A stretch of 64,000 nt of DNA from Motilimonas sp. E26 (GTDB taxonomy: Bacteria; Pseudomonadota; Gammaproteobacteria; Enterobacterales; CBDFNC01). The stretch spans positions 19,851 to 83,850 of the forward strand of contig NZ_JAIBHJ010000007.1 in the NCBI RefSeq assembly GCF_021278025.1, given 5' to 3'. Within the stretch, counting starts at the first letter, position 1. Every line of letters begins with the position of its first letter. The position numbers were made by a program, and so were the translations under genes. The notes below the pieces were generated by a model, which ran no database searches, had not been told where the DNA came from, and saw only the letters and a program-made list of their open reading frames with translations. Positions 1 through 64,000 of this stretch are shown piece after piece.

Positions 1-26
1 TGGTTCAAATCCAGCTCCCGCAACCA
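1..26 (+). tRNA. 3' end of a probable second initiator tRNA (cut by window edge) or of a repeat unit
   Basis: The first 26 bases are identical to the last 26 bases of the complete initiator tRNA gene at 152-228, including the T arm and the encoded CCA. The copy begins outside the window, so it may be the end of a full tRNA-fMet gene or of another 91-bp repeat unit. It is followed directly by a 91-bp repeat unit, just as the complete tRNA is. Confidence 0.6.
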
Positions 27-117
27 ATTTGGTAAAAGTGAATAAGAAAAAGCTCATCGGGCTCAACTCTTATAAACTCGGCGAAGGTATTTGGTTCAAA
101 GCCAGCTCCCGCAACCA
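27..117 (+). repeat. 91-bp tRNA-derived repeat, unit 1
   Basis: One of three 91-bp units (27-117, 229-319, 320-410) that are nearly identical in their first 50 bases and end in a tRNA-fMet-like 3' segment with CCA. The second half aligns with the initiator tRNA from the D-stem to the CCA end, but the anticodon arm is disrupted by a TTATAAA-containing insertion, so it cannot fold as a normal tRNA. Confidence 0.85.
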
Positions 118-151
118 ATTTTAATAGATAAAAAGTTTCAAAAAAACCAGT

Positions 152-228
<77 letters not shown>

Positions 229-319
229 ATTTGGTAAAAGTGAATAAGAAAAAGCTCATCGGGCTCAACTCTTATAAACCCTGCAAAGCTCGTTAGTTCA
301 TACCAAGCTCCCGCAACCA
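229..319 (+). repeat. 91-bp tRNA-derived repeat, unit 2
   Basis: Directly abuts the CCA of the intact initiator tRNA. The first half is identical to unit 1. The second half is the most decayed of the three (altered around 280-302) but keeps the acceptor end and CCA at 317-319. The exact 91-bp spacing from CCA to CCA indicates tandem duplication. Confidence 0.85.
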
Positions 320-410
320 ATTTGGTAAAAGTGAATAAGAAAAAGCTCATCGGGCTCAACTCTTATAAACTCGGTGAAGGTCGTTGGTTCAAATCCAGCT
401 CCCGCAACCA
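320..410 (+). repeat. 91-bp tRNA-derived repeat, unit 3
   Basis: Same 91-bp period as the preceding unit. The last 27 bases match the intact tRNA-fMet 3' end exactly, while the anticodon arm carries the same TTATAAA-containing interruption as unit 1. Confidence 0.85.
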
Positions 411-462
411 ATTTGGTAACAGTCAACTACATCCAACCTCCCCCAGCTTAACTCTTATAAAG
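411..462 (+). repeat. decayed fourth repeat unit; nothing further seen to 652
   Basis: The first half of the repeat is recognisable (shared ATTTGGTAA start and the AACTCTTATAAA block), but it is mutated and lacks the tRNA 3' end. It marks the distal edge of the tandem array. From 463 to 652 I see no gene and no clear terminator. Confidence 0.6.
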
Positions 463-652
463 TTTTAACCGTATATATTCACAGCTTTTTTGCATTAACG
501 TACCATTTCGCTTATCTAGGGTTCAGGTTAGTAAGGGATAATTTAAAGGCGCGAGCTAAATGCCTTAGAGTACTGCAGATAAATTTAATGGCTGATAAGA
601 GGATTAGTTGCAAAAATAGCGTAACTAGTATGAATATCGTATAGCAACTGAC

Positions 653-1642
653 TTACTTATTATTGATGAGGTGAGTCCCATCTAAATTTTTGGCTGTTTT
701 ATAAAAACGCTCTACCGGACAACAAACCTGATTCCGGCCAGCTTTCTTTGCTTGATACAAGTAACCATCAGCCTCTTCTACAGTGTGGTTGTTACCCTCA
801 TCATTTTCGAGAAAGGTAGAGGCCCCGATACTTACAGTTACAAACTTATGTGGCGAGCAAACATGTTCGATTTGTTTATCATAAACACTTTTTCGTATCC
901 GTTCGGCTACTTTTAGTGCACCAAAAATGTTGGTATCAGGTAATACAACAACAAATTCTTCACCGCCGTAACGGCAAACAAAATCAAGAGGTCTGACTAA
1001 AGCGGAACGGATTAACTCGGCGACAGTCTTAAGCGCTTCATCTCCTTGTACATGGCTATAATGATCATTAAAGAGCTTAAAAAAATCGATATCTATCATT
1101 AGTATGGCGGTATCATTATGCTGGCGTTTAGACTCACTCGTTTGCTTATCCAGGTGGATATCTAGGTAACGACGATTAAATACCCCTGTTAAACCATCTA
1201 TAAAAACCAATTTTTCTAACATGTCAGTTTGAAATTTCAAAGTTAGGTGGGATTTAACTCGATTTTTTAACGTCAATGGACTAATTGGCTTAGTAATAAA
1301 GTCAATTCCACCACATTGCCAACAAACGTCCTCTTCATCTTGTTGATTAATAGAGACAACAAATATAATAGGAATATTTCCCAGCTCTACTATTTCTTTA
1401 AAACGACTACACAGTTCTTTGCCTGTCATATCGGGTAAAAATACATCCAATAAAATTAGATCGGGCAAGTTATCCTTAAATACCTCTATTGCCTCTTCGC
1501 CAGAAGTCGCCCCAAGGACAACATAATCCTTGGACAAGACATTATAAATCATCTGTATATTTATTGGCTGGTCATCCACCACCAAGATCTTAGATTGGCT
1601 AAGATCGAGCTCAGCATTATCATTCAATTGGCTAAGAGGCAT
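653..1642 (-). CDS. response regulator with GGDEF output (diguanylate cyclase)
   Basis: Makes cyclic di-GMP from two GTP when its receiver is phosphorylated (PleD/WspR-like logic). A receiver domain fills about residues 20-135, with the acidic pocket VVDDQ, phospho-Asp in LILLDVF and the conserved TKP lysine. A GGDEF domain follows with an intact GGEEF active site. An RxxD inhibitory site lies five residues before it, so product inhibition is expected. I choose the ATG at 1640-1642, which has GAAG about 8 nt upstream; a longer TTG-started form from 1672 has no visible ribosome site. It overlaps the end of the upstream hybrid kinase by 11 nt, so the two are translationally coupled and the kinase is the likely phosphodonor. 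Confidence 0.9.
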   Translation of the reverse strand: MPLSQLNDNAELDLSQSKILVVDDQPINIQMIYNVLSKDYVVLGATSGEEAIEVFKDNLPDLILLDVFLPDMTGKELCSRFKEIVELGNIPIIFVVSINQQDEEDVCWQCGGIDFITKPISPLTLKNRVKSHLTLKFQTDMLEKLVFIDGLTGVFNRRYLDIHLDKQTSESKRQHNDTAILMIDIDFFKLFNDHYSHVQGDEALKTVAELIRSALVRPLDFVCRYGGEEFVVVLPDTNIFGALKVAERIRKSVYDKQIEHVCSPHKFVTVSIGASTFLENDEGNNHTVEEADGYLYQAKKAGRNQVCCPVERFYKTAKNLDGTHLINNK

Positions 1643-4600
1643 TATTTTCTTCAACCTGAATCTGTTGCTCAAATTGTTTGAGGGTTTCTTTCGCTTCTTT
1701 GAATTTTAGTACATTTAGTGCATCAATCAACTCACCAGCCCGAACGGGTGATATTGATTTGAGTTGTAATGATATTTCTTGAAAAGTATCAATGGCATGC
1801 ATATTAAAACTGCTAACCTCTTCAACTAAGCGTTTAAAAATGGGTAAAAAGTCCTCTTCTGAGGTAACTGGAGTGCTTTCATCTTCCTCAAATAATGATA
1901 ATTTTTCACTTAGCTCTGTAACTTGTACAAGGGTTCGCTTCATTAATTCAACGACTTCAAACTCAGTATGAGTGACGTCATTTAAATCTGGTTTTTCTTT
2001 TAGTTCTTGTTCAGCCAGTTTGGCTAACGTAGCCAACGGCTTAAATCCTAGTGAGCTGGCGCTGCTCTTAAGGGTATGAAACATTAATGTGAGCTGCTCT
2101 AACGTTTTGTCTTGACAAGACATTTGCTTTAAATATGACTGTAAGTCTTTATAGAATAAGCCCAATGAGCGTAAATATACGTTACTTAAATAGTTAAAGC
2201 CCTCTAAAGCATCGTTTATACAGATATTCTCTTTACGGCAATATTCTATAATCTCATCACTCAATTCAATTCGTTCGTCCGTATGGCTTGCTGTCAGCTT
2301 TTTTACTCTTTTTCTATTATCCGTTACCGTTAAAATTTGATGCACGAGGTCGACTAAACTAAATGGCTTACCAATGTGGCCATTCATTCCTACGGCCAAA
2401 CATTTAGCCTTATCTGCAGGCGTCACATTCGCTGTCATAGCAATAATAGGTAGCATTTTAAACTTATCTATCGCTTTTATGCGTCGAGTCGTTTCATAAC
2501 CATCTATACCTGGCATTTGAATATCCATTAACACCACATCAAAGGGCAACAAGCTATTTGTAAGCTCTTCTAGTGCTTGTTTACCACCTATGGCAACAGT
2601 GGTATTGGCACCTTGGCTCTCCAATAAACCAGTGACTATCTCTTGATTGGTTGGATTATCTTCAACAACCAGCACACGTTGATCCAGCAAGGCATTATCT
2701 TTCGATTTCAGTCCATTGCTGAGTGCCGTATGTTGTGCGGCCGTTGCGGCATCCAAAAATGCGTCCATCATTTGAGTTCTTGTGACCGGCTTGGTCAAAA
2801 AACCATTGAGCAGGTGAAGATAGTGATCATATTCTTCTACCAGGATTTGCTGGCTGTGTGCAGTCACCATAATCAGTAAAGGAACTTGCTTATTAGGCTC
2901 TCTTTGTTTAATTGTTTTTGCCAACTCCCATCCATCCATGGCTGGCATTTTCCAATCAATTAATGCCAAATCAAATTGTTTTTGCCCATCAAAAGCATTT
3001 TCTAGTAAGTTTAAAGCCTCATAAGCCGATGTAGTTGTTGTACTTTTCCAACCTAATTGCTCTATCATATTTTCTAAGATAGTGAGACTGGTTACATTAT
3101 CATCAACGATCAATACATTAATGGGCCGTTCCAAACGCTTTTCTATCTGCTGACATTCAAGGGCGTCGGCCGGCTTTAACAACAAATCAAAACGAAACTC
3201 AGAGCCCGACCCCACCTGGCTTTCAACTTCTATATTACCCTGCATCAACTTAACGTACTGGCTTGAGATGGTGAGCCCAATACCCAGCCCACCATAAATG
3301 CGTGTATTGGAATTATCCGCTTGGGTAAAAACATTAAAAATTTGTGTTAATTGCTCAGGCTTAATCCCAATACCAGTATCTTTTATCGACACCTTCAGTC
3401 TAACGTCGTTACTATCTTCAAGCATTTCACGGCTTATGCTGAGTACTATTTCCCCCTCATAGGTAAATTTGACTGCATTTCCAGCAATATTAATCAAAAT
3501 TCGCATTAACTTATTACGATCGCCGTAAAGAAAATAAGGAACATCAGCAGCGACATAAAAATGAACTTCAACGGGTTTAGACCCTACCATCACACTCAGC
3601 TGAGCACCAATTTCACTCAACACATCATCAAGCTCAAAGTCTTCTTCGTCCAATTCTATGCCGTTTTTTTCTAAATTTGTCACATCCAGAATATCCTCGA
3701 CTATTTGGGTCAGCACCGATACCGATAACTGACCATCAACGACATACTTTCTTTGAATTTCATCTAATTGCGACTGCTCGAGTAATTGAAAATAGCCATT
3801 GACTGCGTTTAAAGGAGTGCGTAATTCATGGCTCATGTTGGCAATAAATTCTGTCTTAATCCTGTTAGCTAAGTCCGCTTTTTCAAGGGCTGATTCAATC
3901 AATTTTTGTTTTTCAAGGCGCTCTGATATATCTTTCGCGGCAAGGTAGATACAAGGCTCTTGGTTCGTGTCGATGACGCAGCCTGATATCAGCACGGGCA
4001 CTAAAACATTATCTATCGTCCGGTAACTTGCTTCAAAAGTGAGCCTATGCTCTGTCATAATACGACTATAAATGACATCCCATGGTTCTGACTCTTTGCA
4101 GACAATAAAATCCTTAATATTAAAATGCTTCAATGATCTTCCTTTCACGCTCAGAACAACATTGGCATATGGATTACAATTGATAACATTGCCATCTAGG
4201 TTAAGCCAAAGTAGCACGTCATGAGAGTTTTCAACCGCGGTATCAGCCAAGGTCAAATGTCGTTGAATTAAATTTGGTTCATTTGTAAAAACAAACCCTT
4301 CTAATTCTCCTCTGACAAGTATTGGCGTAACGATCAATTGCAACGGTAAATGTTCACCTGACTTTAGTTTGCAGTAACAATCTATCTTTATCTGGTTTGG
4401 AAAAGATGATTGCTGCTCTATCCAGTGCAAAAAATTATCCGCTAGTTGTTCACTCTTTCCTTCCAAACTAAGGCTTTCGACATCGAGCAATGCGAGTATA
4501 TTTTGGCTATTTGTTATTTCATCAGCACCGTAACCATATAATGATGAGGCCGCGTTGTTAAAAAAATGAATATTTCCTGCTTTATCACAAGCAATCACGG

Positions 4601-6080
4601 CCGCCTGCATGCTATCAATAATGTCACTTTCAAACATAAGTTGCCGTTTAAACTTCGATGTTACCGTTGCTATTTTATTTTCTAGTAACTGATTTGTTTC
4701 AACTAACTCTTGTTGTAATCCTTTTAATTCGGTTACATCATGGATACTAACCGTCGCACCAATAAAGTCATCTTGTTCAATAATAGGCGCAATGCTAATG
4801 GATAAGAGACGCTCTTCAGAAAAATATTCTGAGTTGTATTTTATTTCAATTTGCCTTACTGCCTCGCCATTTGCGACTTGCTTAAACAGGTTAATCAACT
4901 GCATAGAGGAGAGACAAGTTGAAAGCCAGTGTGCAAGGGGTTTTTTCAACGCATTTTCTTTCGTAAAGCCAAATAATTTGCCCGCCGTATTGTTCCAATG
5001 AGCAATGGCAAAATGTTTGTTCAACCCCACGATGCCATCTGTCGAATTATTCACAACGGTTGCCAACTCAGCTTTTTGTCTAATTTCAAATAAACGCTGA
5101 AAAATGTAGTTCACCAAAAAGAAAGCCAATAGAGCCAGCAGCATTGTAACCGCCATGCTTCGCCAAAATACAATAGTAGGGTCTTCGAGACCCAAACTTT
5201 CGATAAATAAAGGGCTAGGCAGTAAACTGATAGACCACTGTCGACCAAAAACACTTACTATTTGTGAAGACATCCCCGCATTCACGGTGGGGCTGTTGTC
5301 AGCGGCTGAACTGTAAAAATGAATTACTTGCTGCGTAGTTGTATCAGAGATATCAATAGTAACGCCATCATCTAGTTTGACTGAATCAAGAACTTTACCT
5401 ATCAGTAAGGGTGAGTATACCCAGCCAAATAATTCTTCAAACGGCTGATTTACAGGGCCTTTAAAGATAGGGTAAAGAAGTAAAAAGCCATGCTTTGCCT
5501 GTTGATGAGCCTGAATTAAGGTGATTGGGGCGGTCAGTTGTGCGGATCTTGATGCCGCTGCTTTAAGTGCTGCTTGTCGCCGGTGACTCTCTGAGCCAAT
5601 ATCTAAGCCAACGGCATTAGCGTTATTTATTTCAGGTTCAATATATTGAATGATAAACAACGGATTGGTTGGTTCATCTAACTGTTTTAGCGTGAAAGGC
5701 CGTTGCCGATCCTGTTCAGCCGATGCTAAAAAAGTCGCTAAGTTTTTTTGCGTCACTTTTTTGATTACACCAAAGCCCATACTGCCGGGAAACGCTGCTT
5801 CATATTGTCGACTAAGCGAATAACGAAGTTGACTTTGATAATTAAATTTTTCTATACCTGTAGCCTCTATCGCTGCAAGTAATCCGCGTAACCCCTCGTA
5901 GTATTGGTTTATCGCACTAACAACATCAATACTGATTTGGCCGAGAGTTGCATCAACCGCTAACTCAATAGCATGCTCATTTGTTACCTTGGCCTTATTT
6001 TCTGCATTAATAGCAAATATTGTTCCAGTTACAAAAATGGCAGCTGGTGCAAAATAACGCCAAGTCAATTTGTTCTTCAT
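1632..6080 (-). CDS. CHASE-PAS hybrid histidine kinase with two receivers and HPt
   Basis: A 1482-residue inner-membrane sensor kinase. Order seen: membrane segment near residues 8-25, periplasmic CHASE-type sensor about 60-300, second membrane segment about 308-330, two or three PAS domains (about 335-720), and a HisKA domain with phospho-His near 750 (MSHELRTP). Then come a HATPase with N and G boxes, two receivers (phospho-Asp near 1043 and 1185) and an HPt domain with His near 1334 (FHTLKSS). This is a complete His-Asp-His-Asp relay. The gene overlaps the following receiver-GGDEF gene, its likely output. The ATG has AGG 5-6 nt upstream. The ligand is unknown. Confidence 0.9.
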   Translation of the reverse strand: MKNKLTWRYFAPAAIFVTGTIFAINAENKAKVTNEHAIELAVDATLGQISIDVVSAINQYYEGLRGLLAAIEATGIEKFNYQSQLRYSLSRQYEAAFPGSMGFGVIKKVTQKNLATFLASAEQDRQRPFTLKQLDEPTNPLFIIQYIEPEINNANAVGLDIGSESHRRQAALKAAASRSAQLTAPITLIQAHQQAKHGFLLLYPIFKGPVNQPFEELFGWVYSPLLIGKVLDSVKLDDGVTIDISDTTTQQVIHFYSSAADNSPTVNAGMSSQIVSVFGRQWSISLLPSPLFIESLGLEDPTIVFWRSMAVTMLLALLAFFLVNYIFQRLFEIRQKAELATVVNNSTDGIVGLNKHFAIAHWNNTAGKLFGFTKENALKKPLAHWLSTCLSSMQLINLFKQVANGEAVRQIEIKYNSEYFSEERLLSISIAPIIEQDDFIGATVSIHDVTELKGLQQELVETNQLLENKIATVTSKFKRQLMFESDIIDSMQAAVIACDKAGNIHFFNNAASSLYGYGADEITNSQNILALLDVESLSLEGKSEQLADNFLHWIEQQSSFPNQIKIDCYCKLKSGEHLPLQLIVTPILVRGELEGFVFTNEPNLIQRHLTLADTAVENSHDVLLWLNLDGNVINCNPYANVVLSVKGRSLKHFNIKDFIVCKESEPWDVIYSRIMTEHRLTFEASYRTIDNVLVPVLISGCVIDTNQEPCIYLAAKDISERLEKQKLIESALEKADLANRIKTEFIANMSHELRTPLNAVNGYFQLLEQSQLDEIQRKYVVDGQLSVSVLTQIVEDILDVTNLEKNGIELDEEDFELDDVLSEIGAQLSVMVGSKPVEVHFYVAADVPYFLYGDRNKLMRILINIAGNAVKFTYEGEIVLSISREMLEDSNDVRLKVSIKDTGIGIKPEQLTQIFNVFTQADNSNTRIYGGLGIGLTISSQYVKLMQGNIEVESQVGSGSEFRFDLLLKPADALECQQIEKRLERPINVLIVDDNVTSLTILENMIEQLGWKSTTTTSAYEALNLLENAFDGQKQFDLALIDWKMPAMDGWELAKTIKQREPNKQVPLLIMVTAHSQQILVEEYDHYLHLLNGFLTKPVTRTQMMDAFLDAATAAQHTALSNGLKSKDNALLDQRVLVVEDNPTNQEIVTGLLESQGANTTVAIGGKQALEELTNSLLPFDVVLMDIQMPGIDGYETTRRIKAIDKFKMLPIIAMTANVTPADKAKCLAVGMNGHIGKPFSLVDLVHQILTVTDNRKRVKKLTASHTDERIELSDEIIEYCRKENICINDALEGFNYLSNVYLRSLGLFYKDLQSYLKQMSCQDKTLEQLTLMFHTLKSSASSLGFKPLATLAKLAEQELKEKPDLNDVTHTEFEVVELMKRTLVQVTELSEKLSLFEEDESTPVTSEEDFLPIFKRLVEEVSSFNMHAIDTFQEISLQLKSISPVRAGELIDALNVLKFKEAKETLKQFEQQIQVEENNAS

Positions 6081-6267
6081 TTATACCTGCTGCCCCTGTT
6101 GGCTGTGATTAAGCGAGTCTAAAAACTTTGAACGGTCGGGACTAAAGACACTGAAAACTAATTATTTTTGCAAATGCTATTCATTTACAAATTTAGTGTT
6201 CTATTATAAAAAAATCAAATTAGAATTTTTTATTTATCAACTCACGATGAATGGAAAAGAAGTCGGT

Positions 6268-6274
6268 AAGGAGG
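6268..6274 (+). promoter_or_regulatory. strong ribosome binding site deciding a TTG start
   Basis: AAGGAGG, a full match to the anti-Shine-Dalgarno sequence, lies 5 nt before an in-frame TTG at 6280. No comparable site precedes the in-frame GTG at 6196 or the ATGs at 6247 and 6301. Confidence 0.7.
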
Positions 6275-6279
6275 TCATC

Positions 6280-8745
6280 TTGTTCCTAAACCATCCAAAC
6301 ATGAGAGACAGCAAAATACTCGTTATTGATGATACGATCAATAATGTACTAATGCTAAAAGAAATCCTCAAGGGTTGTGGGCAACTATTTTTCGCTGAAT
6401 CTGCCAAAGAGGCCATTGAACGCCTACCTAACTTGCTACCTGATATCATTTTACTCGATATTGTGATGCCCGAGATGGATGGTTGGGCAATGTGTGAATA
6501 CTTAAAAAATGATGCTCGCTATGAAAACATTCCAATTATCTTTATCACCGGTCATGATGAAAAAGAGTATGAGAAGCTATCTCTCGAATTAGGCGGTATC
6601 GATTTTATCAGTAAGCCATTTAATCCAAAGATTTGTCGGCTAAGAGTACAAAACCACCTTAAGTTGCACTACCAAACAAAGCTTATCAAGCAAGGACGTG
6701 AGCAACTGCAAAAAATGGTGAAACAAGTACCTGTGTTAATCACTTATTGGGATGTAAATTGGAAAAATTTGTTCAGCAATGATTACCAAGGCACTTGGTT
6801 TGGCTTGCCGCATATGCCTGAAGATAACGTAGGAATGACAAATATTTTTCCTCACGAACTATGCCAAGCTATTCAAAGCCAAGCTACCAACAGTGATGAG
6901 GTTAACTTCTTTGTCGAAGCAAAAGTCAATGGCCGAATAAAACACTATCAAGTGTTTCAATCTCCTTTCCAACAGATTGGGAATACTGGCCGTTTCCTAG
7001 TGACCCTAATTGACGTCTCCGAAGCTAAAGAAGCAAAAATGGCGCTTTACTCGGAGAAAGAACGTTTGCGGGTAACACTAAATTCAATCGGGGATGCTGT
7101 TATAGCCACAGACGATCGTGGCTGTATCACTTTTATGAACCCGATCGCTGAACGCCTGACGGGTTGGCGCTTTTGTGATGCAAAAAAACAGAAAATCGAC
7201 AGCATCATGCCACTCCAAGATGCCAATACGAAACGGCCTTTGATGAACCCTCTATATTTGGCGTTAAAAGAGCAACGAATTTTAACTATGGCTCTAAACT
7301 GCGAGTTAGTTACAAGAAGTGGAGCCACTATTGCTGTAGATGACTCAGCGGCTCCGATAAGAAACTTAGATGGCGAAGTGATAGGCGCAATTATGGTTTT
7401 CCATGATGTCAGCGAAGCGATTGCAACCGCGATGGCGATGGCGTCAAAAATGAGCCACTTAGCAAATCATGATCAACTTACCAACTTACCTAATCGGATC
7501 CTGCTCCAAGATCGTTTATCTGTTGCTTGTTCGGCAGCCTTCGCCGCCCAAAAGAAAGTCGGTTTATTATTGATCGACATCGATCATTTCAAATATTTAA
7601 ATGATTCTCTCGGTCATCATTTTGGCGATGAACTCATTTGTCTGATGGCCAAACGACTCAAAGCCTTACTCCCTGAATCCTATACCTTAGCACGTTTAGG
7701 TGGCGACGAATTTGTCATTCTGATGACAGGAATACGTTCACCAGACTTAGTCTCTGCTCTTGCCGATAAGATAGTGGAAAACATGCATGAACAGTTTAAG
7801 CTTGCCGAACAGTTTTACAGCGTTTCTGTTAGTGTCGGAGTAAGTATATTCCCAGATGATGCAGAAGATACGGAGCAGTTGATGCGCCATGCAGATGTTG
7901 CAATGTATCGAGCCAAACAAGAAGGCCGTAATAGGTATAGCTTTTTTTCCAATGAGCTTGAGGCTGCCCTGTTGCAACGTCATCAACAAGAAAAAACCCT
8001 TAGAGCGGCTTTAAAAGACAATAATATACTTGTTTATTATCAACCTAAATACGACTTAGTCAGTGAGCGTATCGTCGGAGCTGAGGCCTTAGCTAGACTA
8101 CAAGGAGATGATGGTACTATCATTTCACCGGCTCAATTTATCCCGCTAGCGGAGGAGTCCGGCTTGATAGTTGAATTAGGAGAGCAGGTACTTTACAAAG
8201 CTTGTCAACAAGCCAAAAACTTGCTTCTCAATGGTGCAAATATTCCGATATCTGTCAACGTGGCTGCTGCGCAATTTGCTTCACCAGAGCTAGAGCAGCA
8301 CATTCTGAACGCATTATCTCAATGCGGCTTACCTTCTTTTATGCTGGAGTTAGAAATTACTGAAACAGCCTTGATGATTGATCCTTCGCTTACCCAGAAA
8401 AAGTTAAACAAGCTAAAAAACCTAGGGATAAATATTTCAATCGACGATTTTGGCACTGGCTACTCAAGCCTTTCTTATCTTAAAACATACAATGTCGATA
8501 TCATGAAAATAGACATGTCATTTATTAGAGACATGCTAAGCAATACTCATGATTATGAAATAGTCAAAACTATCATAACTTTAGGCCAATCAATGGGGTT
8601 ACACCTAGTGGCTGAAGGCGTTGAAACCAAGGAACAACGTAGTGCACTGATTAAGTTAGGATGTCCGACTGCACAAGGATATCTTTATAGCCCACCCATC
8701 ACAGCCGAACAATTTATAAGTCTTATTAAGTCAGAGCAGCAGTAA
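6280..8745 (+). CDS. response regulator with PAS, GGDEF and EAL domains
   Basis: A dual-domain cyclic-di-GMP enzyme under receiver control. The receiver covers about residues 8-125 with phospho-Asp near 60 (LLDIVMPEMDG). A divergent PAS-like stretch and a clearer PAS (about 260-390) follow, then GGDEF with an intact GGDEF motif near 474, and EAL with EALARL near 602 and the DDFGTGYSS motif. No RxxD inhibitory site precedes GGDEF. Both catalytic motifs are intact, so synthesis, hydrolysis or both are possible. The start is set at TTG 6280 by the adjacent strong ribosome site; the open frame extends upstream to a GTG at 6196. The next gene, a hybrid kinase, begins 4 nt after the stop and is the probable phosphodonor. 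Confidence 0.88.
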   Translation: MFLNHPNMRDSKILVIDDTINNVLMLKEILKGCGQLFFAESAKEAIERLPNLLPDIILLDIVMPEMDGWAMCEYLKNDARYENIPIIFITGHDEKEYEKLSLELGGIDFISKPFNPKICRLRVQNHLKLHYQTKLIKQGREQLQKMVKQVPVLITYWDVNWKNLFSNDYQGTWFGLPHMPEDNVGMTNIFPHELCQAIQSQATNSDEVNFFVEAKVNGRIKHYQVFQSPFQQIGNTGRFLVTLIDVSEAKEAKMALYSEKERLRVTLNSIGDAVIATDDRGCITFMNPIAERLTGWRFCDAKKQKIDSIMPLQDANTKRPLMNPLYLALKEQRILTMALNCELVTRSGATIAVDDSAAPIRNLDGEVIGAIMVFHDVSEAIATAMAMASKMSHLANHDQLTNLPNRILLQDRLSVACSAAFAAQKKVGLLLIDIDHFKYLNDSLGHHFGDELICLMAKRLKALLPESYTLARLGGDEFVILMTGIRSPDLVSALADKIVENMHEQFKLAEQFYSVSVSVGVSIFPDDAEDTEQLMRHADVAMYRAKQEGRNRYSFFSNELEAALLQRHQQEKTLRAALKDNNILVYYQPKYDLVSERIVGAEALARLQGDDGTIISPAQFIPLAEESGLIVELGEQVLYKACQQAKNLLLNGANIPISVNVAAAQFASPELEQHILNALSQCGLPSFMLELEITETALMIDPSLTQKKLNKLKNLGINISIDDFGTGYSSLSYLKTYNVDIMKIDMSFIRDMLSNTHDYEIVKTIITLGQSMGLHLVAEGVETKEQRSALIKLGCPTAQGYLYSPPITAEQFISLIKSEQQ

Positions 8746-8749
8746 GGTA

Positions 8750-11700
8750 ATGATGAGCCAAAACAAGTATCAAAACCCCATCATCAATAAATACATTCCT
8801 CCTATGGGCGGTCTTTTATTGATGCTGATAGTATGCATAGGGCTCTATTTTGCATTTGCACTTTATGCTGAACGAAGCATTGTTGCCCAACAATCAGCAA
8901 AATTATTGCAGGCGAATACAGCCAGCTTAAATACCTTAGAGCGCCGAATAGCGGAAAGCAGGAATAAAGTACAATTTTTACATGCTACCCCACCAATCAG
9001 CGGTATTAGCCGCGCAATGTCCCATAATGGGGTTGATCCATATGACGGCACTACAACCGAGCAATGGAAAATAAGGTTACAGACAATATTTATTGCCTTT
9101 GTTCAAAATAATCCTGAAATTCGTCAAATCCGACTAATTGGAAAAAATAACAATGGTCAGGAAATTGTCCGCGTAGATCGCCGAGCGGGTAAAGTCATCG
9201 CAACACCCGATGAGTTACTTCAGCAAAAGGGGCAGTCTGACTACTTTTCAGCTATCGCTAAGTTACATCCCAATGAAGACTATATTTCAAATATTAACCT
9301 TAATCGTGAATATAATACGATAGAAACACCAATTTGGCCGACCATTCGCATCGCGCAGCCCATCTTTGATGAAGAGTATGCTTTTTTTGGTTTTGTAATA
9401 ATTAACCTTGATGCATCCCCACTATTAAGTCTTTTACAGGAAGATTTTAGCCACTCTGGTATGGCTTTTTATTTACTGAATTCAGAAGGCTACTTTATCT
9501 CCGCTCCGAAAAAAAACTTATTGTTTGGCTTTGATCTTGATAAGCCAAAAATGAAATGGGACGTACTGACTCATGGAGCACCAATCCCTAGCTCTGAAGA
9601 AATTGTTCGTGTCGTTTTTGAAGGTAACAATCACCTCATGGTTGGCAGTAAGATGATGCTGTCGACACGTGAAAATCGCTCTTTGTACTTAATCGCAGCG
9701 CAATCAGAGTCAGCATTACAGGCAATCTGGCATAAGCAACGAAATAGCATCATTTTTCTTATCATCGTTATTTTCACAGTGGCAATAACCATCATATTTG
9801 CTTACCAACGCTATTTGAATAAGCTCTTATCTCTCTATCAAGATCAGTCTCGTTATGAAGCGATCATTGCAGGCTCATCAGACGCCATCATCAGTGTCGA
9901 CAAGCGTGGCAATATCCTTAACTGGAACGACTCAGCTTCTTTTATGTTTGGGATGAGTGAAAAACAAGCAAAACTTAATAAAATCAATGACATTATTATT
10001 CCGACTCAACAAAGCAGACAAATTTCTGAGTCGTTATTACGTAAAGTCATCAAACAAAACACCCCTATAACTTTAGAGTTAGAAACTGCCACTCACGGCG
10101 CAGCCCCGCAAACTCTTAGCATTAACCTCTCCCCTGTTGTGACGACTAACACGGCTATTGAAGCCACTGTCGCAGCGCTAATTAGGGATATATCTGAATC
10201 CAAAATTTATCAACAAAAAATCCAAGCTATCAATGATTCACTGGAAAAACAAGTCGCCGAACGAACCAAACAATTGGAGCTTGCCAGCCAAGAGGCTACC
10301 GCCGCAAATAATACTAAAAGCGCATTTGTAGCCAATATTAGTCATGAGATCAGAACACCTTTAAATGGTATTGCTGGAATGCTTGAACTACTCGGACGAA
10401 GCAATTTAACTACAAAGCAGCACCAGTACCTGAGTATGGCAAAAAGTAGTATTTCAACCTTGAGTATTTTGATTAATGATTTACTTGATTTAACCAAAAT
10501 TGAATCCGGTAAGCTGGATATTGAACGAACCCCACTAAACCTTATTGAAACCGTCAGTGCCGTCGTTGCGACCATGGCTCTGAAAGGAAATGAAAAAGGG
10601 CTATCACTTTATCTAGATTGTACTGAAGTTAATGCTGAGCAGCTGATATCCGATGCTTACCGTATTAAACAGATCATCACTAACTTACTTGGCAATGCCA
10701 TTAAATTCACTGCTCAAGGCCATATTATTATAAAAGTTATCAGCCAACAGCTAAACCAAAAGGACCAAGTGAATATCACCATATCGGTAACCGATACCGG
10801 TATTGGTATCTCTCAAGAGCAACAGCGAAAGCTATTTAAACCGTTTAGCCAGGCCAACACGACAATAGAAAAAAACTTCGGCGGAACAGGTCTCGGGCTG
10901 TCCATTTCAAAACAGTTGGCTAATCTACTTGGGGGCGATATTAGTGTTTCAAGTACCCCGAATCAAGGCAGTACCTTTACCCTTTCTATACCTGTTGAGG
11001 TTGACATGGATAATGACACAGGGGGCCTAACGCCATATTTATTAGGAGTAAAATGTACACTGGTACTTTCAGATGAAAAAGAAAAGAGCATTCTCGCCAA
11101 ACAGCTACAGCGATGGAAAGCAGAAGTCACTGTTCAAGACACTACAGCGACTTTATACACACTAAGTAATGATAAGTTGCCGGATTTACTAATCATACAA
11201 AACAACCTTATTAATGAAGAATTTGTCTCTTGGTTCATGGGGTTACCGACTAATAAGCCGTGTAAGTTATTACTTATTTGTGACGGCAAGCAAGAGACAA
11301 ACCATCTAATTGAAGAAGGCGAAAGCTGCATTTACCTAACCAAGCCGATACTACCATTGCATTTTTTACTTTCTTATCGGCAATTGAATAACCCAGAATT
11401 AAAGTCCACTCATTCGGAGCGTTTAGTCGATCTCACAGCAGAAGCCGTTACTAAGCAAAATTATAAAGTTTTAGTGGTTGATGATAATGAAATCAATCGT
11501 TTTGTTGCCAAAGGCTTGTTAGATGTATTCCCAATCACGCTGTACAGTGCTAAAAATGGTGCAGAAGCGCTCGACTTACTCAAAACGATGCAACATAAAG
11601 ATGATTTACAACTTATATTAATGGATTGCCAAATGCCAGTAATGAATGGGTTTGATGCAACAAAACATATTCGTCACGGTGAGGCTGGCGAGTTAATTAA

Positions 11701-11866
11701 AGATATTCCGATTATAGCTATGACAGCTGGCGCCATGTCTGGCGATAAAGACACTTGTTTGCAGGCGGGAATGAATGACTTTATCGCCAAACCTATCGAC
11801 CCCATTATTTTTGAGAAGAAAATAAAGCATTGGCTAAATATAACGGATGTAACAAAAACGGATTAA
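8750..11866 (+). CDS. Cache-type hybrid histidine kinase with pseudo-receiver and receiver
   Basis: A 1038-residue membrane sensor kinase. A membrane segment (about residues 17-37) is followed by a large periplasmic double-Cache-like sensor (about 40-325), a second membrane segment (about 328-348), PAS (about 370-480), a short coiled coil, HisKA with His near 531 (ISHEIRTP) and HATPase with intact N and G boxes. A receiver-like domain follows (about 765-865) in which the phospho-Asp position reads LLIIQN, then a full receiver with Asp near 959 (LMDCQMP). There is no HPt. ATG at 8750 or 8753 follows AAGG. It is co-transcribed with the receiver-GGDEF-EAL gene, its likely partner. Confidence 0.9.
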   Translation: MMSQNKYQNPIINKYIPPMGGLLLMLIVCIGLYFAFALYAERSIVAQQSAKLLQANTASLNTLERRIAESRNKVQFLHATPPISGISRAMSHNGVDPYDGTTTEQWKIRLQTIFIAFVQNNPEIRQIRLIGKNNNGQEIVRVDRRAGKVIATPDELLQQKGQSDYFSAIAKLHPNEDYISNINLNREYNTIETPIWPTIRIAQPIFDEEYAFFGFVIINLDASPLLSLLQEDFSHSGMAFYLLNSEGYFISAPKKNLLFGFDLDKPKMKWDVLTHGAPIPSSEEIVRVVFEGNNHLMVGSKMMLSTRENRSLYLIAAQSESALQAIWHKQRNSIIFLIIVIFTVAITIIFAYQRYLNKLLSLYQDQSRYEAIIAGSSDAIISVDKRGNILNWNDSASFMFGMSEKQAKLNKINDIIIPTQQSRQISESLLRKVIKQNTPITLELETATHGAAPQTLSINLSPVVTTNTAIEATVAALIRDISESKIYQQKIQAINDSLEKQVAERTKQLELASQEATAANNTKSAFVANISHEIRTPLNGIAGMLELLGRSNLTTKQHQYLSMAKSSISTLSILINDLLDLTKIESGKLDIERTPLNLIETVSAVVATMALKGNEKGLSLYLDCTEVNAEQLISDAYRIKQIITNLLGNAIKFTAQGHIIIKVISQQLNQKDQVNITISVTDTGIGISQEQQRKLFKPFSQANTTIEKNFGGTGLGLSISKQLANLLGGDISVSSTPNQGSTFTLSIPVEVDMDNDTGGLTPYLLGVKCTLVLSDEKEKSILAKQLQRWKAEVTVQDTTATLYTLSNDKLPDLLIIQNNLINEEFVSWFMGLPTNKPCKLLLICDGKQETNHLIEEGESCIYLTKPILPLHFLLSYRQLNNPELKSTHSERLVDLTAEAVTKQNYKVLVVDDNEINRFVAKGLLDVFPITLYSAKNGAEALDLLKTMQHKDDLQLILMDCQMPVMNGFDATKHIRHGEAGELIKDIPIIAMTAGAMSGDKDTCLQAGMNDFIAKPIDPIIFEKKIKHWLNITDVTKTD

Positions 11867-12050
11867 CGCCCTCATTCAGGAGGTCATACTTTAGTAATAA
11901 TGGTGAATTTATGAACATTCTTTACGCAACAGATAGCACATTAAAGAAGCATATTGGTCGTTTGAATTATACTCGCTCAGACTTAACCTAGGCAGTTATC
12001 GCAAAATTGAAGTTTGCTTATACATACACCCAGACAAGCTGTGCAATAGA

Positions 12051-12087
12051 TACAACGGCTATCTAATTAAACGGAACCGCCGTTGTA
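12051..12087 (-). terminator. inverted repeat between convergent operons, possible terminator
   Basis: Perfect 9-bp arms (TACAACGGC at 12051-12059 and GCCGTTGTA at 12079-12087) lie 28 nt past the stop of the thioesterase gene and between convergent genes. No strong T-tract follows on either strand, so terminator function is tentative. Confidence 0.4.
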
Positions 12088-12114
12088 CCGTGACTAAAGT
12101 CCTATTAAATTTCT

Positions 12115-12894
12115 TTAAGCTGCATTCAAGTCTTGACCAACAAGTAATGCTTCCAGCTTCTCATGTACCGCTTTAATCACCAATGATTTATGGCTTTCAA
12201 TAAAAAAGTGCCCGCCATCAAACATGATTTCATTTACTTTGCCCGAGAAGTGCAACTGCCAATCTAACAATTTGTCTTGTGGAACCCCTTCATCATTAAC
12301 CCCACCAAAAACCGACAAACCGCAATCAAGGGCGGGTTTAATGTCACTTTGATGGTTTTCCACCATCGCAAAGTCAGCACGTAACATAGGCAATAGCATT
12401 TCCATAAAGTCGGCGTTATTTAAAATTTCATCGGGTGTACCACCAAATGATCTTAATTTTTCAATAAACGCTGCTTCTGCTAGTTGATGGATGGGCGAGT
12501 CGGTATTTTTGTAATGCGGCGCTTTTGAACCAGAAGCAATAAAGTGAATCGGTAATGGCCATTGTTGTTGTCTAAAATATTGAACGAGCTCGTAACCTAA
12601 ACGACTGCCAAAGCTGTGCCCCATGATCACATACGGCACCTTAAGCAGTGGCTTCATTTGACTTGATAAATCAACCACTAACTGTGATAAGTTAGTGTAA
12701 GGCGCTTCACTTAAACGCATCCCCCGTCCCGGAAGCTGAACCGCCACCAACTCTACGTCGTTAGGCAGTTCATCTGCAAACTGTAAGTAAGTAGTACTGC
12801 TGCCACCCGCATAAGACAAACAAAATAGCCTTAACCTAGGGTTAACCTTAGGTTTAGGTACATGAAACCATAACTGACTCATAATGAAACACAT
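12115..12894 (-). CDS. type II thioesterase of the PKS-NRPS cluster
   Basis: A GrsT/TycF-type alpha/beta hydrolase that removes misprimed or stalled acyl groups from carrier-protein phosphopantetheine arms. The nucleophile is Ser94 in GHSFG, with oxyanion region SYAGGS near 27-32, a conserved PGRG (55-58), and the catalytic His in DGGHFF near 227. The length of about 259 residues is typical. It is the last gene of the minus-strand cluster, 40 nt after the exporter gene. An in-frame ATG at 12882 has AAAGGA at better spacing than the ATG at 12894, so the true start may be 4 codons later. Because the terminal NRPS ends in a condensation domain and has no fused thioesterase, this protein could also take part in release. 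Confidence 0.9.
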   Translation of the reverse strand: MCFIMSQLWFHVPKPKVNPRLRLFCLSYAGGSSTTYLQFADELPNDVELVAVQLPGRGMRLSEAPYTNLSQLVVDLSSQMKPLLKVPYVIMGHSFGSRLGYELVQYFRQQQWPLPIHFIASGSKAPHYKNTDSPIHQLAEAAFIEKLRSFGGTPDEILNNADFMEMLLPMLRADFAMVENHQSDIKPALDCGLSVFGGVNDEGVPQDKLLDWQLHFSGKVNEIMFDGGHFFIESHKSLVIKAVHEKLEALLVGQDLNAA

Positions 12895-12934
12895 CCTTTT
12901 AAAAAAAAGCTAGTAATATCTTACAATTACTGCT

Positions 12935-14269
12935 TTAAATATTGTTTTTTGTCGCTACTCCTAGCTCATATTGAGCCTGAGCATCAGGTGATAGTTTTGA
13001 TATTGACGCAACACTCATCTCTGGAGTTTTACCCATGCGCCTGACCTTAGGTAACATAAGGCCTAATAGTGCAAATGTAATGATCAATGAACCAGCTGAC
13101 ATAACTACCCATTGATTACCATAATGTTTGTTGAAAAAGCCTGCTATCGCGCCAGAAAGGGGCATTAAGCCTAAAATACAAAACATCAATACCGACATCA
13201 CCCGCCCCATATATTCATTCGGAGTACGGCGCTGAAACCAGGTGGTACCGGCAATCATAATAAATCCGGTTGCTATCCCCATCACGATCAAACAAATTGA
13301 AACAGATATTAAACTGGCACTGACAAAGCCGAGCAAAAATAAGCTAATGCCAGACGTCAAATCACCAATCAAAACAAATAGGCCCAGTTTATCCGGCGCT
13401 GGCCGTAACCAAATCGCCATACCAGCCCCTATTAATGTCCCCACGCCGATCATTGCATATAAAGTACCGTAACCCGCCTCGGTTAAAGATAGATCAACCT
13501 TGGCGATCAAAGGTAAAACAGCAAGTAACGGGCCATGCATAAAAAAAGAAATTAAAATTAAATAAGCTAACACCAGCCTTATTCCCTGATCAAGCCAGCA
13601 AAACTGCATACCTTGAAATACTAAGGTAAATAGCCCCTTGGCGCTTCTCGCAACTGGTTTAACCTGAATATAATAAAGTAAGCATATTGATATCAATACC
13701 AACCCAGCATCAACAACAAACGCCAGAGCCAAACTTGTCGAATCATATTGCTCTGGGTTAACTTGATTGAGATAACGCATCAGCCAAATCAACCAACCTG
13801 CCAATAGCGGCCCGACAATTTGTGCTAACTGAGAAGTGCCCATCACAATACCATTTGCTAACCCTAACTCTTCGTCTTTACAAATAGATGGCAAAATAGA
13901 TTGGCTAGCGGGAATACCAAACGCCCCCAACGTCCCCAAAATCAAACCAAATACACATAATACAGGGATAGGGGTTATCTGTAGATAGACACATGCTGCT
14001 AAACACAGCATCACACCGATACCAAATTGTCGGGAGCGAAATAACACCAATAAAGGTGACCAACGGTCGGCTAGTGCCCCGCCAAATAAAATGAAAAAAC
14101 CATGGGGCAAGCTGAAACAGGCCATCACAATAGACATGAGAAAAGCATCATTATTAGTCTGGCTGAGAACCAACCAAGGCAAAGCAACCATGGTGAAATA
14201 GCCACCCAATTGGGCTAACGATACGCTGAGCCAGTGCAATATGAAATTTTTGTTCTGCAATAAAGACAT
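12935..14269 (-). CDS. MFS efflux transporter (EntS-like)
   Basis: A 444-residue major facilitator with about twelve hydrophobic segments. The N-terminal segment LHWLSVSLAQLGGYFTMVA and the loop DRWSPLLVLFRSR after the second helix fit the EntS/MFS_3 type of drug and siderophore exporters. Its place between the assembly-line genes and the thioesterase makes it the likely exporter of the peptide product; that role is inference. A terminator-like hairpin separates it from the gene before, so it may have its own promoter. No strong ribosome site is visible before the ATG. Confidence 0.85.
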   Translation of the reverse strand: MSLLQNKNFILHWLSVSLAQLGGYFTMVALPWLVLSQTNNDAFLMSIVMACFSLPHGFFILFGGALADRWSPLLVLFRSRQFGIGVMLCLAACVYLQITPIPVLCVFGLILGTLGAFGIPASQSILPSICKDEELGLANGIVMGTSQLAQIVGPLLAGWLIWLMRYLNQVNPEQYDSTSLALAFVVDAGLVLISICLLYYIQVKPVARSAKGLFTLVFQGMQFCWLDQGIRLVLAYLILISFFMHGPLLAVLPLIAKVDLSLTEAGYGTLYAMIGVGTLIGAGMAIWLRPAPDKLGLFVLIGDLTSGISLFLLGFVSASLISVSICLIVMGIATGFIMIAGTTWFQRRTPNEYMGRVMSVLMFCILGLMPLSGAIAGFFNKHYGNQWVVMSAGSLIITFALLGLMLPKVRRMGKTPEMSVASISKLSPDAQAQYELGVATKNNI

Positions 14270-14299
14270 CTGAGCAACTTATAGCTGTAGAAAAGAATA

Positions 14300-14319
14300 A
14301 AAGGGGCTACAGCCCCTTT
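14300..14319 (-). terminator. rho-independent terminator
   Basis: Stem AAAGGGGC/GCCCCTTT with a 4-nt loop. On the minus strand it is followed by a T-rich stretch (TATTCTTTT). It lies just after the stop of the CXXCH protein gene at 14338 and before the exporter gene, and should at least partly separate their transcription. Confidence 0.75.
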
Positions 14320-14337
14320 CTGTTGCGCTTACAACCA

Positions 14338-16035
14338 TTAGAGCGGTGTATTACAAGAGCCCACTGGCGCCCAAACATCCCACTGGCGAGAGCTTTCAGG
14401 CCATTGTGCATTAGTCCACCACTTAGCTTGGTACTTCATGCCGTTAAGCTGGACGATATCCCCTGCGGTATAAACATCACCGTATTCCCAGGTGGCTGCA
14501 CCATCGCAAGTATTTTTACTCATACCATACCAAGTAGTTGAAATTTCAGGCCAAGTACCAATGGTTAATATATCATCAGTGTGGGGCATCACTTGGGCTT
14601 TTTCTTCATCAGTCCAATGGCGATTTTGTGCCTGATGACAACTTTGACAGGTTGAGGTTTGTCCACCCCATTTGCGATCAGCAAGGAAGAAAAAATTAGG
14701 GTCATCACTAGGGTCGTCATTATGATAACGCTCAGCAATGGCCTCTAAGTTGTTTTCTCTATGTAGCCAAGCCTCTTGCCCAATGGTCCAGTTCTCAAAT
14801 TCAAATGCTGGGTTATAACGATAAGTAAGCAAGGTTCTTGCGTCCTCAATTGCTCCAAGTTTCACTAAGTAGTCGGTATAGCCCACGATCATGCCCAACA
14901 AATTAAATGAAAAACGCGGTCTATCTAAACAAGTTCTTACCTCAGGACAAGAAGTCGTTAAGACACTTCCCCAAGCAAAAAATCCTTCCATGAAGTTTTC
15001 TGTACTGGTAAAAAAACTGGCCCCCACAGTGAAAGAGTGAAACATCGGATGTAAATTAAACCATTGTCGATGCTCATCATTAAGGGCTAATTGTGCATTA
15101 TCATCTTGATGAAGTTGCGCCAGCCAACCTCTGTCCATCACCGACAAACCACCGAGAATAGGGGCAAGTCTAAAGCGTTCATTAGTGTTATCTTGCTGCC
15201 AAGCGGATTCCATGCGTTTGGCCATTCTTAAGGTATAGTCAGAGAAATAACTCGCGATTAGAAAATTATGCAACGCACTTGGGTCATCAAAGTCTGCTTC
15301 ACCGCCAATCCAAGTGTTAACGGCTTTATTTAAAAATGCCGTAAATATATTACTTGGATCCTGTGCAAAATCATCTAGCAGTGCAGCTGCTGTTTCAAAG
15401 CGACGGGATTCGTCATAGTTAAAAGTTTCATAAAACTGTTGGTGCACAGCCTTGTCTTCATTATTAGTTAAATTGACTGAAGAAAAGTATGGGTGCAATT
15501 TAGTGCTGTTTATTTTCTTTAAGCGTTTGGTCCAACGCTCACTTTCATTTAATTCGTCAACCCGATTAAAAAAATAATCAACAAGAATACTGTTTTTTAA
15601 TGCTTGACCTTTACTAGGCACAAGCCACTCATTAACGAGTGAACGATTTAAATAATATAAGGCGAGAAATTTAGCTAAAACAGCGTCTGTAGGACTATCC
15701 AAATATGCAGTCAACGTTTGACGTTCAAAATCAGACATCTCAAGTTGACTACCTCGTGGGAGTGGCGTGGTATAGTCTGAAATTTCATCGGCTAAACGAG
15801 CGTAATTTAGATCTACTTCAGTGTTAAGGGCTAGTCCACTTAGCTTGGGGTGATTAGCAAACAACGCGAGTGTTTCACTCGACACACTAATATCTGCACC
15901 ATTTTGTTGCAATTGGTTAATGATTGCAAAAGGCGCTTCATTATCTGTGCTTGCTAATACATAACCCGAAGTTAAAGTACTGGTCATTAATAGCGATAAC
16001 GCTAAGGGTTTAAATATCATTTTCACTTTTTTCAT
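14338..16035 (-). CDS. exported protein with CXXCH motif and C-terminal chitin-binding module
   Basis: I do not recognise the main domain. A clear signal peptide covers about residues 1-29 (basic start, hydrophobic core, VLA-S cleavage site). A largely helical body of about 430 residues follows, then a single CQSCH at 463-467 that could bind one c-type haem. A C-terminal module (about 510-565) has the tryptophan pattern of CBM5/12 chitin-binding domains (GDIVQLNG, YQAKWWT, W near 555). Four further cysteines could form disulfides. It is the gene directly after the terminal NRPS and before a terminator. A carbohydrate-binding, possibly redox-active secreted protein is unusual in such a cluster. 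The AAGG before the ATG is too close; a GTG at 16026 would be better spaced. Confidence 0.75.
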   Translation of the reverse strand: MKKVKMIFKPLALSLLMTSTLTSGYVLASTDNEAPFAIINQLQQNGADISVSSETLALFANHPKLSGLALNTEVDLNYARLADEISDYTTPLPRGSQLEMSDFERQTLTAYLDSPTDAVLAKFLALYYLNRSLVNEWLVPSKGQALKNSILVDYFFNRVDELNESERWTKRLKKINSTKLHPYFSSVNLTNNEDKAVHQQFYETFNYDESRRFETAAALLDDFAQDPSNIFTAFLNKAVNTWIGGEADFDDPSALHNFLIASYFSDYTLRMAKRMESAWQQDNTNERFRLAPILGGLSVMDRGWLAQLHQDDNAQLALNDEHRQWFNLHPMFHSFTVGASFFTSTENFMEGFFAWGSVLTTSCPEVRTCLDRPRFSFNLLGMIVGYTDYLVKLGAIEDARTLLTYRYNPAFEFENWTIGQEAWLHRENNLEAIAERYHNDDPSDDPNFFFLADRKWGGQTSTCQSCHQAQNRHWTDEEKAQVMPHTDDILTIGTWPEISTTWYGMSKNTCDGAATWEYGDVYTAGDIVQLNGMKYQAKWWTNAQWPESSRQWDVWAPVGSCNTPL

Positions 16036-16122
16036 CCTTAATTAATAAAGGTAATGAGCAAGCCAATCACTTATTACCCATATTGTTTCCATTAGGCTAT
16101 TACTAGCCAGCTCTCATCATTT

Positions 16123-19100
16123 TTATTTTATCAACCGAGTCAGTTCATTTAGAAAATGCTCTGCCAATTTCTCGACTGTCTCTTTTTTATACAAGGTATC
16201 ACTGTATGAAAAAGTCACTTTAACTTGTCCCGCAACGACATGGGCTAAAACATATATTTTCCATTTTCGGGTTAATTTTTTATCACGCCAAATATTGTGA
16301 TGATCAACCTCATCATAAGAAACCAATCGAATATCCCCTACTTCTTCCGACTCAATAGACTCAACATCATCTAATAAATTCAAGGCAATATCAGCACGGG
16401 GGATGTTATCCATTAACGCTGTTACTGCCGAGTCTTGGCTCAAGTAACGTAATAATGGAAAAGATTTTAATTCCTTTGATGCATTAAAAAACTGTTGTGA
16501 AATATCTGTTATTTCATCCGCTATATTGGCACCTTGAGGACAATAAAATGGCGTGGTATACACATCAGAAAAGTAACCAACTAATCGACTTAGGTTCTGA
16601 CCAACTTCTTCATCACGTCTTCCGTGTCGTTGAATATCTAAGTTGACATACTGGCTTTGTGTGAGATGAGCAATGGATTTAACTAACGCCGCTACCAAGG
16701 CTGAACGCACACTGACTTTGTTCAGCTTAGACAAGGCAAAGCGCAGCGCTTGTGTATCTTGCGCTGAAAGCTCAACTTCAAGACCTTGGTTACTGGAAAC
16801 TAAATTCGTTCCTGGATAATCAGTTGGCAATGGTTGCGCTTGCTGCCAATCAAAATTACTCATAACGGCCAGCTCAGACTGCATCTGATCTGATTGCACA
16901 TATTCTGATAACGCTTGAGCATAAGCTGGATAAGTAATATCTCGCTCAGGGAGGGTTACTTTTCCGCCCTGCTCAAGTTGTTGGTATATAGATAAGAAGT
17001 CATTTTTCAATACACCACACGAGAAACCATCTACTAGAGCGTGGTGTATAGTAATGGCTAAGTAAGAATGGTCTGCTTCGCCGAAATTTAATAAACACAC
17101 TTGAAATGGATTACTTGTTAAGTTAATTGACAGCTGGAGCTCAGCCATCACTTCTTTTAGTTTTTCACTTTTAGTCAACTGAAACGAACTTAAATCAACT
17201 GTTGATAAGTGATAATCTTGGTGTGCAATAATATTCAATTGCTTGGCGCCTGAAGATTGAATATTAATTCTTGCTCTCAATACACTATGGTATTTCATCA
17301 ACAAGTTAATGGTTTCATTAACGCGAGCAATATTAAGATAGCCGGTTTTAAATTCAAGAATAATATTGCTATTCCAGTGATTAATATCCCCTTGACGCCC
17401 CTCTCCTTGTGCAAACTCAAACATCTCATGAATGCTTGGTAGTAATGGAACACCTTTTATCTCACTACCACTGAGTTGGTGAAGGTCTACTTGAGCTTTT
17501 TGCTGAATGACTTTCGCCAATTTTTCAATTGTTTGCTGTCGATGAATATCTTGCGCTTTAACACTAAAACCAAGGTTAGATAATTTAGAAGCCAATTTAA
17601 TTAAAGTTAAAGAGTCTCCGCCTAACTCAAAAAAATTATCCCTTATACCTATGGTTTCTAAGCCAAGTGTTTCTTGCCAAACTTGGCAAAGTTGTGCTTC
17701 AAGTGGTGTTGATGGTGCGACCATTTCATTTTGCGTCTGACTCACGTCGCCCTCAGGTAACGCATGGCGATCTATCTTGCCATTTGGGTTTAAGGGTAAA
17801 GCGGCTAACACAATAAAAATCGACGGCATCATATAATCAGGCAAATTACACGCCACAAGTTGTTTAGCTTGCTCGATTAATAGGTTTTGTGTTCCTTCTT
17901 GCTCAACTTCACTAGATACCAAATAAGCAATGATACGATCAGGATTATTTTTGGCGATAACATGTACTTGGCTAACACGCTCATGGGCCAGTAATGTTTG
18001 CTCTATTTCACCTAACTCAATCCGACAACCGCGTATTTTTACTTGATGATCATCACGGCCGACAAATTCCAATGTACCATCTGCGCGCCAGCGCATCTGA
18101 TCGCCCGTTTTATATAAGCGTTGATTGGCTACAAATGGACTGTTAACAAAAACTTCAGCGGTCAATTCAGCTTGCCCTAAGTAATCAATGGCTAAACAAT
18201 CGCCACTAACATAAAGCTCCCCCGTCACGCCAACCGGCAATAAATTTAACTCCGGATCAAGAACGTACACTTTGGCATTAGCGAGAGGCTTACCAACAGG
18301 AATAAACCATTTATCAAGCGCATGATGAGCGGGATTTGCTAGCTGGTTGAATCGATTAACCCCTTGGCTACCGCTAGCCTCGACAAACTCTTCAGCAATC
18401 TGCATTTGATCGAGCAATACTGCTTGTAAGCTGTTGAATTCCGTTAGTGGATTACTGAGTACAACCCTAAATACGCGGCTTCCATTGACGCCATGAGCGT
18501 CCAAAAATAAGGTTGTTTTAGACACAAATGTCCGGCCAGCTCTAAATTGTTCTTGTTGAATCACCTCTACAGCATCATTTAAACGCTCTAGGTCTGCCAA
18601 GGTGTAAGGGCGTTCGAGTGCGCGTAAATCACAAGGCACGTAACGGTAATTGATGATATTCAGGTCAGGGGTCGAACCAACAATTTCAAAGCAGTTAGAA
18701 GCTTGAATCAACTTAACAAAGTAAGCCGTTTTTTCCATGCTCTGCTCAACTAATCGGCCATATCCGGGTTTTGAAATTAAATGCAAACTGGCATGTAACA
18801 ACAGCGCATTAGCTGGTCGAGAGCCCTCTAAAGTGTATTGCCCCATATCAAAACTACCAGGTTGCGCTTGGTAGTGAGCATGAGTCGTAATGGCTTGCAA
18901 ACTACCGGTGTCTCTGAATAAACACAAGCTAATGCCTTGTGGTAGATATAATTGCTTATGGGGGCAAAGGGTAATGGTATCTGCTTGTTCAATACCTCTT
19001 AGTTTATGTTGATACTTATTAGAGAATTGAAATGCACCGCCCCACGCCGCGTCCACATGAAAATGTAACTTATGACGTCGCGTCACTGCGGCAATATCTT

Positions 19101-22100
19101 CTAATGGGTCTACCGTACCGGTTTCCGTCGCGCCAGCAATGCCGATAACAGCCGCGATGTAGATATTATTTTCTTGGCAGTATTTGATGGTTTGCTCAAG
19201 GTGCGGAATCGACATTCGCAGTTGATCGTCTTGCTCAATCGCCAATAAGTTGGCTTGGCCAATACCAAATAGAGAAACTGTTTTCTTCATTGAATAATGC
19301 AGTAAACGACTGCCTAAGATCACCATACGCTGGTAACCTTTTTGTTCAAGAGCCCAATTTAGACCATACATATCAAGGGCTTCTTTCTCTATACCGGCTT
19401 TGATCAAGCCATTATTTCTGGCATAAAGTAACGCGGTCACATTAGATAAACTGCCGCCACTGGTGACCAAACCGAACACATGCTGTGGGTCTTGGCTATG
19501 TCGATCATAAAAGCGATTATCAAAGTTATAAAATAACTTATGTAAGGTCGAAATCACCTGGCGCTCAATTAAACTCATGCTACCTGATGTTTCAATCTTC
19601 ACTAAGTTCTGGTTTAGCTGAGCAATAATCTTACTTATTTCAGGCATGAAATTGGGTAACTTAGAGGTCATATGGCCAACGAAAGTATCCGCGGTAACAT
19701 CCACTATGCCTGGTAACACATTGGTTTTTAGTTCAGCAAGGTATTGCTCTAAAGACGTCGCGACAAGGGGCATATCAGTGCCACAAAAATGTTGACTGAG
19801 CCCAGTTACATCAGCTCCTAACCGAGGGGCGGCTATCGATGATTGCGAAGCATTTTGCTCGGTGTCTAACGCAACCTCTTGATCAACAAAATGCTGCAAT
19901 AAGCTCAAATCGAAATCTGTATGGCGAAGCTCATAAGCCAGTACGTCTGCGCCGACCTCAGTTGAGCCGTAAATATTGTATAAGCTCACATCTGGGAGTT
20001 TTTGCTGGAATGTTTTAGCCACATCCATGGTTAACGCTTCACCACTGGAAACAACGCCGCGCAATGAAGGAAGCGCATTAGGCTTAGTTAAGCTATCCAG
20101 CAACACCCTTAATAGCGAGGGAACTAAAGTGATCCGAGAAATACGATGCTGATTAATTTCTTGTATCAGGCTCGGTATGTCTTGAACTTGCTCATCACTC
20201 AGCACAACAAGATGTTTACCTAATGAGAATGGCTGAAATATTTCCGCGACATGATCAACAAAAGCCAGTGAAGTTTTATGGCAAAATACATCTTGTGCAA
20301 CAGCTGGTATATATTGATTCATCCACTCAATACGATTAACCATCGCTCGGTGGCTGCCCCGCACCCCTTTTGGCTTTCCAGTGGAGCCAGAAGTATAAAT
20401 GACATAGGCCACACTTTCTGAGTTAACCGCTTCTGCACTCTGGAACTGGTCAGAACAAAGTGCCAATGCATCAATAACATTTATCGCATCAAGACAGACC
20501 GCCTGCGTTGCTGAAATCGGCGTCGTTTCCATGATAGTGAGGCATGTGAGCACCGTATTTAACTGCGCATCTTCTAGCATATAAGCAAGGCGGTTTGCTG
20601 GATAATTAGCCGCTAACGGCACGTAAGCCGCGCCTAACTTTAGAATAGCCAGCATACTTACTAATGAATCAACACTGCGGGGCAAACAAATTCCGACTAA
20701 ATCCCCTGCTCTTATTTGTCGTTGTTGGCATAAATATTGGGCCAATTGATTGGCGCTAGCATTTAGCTGTCCATAGTTTATTTGCTGTTCGCCAAAAATC
20801 ACTGCAACGCTTTCTGGTGATGTTGTAGCCTGATGCTCTACCATTTGATGTAGCAATAATTCGCGTTGGTAAGGTGTTTCCGTTTGATTCCATTCTACTA
20901 ATTGTTGATGGCGTTCATGTTCACTTAAAAAGTTAGCCTGATACACACTAAGATCGGGCTGTACTGTCAATTGCTTCAATAGCAATTCAAAGTGTAAGCC
21001 CATTCGGGCTATCGTTTCGGCGTCAAATAAATCCGAATTGTACTCCCAACGAAATGACAAACCTTGCTGGTTTTCACTAACATATAAAGTGAGGTCAAAT
21101 TTGGCATCTTTGGTATCAACGGTAATGGGCTCTAACACCATTCCATCTAATTCAAACTTCGCCTGCTCATTGTTTTGCAGCACCAACATTACCTGAAATA
21201 GAGGACTATAGTTCGCACTTCTCTCAGGGTTTAAGCGTTCGACAACTTTCTCAAATGGTGCTTGTTGATGTGCATAAGCTTGGTATAAATTATCTCGGCT
21301 TTGCTGCAATAATTGATTAAAACTAGGGCGATCGGATAAATCAGCTCTTAACACCAAGGTATTGGCAAAGAAACCAATAATATTTGCAACTTCTGCTTGC
21401 TCCCTATTTGCAATAGGGGTGCCGATCACAATGTCTGTCTCATTACTATACCTAGCAATAAGTGTTGAAAATGCCGCGTGTAACCCCATAAAGAGAGTGG
21501 CGTCATTTTGCTGACAAACGCGACTAAGTTGATCTTTTAAACCGAGGCTAAGCTGTTGATCATAAACACTGCCTGAGAATGTCTGTGTAGAAGTGCGTGG
21601 TCTGTCCAAAGGTAAACCATGAACCAATGGTAATCCTGCCAGTTGTTGTTGCCAGTAATCCAATTGTTTGTCCAACCGTTCACCTTGCAACCATTGTCTT
21701 TGCCATGCTGCATAATCTGCATATTGAATAGGCAACTCAGTTAAAGGCGCTGACACCCCCTTTGATAGGGCGTTATATATACTGATAAATTCCTTTACCA
21801 ATACCGTCATTGACCAGCCATCGCTCGCGATGTGGTGCAAGGTGACATACAAAATATGCTGCTGCTCAGATAGGACTACCAGCGCACTGCGTAGCATAAA
21901 ATCGCAACTTAAATCAAACACACCATTGACTTGTTCATCTGCAATTCGACTGAGGGCAACCTCCTGATCTTGTTCATTTGATAGGTCAATAGTAGCCAAT
22001 GAAAAGTCTTCTGCTGATTTCAGATATAACTTCGGCTCCCCATTTTCTCCGGCATAAAAGCCCGTTCTTAAGGTATGGTGACGCTCCAGTAACATGGCAA

Positions 22101-22452
22101 AGGTTTGTTTGAGTAAGGCAAGGTCTAACTCACCTGTCATCTTCAGCGCTTGCGACATATTATAATGTGCGCCAGCACCTTCAATTTGGTCTAACAACCA
22201 AAGGCGCTGCTGAGTAAATGACAAGGGTAAATCGGCACGGTTTTCAAGTCGTGGGATCGTGACGATAGACTCCGCTTTTTTATTACCTGCTAGATAGCTA
22301 ACTATCTCACTTTTTGATGATTTTAACGCCGCCACTAAAGTTGGCGTTAATGCCGCTTTATTACCCCGAATAACCAGATCTTGTTTACTATCTAACCCTA
22401 CTCGTATGCCACTCTTTTTCAATTGGCTTAGTAAATCCATTACTGCATTCAT
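16123..22452 (-). CDS. terminal NRPS: docking-C-A(with inserted PLP decarboxylase)-T-C
   Basis: A 2109-residue assembly-line protein. Order: TubC-type docking domain (1-57), condensation domain (about 73-500, HHIASDG at 206-212), first part of an adenylation domain (about 540-842; A3 at 686-696, A5 YGSTE at 829-832). Next comes an insert of about 535 residues (about 843-1378) that is a PLP-dependent group II decarboxylase resembling PanP aspartate 1-decarboxylase (HVDAAWGG at 1132-1139, PLP lysine 1166 in CPHKQLYLPQG, His1052). The rest of the adenylation domain follows (1381-1567; A6 GELYVSGD, A7 YKTGD, A10 NGKIDR), then a carrier domain (LGGDS, Ser1614) and a terminal condensation domain (about 1668-2109, HHALVDG). 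Pocket residues read V-D-A-S-V-S-I-A-D-K, close to the published beta-alanine code. The decarboxylase probably makes beta-alanine for its host domain. The start overlaps the previous stop (ATGA). Confidence 0.93.
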   Translation of the reverse strand: MNAVMDLLSQLKKSGIRVGLDSKQDLVIRGNKAALTPTLVAALKSSKSEIVSYLAGNKKAESIVTIPRLENRADLPLSFTQQRLWLLDQIEGAGAHYNMSQALKMTGELDLALLKQTFAMLLERHHTLRTGFYAGENGEPKLYLKSAEDFSLATIDLSNEQDQEVALSRIADEQVNGVFDLSCDFMLRSALVVLSEQQHILYVTLHHIASDGWSMTVLVKEFISIYNALSKGVSAPLTELPIQYADYAAWQRQWLQGERLDKQLDYWQQQLAGLPLVHGLPLDRPRTSTQTFSGSVYDQQLSLGLKDQLSRVCQQNDATLFMGLHAAFSTLIARYSNETDIVIGTPIANREQAEVANIIGFFANTLVLRADLSDRPSFNQLLQQSRDNLYQAYAHQQAPFEKVVERLNPERSANYSPLFQVMLVLQNNEQAKFELDGMVLEPITVDTKDAKFDLTLYVSENQQGLSFRWEYNSDLFDAETIARMGLHFELLLKQLTVQPDLSVYQANFLSEHERHQQLVEWNQTETPYQRELLLHQMVEHQATTSPESVAVIFGEQQINYGQLNASANQLAQYLCQQRQIRAGDLVGICLPRSVDSLVSMLAILKLGAAYVPLAANYPANRLAYMLEDAQLNTVLTCLTIMETTPISATQAVCLDAINVIDALALCSDQFQSAEAVNSESVAYVIYTSGSTGKPKGVRGSHRAMVNRIEWMNQYIPAVAQDVFCHKTSLAFVDHVAEIFQPFSLGKHLVVLSDEQVQDIPSLIQEINQHRISRITLVPSLLRVLLDSLTKPNALPSLRGVVSSGEALTMDVAKTFQQKLPDVSLYNIYGSTEVGADVLAYELRHTDFDLSLLQHFVDQEVALDTEQNASQSSIAAPRLGADVTGLSQHFCGTDMPLVATSLEQYLAELKTNVLPGIVDVTADTFVGHMTSKLPNFMPEISKIIAQLNQNLVKIETSGSMSLIERQVISTLHKLFYNFDNRFYDRHSQDPQHVFGLVTSGGSLSNVTALLYARNNGLIKAGIEKEALDMYGLNWALEQKGYQRMVILGSRLLHYSMKKTVSLFGIGQANLLAIEQDDQLRMSIPHLEQTIKYCQENNIYIAAVIGIAGATETGTVDPLEDIAAVTRRHKLHFHVDAAWGGAFQFSNKYQHKLRGIEQADTITLCPHKQLYLPQGISLCLFRDTGSLQAITTHAHYQAQPGSFDMGQYTLEGSRPANALLLHASLHLISKPGYGRLVEQSMEKTAYFVKLIQASNCFEIVGSTPDLNIINYRYVPCDLRALERPYTLADLERLNDAVEVIQQEQFRAGRTFVSKTTLFLDAHGVNGSRVFRVVLSNPLTEFNSLQAVLLDQMQIAEEFVEASGSQGVNRFNQLANPAHHALDKWFIPVGKPLANAKVYVLDPELNLLPVGVTGELYVSGDCLAIDYLGQAELTAEVFVNSPFVANQRLYKTGDQMRWRADGTLEFVGRDDHQVKIRGCRIELGEIEQTLLAHERVSQVHVIAKNNPDRIIAYLVSSEVEQEGTQNLLIEQAKQLVACNLPDYMMPSIFIVLAALPLNPNGKIDRHALPEGDVSQTQNEMVAPSTPLEAQLCQVWQETLGLETIGIRDNFFELGGDSLTLIKLASKLSNLGFSVKAQDIHRQQTIEKLAKVIQQKAQVDLHQLSGSEIKGVPLLPSIHEMFEFAQGEGRQGDINHWNSNIILEFKTGYLNIARVNETINLLMKYHSVLRARINIQSSGAKQLNIIAHQDYHLSTVDLSSFQLTKSEKLKEVMAELQLSINLTSNPFQVCLLNFGEADHSYLAITIHHALVDGFSCGVLKNDFLSIYQQLEQGGKVTLPERDITYPAYAQALSEYVQSDQMQSELAVMSNFDWQQAQPLPTDYPGTNLVSSNQGLEVELSAQDTQALRFALSKLNKVSVRSALVAALVKSIAHLTQSQYVNLDIQRHGRRDEEVGQNLSRLVGYFSDVYTTPFYCPQGANIADEITDISQQFFNASKELKSFPLLRYLSQDSAVTALMDNIPRADIALNLLDDVESIESEEVGDIRLVSYDEVDHHNIWRDKKLTRKWKIYVLAHVVAGQVKVTFSYSDTLYKKETVEKLAEHFLNELTRLIK

Positions 22453-25400
22453 ATTGTCAATTCCACTTCATCAGATAGTAAATTATCGTCTTGATCCATT
22501 TGCACACTGAATAGCGTATCCAGCCTGTCCACTTCTACCGCCAATTGCGCCAAGGTTTCATTGTTAAAGAAATCTCTCAGTGCGAGATTGATGTTGAACT
22601 CGTTATTGATTTTGGTGACCGCCTTAGTTGCATTTAACGAATGCCCGCCCAATTGGAAAAAGTTATCGTTTATTCCCACTTGAGCCAGTCCCAGCACTTG
22701 TTGCCATATCTCACTTAAACGTTGCTCGGTGTCCGTCGTTGGCGCAACATACTCCCCTTGCACTTGACTTAAGTCAGGGTCCGGTAACCCTTTTCTATCC
22801 ACTTTGCCATTCGCCGTCAGTGGCATAGCATCAAGTAACATTAGGCTGCCTGGCAACATGTAATCTGGCAGCTGTTCACTCAAATAACTGCGCAATTGAT
22901 GACTAAATGCCGCTACATCAACCACCCCGTCACTGCTCACAACATAGGCCACAATCAAGTCTGGATCGTTTTGTGCCATGACCACACATTGCGCCACCGC
23001 TGGGTGCTTCACTAAGCATTCTTCTATCTCACCCAGTTCAATCCTAAAACCACGGATCTTCACTTGATGGTCTAACCGACCGAGGTATTCCAACTCACCT
23101 CCACGCTGATACCGTACCAAATCGCCAGTGCGGTAAACCCGCCCTAATGGCGATGACCCAACTGTAAAGTTGATGAACTTCTCCGCCGTTAGCGCATCAC
23201 GGTTTAAATAACCTTTCGCTAGCCCTGCTCCGCCAATTAATAGCTCACCCGCGACACCCATTGGCACCGGTTGCAACTGGTTATCCACCACATAAAACTG
23301 GGTATTGGCAATCGGGCGCCCTAAGGTGATCGGCGTGTCTACTGATAATGCTTGTACTGACGACCACACACAGGTTTCGGTGGGGCCATACATGTTCCAC
23401 AAGGCGATGTGAATTTGTTGTGTTAACGCCGCTTTTAATTTACTGCTTAACGCCTCACCACCACACAACACTTTGAGTGGCTGCTGGGCGTACCAGCCGT
23501 CATCAATCAGCATGTTCCAAGTGGCCGGCGTGGCTTGCATCATCGACACTTGATGGCTATCAAGCAATTGGCGCAGCGCACCTGGCTGGGAGGCATCATC
23601 GCGACTGGCAATCACCAATGTCGCACCACTGATCAGCGGCAAGTAGAGCTCTAAGGTATGAATATCAAACGACAGTGACGTGACAGCCAACAAGGTGTCA
23701 TCATGACTCAGGCCGGGTTTATCTTGCATCGACAGCATAAAGTTGGTCAGCGCGCCATGTTGGATCATCACGCCTTTAGGCTGACCTGTTGAGCCTGAGG
23801 TATAAATCACATAGGCCAAATCCTCTGCGCTAACGGCAACTTCATCAACATTATGTGATTCGTAGTCAGACACATCGGTGGTGTCTAAATCAACCACGGT
23901 TTGCCCATCGACTGTTAACACGTCACGTAAGTGACTTTGCGTGATCACCACTTGGGCACCACTATCAGCCAACATGTAGGCCAATCGCGCCTGGGGATAA
24001 TGAGGATCTAAGGCCACGTACGCCCCGCCCGCTTTGAAGATAGCCAACAGCGCCACCATCATTTGTTCGCTGCGCTCAACACAAAGCCCGACAAGGCTAT
24101 TTCGACAAACGCCCAAGGACCTCAAATGACGCGCCAGTTGATTGGCTTGTTCATTTAGATCTTGGTAACTCAAGGTACGCTGTGCAAAGCACACCGCCGT
24201 TTTCGTTGCATTGGTATCTGCTTGCTGAGCAAACAGATACGGCAGCGGAGAATCAGGTAAAATAACCTTGGTGGCATTGAGTTCGGTCAGCAAATATTGC
24301 GATTCTGACGCCGATAACATCGGCACATTAAATACACTCACACTCGGCTGTGATACTAAACCATCCAGTAAAATGGCAAAATTTTCCGCCATTTTTTCTA
24401 TGGTTTCGCAGTAAAAAACATCTCGGCTATATTCCCAGTTGAGTGCCAGTCCTTGCGGTGTTTCTTTTACATATAGTGTTAGATCATACTTAGCTTTGTG
24501 CTCAGGATAAGCCAATTCTGTTACCGTTAAATCCGGTAAAGTAATATTAGTTTGCTCATTATTTTGTAACACCAGCATGATTTGAAATAGTGGCGTATGA
24601 CTCACACTACGCTCAGGCTGGATAACTTCTACAATTTGCTCAAACGGTACCTGCTGATGATCAAAAGCGTCGAGACAGGTTTGTCTACTTTGCCCAAGTA
24701 GCTCAGTAAAACTAGGCTCACAGCTCAAATCGGATCGAAGCACTAAGTTATTGACAAAAAAGCCAAGTAATTTAGCCACTTCCGCTTGCTCACGGTTAGC
24801 AATGGCTGAGCCAATTACGATGTCTTTCTCATTACTAAAACGAGATAAAAACGCTGCAAAGGCCGCGTTAAGTCCCATAAATAATGTTGCTTCATTGTGC
24901 TGACAAAGACCACGTAAGCCATCCGCTGTTTTACTTGAAATGGTTTGAGTCACATTTCCGCCACGAAAACTGGGCAAATTTGGCCGTGTAAAATCCAATG
25001 GTAAACTGTGTACGCGGGGTAAGTCAGCAAGCTGCTGCTGCCAATAGCTTAACTGTTTTGTTAAATAATCACCTTGTAACCATTCTCGTTGCCAAATGGC
25101 ATAATCAGCATATTGCACCGGCAACGGCGCAAGTGGATCCCCCTCCCCTTTAGCAAACGCTTGATAAAGCAGGCTGAATTCTCGCATTAATAAGCTAACA
25201 GACCAACCATCTGATGCAATATGATGCAGCGTGACCAGTAGCACATGATGTTCGCTAGCAAGAGTAACTAATGTTGCACGCAACATGAGATCACGTTCAA
25301 GATCAAAGCCGTTCTCCAGCTCATTTTGCATTATTGACTCAAGATCCGCCTGCTGCTCTGATGCGGTTAGTGTCGCTAAATTTACCCTATTAATACTGAC

Positions 25401-28400
25401 ACTTACCTGTTCATTAATAACTTGCACTGGCTCGTGTTGAGGATAATTAGTACGTAATACTTGGTGGCGCTCAACCAAGGTTGTCATGGCTTTGGTTAAC
25501 GCCACGTTATCGAGCTTACCTTTAAGCTCGATTACCGTTGGCATATTGTAATGAGCATTGCTGCCTTCAATTTGATTTAACAGCCATAAACGCTGCTGGG
25601 CAAATGAAAGCGGTATCGGTCCCTGTTTTTCATACGCAATAATAGCCATGCTCTGTTGGCTGGTTTGACTGTTAATCGTTTCTACTAACGCCGACACGGT
25701 TTGCGCTTGAAATAGGGTTTTCACTGGCAACTGAAGATCAAACGCCTGATTCACCTTAGCAATGACTTGGGTTGCAGTAAGTGAATGGCCGCCCAATTGG
25801 AAAAAGTTGTCTTGTAACCCTATCTGCGGTTGTTTCAGTACTTGCTGCCAGATCTCACAAATCTGCCGCTCTAGCTCGCAATTTGGCGCAACATAATCTT
25901 GCCCTTGGTTTAAGTCTGGTTGTGGTAAGGCTTTACGATCTATCTTGCCATTACTATTGAGTGGCAGCTGCTCAAGACACATCATGACACTTGGGATCAT
26001 GTAATCTGGCAATTGCGCAGCTAGCTGAGCGCGCACCGTCTCTATTAGCACTTTTTGCTCAGTCTCAACCAAGGTTTTGCTCGCAACAAGATAGGCCGCT
26101 AAATAGGGTTGGCCCGGTTTATCTTCGCGCACTAATGCCACACACTGCTTAACGCCGTCGGCGTTAAGTATTTGTTGCTCTACTTCGGCTAATTCAATGC
26201 GATAACCACGTATTTTCACCTGGTCATCCGCTCGGCCTAAAAAGACCAGCTGACCATCTGACTGCCAGCGCACTAAGTCACCGGTTTTGTATAATCGAGT
26301 GGCTGGCTCGCCCGCGATTAATGTGTGTTCAATAAAGCGCTGTGCCGTTAAATCATCACGATTTAAGTAGCCTCGGCCAACACCATCTCCCGCAATATAA
26401 AGCTCCCCTACTGCGCCAACAGGCAACAAGTTTAGATTGGCGCCTAGAACATACAACTGAGTATTGGCGATACCGCGGCCAATGGTTAACGGCGTGTTAG
26501 GCTCAATCACTTGCGCACTGGCACAAACAGTGGTTTCACTCGGACCATAAGCATTGATTAAACGGTAACGCTGTGACCAGCGCTGAGCTTGCAGTGGGTC
26601 GCACGCTTCGCCCGCCACAATAAGTGATTGCAGCACATAATTAGCCTCAATGTCTAAGTGGGGCAATAAGGAGGGCGGTAACGTGGCATGAGTGATTTTT
26701 TGCTCAACCAGCATCTGTTGCAGCAATGCAGGGTTGGTGCGGCTGTCATCACTGCAAATATGCAGCGATGCGCCATGCATTAACGCCATCAGCCACTCAA
26801 ACGTTGCCGCATCAAAACTAAACGAGGCAAATTGCAGCACTCTACTTTGCGCGCTGACCAAAAACGCCGATTTCTGGCCAAAGGCCAAGTTCACCGCGCC
26901 GCGATGCTCAAGCAATGTCCCCTTTGGCTTACCCGTGGTGCCCGAGGTGTAAATCACATACGCCAACTGACGACAGTGCTGGTCATTCATCTCAAGATCT
27001 GACGTCTTTTGACTTGATATTGCATCATTGGCTTGCTCTAACACCAAGGTGTCAACGTGACGGCCTAAGTTAACTATCTTGTCGGCGATGTCTTGCTGCG
27101 TGATCACCAAATTGGCCTGACTGTCGTCAAGCATAAAGGCTAAGCGCTCTGGCGGATAAAGCGGATCAAGGGGCAGATACGCGCCACCCGCTTTTAAGAT
27201 AGCCAAAAGCGTGACAACGGTGTCGACAGAGCGCGCTAAAGAAACACCGATTAACTGCTCTGGCGCTACTTGGTACTGCTCACGTAAATAATGCGCTAGC
27301 TGATTCGCTTTAGCATTTAATTGCGCGTAAGTTAATTGTGTAGTGGTATCGGCAACAGCTAACTGATCGGCAAATTCAACTGCTTTTTGTTCAAACACCT
27401 GTTGTAAGCAAACATTATCCGGATAGTGTGTCTGCGTATCATTCCAGGCCACGAGCTGCTGGTGAAGCTGAGACTTTGAGATCCAATTTAAATTGGCGAT
27501 AGGGCTGTCGGGAGACGAGCAAATAGCATCCATTAATTGTGTCAAGTGCTCGGCCATCGCGGTAATCGAACTTGGCTTAAATATATCGGTATTATATTCC
27601 CAACTAAACGACAAGCCTTGTTCGGTATCTTTTACATTAATACTGAGATCGTATTTCGCTATTTGCGCGTTTAAAGCAACTGGGTTAACCCTAATGCCGG
27701 GTAAATCAACGTTGGCCGTTTCATTGTTTTGTAGCACCAATAAAATTTGGAATAACGGTGCATGACTAGTACTGCGCTCAGGCTGTAGTCGCTCTATCAC
27801 TTGCTCAAATGGCGTTTGTTGATGATCATAAGCATCCAATAAGGTCGCTTTACTTTGGCGCAGCAACTGCGCAAAGGTGGGCTTGCCTGTTAAATCTGAG
27901 CGCAGCACTAAATTATTGATAAAAAAGCCAATCATCGGCGCAACTTCAGCTTGCTCGCGATTAGCAATCGGGGTACCAATCACAATATCAGTTTCATTGC
28001 TGTAACCCGAAATCAAGCTCGCGAGCGCACCGTGTAGCCCCATAAATAATGTGGCATCATTATTTTGGCAAAGTGCTTTAAAAGCATTACTGGTCCTTAG
28101 ATTTAGGTTTTGCTCTAATTGTGCGCCGCGATAGCTTTGTTGATCAGGTCTTGCATGATCAAGTGGTAAGCTGTGAACCAAGGGTAAATTTTGTAATTTA
28201 GCTTGCCAATAATTGAGGTCCTGCTCTAAACGTTCGCCACTGAGTAAGCGCCGTTGCCAGTGCGCATAATCGGCATACTGGAATGCTAATGGCGCAAGAG
28301 CAACCTCCGTTCCCGCCACATAGTCACGGTAAGCTTGACTGAGCTCATTCATTAAAATGGAGATAGACCAGCCATCAGCAGCAATGTGGTGCATGGTCAC

Positions 28401-31400
28401 GAGTAGCTGGTGTTTTTGCGCTGACAAGCGGATCAGTTGCGCGCGCAGCATCATATCTTGAGATAAATCAAACAGACGACTGGCCTCTTGCTCAATGATC
28501 TGTTGGCTGTTGACGCCTTGTTGTGCCATAGGCTGTGACGAGAGGTCCGTAACTGCTATGGTCATTGCACTGGCGGGTTGGATCAGCTGATAAACCGCCC
28601 CTTGCTCATCGGTTTGAAAGCAAGTTCGTAAACTTTCATGGCGCGCTAAAATATAGCTAAATGCACGGTTAAGGGCATCCAAATCTAAGTGGCCATCAAG
28701 TTGCAATGTTTCATGCATGTTATACTGCGCACTGCCCCCTTGTATGTTGTCCAGCAGCCACAAGCGCTGCTGGGCAAACGATGCCAATATAGGCTCATCA
28801 CGAGAGACTGGAGTGAATTTTTCTGTATCACTGACATTGGCTAAGCTGATCGCTTGCGCCAGTTGTGCCAACGTTTGATGCTCAAATAACTGTTTCACCG
28901 CTAAATTGATGCCAAACTGGTGATTGACACGCGCAATAACACGGGTTGCCGATAACGAGTGGCCCCCTAGTTGGAAAAAGTTATCACTACAACCGATTTG
29001 GCGATGGCCAAGCACATCTTGCCAAATCTGACTTAAGGCTAATTCTGTTGCGCTGCTCGGCGCCTGATAATCACGGCTCTTGGCTTGCCAATCAGGCTCT
29101 GGTAAAGCGTGGCGGTCAATTTTACCGTTTCGATTTAACGGTAAAGCGTCTAACGCGATATATTGACTGGGCTGCATATAGTCTGGCAAGTTAGCACTGA
29201 GTTGCACTTTGATCTGTTCAAGCTTTACTTGCTGATTGAGCAGTTTAACGTAGGCTACCAGTTGCTTTTGCAGCTGAGGATCTTGTTTGAGTAACACCGC
29301 CGCAGCAACGACTCCATCACAACTAGATAATTTTGCTTCTATTTCACCCAGTTCAATCCTGAATCCACGCAATTTAACTTGGTTATCACGTCGGCCTATA
29401 TACAACAATTGCCCGTCTGGGCTACGTTTCACGAGGTCGCCTGTTTTGTACAAACGCGCATCATCTTGTTGGCGATATGGATGCGGAATGAATTTTTCTG
29501 CCGTCAGTTCGTCTTGGTTTAAATAGCCCTGCGCCAATCCAACGCCACCAATATAAAGCTCACCAACACAACCTGCAGGCAACAATTGTTGGTTGGGGCC
29601 AAGGATCAAGCTGTCAATCCCCTCTATTGCAACGCCGATAGCGGGCCAAGAATCTGCCGCCGAATGAGTGGCATTGAAGGTAGTTGCAACATGGGTTTCC
29701 GTTGGCCCGTAATGGTTCCAGAGATCACAGGATGGATGACCATCAAAAAACTGGCGTAGCTCAACGCTCATGTATAAGGCTTCACCAGCCACGATCACTT
29801 GCTGCAATTCTGGTAGTTTCTTGTGCTGTAACAAGGCTTGTTCAGCAACCAATTGCATGACTGCTGGCGGCACAAATAAGCGCTGGATCTGCAAAGCCTC
29901 AACCCGTTCACTTAATTTGTCTAATTGTGCTTTTTCAGCCTCAGTGATTAAGACTAATTCACTGGCAGTGTACCAAGTGGTGGCTAGTTCTTGTATCGAC
30001 ACATCAAACGTCAGTGGCGTGAACTGTAACGTACGTAAAGGCGTTGATAAGCCGTCATGTTTGGCAGTAGAAGCCACTAGGTTAGTGATGGTTTGATGAG
30101 TTTGTAACACCGCCTTTGGCAACCCAGTAGAGCCAGAGGTATAAATAACATAAGCCACATCTTGCGCCGACACCGTTTGCGGCAGGTTTGCATTTGGCTG
30201 CTCTGAGCATTGCTGTAACGTTGCTTCAAGATCAAGCTCTACGCGAGCGAGATCTGGCTTCAATTGCGCTATAACCTGACTGAAGCGTTGCTGCGTCAGC
30301 GCAAGCTGAACGCCACTGTCTTGCAAAATATGACTCAATCGCGCCGCAGGTGTGGCTGGGTCAAGGGGTAAATAAGCCGAGCCTAGTTTTAAGATTGCCA
30401 GCAGACCAATAATACTTTCTATTGAGCGTTCAACCATTAAAGCAACACGATGGGCTTGGCAAACGCCATGCTCTTTATTTAGTAAGTGAGCTAATTGGTT
30501 CGCTTGCTGGTTCAATTCAAGGTAAGTCAATGAACGATTCTGCCAAACCAAGGCCTTGGTATGAGGTTCAGAAACAGCCTGTTGTTCAACCAATTGGTGA
30601 ATGCAGGGTAAGTTGTCTGGCATACTTGGAGCCAACAATTGCGCTAATTGGGCGGTTTGCTCTGGCGGTGTTAATATGGCGAGGGTAAAAATATCCTGCG
30701 TCGGTGCAGCCATACATTGCTGTAACAAGTGCTCAAAATGCGCCGCCATGCTGGCAATGGTGTCATGATTAAATATATCAGTGGCGTACTCCCACGAAAG
30801 CTCAAGACCAGTCTCAGTTTCAATCACATCTAAACTTAAATCAAATTTCGCAGTTTGGCTTTGTTGCTCAACAGGGGTTATTTCCATGCCCGCCAAGCGA
30901 GGGATCCCCGCCGCGTTGTTTTGCAATGCCAACATCACTTGAAAAATTGGGCTAAGGTTTAGATGGCGCTCAACCTGCATTTGCTCAACTAAGTATTCAA
31001 ATGGCGCTTGTTGATGTTCAAACGCATCTAACAAACAGTCACGACATTGTTGCAACAGTTCATTAAAGCTACATTGTTGTTTTAGCTCTGTTCTTAACGC
31101 TAAGCTATTAACGAAGAAGCCGACTAAAGGCGCCAGTTGATCATTATCTCGATTCGCCGTCGGCGTGCCAATCACGATATCGGTGTCATTACTGTAGCGC
31201 GACAATAATGATACTAGTCCTGCATGGAGCAACATAAATAGGGTGACGCCCGATTGTTGTGCGAAGCGATTCCACTGCGCCGTGGTGCTAACATCAAGCT
31301 TCCTGACAATGGTCTGCCCTTTAAACGAGGATACCTTAGGCCGCGCTTTATCAAGTGGCAGACTATGCTGACCGGAATGTCCGGCTAACTTTTCACGCCA

Positions 31401-32204
31401 ATAGCCAGTTAATTTTTCAAGTGTTTCGCCCGATAACTCGGTACGCTGCCACCTTGCATAATCACTGTATTGAATCGGCAACTCTGGCAGTGCTGGCGCG
31501 CGGCCAGCACTAAAATCATTATATAGGCTAAACATTTCGTCACACAAAATGTGACGCGACCACCCATCAGACGCGATATGATGCATGGTAAGCAGTAACA
31601 CAAATTGCTGCTCTTGCTCCTTTACTAAAGTGGCCCTAAGCATCAGCTCAGTGCTTAAATCAAACGAGCACTGTGCGTCTTGTTCAATAAGGGCCGCTAT
31701 TTCTTCTTTGCGTGTCGCCTGATCAAGCTCGGTCAAGTCAATTTGTGTTAGCTTAAATGCCCAGTCATCACTGACCACTTGCTGCACCGTTTCATCTTCA
31801 TTAACACGATATAAAGTGCGTAAGATCTGATGCCGAGCACAAATTTGCGCTATCGCCTGCTCCAACGCATCCACATTTAACATGCCCTTAAGCTGCAAAG
31901 CCGTCGCCAAGTTGTACTGGCTACTTTCACCATCAATTTGATCGATCAGCCATAAACGTTGCTGCGCAAACGACAGCGGTCCAACTGGCTGTCCCGTTGC
32001 CGCAATAGCACTTAACGGCTTGGCTACAACTTTCTGTTGCTGCGACGTTAAAAATGCAATCAGCTCTGCTTTATTCGCCTTTAGTAGCTCAATCGTGGCA
32101 CTGGATATTTCACTTTCGGCATGAATATCAATGCCGCCATCATCGTTGAGTGACAGCGAGATAGCTTCGCTTAAACAACGCTCAACTAACGCTTTCATAC
32201 TCAT
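22449..32204 (-). CDS. three-module NRPS (docking-C-A-T-C-A-T-C-A-T)
   Basis: A 3251-residue synthetase that extends the polyketide acyl chain by three residues. A TubC-like docking domain (1-58) precedes three C-A-T modules. Condensation HHxxxDG motifs lie near 210, 1275 and 2326, adenylation A3 motifs near 688, 1751 and 2801, and carrier serines near 1081, 2140 and 3188. There are no epimerisation or methyltransferase domains. Pocket residues by eye: module 1 D-V-Q-A-I-A-H-V-A-K (proline type), module 2 D-A-F-S-I-A-A-V-C-K (phenylalanine or similar aromatic), module 3 D-I-L-A-L-G-M-V-W-K (glycine type). The acidic C-terminus ending VELTI looks like a docking peptide for the next protein. 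Its start and stop overlap its neighbours by ATGA, so the three megasynthases are translationally coupled. Confidence 0.95.
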   Translation of the reverse strand: MSMKALVERCLSEAISLSLNDDGGIDIHAESEISSATIELLKANKAELIAFLTSQQQKVVAKPLSAIAATGQPVGPLSFAQQRLWLIDQIDGESSQYNLATALQLKGMLNVDALEQAIAQICARHQILRTLYRVNEDETVQQVVSDDWAFKLTQIDLTELDQATRKEEIAALIEQDAQCSFDLSTELMLRATLVKEQEQQFVLLLTMHHIASDGWSRHILCDEMFSLYNDFSAGRAPALPELPIQYSDYARWQRTELSGETLEKLTGYWREKLAGHSGQHSLPLDKARPKVSSFKGQTIVRKLDVSTTAQWNRFAQQSGVTLFMLLHAGLVSLLSRYSNDTDIVIGTPTANRDNDQLAPLVGFFVNSLALRTELKQQCSFNELLQQCRDCLLDAFEHQQAPFEYLVEQMQVERHLNLSPIFQVMLALQNNAAGIPRLAGMEITPVEQQSQTAKFDLSLDVIETETGLELSWEYATDIFNHDTIASMAAHFEHLLQQCMAAPTQDIFTLAILTPPEQTAQLAQLLAPSMPDNLPCIHQLVEQQAVSEPHTKALVWQNRSLTYLELNQQANQLAHLLNKEHGVCQAHRVALMVERSIESIIGLLAILKLGSAYLPLDPATPAARLSHILQDSGVQLALTQQRFSQVIAQLKPDLARVELDLEATLQQCSEQPNANLPQTVSAQDVAYVIYTSGSTGLPKAVLQTHQTITNLVASTAKHDGLSTPLRTLQFTPLTFDVSIQELATTWYTASELVLITEAEKAQLDKLSERVEALQIQRLFVPPAVMQLVAEQALLQHKKLPELQQVIVAGEALYMSVELRQFFDGHPSCDLWNHYGPTETHVATTFNATHSAADSWPAIGVAIEGIDSLILGPNQQLLPAGCVGELYIGGVGLAQGYLNQDELTAEKFIPHPYRQQDDARLYKTGDLVKRSPDGQLLYIGRRDNQVKLRGFRIELGEIEAKLSSCDGVVAAAVLLKQDPQLQKQLVAYVKLLNQQVKLEQIKVQLSANLPDYMQPSQYIALDALPLNRNGKIDRHALPEPDWQAKSRDYQAPSSATELALSQIWQDVLGHRQIGCSDNFFQLGGHSLSATRVIARVNHQFGINLAVKQLFEHQTLAQLAQAISLANVSDTEKFTPVSRDEPILASFAQQRLWLLDNIQGGSAQYNMHETLQLDGHLDLDALNRAFSYILARHESLRTCFQTDEQGAVYQLIQPASAMTIAVTDLSSQPMAQQGVNSQQIIEQEASRLFDLSQDMMLRAQLIRLSAQKHQLLVTMHHIAADGWSISILMNELSQAYRDYVAGTEVALAPLAFQYADYAHWQRRLLSGERLEQDLNYWQAKLQNLPLVHSLPLDHARPDQQSYRGAQLEQNLNLRTSNAFKALCQNNDATLFMGLHGALASLISGYSNETDIVIGTPIANREQAEVAPMIGFFINNLVLRSDLTGKPTFAQLLRQSKATLLDAYDHQQTPFEQVIERLQPERSTSHAPLFQILLVLQNNETANVDLPGIRVNPVALNAQIAKYDLSINVKDTEQGLSFSWEYNTDIFKPSSITAMAEHLTQLMDAICSSPDSPIANLNWISKSQLHQQLVAWNDTQTHYPDNVCLQQVFEQKAVEFADQLAVADTTTQLTYAQLNAKANQLAHYLREQYQVAPEQLIGVSLARSVDTVVTLLAILKAGGAYLPLDPLYPPERLAFMLDDSQANLVITQQDIADKIVNLGRHVDTLVLEQANDAISSQKTSDLEMNDQHCRQLAYVIYTSGTTGKPKGTLLEHRGAVNLAFGQKSAFLVSAQSRVLQFASFSFDAATFEWLMALMHGASLHICSDDSRTNPALLQQMLVEQKITHATLPPSLLPHLDIEANYVLQSLIVAGEACDPLQAQRWSQRYRLINAYGPSETTVCASAQVIEPNTPLTIGRGIANTQLYVLGANLNLLPVGAVGELYIAGDGVGRGYLNRDDLTAQRFIEHTLIAGEPATRLYKTGDLVRWQSDGQLVFLGRADDQVKIRGYRIELAEVEQQILNADGVKQCVALVREDKPGQPYLAAYLVASKTLVETEQKVLIETVRAQLAAQLPDYMIPSVMMCLEQLPLNSNGKIDRKALPQPDLNQGQDYVAPNCELERQICEIWQQVLKQPQIGLQDNFFQLGGHSLTATQVIAKVNQAFDLQLPVKTLFQAQTVSALVETINSQTSQQSMAIIAYEKQGPIPLSFAQQRLWLLNQIEGSNAHYNMPTVIELKGKLDNVALTKAMTTLVERHQVLRTNYPQHEPVQVINEQVSVSINRVNLATLTASEQQADLESIMQNELENGFDLERDLMLRATLVTLASEHHVLLVTLHHIASDGWSVSLLMREFSLLYQAFAKGEGDPLAPLPVQYADYAIWQREWLQGDYLTKQLSYWQQQLADLPRVHSLPLDFTRPNLPSFRGGNVTQTISSKTADGLRGLCQHNEATLFMGLNAAFAAFLSRFSNEKDIVIGSAIANREQAEVAKLLGFFVNNLVLRSDLSCEPSFTELLGQSRQTCLDAFDHQQVPFEQIVEVIQPERSVSHTPLFQIMLVLQNNEQTNITLPDLTVTELAYPEHKAKYDLTLYVKETPQGLALNWEYSRDVFYCETIEKMAENFAILLDGLVSQPSVSVFNVPMLSASESQYLLTELNATKVILPDSPLPYLFAQQADTNATKTAVCFAQRTLSYQDLNEQANQLARHLRSLGVCRNSLVGLCVERSEQMMVALLAIFKAGGAYVALDPHYPQARLAYMLADSGAQVVITQSHLRDVLTVDGQTVVDLDTTDVSDYESHNVDEVAVSAEDLAYVIYTSGSTGQPKGVMIQHGALTNFMLSMQDKPGLSHDDTLLAVTSLSFDIHTLELYLPLISGATLVIASRDDASQPGALRQLLDSHQVSMMQATPATWNMLIDDGWYAQQPLKVLCGGEALSSKLKAALTQQIHIALWNMYGPTETCVWSSVQALSVDTPITLGRPIANTQFYVVDNQLQPVPMGVAGELLIGGAGLAKGYLNRDALTAEKFINFTVGSSPLGRVYRTGDLVRYQRGGELEYLGRLDHQVKIRGFRIELGEIEECLVKHPAVAQCVVMAQNDPDLIVAYVVSSDGVVDVAAFSHQLRSYLSEQLPDYMLPGSLMLLDAMPLTANGKVDRKGLPDPDLSQVQGEYVAPTTDTEQRLSEIWQQVLGLAQVGINDNFFQLGGHSLNATKAVTKINNEFNINLALRDFFNNETLAQLAVEVDRLDTLFSVQMDQDDNLLSDEVELTI

Positions 32205-35200
32205 ATGCTCACCTTCACTTTTTGCGACTCACGTACTACTGAAATAGCCTCTTGTGCGACCTCTTGCGCAGGTGAGGCGTGGGCGAGAATAAAGTCAGTC
32301 ATCGCATCGACACTGGGGTGTTTTAAAATCAAGGTAGCAGGTAGCGGTAAATCAACACTTGCTTGTAAGCGGTTTTTCAAATCCATGCCCATTAATGAGT
32401 TCAAGCCATATTCAAACACATTGACGTTAGGCTCTAAGTTTTCACTTGAATCAAGACCAAGCACCATGGCCAAGGTGTCAGTTACCTTTTCCAATAAAAT
32501 TTGGCGCTTCTCATCCCCTTCACTGCTATTAAATCGTCCCAAGAAATCATCTAACTGACTGGCGTCGGCTAAATCAAAGAACTGACTAAATACCGTGGCT
32601 TGGCTAGGATTAACCTGTTGATTGAATATTTTTGACCAATCAAGATCAAACACCCCAGCCTGCGCCATGGATGATTGCATCAAGTGCGCCATCGCATGTA
32701 ACCCAGCATCAGGTGCTAACGCTGCCATACCGGCATTATTCATCCGTTTAATATCTTCACTGGCTAAGTTAGCCGCCATACCAGCTTCAGCCCACGGTCC
32801 CCAGTTAATTGACAACCCAGGTTTTCCCTGTGCCCGGCGGTAAGCACACAAACCATCCATGTAGGCATTGGCGCTGGCATAGTTGCTTTGCCCTGCCCAG
32901 CCAACGACGGCGGCAATGGAAGAGAAACAAACAAAAAAGTCGAGTTCAATGGCTTGGGTAGCTAAATGTAAGTTCCAGCTGCCTTGAATTTTCGGCTGCA
33001 ACACGCGCTGATACTTTTCATGGCTCTGCTGCATAATAGTGGCATCGTCTAAGACACCCGCTGAATGAATAATGCCTCCCAGTGGGTATGCCCTGCCATT
33101 GATTTGCTCAACAACACGTTTAACGTCACCCAGCTGGCTCACATCCCCTTGCAACGTCAACACCTCTACGCCCAATTCACGCACCAATTCAATGGCATGT
33201 AATGCGTCTGGTTTAGGGGCGCTGCGGCCCATTAACACAATCGACTTCGCGCCAGACTGAGCCAACCAAGCCATAATTTCTAGGCCTAAACCACCTAAAC
33301 CGCCCGTAACTAAGTAACTCTTTTCGCCTGTAATCACCGGCTCTGGCACCGCTTTTAGCACTTTGCCACTACGTTGGCTTAGATCGAGCAGCACTTGGCT
33401 ATCTTGCTGCTGCAACTGCAACGTTACTTGAGCCAAGTTGTTTAAAGTGAAGGTCTCAAGTGGCGCAGACACCTGATGTAACTCGTTGTCATCAGCTTGG
33501 AGCAGTTGCATACTTTGACTAATTTGACGAGGACGATGCGTGATTAATGTTGCGAGATCCAACTTCACATAACGAATGTCATGTTCTTGTAAAACATTAA
33601 ACAGCGCGACATTCCCGCTATCAGTCAAATTAACAAACAAACCTGCTGGTTTGATTAATTGAGCAATACGCAGCGGCTGTGGCCCTGTTGCAAAATTAAT
33701 CACTGCATCCACCTGACTAACGGCAAAACCTTGCAATAAATCGGCTAATGCTTGCGTTTGATGTGATTCGCATACCCCAGCAACGTCTACATGATTGAAT
33801 AATGCACGCTGCTCTGTATCAGCAACTGTTACAACAACATTCACACCTTGCTTAGTGAGCTGCTGACATAAAGCAATTGCAGCTGCAGATGTGCCTTGAT
33901 GTACAAGGACGGTGCCCTTCTCATCCGCTAAAGAGGTTAGAGTCATTTGGTTAATCAGTGCCGCTTTTAGTGCACCTAAATCGAGCCTAGATTGCGCCTT
34001 AATCACTAAATCAGCACGGCAAATAATCGATGATGCTGGTGGCTGCGTCGTCACTGAAACAACAACCTCATCTAAGCTAAAGCCTGACACTTCTGCGCCC
34101 ATTGTTACAATGCGTCCCTGCACAGCATAAACTTGCGCTTTACTCGCATTAGTTTGACTAGACTCAACCAAACTGGATAGCTGTGCTGATTCAAGCACGA
34201 CTTTTTCCAATTCAATAACCAGCTCGTTACCCGCGAGCAACGTCGGCTTTTCTGCCAAATATGGCATTAAGGTTTTACCTTGCTCCGCATGATGAAGGCC
34301 CAATTGATAGTGGGTTGTGTCCGTCATTGGCACAATATAATGTTGATTTTGTGCGATGGTCTCATGTTTGGTGCGCTGTAAACGATGCACAAAACGACCA
34401 CTTTCGCGCAGAGATAACTCTTGCTCAAAATGCTGACTGTTGACCTCATCTGTGAGCAGGTTTATCACCGCCTCGTTCGCAGCAATATCAAGATCGACCA
34501 AACTTACTCTATATTCAGGATGCTCTGAAGCCAATACGCGAGAAAACCCCCATAACGCCAGTTGCTCTGGGCGTGGTAAGCATTCATCCTGCGGAAGTTG
34601 ATACGCGCCTTGAGTCGCAATGTAAATTGGCAAACCTTGCTTCCAACTGACGCTATTTATGCCTTGAAAAGCGTCTAACGGCACGATCGTACTGTGATCG
34701 CAAGCTGGCGATAAATGTTGCTCTTGATTAATCGCGCTATTAAGTCCCCACAAGTAAATAATGCCTGTCACCTGTTGCGACATCACTTGCAGTTGTTGAC
34801 TCAGTTCAACCGATGCTTGCTGTTGGTAAGGTACGTTGGTGACTTGATGGCCAAGGGCTTTCAGTTGCGGAGTGAGCGCTGCGGCAACACCTTGCTCATC
34901 AGCAAACACTAACCAATGACCAGGCGCTATCTTGGTCGTTTCTGACGCCTTATCTTCAAGCCATTGATAGTGATAGGTAGAAGCGAGTGTCGCTTGCTGA
35001 TCTTGCAGTTGTGACGTATTAGCTTTTAGCTCAACGCCAATTAACTCTATCAACGTTTCACCCTGTTCATTCAAAATGTAAAGATCGCCTTTAATTTCGT
35101 GGGCATCTTTAAATTTAGTTTGCAAATAACCGTAGCTGATCGCTGTTGGCTTGCGTAAATAGTTAATCAGGCCAATTTTCACGGGTAAATACGCGCTGCT

Positions 35201-38200
35201 GATGGTAGCGAATAGGCTTTGAAATGCGCCATCTAAAATAGCGGGATGTAGCATGTGAGTCGAAAGCTGCTCTTGTAATTGAGTTGGTAACTCAATTTTA
35301 ACTAGACTGTCCATATCATCGTGCCAAGCATGTACAACGCCTTGAAAACAATCTAAGTAATTTAAGCCCAGTTGATGACAGTGCTGGTAGAAATCCGCTT
35401 TACTTTGCTGGGCGCCAAGTTGCCCTTTTATCGCAATTAAATCAAAAGTTTGTTGCCCATGTGGTACAACATCATTACTGATGCGACCTTGGCTATACAA
35501 TGACCATTGACCGGAGTCTGGATGACAGGCCGAAATGGTAAATTCTCCCGTCTCTTGTTGATAAACGGTTTCTAAGGTTTGCGTTTGCTTCGGTGAAACA
35601 AAAAATGCGCGCAGGAATGCAATGTTCTCAATACAAAAACCCGCATCACTTGAATCAGGTTGAGATTTAGCCACATTGAGGGCCATTTCAACATAAGCCG
35701 CACCGGGGTAGATAATTTCGTTATCGACTTGGTGATCGATAAGGTAGCTTTGCTCTTGTAAATCTAACTTGTTTTGCCAAAGGGCAGCAGTGGAGGTTAG
35801 TCGGCCACCCAGTAATGGATGTAGGCTGCGCGCAAATGCACCTTGAGGCTGCGTGTTATACAAGCGCGCTTGTTTCACGTCTTCATGCTCTTGCCAATAG
35901 CTTGCATGTTGCCACGCATAATTTGGTAATTGCGCAGGCGATCCCATAGCTTGGTATTGCAGCTGCCAATCAACGTCAACACCATGACAATGTAAACTGG
36001 CTAAGGTATTGGCCAACATTAAGTTATCATCCGCACCGCGTTTCATGGTCGGGATCACGATGCCCGCAACCGCCTTAGCACTTTTAAGGTTTGCTTCGAT
36101 TGAACTTCCTAATGCGGTATGGGGGGCCACTTCAATGTAGCTAGTCAAGCCATCTTGACTCATCGCCTCAATGGCGGCTTTGAATAATACCGGCTCTCGG
36201 ACATTGTCAGCCCAGTAGGCCGCATCCCAATCACCTACTTGCGTTAATTTACCTGAAACCGTTGAATACAGCGGCGTATGCGGCGTTGTCACAACAATAT
36301 CGTTAAGGGCATTGATCAGCGGCGCTTTTAATTGGTCCATCACTGGGCTGTGATAAGGCACACCTACTTTTAGAAATCGCGCAAATATTCCTTTGCTATC
36401 TAATTGATTAAAAATATCCGTTAAGCAGTCCGCATCGCCCGATAGGGTAAGCGCAGTTTCACTATTGATGGCGGCAATGGAAACTTTATCACTAACATTA
36501 GCTAAGTAAGGTGCCACCTCTTGCTCTGTTAGTGCGACGGCGAGCATTTTCCCTTGCCCTTCGGTGGTCTGCTGCAGCTGACTGCGGTGATAGATAACTT
36601 TTACTGCATCGTCAAAACTTAACGCGCCCGCACAATAAGCGGCAGCGACTTCTCCAGCGCTGTGTCCGGCAATAGCGTCGGCTTTAATACCCCAGCTAGC
36701 GAGTAGCGCCACCAGTGAAACTTGAACAGAAAAAATGCCCGGTTGCGCAATTTCAGTATCATAAATAGCATTAGGTTTTGTCTCATCGGCAATCAGCTCA
36801 ACCAATGACCATCCTGTATAGGCTTGTATTGCATCACTACACTTGTCCATCATGGCAGCAAAAACAGGCTCTTTTTGGTATAACTGCATGCCCATTTGCG
36901 GCCAAGTAGTCCCCATGCCTGAGAAGATGAATGCCAAAGGCCCTGAAGCTTGTGGCGTCACTGAATACTGCGCATAATTATTCGCGGGGGTATCGTTAAT
37001 AAAGTCTGCTAGCCCTGCCAATACTTGCACTTTATCTTGACCATTAACCACTAAACGATGTTTAAAGTGCTCGCGACTTAATGCCGCCTCGGCGCAAATG
37101 CTATCAATCGAGACAGCTTCATTTGCGTTAATATGGTTAATAAAAGCCTGTGCTTGTCCTTTCAGCCCTTGGCTTGTTTTAGCACTCAAGCATAAGCTTT
37201 GAATGACTTTAGTGGTTGCATTTTGGTCATTTTTTACAGTGATCTGAGGCGCTTCTTCTAGTACTACGTTTGCATTAGTACCGCCAAAGCCAAATGAATT
37301 GATAATGGCTTTTTTAGTTTGTCCCGGTGCCACAGGCCATGGTTTATTTTCACTGGCGATCTGAACGTTTAACTCGGCTAGATTTATCGCCGGATTAGTG
37401 TTGTGATAATGGATGTTTCTAGGGATCACTCCCCCATTCATCGCCATCACCGTTTTAATTAATCCGGCGACACCTGCTGCTGCCTCGGTGTGGCCAATAT
37501 TGCTTTTTACCGAGCCAATAACACATTGCTCTTGCCCTTGCTGACGTTGCCCTAAAGTCTGCCCGAGTGCATTAACTTCAATGGGGTCACCAACGGCGGT
37601 GCCCGTGCCATGGGCTTCTGCATATTGAATATCGGCACCAGTAAAACCCGCCTTAGCTAATGATTTTTTCAACAGCCGTTGCTGTGCATCGCCATTAGGT
37701 ACGGTTATCCCGCTGGTCTGTCCGTCTTGGTTAACCCCAGAAGCCTTAATTACTGCTAATACATTGTCACCATCTGCGATCGCATCACTGAGTTTTTTAA
37801 CCACCACTAGGCCAGCGCCTTCACTGCGCACATAACCATTGGCAGAGGCATCAAAACTTTTACATTGGCCATCGGGAGACAACATCGATGCTTTACAAAT
37901 CGACATGGTTAACTCAGGGCGAAGTAGAATATTGACACCACCGGCTATCGCGACGCGACTGTCTCCGGTTAACAGGGATTTACAGGCCATGTCTAAGGCG
38001 ACCAATGAAGAAGAGCATGCCGTGTCTAAAGTGACACTTGGCCCAACAAAGTCAAAACAGTAAGAAATGCGGTTAGCGGTCAGGGTCATTGATGGCCCCG
38101 TCGCAGAATGGCTTGCGATCATGCCATGGGCGGCTGAGTCCAGTTGAATTTGCTCATAATCATGCATGAACTGACCGATAAATACGCCTGTGTCACTGCC

Positions 38201-38563
38201 TTTTAACGTCCCCGCTTTTAGTCCTGCATTTTCCAAGGCTTCGTGAGTCAGCTCAAGTAGCCATCGGTGTTGTGGGTCGATATGGGGGGCTTCTATCGGT
38301 GAAATACCAAAAAATTGTGGATCAAATTGGTCTATGTCCGCAATGAAACCACCACGCTTAACATACATGCGGTTAACTTTGTCTTTATCACTGTCGTAAT
38401 AAGAGTTGATGTCCCAGCGATCGGCGGGCACATCAACAATGCCATCGCCACCCGCTAACAAGAAATCATAAAATTGAGAAGGTGAATTTACGCCACCGGG
38501 ATAGCGACATGACATGCCGACAATAGCGATATCATTACTATTTGTATTTTCATTTATGTTCAT
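32201..38563 (-). CDS. type I PKS module: KS-AT-DH-(decayed ER)-KR-ACP
   Basis: A 2120-residue synthase that starts the assembly line. KS (about 8-435) has Cys183 in DTACSSS, His318 in HGTGT and His358 in NIGHTEA. AT (about 543-850) has GHSAG with Ser635 and a PYHSPVMD region more like malonyl than methylmalonyl enzymes. DH (about 915-1185) has His944 and Asp1111, but Asn replaces Gly in HxxxGxxxxP. A region at about 1420-1700 has enoylreductase-like layout but has lost the glycine-rich NADPH motif (HQGTSAAA). KR (about 1750-1925) has GGLGGLG and Ser/Tyr1896. ACP carries Ser2057 in GLNSLM. No loading domain is present, so the starter must come from elsewhere or the module is iterative. The basic C-terminus (RESQKVKVSI) is a probable docking tail. 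Confidence 0.94.
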   Translation of the reverse strand: MNINENTNSNDIAIVGMSCRYPGGVNSPSQFYDFLLAGGDGIVDVPADRWDINSYYDSDKDKVNRMYVKRGGFIADIDQFDPQFFGISPIEAPHIDPQHRWLLELTHEALENAGLKAGTLKGSDTGVFIGQFMHDYEQIQLDSAAHGMIASHSATGPSMTLTANRISYCFDFVGPSVTLDTACSSSLVALDMACKSLLTGDSRVAIAGGVNILLRPELTMSICKASMLSPDGQCKSFDASANGYVRSEGAGLVVVKKLSDAIADGDNVLAVIKASGVNQDGQTSGITVPNGDAQQRLLKKSLAKAGFTGADIQYAEAHGTGTAVGDPIEVNALGQTLGQRQQGQEQCVIGSVKSNIGHTEAAAGVAGLIKTVMAMNGGVIPRNIHYHNTNPAINLAELNVQIASENKPWPVAPGQTKKAIINSFGFGGTNANVVLEEAPQITVKNDQNATTKVIQSLCLSAKTSQGLKGQAQAFINHINANEAVSIDSICAEAALSREHFKHRLVVNGQDKVQVLAGLADFINDTPANNYAQYSVTPQASGPLAFIFSGMGTTWPQMGMQLYQKEPVFAAMMDKCSDAIQAYTGWSLVELIADETKPNAIYDTEIAQPGIFSVQVSLVALLASWGIKADAIAGHSAGEVAAAYCAGALSFDDAVKVIYHRSQLQQTTEGQGKMLAVALTEQEVAPYLANVSDKVSIAAINSETALTLSGDADCLTDIFNQLDSKGIFARFLKVGVPYHSPVMDQLKAPLINALNDIVVTTPHTPLYSTVSGKLTQVGDWDAAYWADNVREPVLFKAAIEAMSQDGLTSYIEVAPHTALGSSIEANLKSAKAVAGIVIPTMKRGADDNLMLANTLASLHCHGVDVDWQLQYQAMGSPAQLPNYAWQHASYWQEHEDVKQARLYNTQPQGAFARSLHPLLGGRLTSTAALWQNKLDLQEQSYLIDHQVDNEIIYPGAAYVEMALNVAKSQPDSSDAGFCIENIAFLRAFFVSPKQTQTLETVYQQETGEFTISACHPDSGQWSLYSQGRISNDVVPHGQQTFDLIAIKGQLGAQQSKADFYQHCHQLGLNYLDCFQGVVHAWHDDMDSLVKIELPTQLQEQLSTHMLHPAILDGAFQSLFATISSAYLPVKIGLINYLRKPTAISYGYLQTKFKDAHEIKGDLYILNEQGETLIELIGVELKANTSQLQDQQATLASTYHYQWLEDKASETTKIAPGHWLVFADEQGVAAALTPQLKALGHQVTNVPYQQQASVELSQQLQVMSQQVTGIIYLWGLNSAINQEQHLSPACDHSTIVPLDAFQGINSVSWKQGLPIYIATQGAYQLPQDECLPRPEQLALWGFSRVLASEHPEYRVSLVDLDIAANEAVINLLTDEVNSQHFEQELSLRESGRFVHRLQRTKHETIAQNQHYIVPMTDTTHYQLGLHHAEQGKTLMPYLAEKPTLLAGNELVIELEKVVLESAQLSSLVESSQTNASKAQVYAVQGRIVTMGAEVSGFSLDEVVVSVTTQPPASSIICRADLVIKAQSRLDLGALKAALINQMTLTSLADEKGTVLVHQGTSAAAIALCQQLTKQGVNVVVTVADTEQRALFNHVDVAGVCESHQTQALADLLQGFAVSQVDAVINFATGPQPLRIAQLIKPAGLFVNLTDSGNVALFNVLQEHDIRYVKLDLATLITHRPRQISQSMQLLQADDNELHQVSAPLETFTLNNLAQVTLQLQQQDSQVLLDLSQRSGKVLKAVPEPVITGEKSYLVTGGLGGLGLEIMAWLAQSGAKSIVLMGRSAPKPDALHAIELVRELGVEVLTLQGDVSQLGDVKRVVEQINGRAYPLGGIIHSAGVLDDATIMQQSHEKYQRVLQPKIQGSWNLHLATQAIELDFFVCFSSIAAVVGWAGQSNYASANAYMDGLCAYRRAQGKPGLSINWGPWAEAGMAANLASEDIKRMNNAGMAALAPDAGLHAMAHLMQSSMAQAGVFDLDWSKIFNQQVNPSQATVFSQFFDLADASQLDDFLGRFNSSEGDEKRQILLEKVTDTLAMVLGLDSSENLEPNVNVFEYGLNSLMGMDLKNRLQASVDLPLPATLILKHPSVDAMTDFILAHASPAQEVAQEAISVVRESQKVKVSI

Positions 38564-39213
38564 ATCATCAAACTCTTATATTTAGCAGTCAAAATTTTCA
38601 AATGAGGGTAGATGTTAAAATAAATTATGTAAGTTTAAGCGCTTTAATTATGTTTTAAGTCAGTAAGTATGTATTTCTAAAGAATGAAACTACGTACTTA
38701 GATAAAGGTAAGATTTTTTGTTAGATAGGAAATATGTTGCCGAACTAAAGCAACCCAAATAAAGCAATAAAAAATAAATTAAAAAGCTCATAACAACCAA
38801 TTCACAATCACAACAGAATCAACTGACAACATACTAAACGACACTTTTTAATCATTCAATACACCTTTTTAAACATTTGATTAACCAATTATTAACACAA
38901 GACCATTCTTTATTTTAATAGGTTAATTAGCCACATAAATTAATAATTACGAAATTATAAACCAATTGAATACTATTAATTGGGATTTAACGCCAGAAAA
39001 GACTAGTAACATAAAGGTCACTAACAAACATTAATAAGGTTTTTTATATGCTGAACATGCTGTGAAAGTAACAATTAATGTAGTTGCATATCGCTTTATT
39101 CGATAAAAATAACATCATGTATTTTTAGTTGATTAAATGGCAATTTAGATATGACTTGCAGCTCAAAAAAAGTTTAGAGGAAAAGGAAAAGAAATAGGAA
39201 ATGGCGTTTAGGG
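38564..39213. other. 650-bp AT-rich intergenic region upstream of the PKS operon
   Basis: No gene is visible. It should hold the promoter of the 12115-38563 operon and the end of the transferase transcript. The only structure I see is an imperfect inverted repeat: TAAGTATGTATTTC from 38664, matched with one bulge and one mismatch by GAAACTACGTACTTA ending at 38700, with an 8-nt loop. It lies about 100-140 bp upstream of the PKS ATG. It could be an operator or an mRNA hairpin. I could not assign promoter boxes with confidence. Confidence 0.5.
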
Positions 39214-39942
39214 TTATTGGGCCATCAGAGAAATAATATGTTGTTCATCAAAGTAAAAATAACATTTAAAAATGTCACCTTTCTTATAATCACGAGATAA
39301 TGTCTCGATTAATTGAATGAAGAGCAGGTTTTCTAATAAGTCTATTTTAATTATTTCCGCGACAGAAAAGTCAAAGTAATAGCCGACTTTAGGATATAAC
39401 GCTTTAAACATGGCTTCTTTAGATGAAAAAGCGATCGTAACGGCAGTCGCTAATAACTCAACACCAGAAGATGTCAGTAAATTGAGTTCATTGTTAGTGA
39501 CGATAGTTGATGCAATGGAACTTGCTAACGCTTTGTCTATAACACCTTCACAGTCAATACCAATGTATTGGTAGGAAGAAACCTCCGCTACCGCAGCCAA
39601 CGCAATTTGCTTGCTATGGGCAATTGAGCCAATGATCCTATCTGGCCAGATTGGCGCACGATTTTCACCTATATTGATAGTTACTCTCTCAGTAGAGAGT
39701 AACTGTAGAGCTTGCTGGGAACAAAACCGACCGGCTAAAAACTCAGCTTGACGTTTATAGACAGAATTTGCAATTTCAGCAGGACAATCCACCCCCAGCA
39801 TCTCAAACATATTCAGCTGATATCGTGCAATGTCAAAATGACATTTCACTATCATCAGGTTTGAAAAAGTGGGTAATTCAAGCGTCTCTATACGATGGAT
39901 GAAATCATTGATTGTTACGGGCAATGTAGGATGATAGCTCAA
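39214..39942 (-). CDS. EntD-type 4'-phosphopantetheinyl transferase
   Basis: Transfers phosphopantetheine from CoA to carrier-protein serines, activating the PKS and NRPS carrier domains. The family motifs are intact: GIDCE (metal-binding Asp and Glu) and FSSKEAMFKALYP (the W/FxxKEAxxK helix). A preceding RAPIWP and SIAHSK match the CoA-binding region of EntD. The length of 242 residues is usual. The start is a TTG at 39942 preceded by AAGGGG at 8 nt. It is transcribed in the same direction as the PKS operon but lies 650 bp upstream, so it probably has its own promoter. A second transferase sits in the divergent operon at 50266. Confidence 0.9.
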   Translation of the reverse strand: MSYHPTLPVTINDFIHRIETLELPTFSNLMIVKCHFDIARYQLNMFEMLGVDCPAEIANSVYKRQAEFLAGRFCSQQALQLLSTERVTINIGENRAPIWPDRIIGSIAHSKQIALAAVAEVSSYQYIGIDCEGVIDKALASSIASTIVTNNELNLLTSSGVELLATAVTIAFSSKEAMFKALYPKVGYYFDFSVAEIIKIDLLENLLFIQLIETLSRDYKKGDIFKCYFYFDEQHIISLMAQ

Positions 39943-40757
39943 GGCTCTGCCCCTTCAGATATACTAAATAAAAATTTCAAAAAACATCTCCTTAGAGCAA
40001 AAGCATGAACGTACAATATTTGAGCATAACCTTCAACAAGTAACATTTTATTATACGAAACGCCGTAGAATCATACTTCTAAGGCTGTTGATGGCTTAAC
40101 TACCGACAGATATTCGCCTAAGAAAACACCACTAAACGTTCAAAAAACATTTATGGGTTTGCCTAGGTTCCCCCTCACTCAGTTGACATATCTAATTGCT
40201 AAAATCATATCCACAAAGGACTAGGAATGACGTTATGTAGAGCTTAACGAACATGTTTAGTCTACATGCCATCGTTTATCTTCAAACGCGTTAACAGCGC
40301 GAACCTAACTTTAACCACATATAAGTCTAAAAATACAAGCCTATATTGCCCAAATCTACCAATCAAATAACGTAGTTCACAAAATACCATTCTTTTCCTA
40401 CAACTATTTATATTTTGCCGCTGCTAACACATCAATCAAGAATTCTTTTAAATACAGTCATGTACACCTGTCACATCTTGTTAACAGTTTGATTTAAATA
40501 ACTTTTATACACCTCACCGGAATAAAACCTTTTATTAGCACTTATCACTACAAAAAGGAACTACGCCTATTATCTAAAACCGATTAAACCGTCTTTATAG
40601 TCAAAGTGACTACCAATTATAAAATGAAAAATCTTTTCAAAATGAAGAGAGGAGGATCTATACGCCCACGAAAAAAATAATTTAAATTATTGTTTTAAAA
40701 GGGTTTTATTTACTGTTATGTTTTTTAACGCAGAACATTTAATCAAAAGGAGAGACC
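39943..40757. other. 815-bp divergent intergenic region between the two biosynthetic operons
   Basis: No gene, repeat or transposon remnant is visible. The sequence is AT-rich. It must carry the promoters of the minus-strand transferase gene and of the plus-strand type II polyketide operon. No regulator gene lies inside or beside it. A good ribosome site (AAAAGGAGAG) precedes the ACP ATG at its right edge. I could not pick out convincing promoter boxes. Confidence 0.5.
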
Positions 40758-41168
40758 ATGATTTTGCAAAATATCACCAAGATGCTGGAAGAGGTGCTCG
40801 GCGTAGAGCAACAAGAAATAACCTTAGAGGCGAACTTAGTCGATGACTTAGCTGCGGAATCAATCGATTTCGTCGACATTATTTATGCATTAGAACAAGA
40901 GTATGACCTAACGATTGCGCCTGGCGACATCTTCCCTGCGTTCTTACAGCAAGGGCAATTTCTTAATAGCTCGGGTGAAGTCAGTGATGAAGTACGGAGT
41001 AAGTTAAACAGCCAATGCCCACATCTATCGAGTGCTTGCTTGAGCGAGTTTTATGATAAAAAACAAGCCAGTATATTCTTTAGAGTCAGTGTTCTCGTTG
41101 ACTTTATTGAATATAAACAGAATACCAAAGCGGTTTCTGCTACCCAGCAAACTGCAGAGCTAGCATAA
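40758..41168 (+). CDS. acyl carrier protein with C-terminal extension
   Basis: Carries the growing chain of the type II polyketide synthase. Residues 1-75 form an acyl carrier domain (helix I region ITKMLEEVLGVE, LVDDLAAESIDFVDI) in which the phosphopantetheine Ser is preceded by Glu instead of the usual Asp. About 60 further residues, rich in Ser, Gln and Cys, have no domain I recognise. At 136 residues it is much longer than a housekeeping ACP (about 78). It is the first gene of a continuous coupled operon. Confidence 0.88.
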   Translation: MILQNITKMLEEVLGVEQQEITLEANLVDDLAAESIDFVDIIYALEQEYDLTIAPGDIFPAFLQQGQFLNSSGEVSDEVRSKLNSQCPHLSSACLSEFYDKKQASIFFRVSVLVDFIEYKQNTKAVSATQQTAELA

Positions 41169-41182
41169 AGAAAGGGGTTAAG

Positions 41183-42415
41183 ATGTATCCAACAGATGTT
41201 GTGGTAACAGGCCTAGGTTGCGCCAGTGCTCTAGGTAATAACAGTGAACAAATGTGGCAATCCTTAATTGCTGGATACACTGGCATTAAGCCATTAGTAC
41301 AGCATGATCCTCTGGCCTGCGAACAAGTACATCTGTTAGCAAAATGTCAACAATTGGAATTTTTATCTGGCCACATGGATAAGTGGCCCCTGACTCAAAA
41401 GCAGCTACGCCAAATGTCAACGGTATCCAAGATGCTCTGCCACAGTGCTCTCAATGCCCTAGATCAAGCGAAGCTGTCCTACGACGATATAGCTAATAAT
41501 CTCAAAGTCGGCACCATTATAGGTGCAGGCGTCAATTTGTGTGAGGAGCAAACCAAATTACTACCAGCGCAACGTAACCCTAACTGGCTATTGCAAACTT
41601 ACCCCAACATACACTTGGCCCATTTATCTCGAGTGCTAGGGCTAACTGGGTTTGCAACCACCATAGTAAACGCTTGCACCAGTGCTAGTCAGGCTATAGG
41701 CCAAGGTATGCAGATGATCCGTGCAGGCTTATTAGACATAGCCTTAGTCGGCGGTGCTGATAGTCGTATCTCACCGGCCTTCTTGTCCGGATTCTCACGC
41801 TTGAATATGCTCAGTAAAGGAGCAGACCTTGAGCGAGGTATGCGACCTTTTGATCAACACAGGGATGGATTTGTGTTAGGAGAAGGCGCTGGCGTGTTGA
41901 TATTAGAAAGTGCTCAACATGCATCCCAGCGTGGTGCAAAACCATTAGCACAAGTGCTTGGCTTTGGCTGCAGTCAAGATGCCTATCGCCTAACAGAGCC
42001 TTGCCCTCAAGGCAAGGCCCGCGCCATGGCATTAGCACTACAAGACGCGAGTATCAATGTTAGAGATATCGGCTATATCAATGCCCATGGCACAGCAACG
42101 CAGCAAAATGACTACGCCGAAACCCTTGCGATACAACAAATATTTGGTTCATTAACACCATGGGTGAATTCCAGCAAGGGATTTCTTGGCCATAGCCTCG
42201 CCGCCAGTGGGGCATTAGAGGCAATAGTTTGTATTAAAAGTTTACAACAGCAAATGCTCCACCCCAATCGCCCTTTTACCCAATCAAAAGACACTCCCCC
42301 ACTGACATTAGTGGGAGAGCAAGCTATTTCCTGCAAATTGAATTTTAGTTTATCCAACTCCAGTGCCATTGGTGGGACCAACACCAGTTTAGTTTTTAAG
42401 AGGATAGAAAAATGA
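41183..42415 (+). CDS. beta-ketoacyl-ACP synthase (KS-alpha type)
   Basis: A FabF-like condensing enzyme that elongates an ACP-bound chain by decarboxylative condensation with malonyl-ACP. The catalytic triad is complete: Cys165 in NACTSAS, His302 in AHGTAT and His337 in LGHSLAASG. The length of 410 residues is normal. Its stop overlaps the ATG of the next gene (ATGA), whose product lacks these residues. That pairing is typical of a KS/chain-length-factor heterodimer. Confidence 0.9.
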   Translation: MYPTDVVVTGLGCASALGNNSEQMWQSLIAGYTGIKPLVQHDPLACEQVHLLAKCQQLEFLSGHMDKWPLTQKQLRQMSTVSKMLCHSALNALDQAKLSYDDIANNLKVGTIIGAGVNLCEEQTKLLPAQRNPNWLLQTYPNIHLAHLSRVLGLTGFATTIVNACTSASQAIGQGMQMIRAGLLDIALVGGADSRISPAFLSGFSRLNMLSKGADLERGMRPFDQHRDGFVLGEGAGVLILESAQHASQRGAKPLAQVLGFGCSQDAYRLTEPCPQGKARAMALALQDASINVRDIGYINAHGTATQQNDYAETLAIQQIFGSLTPWVNSSKGFLGHSLAASGALEAIVCIKSLQQQMLHPNRPFTQSKDTPPLTLVGEQAISCKLNFSLSNSSAIGGTNTSLVFKRIEK

Positions 42416-43683
42416 GTGAGATTGACCGGATTGTTATTTCTGGCATCGGCGCATTAACCCCGTTAGGCGCAGATATCAATGAGCACCTTGCCGCCCACCA
42501 GCAAGGTGAGTCCTGTTTACGGGCCAAGCACGAACTACCGTTTTTACAAGGCGATGTTTCTGAGTCCAATATAAAACAATGGATCCCAGATAAAAAGTCT
42601 TGCCGAATGCTCACCCGTCAAGGTTTACTGGGGATTGCCAGTGCTACTTTAGCTTTAAACAAAGCACAGCTCAGTACCAGTGAACTCGCGGAACAAGACC
42701 AACTTAACGGCGTTATCTACGGCGCTTTTTATAGTCAAGGTGTGCTCAATGCTGCTCAGCCTTACCTTAATGCACTCGATAACTCAGATACCATTGATTA
42801 CCAGGCATTTGGCGATCGCCACTATCGCGAATTTCCACCACTGTGGATCTTACCGCGTCTGCCCAACACCACCGGCGGTCAGATCTCGATTCAATATGGC
42901 CTGCGGGGACTCAGTTACAGCGTGGTAAATGGCCCCGCTGGCGGCATGATCTCAGTGGGTGAAGCCTTAGAATGCATACAAGACGGCAGGGCCCGTCGCT
43001 TTGTTACTGGTGCATCAGAAATGGATCCGACTATTGAGCAGCTCTTTGCGCTCGATCAACTCGGCGTGCTTGCCACACAGACGCCATCAAAAGCGGGCTT
43101 GACCATCAGTGAAGCGGGTGTGAGTTTTATTGTTGAGCCCCTTGCCCTTGCTCAATCGCGCCAAGTATCAAATAGCATTGAACTGGTTGCTTATGAAAAT
43201 AGCTATATTCCGCACATTCTCACTCTTTCTGAAGCGGAGCTTGAACAAAAAGTCAGAGCCCACTTTTTACGTACACTCGATAAAGCGGAACTATCACCCC
43301 AAGAGATCAGCGCTATTCAATTAACTATGGCCGGGATCCCTGCCCTTGACCAAAGTGAAGCGAAGGCAACGCAGCAGGTATTTCGCGCAACCGTTCCGGT
43401 GCTTTGCGCCACTGATTACTCTGGCTTTGCATTAGGTGCAGCCGCGGCTACTAACCTCTTTTATGCTTGCTTGCAGCTGCAACATCAGTACTTAGCACCG
43501 GTGTTAAACCAAGCCAAGAAACCGCTTATCGGACAACTTAATTACCAACAAAAATGTCAATTAGATGCCGGTATTACCACCCTCTTTTGCCATCACATTG
43601 ACCATCTTGGTAACCAAGTCAGTCTAATTTTGCGTACCACAGCACACCATCGCGCACCCCATCTCAAGCAGGAGCTAATATGA
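42412..43683 (+). CDS. ketosynthase-like protein without active site (chain-length-factor type)
   Basis: Thiolase-fold protein of 423 residues with recognisable ketosynthase ends (VISGIGALTPLG, and a Gly-rich C-terminal segment) but with all three catalytic positions lost. The nucleophile region reads VVNGPAGG (Pro175 where Cys would be), there is no HGT motif, and the second His region reads DYSGFALGAAAA. It most likely pairs with the KS encoded just upstream and sets chain length, as chain-length factors do in type II polyketide and aryl-polyene synthases. It is coupled by ATGA overlaps on both sides. Confidence 0.82.
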   Translation: MSEIDRIVISGIGALTPLGADINEHLAAHQQGESCLRAKHELPFLQGDVSESNIKQWIPDKKSCRMLTRQGLLGIASATLALNKAQLSTSELAEQDQLNGVIYGAFYSQGVLNAAQPYLNALDNSDTIDYQAFGDRHYREFPPLWILPRLPNTTGGQISIQYGLRGLSYSVVNGPAGGMISVGEALECIQDGRARRFVTGASEMDPTIEQLFALDQLGVLATQTPSKAGLTISEAGVSFIVEPLALAQSRQVSNSIELVAYENSYIPHILTLSEAELEQKVRAHFLRTLDKAELSPQEISAIQLTMAGIPALDQSEAKATQQVFRATVPVLCATDYSGFALGAAAATNLFYACLQLQHQYLAPVLNQAKKPLIGQLNYQQKCQLDAGITTLFCHHIDHLGNQVSLILRTTAHHRAPHLKQELI

Positions 43684-44978
43684 AAAGAGTAGTTATTACA
43701 GGCATGGGCGCAGTCAGTGCCTTTGGCACCGGTACCGAGCGACTTTGGCAAGCCTTGTTGGCCGGTAAAAATGGCATTACCCAGATATCGCACTTGCCAT
43801 TACAAGGTGACATTGTTGCCATTGGCGCCGCTATTCCAAACTTAGAAAAAGAAATACAGGCCATTCCTAAGCTGGCTGCGATGCGAACGTTAGATCCATC
43901 GATCAAGTCGTTCTTTCTGGCAGTACATGAAGCGGTCGAACAAGCAAAACTTGATTTTACAACCCTTAATTTGGCAAAAGTGGCGACCATGATAGCCGAT
44001 CGGCCTTTTTCGCCTACCAGCTTAATGGCGCAATTTTTGCCTTCTATTAAACAAAGTCTCACTAATGAAAACATTGCCAGCCTTTCGCCCTTGCAATACT
44101 GGCAGGCATTGCAAAATGATAACGAGTTAAAACATCGCTATCGCTGCGATGAACGCGACAGCATTAATCACTTTATCGCCCGTTATTACCAACTAACAGG
44201 CCCTGCCCTAAGTATTGGCACTGCGTGTGCTTCCGGTAACAATAGTATCGGTGAAGCATTTGAAAAAATTCGTCATGGCCGATTAGACTGCGCGTTAGCC
44301 GGTGGCGCCTACGATTTTGATATGAATTCAATGGTTGGCTTTACCCGCATTGGCGCGTTAAGCACTCATGACAACCCTGATACTGCGTGTCGACCTTTTG
44401 ATGCTAGGCGCAGTGGCTTTGTCATGGGTAGCGGCTGCGGCGTGTTAATTATGGAATCTCTTGAACATGCCCACGCACGCGGCGCCAATATCCTGTGTGA
44501 AGTCACAGGTTATGCTTCTTATTCAGATGGCTATCGCGCCACTGACCCCGACCCTTCCGGTATGGGCGCTCAGCGCACCTTACGCGGCGCATTAGCTACT
44601 GCGCAGTTAGCGCCAGAGCAAATTGGTTACATTAACGCCCATGGCACCTCAACCACAATGAATGATAAAACCGAGACCAATGCCATTAAAGCCGTGTTTG
44701 GTGAACATGCCTACCAGCTGCCTATTTCCTCCACTAAATCGATGATCGGTCATGGCATTATGGCCGCAGGTGCGCTAGAGGCCATGGCTTGCATCAATGC
44801 GCTACGCGATCAGACGATACATGGTACCCGTAATTATCAGCAGCGCGATCCTGAGCTTGATCTTGACTATGTTGCTGAAGGAGCTCGTCAGTTAACACTG
44901 AACCATGTTCTGTCTAACAACTTTGGCTTCGGCGGACAAAACGCCAGCGTGATCTATTCCCGATTTGTGGCGCAATAA
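43680..44978 (+). CDS. second active beta-ketoacyl-ACP synthase
   Basis: A FabB/FabF-like enzyme of 432 residues with a complete triad: Cys183 in TACASGNNS, His321 in AHGTST and His358 in MIGHGIMAAGALEA. An extra stretch before the nucleophile (about 100-165) makes it distinct from the first KS. A third KS beside a KS/CLF pair is also seen in aryl-polyene clusters. Here it may start the chain or do a late elongation; which one is not visible. Confidence 0.88.
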   Translation: MKRVVITGMGAVSAFGTGTERLWQALLAGKNGITQISHLPLQGDIVAIGAAIPNLEKEIQAIPKLAAMRTLDPSIKSFFLAVHEAVEQAKLDFTTLNLAKVATMIADRPFSPTSLMAQFLPSIKQSLTNENIASLSPLQYWQALQNDNELKHRYRCDERDSINHFIARYYQLTGPALSIGTACASGNNSIGEAFEKIRHGRLDCALAGGAYDFDMNSMVGFTRIGALSTHDNPDTACRPFDARRSGFVMGSGCGVLIMESLEHAHARGANILCEVTGYASYSDGYRATDPDPSGMGAQRTLRGALATAQLAPEQIGYINAHGTSTTMNDKTETNAIKAVFGEHAYQLPISSTKSMIGHGIMAAGALEAMACINALRDQTIHGTRNYQQRDPELDLDYVAEGARQLTLNHVLSNNFGFGGQNASVIYSRFVAQ

Positions 44979-44988
44979 GGAAAGCCTG

Positions 44989-45945
44989 ATGAAAAGTACT
45001 TTAGTCGCATTATCAAAGCTCAATATCAGCGAATCAGCAAAAGAGATTGTTGCGGATGTCTGGCTTGATTTAAGCCAACATCGATACCTTTATTCTCATA
45101 AATTAAATAATCAAGTCGTGATCCCCAGTGTGTTCTTACTAGAAATGGGTCTAGGCGTATTATCTCGTACATCATTTGGGGAGGAGTTGACGCAAGCCTC
45201 AGCCAAGCAGCAAAGCTTGTGTTGGCAAAATATCACCGCACCGCGATTGGCTTATCTGATTGGTCAAACTAAGCAACACCTTCAGGTACATTGGCGGCCC
45301 ATGGAAAATGGTTTAGTGTTGACTATTTGTTATGACAAGTTAAATGAGCAAGGGCAATGTGTTAGGCCAGCCTTAACGGTATTAAGCGCAGAGTTACTGC
45401 TACCAGGCTTGAATTCAAAAAGCGCTGCAGATGAACCACGCAATGTAACAACACCGACCACAGAAGAAATAACCAATGCCTACCTAATACCTAGACAAGT
45501 AATTGACGACTATAAAGATCTATCGCCAGGTAAACTCGGTATTTTATTTTGTACCTTAGAATTTCGTTATTATTGGCAGCAGCAAAAACACTGCCTCTGG
45601 GCTTATTCTGATATTAGCAACAGCGCCCAATATTGCTTTAGTAGCGAATCAGACCCCTGCTTTGTCAGCCCTGTTTTGGCCTGCATGTCAGCTATCCAAC
45701 ATTTGCCTTTTTATGGTTATTTACAAGGCCAAGTCGCGATCCCAGCCAGTATAGACCAAATAACCTACCTTCCCGGTTGGCAAAATAAAGATAACAATCA
45801 GGGTAAACTCATCAGCCAAATCACGCCATCCAATAAACCACACCACGTCGATATTTTGCTAATGAGACAAGATAACCTCCATCCGATAGCGCTATTAACT
45901 GGCTATCAGTTACTACCAAAAGTCACTGCAAGGAGCGCCGCATGA
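44989..45945 (+). CDS. PKS-type dehydratase-like protein, probably inactive
   Basis: A 318-residue protein with the layout of a polyketide dehydratase double hotdog. The first motif SHKLNNQVVIP has His37 and Pro46 at the right spacing with Asn at the Gly position. In the second hotdog, where catalytic Asp is expected after SPV, the sequence is LACMSAIQ with no acid, so dehydration is unlikely. It may be a structural partner of the two following dehydratases. Start chosen at the ATG with AAGGAA 6 nt upstream, not the earlier in-frame GTG at 44965. It overlaps the next gene by ATGA. Confidence 0.68.
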   Translation: MKSTLVALSKLNISESAKEIVADVWLDLSQHRYLYSHKLNNQVVIPSVFLLEMGLGVLSRTSFGEELTQASAKQQSLCWQNITAPRLAYLIGQTKQHLQVHWRPMENGLVLTICYDKLNEQGQCVRPALTVLSAELLLPGLNSKSAADEPRNVTTPTTEEITNAYLIPRQVIDDYKDLSPGKLGILFCTLEFRYYWQQQKHCLWAYSDISNSAQYCFSSESDPCFVSPVLACMSAIQHLPFYGYLQGQVAIPASIDQITYLPGWQNKDNNQGKLISQITPSNKPHHVDILLMRQDNLHPIALLTGYQLLPKVTARSAA

Positions 45946-46982
45946 AGCAATGGTTCTTTGTACACTTTGCGCAACATCTTCAGCAAAGTTCAGAGCAGTT
46001 AAGTTTTGAATGGCTGATTGACCCACAGCAACAAGTGTTTTTGCAACATCATATTTTCTCTGGTCAATGCTTAGTTCCCGCAGCAATTTCAGCGGAGCTG
46101 TGTGTTCAAGCCGCAATGCAGTTTGCGCAACTTACGCCACAAGTAAACCCTGTACAAATACGTTATCCGAAGATCACCATCGAGTCATTTAATATTAAAC
46201 GGCCACTTGCCTTAGCAAGTAATGAGCAGATCCGACTGTTTATTAGCGCGACACACGTTAAGGGGGGGGGTTATAAGGTATCACTGCGGCGCCATCTATA
46301 TCATGCCAATGGTAAGTTGTTACGGCATAATGTGTTGGTTGCACAAAGTGTTATTCAGATTTCAACGGCCATACCGACAACAACAGAACGACCTTATTTA
46401 TCTCAATTGAACAGTATGAGTAAGGCGCTTTATCAATCGTTCGATTTTGGCCAAGCTAACTACTATAAGTTGATCAACCCCAGCCACGGCGATCTTTTTC
46501 AAAGCTTGACTGGTAAGTGTACGTTATCTACGGACCAACAATGGCTGGTATCTGAATTTAATATTGAAGATAAAGAGCAGCGCTACAGTCACATTGATGA
46601 TCTACCTTTTGTTTGTTCACCCTTGGCAATAGATAGCGTACTGCAGGCGTGTGTACTGAGCTGCATCCAAGTTGAGAGCAAACGGCATGAAGATTTTTTC
46701 AGCAAATTGCCGGTTGCGATGAGCCAGGTGCAGTTTTTTCAACCGTTTCAATTCAATCATCTCTATCAATGCATGTTGAATTTGGTCTCGCTCGATGACC
46801 AGACTCAGGTTTTGCGTGCGTGGGTAAAAGATCAGCAAGGTCAGCTCATTGCTTACTTTGACTCCATTACTTTACACCGTGCGCCTAATGAGCGCCGCCT
46901 TGCTTGTCAATTTGAGCGTGACTACCACCGATTTTTATTAACAGATCAACAAAGCAAACCTGATGTGGAGGTTTTATGTTAA
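45942..46982 (+). CDS. stand-alone PKS-type dehydratase (first active copy)
   Basis: A 346-residue double-hotdog protein predicted to remove water from beta-hydroxyacyl-ACP. It has the exact HxxxGxxxxP motif (HIFSGQCLVP, His37, Gly41, Pro46) and the second catalytic motif SPLAIDSVLQ with Asp231 and Gln235. Such domains are usually part of type I PKS or PUFA synthases; here it is separate. A run of eight G (46262-46269) encodes part of KGGGYKV and could be prone to slippage. GGAG precedes the ATG, and it overlaps the next gene by 7 nt. Confidence 0.75.
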   Translation: MKQWFFVHFAQHLQQSSEQLSFEWLIDPQQQVFLQHHIFSGQCLVPAAISAELCVQAAMQFAQLTPQVNPVQIRYPKITIESFNIKRPLALASNEQIRLFISATHVKGGGYKVSLRRHLYHANGKLLRHNVLVAQSVIQISTAIPTTTERPYLSQLNSMSKALYQSFDFGQANYYKLINPSHGDLFQSLTGKCTLSTDQQWLVSEFNIEDKEQRYSHIDDLPFVCSPLAIDSVLQACVLSCIQVESKRHEDFFSKLPVAMSQVQFFQPFQFNHLYQCMLNLVSLDDQTQVLRAWVKDQQGQLIAYFDSITLHRAPNERRLACQFERDYHRFLLTDQQSKPDVEVLC

Positions 46983-48115
46983 GTATAAAAAACAAACAGC
47001 GCTTAAATAGATGGCTAGATGGCGCAAAACAAGGCTTGAATCAGCAATCCCGTGGCATTAAATACAAATGGCCAAATACACCCGGCCAGCCAAGTCAAGA
47101 AACCATTAGCCAAGTTAGCCTGCCACTACTTGAAGGGGCAGTGGTGCATTGGGATAAACACGGCTTATGTCAGTTCCATTGCCGTATTAATGAACAACAT
47201 TCGCCTTACTTACGCCATCACCGCTTTCCGATGGGCGACATCATGCCTGCTACGGCTGTCTTAGAATACTTTGTTGAAGCCGCGTCATGGTTACAGCAAA
47301 AAAGCCATGGTCACCAGCAATGGTATCCACTACAGGTGAGTCAACTGAAGCTTGACCGCGTCTTAATATTGCCTCAAGGCTCATCTGCAGTCGATCTTCA
47401 AATTCATGTTAACAAGCGTTTTATTGGTCCCCATGGCCATGAAATCCAGCTTAGCTTGCATAGCCCGCGATTTAACAAGCAAGGTAAGTACCTTGGCCTA
47501 AAATGCCATGCTTATGTCACAATTGGTTTTGACCCCAGCGTACGCGCAATCAACAAAGTACCACTGCTGAATGGCTTAGTTCACCACTATCAGACCACTG
47601 AACAACAAATATACACAAAAGTACTCACCAGCCACGGTGAAAAAATGCAAAGTATTACTGGTGAACTGTATATCAATGAGGAACGAAATCAGATCCTCGC
47701 TTCTTATGATTGCCAAAACAAGGAAACCACTTGGTTAAATAGCGGTAATGGCCACTTTGTCTTATCACCTTTAGGCTTAGATTCCTGCTTGCAGCTGCTG
47801 TGTTTTCTCGCGATTTTGCAAGATGGGCTGCCCAGATTACCGGTATTTATTGGCCAACTTAACCTGTATCGCGCGCATCCAATGGATCAGCCTTGTCGCG
47901 CCTTGATCGAATTAGTGCAACAAGACGTGGGTAAAACCGAAGCCAAAGTGACCGTTTTTGATCAACACAACCGAATCGTTTTCGATGTAAAACAAGCTAT
48001 CGCACAAAGCCATCAAGGGGGCGCGTTTGATCTTAGCTTGTTTGAGCGCTGGCTTGAAAACATCTTAGTGGCAGCCCATGTAGAAGAGACAAGTACAACA
48101 GGGGAACAGCAATGA
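46976..48115 (+). CDS. stand-alone PKS-type dehydratase (second copy)
   Basis: A 379-residue relative of the preceding gene product with a longer N-terminus. His82 and Pro91 keep the spacing of the dehydratase motif (HRFPMGDIMP), with Gly one place later than normal. The second motif is SPLGLDSCLQ with Asp269 and Gln273. Both catalytic residues are present, so activity is likely. Having three related dehydratase-like genes in a row suggests different chain lengths or a heteromeric complex. GGAGG lies 4 nt before the ATG, and the stop overlaps the next start (ATGA). Confidence 0.72.
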   Translation: MLSIKNKQRLNRWLDGAKQGLNQQSRGIKYKWPNTPGQPSQETISQVSLPLLEGAVVHWDKHGLCQFHCRINEQHSPYLRHHRFPMGDIMPATAVLEYFVEAASWLQQKSHGHQQWYPLQVSQLKLDRVLILPQGSSAVDLQIHVNKRFIGPHGHEIQLSLHSPRFNKQGKYLGLKCHAYVTIGFDPSVRAINKVPLLNGLVHHYQTTEQQIYTKVLTSHGEKMQSITGELYINEERNQILASYDCQNKETTWLNSGNGHFVLSPLGLDSCLQLLCFLAILQDGLPRLPVFIGQLNLYRAHPMDQPCRALIELVQQDVGKTEAKVTVFDQHNRIVFDVKQAIAQSHQGGAFDLSLFERWLENILVAAHVEETSTTGEQQ

Positions 48116-49044
48116 AATTTAATGCCACCCAATCGCCCCATTTACCGCTGCAATATAATTTAAAAGGTAACCAGGCATCGAAGATAACCTTAGTCTTTCT
48201 AAATGGGCTCTTTCATGGCGAAGCATCTTGGATCAAGCAGCAACGTTATCAAGGCTTTCAAAACTACAAGCAATTGTTCCTCGATTATCCTGGCTGTGGC
48301 GGTAATCAACTCAGTAGCCAGCAACAAGATTTTACTTTTAGTGATATTGCTAATGCCATCACAGAGCTGCTCCAATACCTATCCCTTGAGCGGGTGATCT
48401 TAGTAGGTTATTCCCTCGGCGGCATGCTCGCCCTTGAAATGGCCAAACAGTGGCCAGCGCAAACGGCGCAGCCTAATCTCCATACTCCTCATCTAGAAAA
48501 AATAGTGTTAATAAACAGCGCTGACCGGATCAGTATCAAGGGCCAATGGATGATGAAAAATGTGCAGCAGTTGCTCAACCTAGATATTCCTCTCCCGACC
48601 CTTTTTAGCCAAGTTTACCCTTGGTTTTTCAGTGATGAATATCTGCTTAAACTCGATAGTATGAGTGATTACGTATTACAAAGTTACGCCAACTACAACC
48701 AAGACAGCCAAGGCTTAACGGCATTTTTGCACGCTTGTCATCGCCGCCAAAATTGTGATGGGAGCACTCGCCAATCTACGCCTGCGCAACCGAATGAGCA
48801 GGCTGTGCTCAGCATTCCGATGTTGCTGATAACGTGCAGTGGCGATCCTTTATTTCCACCTAGCATTACTACTGTTTTTTGCCAGCAAAGCGCAAACATT
48901 ACCCAGATCGATCTTGAGCTGCAATCCCATGTTGCCAATCTTGAAGCCGCCGTAGCTGTGAATCGACACATCGAACAATTTATTCCAGAACAATCGCCAC
49001 TTGAACAAACACTAATAGGAGCGACCCATGCAGCCATCCTCTAA
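48112..49044 (+). CDS. alpha/beta hydrolase, possible chain-release thioesterase
   Basis: A 310-residue alpha/beta hydrolase with nucleophile Ser101 in GYSLGG, an oxyanion-side LNGLFHGEASW, an acid candidate in CSGDPLFPP and a His candidate in LQSHVANLE. There is no signal peptide. In this operon it could hydrolyse or transfer the finished chain from the ACP, or edit wrong chains. The specific role is inferred from context only. It overlaps the next gene by 17 nt. Confidence 0.72.
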   Translation: MKFNATQSPHLPLQYNLKGNQASKITLVFLNGLFHGEASWIKQQRYQGFQNYKQLFLDYPGCGGNQLSSQQQDFTFSDIANAITELLQYLSLERVILVGYSLGGMLALEMAKQWPAQTAQPNLHTPHLEKIVLINSADRISIKGQWMMKNVQQLLNLDIPLPTLFSQVYPWFFSDEYLLKLDSMSDYVLQSYANYNQDSQGLTAFLHACHRRQNCDGSTRQSTPAQPNEQAVLSIPMLLITCSGDPLFPPSITTVFCQQSANITQIDLELQSHVANLEAAVAVNRHIEQFIPEQSPLEQTLIGATHAAIL

Positions 49045-49531
49045 TATTCCGATTCAGCTTCGCAGTTATCGAGGAGCCAGTCTCATGGCTCAACTCGATA
49101 TTAATTTAACTGAAGCGCCTTTGCCCATTGAACCATTGAATCAATTATGTGCGCAAGATGGACTGACGTCATTACATGTATTGGTTGACGCCAGCCAAGG
49201 AGAACCCGCTTTGCTAGAGCAATTATTTGTTTTATTACAAGGCCTGTATCGACCATTAATGCGTGGTAACAACAAACAGGTTTGGGTGGTTTGGCAGCGC
49301 AGCCGTGAGTCGATAATTAGAGCGGGCGCTCAGGCGTTATGCCAAATTGCTGCATTAGAGTTGGCACGTAAAGGGGTGAGCATTAATTTTATTCACCAAC
49401 GTTACGCTTTGTCAGATCAGCAGCGGCAATGCCTGCTACATTGGCAGTTTGCTCATTACTGCACCGCGCAAGCCTTTTCACTGCCAGAAGCCCCATTATC
49501 GCAATTAGAGAAACGAGAGGAGTTATTATGA
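49028..49531 (+). CDS. short degenerate ketoreductase-like protein
   Basis: A 167-residue protein that I recognise only weakly. The segment AGAQALCQIAALELARKGVSINFIHQ resembles the helix and strand that follow the catalytic Tyr-Lys of short-chain dehydrogenases, but the glycine-rich cofactor loop and the Tyr-xxx-Lys pair are absent. It is coupled by ATGA overlap to a complete ketoreductase. It may be a structural half, like the non-catalytic subdomain of type I PKS ketoreductases, or a decaying copy. GGAG lies 7 nt before the ATG. Confidence 0.55.
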   Translation: MQPSSNIPIQLRSYRGASLMAQLDINLTEAPLPIEPLNQLCAQDGLTSLHVLVDASQGEPALLEQLFVLLQGLYRPLMRGNNKQVWVVWQRSRESIIRAGAQALCQIAALELARKGVSINFIHQRYALSDQQRQCLLHWQFAHYCTAQAFSLPEAPLSQLEKREELL

Positions 49532-50253
49532 AAACGGTATTAATTACTGGAGCATCGAGAGGCATCGGCAGTGCCATGGCAAGTTATTTTGCTAAGCAAG
49601 GTTATCGAGTTTTGATTAACGTACGACAGCAAAATCAGCACAGTGATGCGCTGCTACAAACGATAAAGCAGCAAGGCGGCAAAGCAGAGCTGGCGATATT
49701 TGATATCACCGATAAGCTCGCGCGCGAACAATACATGCAGCAATGCCCCTCCCTTGATGTATTAATCAACAATGCCGGATGCTTAGCCGATAACTTATTG
49801 GTGCAAACGCCATTAACAGATTGGCAACGTTGCATGGCTACCAATTATGAGGCCAGTTGCGCATTGTTTGAGTTGGCAAAACCGCACTTACTAAAATCGA
49901 AACAGGGTTGCGTAATCAATATGGCCAGTATTTCTGGGGTTCGTCCACGTGCAGGGCAAAGTGCTTATAGCGTCACTAAAAGCATGTTGATTGCATGGAC
50001 TCATTGGCTTGCACAGCAATACCCACAAATAAACAGTTTTGCAATTTCACCGGGGCCAGTAGCAACCGACATGATCGTTAACGCACCTTGGTATCAGGAA
50101 AAAAACGCGTTTAATCGGATCCCCTTACGCCGTTTTTGCCAGCCGGAGGAGATCGCCCATGCCGCATATTGCTTAGCGACCCACCCAATGATCCACTCGG
50201 GAGAAAATTTGATTATTGATGGTGGTTATACCCAAACAACACAAACCGCCTAA
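49528..50253 (+). CDS. 3-oxoacyl-ACP reductase (FabG-like)
   Basis: Reduces beta-ketoacyl-ACP with NADPH. This 241-residue short-chain dehydrogenase has TGASRGIG (7-14), NNAG (81-84), a catalytic Ser in NMASISG near 134, and Tyr147 and Lys151 in SAYSVTK. The start is the ATG at 49528, which has GAGGAG 6-7 nt upstream and overlaps the previous stop by ATGA. With ketosynthases, dehydratases and no enoylreductase in the operon, repeated reduction and dehydration would leave conjugated double bonds. Confidence 0.9.
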   Translation: MKTVLITGASRGIGSAMASYFAKQGYRVLINVRQQNQHSDALLQTIKQQGGKAELAIFDITDKLAREQYMQQCPSLDVLINNAGCLADNLLVQTPLTDWQRCMATNYEASCALFELAKPHLLKSKQGCVINMASISGVRPRAGQSAYSVTKSMLIAWTHWLAQQYPQINSFAISPGPVATDMIVNAPWYQEKNAFNRIPLRRFCQPEEIAHAAYCLATHPMIHSGENLIIDGGYTQTTQTA

Positions 50254-50265
50254 GGAGTAATCGAT

Positions 50266-50988
50266 ATGCTTCAATCTGTGATCAACTGCAACCATCTTAA
50301 TGCCAATGCATCGCCTCCCCTTTCGCCAGGCGTTATTAACCTTTACTATGCGATTATTGATAATAATACCGATAACGACAATACAACCCAACAACAGTTA
50401 GCCAGAGTGGCTTTAACTCAAGATCAGTGGCTAAAAGTAAGGGAAAAAACCAATGCCACCCGTCTGCAATTTATTAAGCAACGAGTCATGCTTAATCAAG
50501 TGTTAAAGCGGCACCTTGCAGGCCAAGAGCTTGAATTTGAATGGGGTCCAGTTGGTAAACCATCGGTTAAAAATAGTGCGATTGAATTTAACCTGTCACA
50601 CTGCGCTGAGATCATGATGATCGCCGTTAGTAATGCTAATCCGCTGGGCTTGGACATTTGCCAGCATCACTTTAGTGCCGCTAAAGTGAGGCGACTTTCT
50701 GAAATATGCTTAACCTCTGACGAGCTACATCGACAAAACGATCCTGAATATTTTTATGATAGGTGGGCCTTAATGGAATCTTGGTTAAAAGCCAGCGGCG
50801 TAGGATGGATAAAAGGTATTAGGGAGCTTGCATCTCATGTTTTTGACGCAGGTAATTTATACAGTTACTTAATACCACTAGCCAAGCATGACTTGGCGCA
50901 GTTATCACCGCAAAAACTGAGTATTGCGCTGACTGCACAGCAAGAAGTTAAACACGTTAATTTAATTCACTGGCCGATTCAACATTAA
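50266..50988 (+). CDS. Sfp-type 4'-phosphopantetheinyl transferase with altered metal motif
   Basis: A 240-residue transferase likely to activate the operon's own ACP. It has GPVGKPS and FNLSHC (CoA-binding region), GLDIC with Asp130, and DRWALMESWLKASG with Glu171 and Lys175. The second acidic metal ligand usual in GxDxE is Cys132 here, which may change metal use or activity. GGAG precedes the ATG at good distance. Presence of a dedicated transferase beside an unusual ACP supports specialised priming. Confidence 0.85.
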   Translation: MLQSVINCNHLNANASPPLSPGVINLYYAIIDNNTDNDNTTQQQLARVALTQDQWLKVREKTNATRLQFIKQRVMLNQVLKRHLAGQELEFEWGPVGKPSVKNSAIEFNLSHCAEIMMIAVSNANPLGLDICQHHFSAAKVRRLSEICLTSDELHRQNDPEYFYDRWALMESWLKASGVGWIKGIRELASHVFDAGNLYSYLIPLAKHDLAQLSPQKLSIALTAQQEVKHVNLIHWPIQH

Positions 50989-51002
50989 GGAAGACCGTAT
51001 TA

Positions 51003-52496
51003 ATGACCCCTGTTCACTATCGATTTTTTAACATCCTAATCGCCGCGACTTCGGGGGCATTAATGGGCTTGTCGATGCCAGGACATAACGTAGGTTATTT
51101 AGCCTGGTTTGCCTTGGTGCCAGTTCTGATCTTGATACAGCTGCGTCCTGAAGTAAAACCTTTTCGCTTACTGCTGCCAGCAACCATTATCTGGTCTTGG
51201 CTCGCTCATGGCTGGTTTCAAGATTTATTCGGCGCCATCATTGGCAGTCTTTTAATGATCGGGGTGGGCTTCTTCTTTGCCCGCGTTATCCATTGGGGGA
51301 TCGTACTCAGTCGTCATTGTCGGCCGATATTGAGCCTATTTGCCCTTCCCCTTGCTTGGTGTAGCGTTGAGTTTTTGCGTTATGTGTTACCTTATTTGGA
51401 AGATATTTGGTTTGTATTGATTGCCAAAAGCCAGTGGCAACAAACCGATTTGTTACAAATATTGTCGATTACCGGATTTGTCGGCGTGAGCTTTTTAGTT
51501 GTGCTCAGTAATACCGCCATCACGCAACTGATACTGACTATTTGGCAGCGCAAAGCCATACATAAACCCGCAATAGCTTGCCTAATATTGATTGCTGGTT
51601 TGGCATACTGGGGCCAGCAGAAAATTCCCGCAAACGTGCCCGCTACAGTTAATATTGCCGCGACGGTAGACTTAACCAATCAAGACCCCAGTATCCAAAA
51701 TTTAGCGCTCAAACCCATGGATGGTGAAGGCTATTGGGCCGATACCCAAGTCATGTCTCAAGCTATTTTTGATGTTAATGCCGCACTGACCAAGACATTA
51801 CCGCAACCTGCTAATTTTATTGTCTGGCCTGAAAATGAAATGGCCACCATTGACAACCCAGTGATTGTTTCACAATTACAAGCCTTAGCACGCCAACAAA
51901 ACAGTTATCTTGTGGCTGATTTGGTGTGGCGAGAAGGGGAAAATCAATACGATACCGCGGTGATGTTTGACCCTGAAGGTAATGAGGTATTAAGAGCGCC
52001 AAAAATCGCAATTACATTCCGAGAAAAACAATTCGGTTTCACTCCCGGTAAAGTGCAAGACATGAAAGTAGTGGCAACGCCATTTGGCAATGTCGGCCTT
52101 GGCGTATGCTTTGATCGCCATCGATTGTGGATTTCTCGCGCCTTAAAACAGCACGGCGCTGATATTATCTTAATGCCCGTTGATGATGATTTTAAAGGCA
52201 ATAAGCAGCTGCCCTTGCTGCACGCTACTGACAGCATCTTTCGCGCGATTGAAAATCGCGTGACCTATGGCTTGGGTACCACCAGTGGAGTAAGCATGGT
52301 GATCAACCCATTCGGCCAAGTGACTGCGCGCAGCCAGTTTAACCAACGGGAAGTGATCCAAGGAACAAGTAGCATTCACCCCGAGTCAACCTTTTACAGT
52401 CGTAACGGTGACATCCTCGCCTGGCTAATGTGCTTACTCACATTAGCTATTATCATCGACACAAGGCGGAGATTTAAGTTAAAGGGTAAGGATTAA
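51003..52496 (+). CDS. apolipoprotein N-acyltransferase (Lnt) homologue in polyketide operon
   Basis: An inner-membrane acyltransferase of 497 residues. About six N-terminal membrane segments (residues 8-205) precede a periplasmic nitrilase-fold domain (about 215-470) and a last membrane segment near 475-490. The Lnt triad is present: Glu277 in VWPENEM, Lys334 in APKIAI and Cys369 in GVCFDRH. Classical Lnt N-acylates lipoproteins in the periplasm. As the last gene of a type II polyketide operon (15 nt after the transferase gene), it more likely transfers the polyketide or polyene acyl group to an amine or lipid acceptor. It could also be a second copy of housekeeping Lnt, but the sequence looks divergent from it. 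Confidence 0.82.
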   Translation: MTPVHYRFFNILIAATSGALMGLSMPGHNVGYLAWFALVPVLILIQLRPEVKPFRLLLPATIIWSWLAHGWFQDLFGAIIGSLLMIGVGFFFARVIHWGIVLSRHCRPILSLFALPLAWCSVEFLRYVLPYLEDIWFVLIAKSQWQQTDLLQILSITGFVGVSFLVVLSNTAITQLILTIWQRKAIHKPAIACLILIAGLAYWGQQKIPANVPATVNIAATVDLTNQDPSIQNLALKPMDGEGYWADTQVMSQAIFDVNAALTKTLPQPANFIVWPENEMATIDNPVIVSQLQALARQQNSYLVADLVWREGENQYDTAVMFDPEGNEVLRAPKIAITFREKQFGFTPGKVQDMKVVATPFGNVGLGVCFDRHRLWISRALKQHGADIILMPVDDDFKGNKQLPLLHATDSIFRAIENRVTYGLGTTSGVSMVINPFGQVTARSQFNQREVIQGTSSIHPESTFYSRNGDILAWLMCLLTLAIIIDTRRRFKLKGKD

Positions 52497-52519
52497 TGAG
52501 AGATAACGGCCATGGTAAA

Positions 52520-52552
52520 CACTTGGGTAAACATATTTGTCTACCCAACGTG
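52520..52552. terminator. hairpin between convergent genes, possible terminator
   Basis: Arms CACTTGGGTA (52520-52529) and TACCCAACGTG (52542-52552) pair with one bulged base. It sits between the convergent ends of the polyketide operon and the small exported protein gene. There is no strong T-tract. Confidence 0.4.
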
Positions 52553-52565
52553 AAAAATAGCCCCA

Positions 52566-52979
52566 CTAACCGCAGGCTTTGCCTAATTGCTTAGTCAGAC
52601 TTTCACGTTTACTTTGCTCGACTTTCAGCGCTTTAAGCTTTTCAGCATCACCTTGTAATTGCGCTCGCGCTTGAAACTCTTGGTATGATTGAATGGTTTC
52701 ATAAAAAAATACTTCATCGGATATGTTGGCAACTTGCTCTTCCACACAGCGACAGTCGAGTGTTTTTTCGACCCCTTTTGCCTTAGCGTCTTTACAAGTA
52801 TTGACAAAAAACTGCCGTGCTTTAACTAGTGCGCCTGCCTCTACTGCTCTTTTGTAAGCGGCTTGATTAGGTGGTTGGGCATAGAATTCATCAAGCCCAG
52901 AATCAGTGGCATGGGCAATACCGGTAAAAAATAAGCCACTGATAAAAATAGATTTAATGATTTTAGAAAAATGTTTCAA
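52566..52979 (-). CDS. small exported protein of unknown function
   Basis: A 137-residue protein with a signal peptide (about 1-24, cleavage after AHA). The mature part has four cysteines (CKDAKAKG, LDCRCVEEQ and a C-terminal CG) that could form two disulfides, and is highly charged and helical. I do not recognise a family. It lies 35 nt downstream of a DUF924 gene, possibly in one transcript. Confidence 0.75.
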   Translation of the reverse strand: MKHFSKIIKSIFISGLFFTGIAHATDSGLDEFYAQPPNQAAYKRAVEAGALVKARQFFVNTCKDAKAKGVEKTLDCRCVEEQVANISDEVFFYETIQSYQEFQARAQLQGDAEKLKALKVEQSKRESLTKQLGKACG

Positions 52980-53014
52980 CGTTAACTTCCTTGTTAATTA
53001 ATGAGAAAAAAGGT

Positions 53015-53626
53015 CTACTGGCCAAAACGAGTTGGCTCATTGGCCAAATAGCGTACCTCAATTTGCCTCGAAGGTCTTCCTAACACCGCATTTCGATGTG
53101 GATAACGGCCAAACTTACGAATAATATCATAATGGTGCTCTGCAAATTGCAGGTACTGTTGCACCAACTGCTGCGCTTCAAGGGAGTGGGCATCTTCAAG
53201 CATACCTTGCATCAGGGCCAGGCACTGCTCTTGATCTTGCATGTTTTCCGAATGTTCGTAAGGTAAATATAAGAAAAGCCGATAATCCAACGGCAAGCGC
53301 AAATCAATTCCGCGCGCCACCGCCTCTTTTGCCAGCGCTAACCCTTGTCCGTCATAAGCAAATGCTGCTTTGCTGCCACGAAACAAATTCCGACTAAACT
53401 GATCAAGTACGATCACTGTCGCTAATATGCCTCGGTCTTGTTTTAGCCAATGCGCATATTCGCCGGCAACGATGCCTTGATGCAGTGCAGCAAATTTTGC
53501 TTTTATTTCAGCATCAACTGACTCGCCACCTTGAAACCAGCGATTTCGATGGAGGGCGTCCGATAAGCCATCCCTTAAGTCACCGAACCAATATGTCAGT
53601 ACTGATTCATATTCATTAGTATTCAT
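53015..53626 (-). CDS. DUF924 family protein
   Basis: A 203-residue cytoplasmic helical protein of the DUF924 family, recognised by YWFG near the start, RNRWFQGG, the strongly conserved LDQFSRNLFRG and the C-terminal FGRYPHRN. Biochemical function is unknown to me; the fold is described as tetratricopeptide-like. GGGAA lies a short distance before the ATG. Confidence 0.88.
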   Translation of the reverse strand: MNTNEYESVLTYWFGDLRDGLSDALHRNRWFQGGESVDAEIKAKFAALHQGIVAGEYAHWLKQDRGILATVIVLDQFSRNLFRGSKAAFAYDGQGLALAKEAVARGIDLRLPLDYRLFLYLPYEHSENMQDQEQCLALMQGMLEDAHSLEAQQLVQQYLQFAEHHYDIIRKFGRYPHRNAVLGRPSRQIEVRYLANEPTRFGQ

Positions 53627-53763
53627 TTTATTCCCTTTATCATGCTTATTCTGAACTTAGAATCAGCCATGTAACTTGCTCTTCTAGCAAAAGTTGAACA
53701 CAGGCAATTGTATCTATACATAATATTTTTAACTGGTTACTATTAATTAGTATTTATTTCATC

Positions 53764-54525
53764 ATGGAACAGAGCATGCAAAAAAGCATTATTTGCGATA
53801 TCGACGGCGTTTTACTTCATAACAATTCTTTGATCCCTGGTGCCGATACATTTATTCACCGAATGATTGAACAAGGCAACAAGCTGGTTATTTTAACTAA
53901 CTATCCAGCCATGACCGAAAATGATCTACATAATCGGTTTAAATCCGCTGGCATTAATGTACCACCGGAATATTTCTACACTTCGGCCATGGCGACGGCC
54001 GCTTTTATGGAACGCCAAGAAGGCAATAAAGCATTTGTGATTGGTGAAGGCGCCCTGACCCACGAGCTGTATAAAGCAGGCTTTACCATTACCGATATTA
54101 ATCCCGATTTTGTCATTGTCGGCGAAACCACCAGCTATAACTGGAGCATGATCCAAAAGGCGGCCCGTTTTGTTGCTGATGGGGCCCGTTTTATTGCGAC
54201 CAATCCAGACACCCATGGCCCGAGCATGAGCCCAGCATGCGGTGCGTTATGTGCGCCCATCGAGCGCATGACCGGCAAGGAGCCCTTTTATGTCGGTAAA
54301 CCCAGCACTTGGATCATTCGTGCGGCTTTAAATAAAATTGGTGCCCATTCCCAAGATACTTGCATCATAGGGGATAACTTGCGCACCGATATTTTAATGG
54401 GCTTTCAAGCTGGCCTAGAAACGATATTAGTGCTTTCTGGTGTGAGTACTCGGGCAGATATTGACAAGGTACCATTTAAGCCAAACTATATAGTTAACTC
54501 GATCCAAGACATCGATTTTTTATAA
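53764..54525 (+). CDS. nagD: HAD-family ribonucleotide monophosphatase NagD
   Basis: A haloacid-dehalogenase phosphatase active on nucleoside monophosphates such as UMP. DIDGVL holds the nucleophile Asp, LTNYP is motif II, and GDNLRTDI is motif IV. Segments such as VGEGALTHELYKAGFTITD and NPDTHG match E. coli NagD almost residue by residue by recollection, and the length (about 250) agrees. The ATG at 53776 gives an N-terminus (MQKSIICDIDG) closer to E. coli NagD than the ATG at 53764 and has GGAA upstream, so the true start may be 4 codons later. Confidence 0.93.
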   Translation: MEQSMQKSIICDIDGVLLHNNSLIPGADTFIHRMIEQGNKLVILTNYPAMTENDLHNRFKSAGINVPPEYFYTSAMATAAFMERQEGNKAFVIGEGALTHELYKAGFTITDINPDFVIVGETTSYNWSMIQKAARFVADGARFIATNPDTHGPSMSPACGALCAPIERMTGKEPFYVGKPSTWIIRAALNKIGAHSQDTCIIGDNLRTDILMGFQAGLETILVLSGVSTRADIDKVPFKPNYIVNSIQDIDFL

Positions 54526-54562
54526 CTCGTGCCTAATGCCTGAGTGCTACTCTATTGACTCT

Positions 54563-54592
54563 AAGCGATAATACAGGTATTGATTATCGCTT
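54563..54592 (+). terminator. hairpin after nagD, probable terminator
   Basis: Perfect 10-bp arms (AAGCGATAAT and ATTATCGCTT) around a 10-nt loop, 38 nt after the nagD stop and before the antiporter gene. The T-run is short, so efficiency is uncertain. Confidence 0.5.
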
Positions 54593-54634
54593 TATCAACC
54601 CCCTGTACATCACAACATAAGAAATATAATTATC

Positions 54635-56251
54635 ATGGAACCCAGCACCCTAATTACCCTAATCGGAATCGCTTTTGCTAGTGGCATGGCGATAAATGCC
54701 ATTGGACTTCCCCCTATGGTCGGCTTTTTATTAGCTGGCTTTGTGCTAAATGCCATGGGGTTTGAGTCTTCTGAAGGCCTCTCTACCATTGCTGACCTTG
54801 GTGTGACACTGCTGTTATTTTCTATTGGCCTTAAGCTTGATATACGTACCTTGTTTAAAAGTGAGGTGTGGGGCGCGGCATCCTTACATATCACTGGCTC
54901 AGTATTGTTTTTTGCTGGCGCGCTGTTTTTATTGAAATTCCTGGGGCTTGGCTTAGTGGAAAGCTTAGACAGTAATGGCTTTTTCATTGTCGCGTTTGCG
55001 TTGAGCTTTTCCAGTACCGTATTTGCAGTAAAAATTCTCGAAGAAAAAAGTGAAATGAACTCCCTTTATGGTCGTATCGCCATTGGTGTACTGATCATGC
55101 AAGATATTTTTGCTGTACTGTTTTTAACGTTTTCTACCGGAAAATTACCCGAATACTATGCCTTAGGCTTGCTATTATTGCCCTTCCTGCGGCCTTTACT
55201 GTTTAAGGTAATGGATAAAGTGGGCCATGGTGAGCTACTTGTATTGTACGGTTTTTTCCTTGCCCTCGTTATTGGCGCGGGCCTGTTTGAAATGGTAGGA
55301 ATGAAAGCCGACTTGGGCGCACTCATCGCCGGCATGCTCGTTGCCGCGCATCCAAGTGCGGGTGGCATGGCCAAGTCATTATTCAATTTAAAAGAGCTGT
55401 TCTTAGTCTGTTTCTTTTTAAATATTGGCTTAAACGGCCTACCTACTGGCGATCATTTGATTATTGCTGCGTTACTCGTGTTGCTATTACCGTTAAAAAC
55501 CATTTTATATTTCTTTTGTTTCAACCTGTTCAAGTTACGTGCGCGCACCTCACTTCTGGGCTCGTTTTCCCTCGCCAACTACAGTGAGTTCGGCTTAATT
55601 GTAGCGGCGTTAGCGGCGAGCAAAGGCTGGCTCAGCAACGATTGGCTCATAGTGACAGCCATTGCCCTATCCTTTAGTTTTATCTTGGCATCAGTACTAA
55701 ATAAAAGCAGTGACGCTATTTATCAAAAACTGTCTCCTCGGTTAAAGCGTTTCCAGCATTTGCGCTTACATGTTGAAGATAGACCGATCCGTGTTGGTGA
55801 CGCAAAAGTCTTAGTCATGGGCATGGGCCGTATCGGAACCGGTGCTTATGACGAGTTAAAAGAAGTGTTTGGCGATACCGTATTAGGCATAGATAACAGC
55901 CATGAAAAAACCATTAAGCACCGAGAGCTAGGCAGACGCGTCATTACAGGCGACGCAATGGACTCGGATTTTTGGAATAAACTCGAGATCACAGACCAAA
56001 TTAATCTGATTCTACTTGCAATGCCCGATCATAATGGTAATCACTATGCTGCTATTCAGCTACGCAATCGTAACTGCAGTATGAAAATTGCGGCCATTGC
56101 CCGCTTTGCCGAAGACATTGAGGAATTAAAAGGCTTGGGTGTTAATGCGGTATTTAATATGTACGATGAAGCCGGGGCAGGATTTGCGCGTCATGTTTGC
56201 AGCGAAATGCAGAGCATGACAACCCCAGTAGCCAGTCGTATCGATATTTAA
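54635..56251 (+). CDS. KefC/YbaL-like monovalent cation:proton antiporter (CPA2)
   Basis: An inner-membrane antiporter of 538 residues. The first about 380 residues contain roughly twelve membrane segments of the Na+/H+ exchanger fold. A cytoplasmic TrkA-N Rossmann domain follows, starting VLVMGMGRIGTGAYDEL (about 388-510) and likely binding nucleotide to gate transport. No TrkA-C domain is seen. Substrate (K+ or Na+) cannot be told from the sequence. It is a single-gene unit with hairpins on both sides. Confidence 0.9.
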   Translation: MEPSTLITLIGIAFASGMAINAIGLPPMVGFLLAGFVLNAMGFESSEGLSTIADLGVTLLLFSIGLKLDIRTLFKSEVWGAASLHITGSVLFFAGALFLLKFLGLGLVESLDSNGFFIVAFALSFSSTVFAVKILEEKSEMNSLYGRIAIGVLIMQDIFAVLFLTFSTGKLPEYYALGLLLLPFLRPLLFKVMDKVGHGELLVLYGFFLALVIGAGLFEMVGMKADLGALIAGMLVAAHPSAGGMAKSLFNLKELFLVCFFLNIGLNGLPTGDHLIIAALLVLLLPLKTILYFFCFNLFKLRARTSLLGSFSLANYSEFGLIVAALAASKGWLSNDWLIVTAIALSFSFILASVLNKSSDAIYQKLSPRLKRFQHLRLHVEDRPIRVGDAKVLVMGMGRIGTGAYDELKEVFGDTVLGIDNSHEKTIKHRELGRRVITGDAMDSDFWNKLEITDQINLILLAMPDHNGNHYAAIQLRNRNCSMKIAAIARFAEDIEELKGLGVNAVFNMYDEAGAGFARHVCSEMQSMTTPVASRIDI

Positions 56252-56259
56252 ATCTGTTG

Positions 56260-56299
56260 CACAAAGTCATTGCGCGCTTAATTGGGCAGTGACTTTGTG
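56260..56299 (+). terminator. long hairpin after the antiporter gene, possible terminator
   Basis: CACAAAGTCATTGC pairs with GCAGTGACTTTGTG (one G-T wobble) around a 12-nt loop, directly after the antiporter stop. A T-tract is weak, so it may be a processing or stability hairpin. Confidence 0.5.
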
Positions 56300-56442
56300 T
56301 TGGATATTTGTTAAAACCATGAATCAAAAATATAACTGGCAATAAAGTGGCATTACCTATGTCTATTTTCTTTGCTTGATGCAAATGTGTAGTAACCGAG
56401 CCATATATTAATAGGCTCAAAGACTGATAAGAAGGGAAGTCT

Positions 56443-58110
56443 ATGTGTTCGATTTTCGGTATTCTCGACATCAAAAGTGATGCGGTTGCACTGCGTGAGC
56501 AAGCGATTCAAATGTCTAAACTGCTCCGTCATAGAGGCCCTGATTGGTCAGGCGTTTACGCCAGTGACAAAGCGATTTTAGTGCACGAACGTTTGTCTAT
56601 TGTTGACGTTAATACAGGTGCGCAGCCTTTATATAACCAAGACAACACACACATTCTCGCAGTGAACGGCGAAATTTATAACCATAAAGACTTAGCAGCT
56701 AAGCTTACTTGTGGTTACCAGTTTAAAACAAAGTCTGACTGTGAAGTTATTCTTGGTTTATACGAAGAAAAAGGCAACGCATTTTTAGACGACCTTAATG
56801 GTATCTTCGCATTCTGTCTATACGATGAGAAAAAAGACAAATACCTGATCGGTCGCGATCACATCGGTATTATCCCGCTTTACATGGGCTGGGACGTACA
56901 CGGTAACTTTTACGTTGCCTCTGAAATGAAAGCATTAACGCCAGTTTGTGCAAAAGTGCAAGAATTTCCACCAGGACACTACCTTGATAGCGAAGATGGT
57001 AAACTGACACGTTATTATCAACGTGATTGGATGACCTATGAAGGGGTTAAGGACAATGGTGGTAGCGCTGCAGAAATTGGCCAAGCATTAGAAGAATCGG
57101 TAAAACGTCAGCTAATGTGTGATGTTCCTTACGGCGTACTGTTATCAGGCGGTTTAGATTCATCTGTGATCTCTGCAATCACTCAACGCTTTGCTAAACA
57201 GCGAGTTGAAGATGATGATAAGTCTGCTGCTTGGTGGCCACAACTGCACTCTTTCTCTGTCGGTCTTGAAGGCTCACCCGATCTTGCAGCCGCGCAAAAA
57301 GTGGCGGATTCGATTGGTACTATTCACCACCCTATCATCTTTACGGTACAAAACGGTATCGATGCGCTACGTGAAGTGATCTACCACTTAGAAACCTATG
57401 ATGTAACGACAATACGTGCATCCACTCCAATGTACTTGATGGCACGTAAGATCAAAGCCATGGGGATTAAAATGGTGTTGTCAGGTGAAGGGGCTGATGA
57501 AATTTTTGGCGGCTACTTGTATTTCCATAAGGCGCCAAACGCACAAGAATTTCACGAAGAGCTTAACCGTAAACTCGATAAGCTGCATATGTTCGACTGC
57601 CTACGTGCCAACAAATCCATGGCAGCATGGGGAATTGAAGCGCGCGTACCTTTCTTAGATAAAGAGTTCATGGATGTGGCAATGCGCACCAACCCAGAGC
57701 TTAAAATGATCAAAGATGGCCGTATCGAGAAAAACATTCTACGCGAAGCCTTTGATGGCAAGCTATTAGATGAAGTATTATGGCGTCAAAAAGAACAGTT
57801 CTCTGACGGCGTTGGCTACAACTGGATTGACAGCTTAAAAGAGTTCATTGCCACTCAAGTAACCGATCAACAATTAGCCAGTGCGGAATTTAGATTCCCA
57901 ATCAATACGCCAGATACTAAAGAAGCTTACTACTATCGCAGTATCTTTGAAGAGCACTTCCCTCTTGAGTCTGCAGCACAATGTGTGCCTCATGGTAAGT
58001 CGGTTGCTTGTTCTACACCAGAAGCACTGCTTTGGGATGAGTCATTTCAAAATAATGCTGACCCTTCTGGTCGTGCGGCTGGCGTACACAATGACGCTTA
58101 CAAAAAATAA
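56443..58110 (+). CDS. asnB: asparagine synthetase B, glutamine-hydrolysing
   Basis: Converts aspartate, ATP and glutamine to asparagine. Cys2 of MCSIFG is the N-terminal nucleophile of the glutaminase domain (about 1-190; RGPDWSG and NGEIYN present). The synthetase domain has the ATP pyrophosphate loop LSGGLDSS near 230 and SGEGADEIFGGY near 345. The 555 residues agree with E. coli AsnB. GGGAAG lies 4-5 nt before the ATG. A strong terminator follows, so it is a single-gene unit. Confidence 0.97.
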   Translation: MCSIFGILDIKSDAVALREQAIQMSKLLRHRGPDWSGVYASDKAILVHERLSIVDVNTGAQPLYNQDNTHILAVNGEIYNHKDLAAKLTCGYQFKTKSDCEVILGLYEEKGNAFLDDLNGIFAFCLYDEKKDKYLIGRDHIGIIPLYMGWDVHGNFYVASEMKALTPVCAKVQEFPPGHYLDSEDGKLTRYYQRDWMTYEGVKDNGGSAAEIGQALEESVKRQLMCDVPYGVLLSGGLDSSVISAITQRFAKQRVEDDDKSAAWWPQLHSFSVGLEGSPDLAAAQKVADSIGTIHHPIIFTVQNGIDALREVIYHLETYDVTTIRASTPMYLMARKIKAMGIKMVLSGEGADEIFGGYLYFHKAPNAQEFHEELNRKLDKLHMFDCLRANKSMAAWGIEARVPFLDKEFMDVAMRTNPELKMIKDGRIEKNILREAFDGKLLDEVLWRQKEQFSDGVGYNWIDSLKEFIATQVTDQQLASAEFRFPINTPDTKEAYYYRSIFEEHFPLESAAQCVPHGKSVACSTPEALLWDESFQNNADPSGRAAGVHNDAYKK

Positions 58111-58140
58111 TTTTGTAGCTCATCACTATTGTTAATGATT

Positions 58141-58166
58141 AAAAAAGAGCCTACGGCTCTTTTTTT
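58141..58166 (+). terminator. rho-independent terminator of asnB
   Basis: AAAAAAGAGCC, loop TAC, GGCTCTTTTTT: a compact G:C stem with a downstream T-run, 31 nt after the asnB stop. The A-run on the other side would also let it work on the opposite strand. Confidence 0.92.
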
Positions 58167-58231
58167 GTTTAGACTTTCCGCTAATAGCTAAGCATAAGAT
58201 ACTAAATTAACATGTATAAAAAGGAGATTTT

Positions 58232-58471
58232 ATGTGGACTGAAATATTAACAATAGCTGAGCCTGTTGCGCTTTTATTTGGTGTAGTACTTGTGTTAATT
58301 GGCTGCATTACTTACAGCCGAAGAAAATCTGATTACTTCGCCCCTGTTAAAATATTTTTTAATCAGGTCGATGATCTCACTATCGCTGAATACAAATTCA
58401 TTCGCTCAGGGGTTGTTTTTCTATTACTGGCGGTTATTTTTCGCTTTATTAGCCTTACTTTTTTCCCTTAG
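58232..58471 (+). CDS. small two-helix membrane protein
   Basis: A 79-residue protein with two hydrophobic segments (about residues 10-27 and 60-77) joined by a charged loop, so a small inner-membrane protein. I recognise no family. AAAGGAG at good spacing before the ATG supports translation. It stands between the asnB terminator and a diguanylate cyclase gene. Confidence 0.72.
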   Translation: MWTEILTIAEPVALLFGVVLVLIGCITYSRRKSDYFAPVKIFFNQVDDLTIAEYKFIRSGVVFLLLAVIFRFISLTFFP

Positions 58472-58606
58472 TCAGCTTCAGTTCAAAGGACGAGTGCGAG
58501 CAAGCTCTCACTCCTAGATATTCATAAGTCACTAGTTCATATTACATTCACCTATTGTACTACTTTTGCATACAATTAATTTATCCCAAGTCTTACGATA
58601 GCATTT

Positions 58607-59545
58607 ATGAAAATACTGCTGATTGATGATTCTAAAATTGAACAAATGGTTATTGGCTCCTTTTTAGATCACGCCTTGCATAAATTAATAATCGTCTCTT
58701 CTGGCGAGGAAGGCGTGGCAGCATTCTTATCAGAACAACCTGATTTGATTTTGCTTGATGTCATGATGCCGGGCATTGATGGCTACGAAGTAGCAAAACA
58801 GATCCGTGCTTCTGAAGAGCCTTGGGTACCGATTATTTTTCTTAGCGGTAAAACGAGTCCAGAAGATTTAATGGAAGGAATTAACGCGGGAGGTGACGAC
58901 TATTTAACTAAACCTGTTGATCCTTTAGTGCTGAGTGCGAAACTGCAAGCAATGGAGCGCATTGCCAAAATGCGCATGCAATTAATTAATACAACGACTC
59001 AATTAGAACAAGCCAATATTGAATTAAAAAAAATGAGTTTAAGTGATGGCTTAACCGGGATAGCTAATCGCCGTTATCTCGATCATGCTCTCCCCCTTGA
59101 GCTTGCACGCGCTTTTCGTGATAAGGTAGCCGTGAGTGTTTTACTGATTGATGTCGATCATTTTAAAAAGTTTAACGACTACTACGGCCACCTTGAAGGA
59201 GATGATTGCTTAAAAAAGATTGCTCAAACACTGACTCAGGCATGCAAACGTAGTACTGACTCAGTCAGTCGCTATGGCGGAGAGGAGTTTTGCATTATCT
59301 TACCGAGTACGAATCAAAAAGGCGCAATAGAAGTCGCTAAGCGCATTAATCAATTAATACGAGACCTAGCAATCCCGCACATGAATATAGGTCCAGAGAG
59401 CATGGTATCTGTCAGCGTAGGCATATTCAGCTATTTAGCTGAGACACCAATTGACTGTAACGACTTTTTATCCTACGCCGATCAAGCTCTATATCAAGCA
59501 AAAACAGCAGGAAGAGCGCAACATGCCATCTACCAAAGTAACTAA
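58607..59545 (+). CDS. response regulator with GGDEF output (diguanylate cyclase)
   Basis: A 312-residue receiver-GGDEF protein. The receiver (about 1-120) has DDS, phospho-Asp in LLDVMMPGIDG and TKP. A coiled-coil linker leads to a GGDEF domain with GGEEF and an RxxD inhibitory site (RSTD) five residues before it. It is architecturally the same as the product of 653-1642, but no kinase gene is adjacent, so it is an orphan regulator. It is convergent with yebG. Confidence 0.92.
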   Translation: MKILLIDDSKIEQMVIGSFLDHALHKLIIVSSGEEGVAAFLSEQPDLILLDVMMPGIDGYEVAKQIRASEEPWVPIIFLSGKTSPEDLMEGINAGGDDYLTKPVDPLVLSAKLQAMERIAKMRMQLINTTTQLEQANIELKKMSLSDGLTGIANRRYLDHALPLELARAFRDKVAVSVLLIDVDHFKKFNDYYGHLEGDDCLKKIAQTLTQACKRSTDSVSRYGGEEFCIILPSTNQKGAIEVAKRINQLIRDLAIPHMNIGPESMVSVSVGIFSYLAETPIDCNDFLSYADQALYQAKTAGRAQHAIYQSN

Positions 59546-59560
59546 ACTTAATAGGGAAAA

Positions 59561-59860
59561 CTATGCGGCAGGATCGTCAGCAAGTTGCAATTTTTTAGCG
59601 GATGTCGCTTTAGGTTTTTTTTCGCTAACAGCCTTACCACCTTTGAGCACATTCATTACATCGTTTTTATTCGCGGCTAAAAAGAGACCTAATTCTTCAA
59701 GCTGAGTATCATCAAGCGCAATCGGCCCAGTGGCGAGAAAACTTGACAACTGATCAGCGGTATCAAGCATTTTATCGTAGGCATCCGCTTCTTTTTTGCT
59801 CGTAAAGGTCATCTTTTCTTCACCATTTCGTTCAACTATATACTTAATGACAACGGCCAC
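59561..59860 (-). CDS. yebG: YebG-type DNA-damage-inducible protein
   Basis: A 99-residue cytoplasmic protein matching E. coli YebG over its first half (KYIVERNGEEKMTFTSKKE, YDKMLDTAD). YebG is an SOS-regulated protein of unclear biochemical role. The C-terminus is lysine- and alanine-rich and variable. A LexA-type operator lies just upstream of the ATG. GGAG (GGAGAAAACC) precedes the start at a suitable distance. Confidence 0.94.
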   Translation of the reverse strand: MAVVIKYIVERNGEEKMTFTSKKEADAYDKMLDTADQLSSFLATGPIALDDTQLEELGLFLAANKNDVMNVLKGGKAVSEKKPKATSAKKLQLADDPAA

Positions 59861-59874
59861 AGGTTTTCTCCATT

Positions 59875-59894
59875 AACTGTTTTTTTATACAGTA
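59875..59894 (-). promoter_or_regulatory. LexA (SOS) box upstream of yebG
   Basis: The 20-mer AACTGTTTTTTTATACAGTA fits the CTG-N10-CAG consensus (CTG at 59877-59879, CAG at 59890-59892) with an AT-rich core. It lies 15-34 bp before the yebG ATG, where a bound repressor would block transcription. YebG is a known SOS gene in E. coli, which supports the call. Confidence 0.9.
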
Positions 59895-59969
59895 TCATTA
59901 TCTCTATTTATCGCCAAGCATTTAATTCGTTTTGTGCTCACAGTTTCGATATACTTTATCTAAAATGAA

Positions 59970-60605
59970 ATGATTCTGATGGTAATGAATAAGTATAATG
60001 AAACCTTAATCGCTTGCGAGCATTGTGATTTATTACAGGTTAAGCAACCGTTACAGCTAGGTCAAATCGCCACCTGCCCCCGCTGTGGTAGTCGTTTATA
60101 TTTTAACTCCATCTGCTCGCCTATGAGCATGCTAGCATTAACTTTAACAGCGTTAATTTTGCTATTGCCTGCCAATCTATATCCACTTTTATCGATGACT
60201 ATGATAGGCAGTACAGAAACAGCTAGCCTACTACAAGCTACACTCAAAATATTTCATGAGGGCAACTACTTCGTCGCGTTATTAATTTTTATTTGTTCGA
60301 CTATCGCTCCTTTTTTAATGTTGTTATCTCTTTGCTGTGCGAGTTTCATTATTAGTTTTAACATCCAAACTCAGTGGTTAAAAAAACTATTAAAATGGAC
60401 AGATTTTTTGACGCACTGGTCAATGCTAGAAGTGTACTTAGTTTCTTTCCTTGTCGCGCTAATTAAACTTGTTGATCTCGCAGATATAGAGTTAGGGGTT
60501 GGATTAGTGTGTTTTAGTCTGCTAATGATCATTAACAGCCTAATCTTGTCTTTTTTTGATGCTAGCAGTTACTGGCAAAAGGTACCTATAGATGCAATCA
60601 GCTAA
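59970..60605 (+). CDS. letA: LetA-like (PqiA-domain) membrane protein, first half
   Basis: A 211-residue protein with a zinc-ribbon start (CEHC, CPRC) and about four membrane segments, the PqiA fold. E. coli LetA (YebS) contains two such units in one chain of about 427 residues; here the two are separate genes. LetA works with the MCE tunnel protein LetB in lipid movement between the inner and outer membranes. ATGs at 59970, 59979 and 59985 are all possible starts with no clear ribosome site. It overlaps the second half by 14 nt. Confidence 0.88.
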   Translation: MILMVMNKYNETLIACEHCDLLQVKQPLQLGQIATCPRCGSRLYFNSICSPMSMLALTLTALILLLPANLYPLLSMTMIGSTETASLLQATLKIFHEGNYFVALLIFICSTIAPFLMLLSLCCASFIISFNIQTQWLKKLLKWTDFLTHWSMLEVYLVSFLVALIKLVDLADIELGVGLVCFSLLMIINSLILSFFDASSYWQKVPIDAIS

Positions 60606-61209
60606 AGACGCAGGGTTAGTACGTTGCGGGGAATGTGCACTAGTTTGCTCTTTTCAAGAAAATAGCCAATGTCCAAGATGTAATGCAACGCTAACCATGC
60701 GACAAACAAATAGTTTGCAAAAAACATGGGCATATTTAATCACAGCTTGTATTTTTATTTTTCCGGCTAATTTCATGCCTATCACGATATTGATTAGCCA
60801 AGGCAATGAAACCCCTGACACCATTATGTCTGGTGTTATCGCACTGATTAACAGTGGCAGCGCAGGTATTGCCATTATTGTTTTTGTCGCATCTATTGTT
60901 GTCCCTATAGCTAAAATTCTCGGCATGGGGTTTATTTTGCTTTCTTTGCAATTGCAGTTAAGCATGAGCCACAAAATGCGTTTTATTATGTTTAAGTTTA
61001 TTGATTGGGTCGGCCGCTGGTCTATGCTAGACCTCTTTGTTATTTCAATCATGGTCGCGGTTATCGACAAAGGACAGTTGTTAGTTATTGTGCCAGGCCC
61101 AGGCGCAACAGCCTTTGCATCAGTGGTCGTATTAACCTTGTTAGCGGCAAAAAGTTTTGATACGCGTTTAATGTGGGATTTGGAAAAAGATAATGACTGG
61201 ACAAATTGA
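60592..61209 (+). CDS. letA: LetA-like (PqiA-domain) membrane protein, second half
   Basis: A 205-residue protein with its own zinc-ribbon (CGEC, CPRC) and four membrane segments, corresponding to the second PqiA unit of LetA. It begins inside the end of the first-half gene in another frame, with AAAGG about 9 nt before its ATG, so a separate protein is more likely than a sequencing frameshift. It overlaps letB by 17 nt. The coupled order first half - second half - letB implies a stoichiometric complex. Confidence 0.88.
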   Translation: MQSAKDAGLVRCGECALVCSFQENSQCPRCNATLTMRQTNSLQKTWAYLITACIFIFPANFMPITILISQGNETPDTIMSGVIALINSGSAGIAIIVFVASIVVPIAKILGMGFILLSLQLQLSMSHKMRFIMFKFIDWVGRWSMLDLFVISIMVAVIDKGQLLVIVPGPGATAFASVVVLTLLAAKSFDTRLMWDLEKDNDWTN

Positions 61210-63823
61210 GCCGACAGCCCCCGTAGTGAGTAATAAACGAAACCTTTCAGCAATTTGGTTTTTACCCATCTTGGCTTTAGTGCTCGGTGGTTGGTTATTA
61301 TTTCAGCATATGTCTAATGCCGCTTCTGAGATCCGTATTCACTTTGAAAATGCCAATGGTATTTTAGTTGGCAAAACACGAATTAAGTATCAAGGTGTCG
61401 ATATAGGTAAAGTAACCGATATCAAACTAGACGAGGATGTTTCCGGTGTTTATGTGATTGCAGAAATCGAGCACCAAGCCGCTCATATGCTTAAATCAGA
61501 TACCAAGTTTTGGCTCGTGTCTGCTAAAGCATCGTTAAGTGGTATCTCGGGGTTAGATACCTTGTTTACCGGCAGTTATATTAACATGCGCCCTGGCGTT
61601 GGTGAGCCATCCGATAGTTTTATTGCCGCTGATGAACAACCATTGAGCCAATCAGAACGAGGTTTAACGGTTAAACTGTTGGCACAAGATATGGGGAGTG
61701 TCTCTATTGGCTCTCCGGTTTACTATAAAAAAATTCAGGTCGGCGAAGTTTATAATTTCCGTTTAGTACGCGATGCACAAGAAGTTGAAATACAACTTAA
61801 TATTGATGTCAAATACGCCGACTTAGTCAAGCAAAACTCTCGCTTCTGGAATGTCAGTGGCATCAATGCAGACTTCTCGTTGTCGGGAATAAAGGTCCAT
61901 ACTGAGAGCTTAGCCTCTATTATTTCTGGCGCTATCGCATTTGACTCCCCTATTGAGGGAAATAAAGCACCTTCTAATTTCTTATTCAAATTTTATGACG
62001 ATATCGAGGCAGCAGGTCGTGGTGCAAAAATCCAACTCAAATTAACGTCCATTGATGGTATCAATGTCGGTACGCCTATTGTTTATAAGGGTTTTAAGGC
62101 AGGTAAAATCACTCAAATAGAGTTGGATGAAGAGCAAGGGTTATTTGTTGCCAATGCCGTAATTGAACCTATGTTTAGAGAGCAACTTAGTGAAAATACA
62201 CGGTTTTGGCTCGAAAAAGCAAAACTCACTATGGCCGGAGTAGAAAACTTAAGTAACTTAATCAAAGGGGATTTTATTGCCTTTGAGCCTGCAAATGGTA
62301 ACCCGATGCGGACTTTTGTTGTGTCTGATAATAAAAACGTTTCTGACACGGCGATGCGCGTTGAACTGTTTGCCGATGATGCCAGTGGCATAGAGCCAGG
62401 TGATGCTGTTTATTATCGACGCGTTTCTGTTGGTCAAATACAAAACATTACACTCAATGAAAAAGCAGATGGCGTGACTATCACACTGACCGTTGAACCA
62501 AGTTTTCAGCACCTCATCGCTGGCAATACCCGCTTTTACAAAACAGGAGGCATCTCTCTGAAGGCCTCATTAAAAGGCATGGAGCTAAGTGCTGAGCCTC
62601 TACCTAGCTTACTTAAAGGGGGGATAAGCCTGTATAACCCCGATAATAAAACCAAAGGTAATCCCCTATCCCAATATCGACTATATCCCGACCGCGCGTT
62701 GGCTGAGCTTGGCAGTGCTGCATTTGCAAGACCCCTTAAGGTTACCGTCATTAGCGACAAAATGAGTTCAGTTACGTTAGGATCTCCCGTATATTTTCGT
62801 AAACTCCCCGTCGGTGAAGTCAGTCATTATGACTTAACCGCTACGGGAAAGGTGGCCATTGAGCTGGAGATTGCGGGCCAGTATCGACATTTAATCACAA
62901 AAAATAGCTTTTTCTGGGATGTCAGTGGCATTGATATCAAGGGGGGCTTGTCTGGGCTCGAAATAAAAACCGATTCCCTGCTAGCGATAGCAGCAGGCGG
63001 TATTGCCTTTGACAATAAAACAACGGCAACACCTAAGGTAGACGGACACTTCCCTCTGTTTTCCAGTTTTGAGGCCGCGACTCAAGTCAATTACAATATT
63101 TATCTCAGTTTTGCACGTGCCGATAATGTTAAGCCTGGAACTCAAGTGCGTTACAAGGGCATTGTCATTGGCGCAGTGGAAAGCCTGAATTTAAATGAAA
63201 GAAATGACAACGTACAAGCAAAAGTCAAAATAAAACAAGATTTTGCTGATCGCTTTCGACGTCAAGGCAGTCAGTATTGGTTAGTCAATGCTAAGGTTTC
63301 GTTAGCGGGCGCTGAAAATTTGGACACTGTGCTAGCAGGCCCTTATATCGAAGCCCTACCCGGCTCAGGTAAAGCGCAAACTAGTTTTACCGCAGGCCAA
63401 CAAGCGCCATTACTGTCTCGCGAACAAAAGGGCTTGAGCCTAACCTTAACCGCGCCAAGAGCTGGCTCCCTCAGTTTGGGCAGCCCTGTCTATTTCAGGC
63501 AAATTCAAGTCGGTGAAGTCACTGAATTCGCGGTTGCCAGTGCAGGCGATCAAGTCGAGATAAGTATCAATATTGAGCCACAATACCAACACTTGGTTAG
63601 AAACAATTCCGTATTTTGGCAGGCTTCTGGGTTTAACATGGATGTCGGCATAACAGGCGCAAGCCTAAAAGCAGAGTCTTTAGAAGCTATTATTCGTGGT
63701 GGTATTTCGTTTGCTACCCCCGATGGAAAAATTCAAGCTAAAGCTAAAATCGGTCAGCGATTCAGTCTAGAGCAAGAATTTAAACAAAAATGGCTTGATT
63801 GGCAGCCTAAAATTCCACGTTAA
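61193..63823 (+). CDS. letB: LetB (YebT) seven-MCE-domain lipid transport tunnel protein
   Basis: A 876-residue periplasm-spanning protein anchored by one N-terminal membrane segment (about 18-38). Seven MCE repeats can be counted by the recurring Y(K/R)xxxxGxV element (for example KYQGVDIGKV, YYKKIQVGEV, VYKGFKAGKI and YFRQIQVGEV), matching E. coli LetB in number and length. The protein forms a hexameric tunnel for lipids between the two membranes. It is the third gene of the letA-letB unit; rsmF follows 39 nt later, as in E. coli. Confidence 0.95.
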   Translation: MTGQIEPTAPVVSNKRNLSAIWFLPILALVLGGWLLFQHMSNAASEIRIHFENANGILVGKTRIKYQGVDIGKVTDIKLDEDVSGVYVIAEIEHQAAHMLKSDTKFWLVSAKASLSGISGLDTLFTGSYINMRPGVGEPSDSFIAADEQPLSQSERGLTVKLLAQDMGSVSIGSPVYYKKIQVGEVYNFRLVRDAQEVEIQLNIDVKYADLVKQNSRFWNVSGINADFSLSGIKVHTESLASIISGAIAFDSPIEGNKAPSNFLFKFYDDIEAAGRGAKIQLKLTSIDGINVGTPIVYKGFKAGKITQIELDEEQGLFVANAVIEPMFREQLSENTRFWLEKAKLTMAGVENLSNLIKGDFIAFEPANGNPMRTFVVSDNKNVSDTAMRVELFADDASGIEPGDAVYYRRVSVGQIQNITLNEKADGVTITLTVEPSFQHLIAGNTRFYKTGGISLKASLKGMELSAEPLPSLLKGGISLYNPDNKTKGNPLSQYRLYPDRALAELGSAAFARPLKVTVISDKMSSVTLGSPVYFRKLPVGEVSHYDLTATGKVAIELEIAGQYRHLITKNSFFWDVSGIDIKGGLSGLEIKTDSLLAIAAGGIAFDNKTTATPKVDGHFPLFSSFEAATQVNYNIYLSFARADNVKPGTQVRYKGIVIGAVESLNLNERNDNVQAKVKIKQDFADRFRRQGSQYWLVNAKVSLAGAENLDTVLAGPYIEALPGSGKAQTSFTAGQQAPLLSREQKGLSLTLTAPRAGSLSLGSPVYFRQIQVGEVTEFAVASAGDQVEISINIEPQYQHLVRNNSVFWQASGFNMDVGITGASLKAESLEAIIRGGISFATPDGKIQAKAKIGQRFSLEQEFKQKWLDWQPKIPR

Positions 63824-63862
63824 TCATGATAATATGTCGCCTCTATCTATGAGGGGCGACCA

Positions 63863-64000
63863 GTGGCAAATCAAATATTCTTACCCGATACTTTTTTATC
63901 TTGCATGGCCAAAATCATGCCTAATGAGTTATCCATGGATGACTTTGTTGCAATTTGTAATCAGCCATTACGCAAAAGCATTCGGGTTAACACCTTAAAA
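63863..64000 (+). CDS. rsmF: 16S rRNA m5C1407 methyltransferase RsmF, 5' end only
   Basis: The first 46 codons of a gene that runs past the window edge. The GTG at 63863 is preceded by GAGGGG at 7 nt. The residues FLPDTFLSCM, LSMDDF and QPLRKSIRVNTLK match the N-terminus of E. coli RsmF (YebU), and the position after letB is the same as in E. coli. Confidence 0.88.
   Translation, partial: MANQIFLPDTFLSCMAKIMPNELSMDDFVAICNQPLRKSIRVNTLK

Follow-up and report, generated by a model that had tools for sequence, protein, structure and literature searches.

The window, a 64,000-nucleotide stretch of DNA from Motilimonas sp. E26, a member of a marine genus, carries a 12-gene polyketide operon. Its last gene encodes a membrane nitrilase that resembles apolipoprotein N-acyltransferase (Lnt), which attaches the final fatty acid to bacterial lipoproteins, but has no Lnt lid loop. 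We propose with moderate confidence that this Lnt-like enzyme is dedicated to a late step in a dissociated (type II-like) ketosynthase/chain-length-factor (KS/CLF) pathway, where its task would be to finish, anchor or unmask the polyketide and not to mature lipoproteins. Judged by its sequence, it is most likely a periplasm-facing membrane acyltransferase or amidase. The 12 co-directional genes span 40758 to 52496 on the plus strand, with ends that overlap or nearly touch; the Lnt-like gene starts 14 bp after the phosphopantetheinyl transferase gene. Motif positions, picked by eye, were compared across four Motilimonas genomes. The operon consists of the following genes:

40758-41168, plus strand: acyl carrier protein (ACP), PP-binding domain, Ser in an AES motif in 4/4 genomes
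41183-42415, plus strand: ketosynthase 1 (KS1), Cys-His-His motifs kept in 4/4
42412-43683, plus strand: chain-length-factor-like ketosynthase (CLF), without Cys/His/His at the motif positions in 4/4
43680-44978, plus strand: ketosynthase 2, Cys-His-His motifs kept in 4/4
44965-45945, plus strand: degenerate PKS-dehydratase-like protein (DH1), PKS_DH_N at 23.8 bits, below the 27-bit cut-off, without the catalytic His and Asp in 4/4
45942-46982, plus strand: PKS-type dehydratase (DH2), His and DxxxQ kept in 4/4
46976-48115, plus strand: PKS-type dehydratase (DH3), His and DxxxQ kept in 4/4
48112-49044, plus strand: alpha/beta hydrolase, possibly a release thioesterase, GYSLGG elbow, His and Asp kept in 4/4
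49028-49531, plus strand: small protein without a Pfam or NCBIfam match, by eye like a degenerate C-terminal part of a short-chain dehydrogenase/reductase (SDR)
49528-50253, plus strand: ketoreductase-type SDR (KR), YxxxK in 4/4
50266-50988, plus strand: phosphopantetheinyl transferase (PPTase), ACPS-superfamily domain
51003-52496, plus strand: lid-less Lnt-like membrane nitrilase, 497 aa, LNT_N and CN_hydrolase domains, E277, K334, E341 and C369

By domains and motifs, the active KS, Cys-less CLF, ACP, KR and DH form a dissociated KS/CLF polyketide synthase set. No enoyl reductase or malonyl acyltransferase gene was found among the 12 genes and, by established type II logic, KR and DH activity without an enoyl reductase would yield an unsaturated, perhaps polyene, acyl chain. 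The operon genes include no lipid acyltransferase, and no exporter or flippase either, though the active site of the Lnt-like enzyme is predicted to be periplasmic. No solved-structure match was found for DH2, DH3 or the small protein, and a BLASTP comparison of the small protein with the operon KR was not significant (E 3.8). DH1 is kept in 4/4 genomes despite the loss of both catalytic residues, and may serve DH2 or DH3 as a structural partner. A promoter and terminator scan was uninformative, with 20 promoter-like sites against 29.9 expected and 17 terminator-like sites against 14.7 expected.

The earlier note on this DNA had read the Lnt-like gene as the end of a secondary-metabolite operon, and the comparison within the genus bears this out. 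The Lnt-like gene is present in all four Motilimonas genomes examined (identity to the window protein 92% in M. cestriensis, 61% in M. eburnea and 55% in M. pumila), and the operon has the same genes in the same order in 4/4, with the Lnt-like gene always last. The flanks vary, both being replaced in M. pumila and the upstream one being different in M. eburnea; the Lnt-like gene is tied to the polyketide operon in all four genomes. As the gene and the gene order are conserved in all four genomes, they are not a product of chance. With a dN/dS of 0.11 against M. cestriensis, the Lnt-like gene is under purifying selection and lies within the range of ten other operon genes (0.04-0.23, ACP excluded).

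A hybrid PKS/NRPS cluster on the minus strand (12115-39942) adjoins the operon and also includes PPTase, thioesterase and MFS genes. Its large synthases are:

32201-38563, minus strand: type I PKS (Pfam), KS-AT-DH-KR-ACP
22449-32204, minus strand: NRPS with three modules
16123-22452, minus strand: NRPS with an embedded pyridoxal-dependent decarboxylase domain

Both the window and M. cestriensis have this cluster. In M. eburnea and M. pumila it is absent from the approximately 18 kb that precede the operon, and it is therefore not part of the operon unit. The middle NRPS is 3251 aa long in the window and 2202 aa in M. cestriensis (L090), perhaps through the gain or loss of a module.

The Lnt-like protein exceeds the Pfam cut-offs for LNT_N (57.6 bits, E 2.2e-15; cut-off 27.1) and CN_hydrolase (65.1 bits, E 8.1e-18; cut-off 23.2), and thus has the Lnt-type architecture. 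It scores 102.8 bits against TIGR00546, the NCBIfam Lnt equivalog, below the cut-off of 132.9, as do the three Motilimonas orthologues (94.6, 95.8 and 108.8 bits); as controls, the housekeeping Lnt of the same genome, E. coli Lnt and a divergent Lnt-side row (L084) score 307.5, 411.1 and 190.5 bits. In a hydropathy profile, N-terminal membrane segments are followed by a hydrophilic part of 265 residues, a last helix at 469-487 and a C-terminal tail, RRRFKLKGKD, in which 6 of 10 residues are K or R. E. coli Lnt has a similar profile, as has the orthologue from M. eburnea; in the M. pumila orthologue, the last helix was left uncalled by this simple scan, which gives no firm helix count. By the positive-inside rule, the nitrilase domain is predicted to face the periplasm.

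We anchored the residue alignment on E. coli Lnt (NC_000913, b0657), with E267, K335 and C387 verified by numbering. The catalytic counterparts in the Lnt-like protein are E277, K334 and C369, plus E341 in the E343 column as the counterpart of the 'fourth' catalytic residue of Lnt, and all are kept in 4/4 orthologues; the E341/E343 match needs a one-residue gap, the K-to-E spacing being 7 in the Lnt-like protein against 8 in E. coli Lnt. The Glu-Lys-Cys triad lies inside the CN_hydrolase domain, as in the nitrilase superfamily. Alignment, Pfam and hydropathy thus agree with the earlier note that the Glu277-Lys334-Cys369 triad and the membrane layout of Lnt are kept.

The spacing within this site is different. 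The Lys-to-Cys distance is 35 in 4/4 Motilimonas Lnt-like proteins. All 33 canonical-type Lnt rows have 51-52, and five divergent Lnt-side rows 48-53; the spacing is 31-34 in seven stand-alone relatives described below and 34 in four GNAT-nitrilase rows. In E. coli numbering the absent residues are those at about 345-365, the lid loop that E343 and C387 bracket, and the spacing of 35 rather than 51-52 means that the membrane lid loop is gone. In the available parts of two E. coli Lnt studies, this loop is described as an amphipathic arm resting on the membrane as a cover over the active site, and the lid loop, F416, Y388, E389 and E343 are reported to be important (PMC5500890, PMC6971011). In the four orthologues, W415 is replaced by F and F416 by K or R, and the CYE motif reads CFD (CYD in M. 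eburnea), i.e. Y388 to F and E389 to D; Y388 itself is not absolute, being F in 3/33 canonical-type rows. Counterparts of R139 and W148 are present. The W237 column holds T, S, Q or A in the orthologues, and an invariant W245 in a nearby family-specific insertion could substitute for W237.

The two half-reactions of Lnt have been dissected in E. coli. E267, K335 and E343 serve acyl-enzyme formation on C387, according to the available part of one source (PMC8048626), and the inactive mutants V339A, Y388W and E389A retained acyl-enzyme formation in the available text of another, in which a figure legend also gives E389A as reported inactive earlier (PMC5500890). With these two descriptions, E389 is no clean marker of the second step. 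W237 and F358 are described as required for the second step only, in the part available of PMC6971011. On this comparison of residues, the Lnt-like enzyme should probably form an acyl-enzyme yet acylate no lipoproteins.

Comparisons with solved structures point partly to amidases. A PDB profile search matched 20 solved sequences, with the soluble nitrilase PH0642 first at 7.9e-12 and seven Lnt sequences at 1.8e-4 to 4e-4, and the loop K334-IAITFREKQFGFTPG of the Lnt-like protein aligns with PH0642. AlphaFold2, given the Lnt-like protein and its three orthologues, returned a low-confidence model (mean pLDDT 54.4, pTM 0.47), so the structural matches weigh only weakly: Foldseek placed Lnt at each of its first 18 ranks (TMq 0.44-0.48, rmsd 10.0-11.1), and VIA, with a model of mean pLDDT 54, aligned 204 residues with an amidase (Z 18.1, rmsd 3.3), which may reflect the alpha-beta-beta-alpha fold of the nitrilase superfamily. 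The best 50 VIA matches were nitrilase-superfamily hydrolases with Lnt not among them, which excludes nothing. The nitrilase half of the model thus appears, weakly, closest to soluble amidases. The catalytic half is no closer to acyltransferases than to hydrolytic amidases, so an amidase role may be considered. The genome also encodes two fusions of GNAT and carbon-nitrogen hydrolase domains (L005, 718-2349, and L006, 1423-2949), both without LNT_N.

The lnt gene usually lies in the order ybeX-lnt-leuS, with miaB, ybeZ and lptE around it. A second LNT_N gene of the Motilimonas sp. E26 genome, 21% identical to the Lnt-like protein, occupies this place: the translations read around it are miaB, phoH-like ybeZ, ybeY, corC/ybeX, lnt, leuS and lptE, and the lnt-ybeX-ybeY part of this context is annotated in E. 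coli NC_000913. The Lnt-like gene is therefore an extra, non-housekeeping copy and not the only lnt of the genome, which would have spoken against the earlier note. All four Motilimonas genomes carry two LNT_N genes, the context of the housekeeping copy having been read in the E26 genome only. A second Lnt-like gene is not rare in itself: of 114 class genomes, 8 (E26 among them) show a pair of LNT_N matches that lie on different contigs in open frames of 280 aa or more, and four more have a short second LNT_N frame. Among such second copies in other class genomes, four Lnt-like proteins of 660-710 aa (L078, L082, L083 and L086) have a Lys-Cys spacing of 32 and keep Glu after the Cys motif (CYE or CFE).

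For the phylogeny, 84 matches were reduced to 57 rows by dropping 7 single-domain nitrilases, L051 and L064 (<400 aa) and 18 identical copies. The 33 canonical-type rows are made up of E. coli Lnt, the four Motilimonas copies and 28 loci out of the 30 with the best LNT_N scores; the 30 loci were drawn from 104 genomes with a match, a choice that favours typical Lnt, and 'housekeeping' status is by context in the E26 genome and by annotation in E. coli only. In the tree, the four operon-encoded proteins come together (100/100) at the end of a long branch, and this clade groups with the seven stand-alone membrane nitrilases (97/78) away from the canonical-type rows (split support 96/69), subject to an unsettled bootstrap, long branches and uneven composition. 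In AU tests, with groups defined after the tree was seen, a single clade of the Lnt-like proteins and the four housekeeping Lnt of the genus was rejected (p 0.0019), as was a grouping with the 33 canonical-type rows when five divergent Lnt-like rows were left out (p 0.0055); with all 38 Lnt-side rows, including the five very divergent ones, there was no rejection (p 0.188). The suggestion that the protein would stand apart from the housekeeping enzymes in a tree thus holds with respect to the Lnt of its own genus, while a place on the Lnt side together with the five divergent rows is allowed. The Lnt-like gene is thus not a recent duplicate of the housekeeping Lnt, and its deep root may lie on the Lnt side or outside it.

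The seven stand-alone relatives (L024, L026, L028, L030, L031, L080 and L081) all exceed the cut-offs for LNT_N and CN_hydrolase. They are membrane nitrilases on Blastomonas fulva and Streptomyces plasmids, annotated 'nitrilase-related carbon-nitrogen hydrolase', and in G323, G358, G630, G783 and G841. Like the Lnt-like protein, they have the short K-C spacing (31-34), Asp for E389 (7/7) and, in 4/4 scanned of the seven, a TIGR00546 score below the cut-off; the two plasmid proteins differ from it in being only about 24-26% identical. Near 17 Lnt-like loci (the seven stand-alone ones and ten others, 3.6-25 kb), the operon KS1, CLF, KS3, DH2, DH3 and ACP gave no tblastn match at E 1e-3. L018 and L019 served as positive controls: both are matched by the KS, CLF and DH queries, and L019 alone by the ACP query, the L018 stretch beginning after the ACP. 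As the nearest relatives stand alone, this kind of protein has no built-in polyketide link.

Broader searches returned the same picture. A profile of the Lnt-like protein matched 4/295 order genomes at E 1e-30, and 3/369 class genomes and 5/398 phylum genomes at E 1e-12, the E26 genome being counted in both of the latter. At E 1e-8, a DH3 profile matched only the E26 genome among the 369 class genomes and only the four genus genomes among 295 order genomes, those four included. By tblastn, DH3 had no match in 72,556 plasmid records, and CLF gave generic KS/CLF matches of <60% identity in 367 plasmid records. A DNA-pattern scan of genome contigs returned 3 loci, all from Motilimonas. The pairing of an Lnt-like gene with a polyketide operon has so far been seen only in Motilimonas; the genomes are drawn samples with few first-look candidates scored in each, so the operon may exist elsewhere.

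For the proposed late polyketide step, Cys369 would form a thioester acyl-enzyme at the periplasmic face, with an acyl chain that the enzyme would draw from the membrane. The chain would then be handed to a small amine-bearing product or another non-lipoprotein acceptor or, were the enzyme an amidase, be taken from it. A changed acceptor is suggested by the loss of the parts that close the active site and join in the acceptor step. A more specific version, which we put forward only tentatively, is that the lid-less Lnt scaffold is a membrane amide synthase that forms a polyene acyl-enzyme and transfers the chain to a small or envelope amine. The strongest rival to an acyl transfer, given the amidase-like catalytic half, is pure unmasking: a membrane-bound periplasmic amidase, with no acyltransferase activity, that would activate a prodrug or deprotect a precursor by taking off its capping group after export. 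ClbP-type steps are a functional parallel for such activation. The alignment of the loop after K334 with PH0642, the replacement of C-Y-E by C-F-D, the nearness of the K-C spacing of 35 to the 34 of the four GNAT-nitrilase rows and the amidases that head the structural match list of the predicted model all speak for it, and an open active site would let water in. No condensing step that could supply an amide cap is evident in the operon, however, and the neighbouring NRPS/PKS cluster is missing from the upstream stretch in 2/4 genomes, so that we regard a pure amidase as possible rather than probable.

The earlier note had instead suggested a polyketide-bearing lipid as donor and a lipoprotein or amine as acceptor; in this model the enzyme would N-acylate lipoproteins or a surface amine with the chain of a polyketide-bearing phospholipid. 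The acyl-enzyme residues, the Lnt-type membrane domain and the operon link all fit this, but the lid loop and several active-site residues are lost, a housekeeping Lnt is present and the operon has no lipid acyltransferase gene. A lipoprotein acceptor in particular is disfavoured, as some of the differing residues are reported as needed for the acceptor step in the available parts of the E. coli studies (PMC5500890, PMC6971011); we consider this model unlikely. Still less likely is self-resistance, in which the pathway product would inhibit Lnt and the Lnt-like copy would be a resistant spare. Lnt has been discussed as an antibiotic target and the lsp genes (LspA homologues) that accompany the myxovirescin (antibiotic TA) pathway are a precedent, both according to the part available of PMC8048626, but a spare must do the housekeeping job, and the Lnt-like protein is 21% identical to the housekeeping enzyme and without a lid. 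A copy of the LspA/myxovirescin type is accordingly unlikely. The gene could finally be transcribed with the operon as a mere passenger and encode an orphan membrane amidase whose role has nothing to do with the polyketide, as its seven nearest relatives elsewhere lie apart from such operons. We think this improbable, since it is always the last gene of the same operon in 4/4 genomes, at 55-92% identity, even where both flanks have been replaced in M. pumila.

A dedicated late polyketide step is our preferred reading. With E. coli Lnt (b0657; TIGR00546) it shares LNT_N, a nitrilase domain before the last helix, a basic tail, the E-K-E-C tetrad and the R139/W148 counterparts, but it differs in the missing lid loop, the changed active-site residues, the score below the equivalog cut-off, the 21% identity to its own housekeeping copy and a polyketide operon context in place of ybeX-lnt-leuS. 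The nearest description recognised in the open-licence literature, as far as its text was available, is Zmn15 of the zeamine cluster, likewise a nitrilase-superfamily gene in a gammaproteobacterial pathway that includes a KS-CLF protein; no paper found in that literature was recognised as describing a polyketide operon with an Lnt-like gene. Zmn15 is given, in the available part of its paper, as a YafV-like carbon-nitrogen hydrolase and putative branch 13 nitrilase in a PUFA-synthase-like PKS/NRPS cluster, with no specific role assigned to it there, and unlike the Lnt-like protein it has only 259 aa, too short for an Lnt-type membrane domain (PMC3547906). Aryl polyene clusters, in the available text of PMC8253772 and PMC8358021, resemble the operon as Gram-negative polyene pathways with a dissociated KS and a KS-CLF pair, but the Motilimonas operon has PKS-type DH genes and a terminal Lnt-like gene; 'apolipoprotein N-acyltransferase' occurs in neither paper. 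A polyketide pathway ended by an Lnt-type amide synthase was not found in the available open-licence literature, and the available part of the Motilimonas genome paper (PMC13182010) has no mention of antiSMASH, polyketide, NRPS or biosynthetic gene cluster.

The acyl-enzyme and acceptor roles of Lnt have been studied by point mutants, and the Motilimonas clade is a natural experiment in which the acyl-enzyme residues are kept and the lid is removed. If the enzyme acts on the polyketide, this would be a case of an Lnt-type enzyme taken over for the tailoring of natural products at the membrane. In genome mining, genes of this type, which are readily labelled 'lnt', would then point to a class of pathway steps.

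Synonymous divergence from M. cestriensis is uneven along the operon. The three DH genes have a dS of 1.15-1.67 and KS1 has one of 0.78, against 0.16-0.47 in CLF, KS3, the hydrolase, the small protein, KR, PPTase and the Lnt-like gene. This mosaic of 44965-48115 and the rest of the operon suggests that the DH block has undergone recombination.
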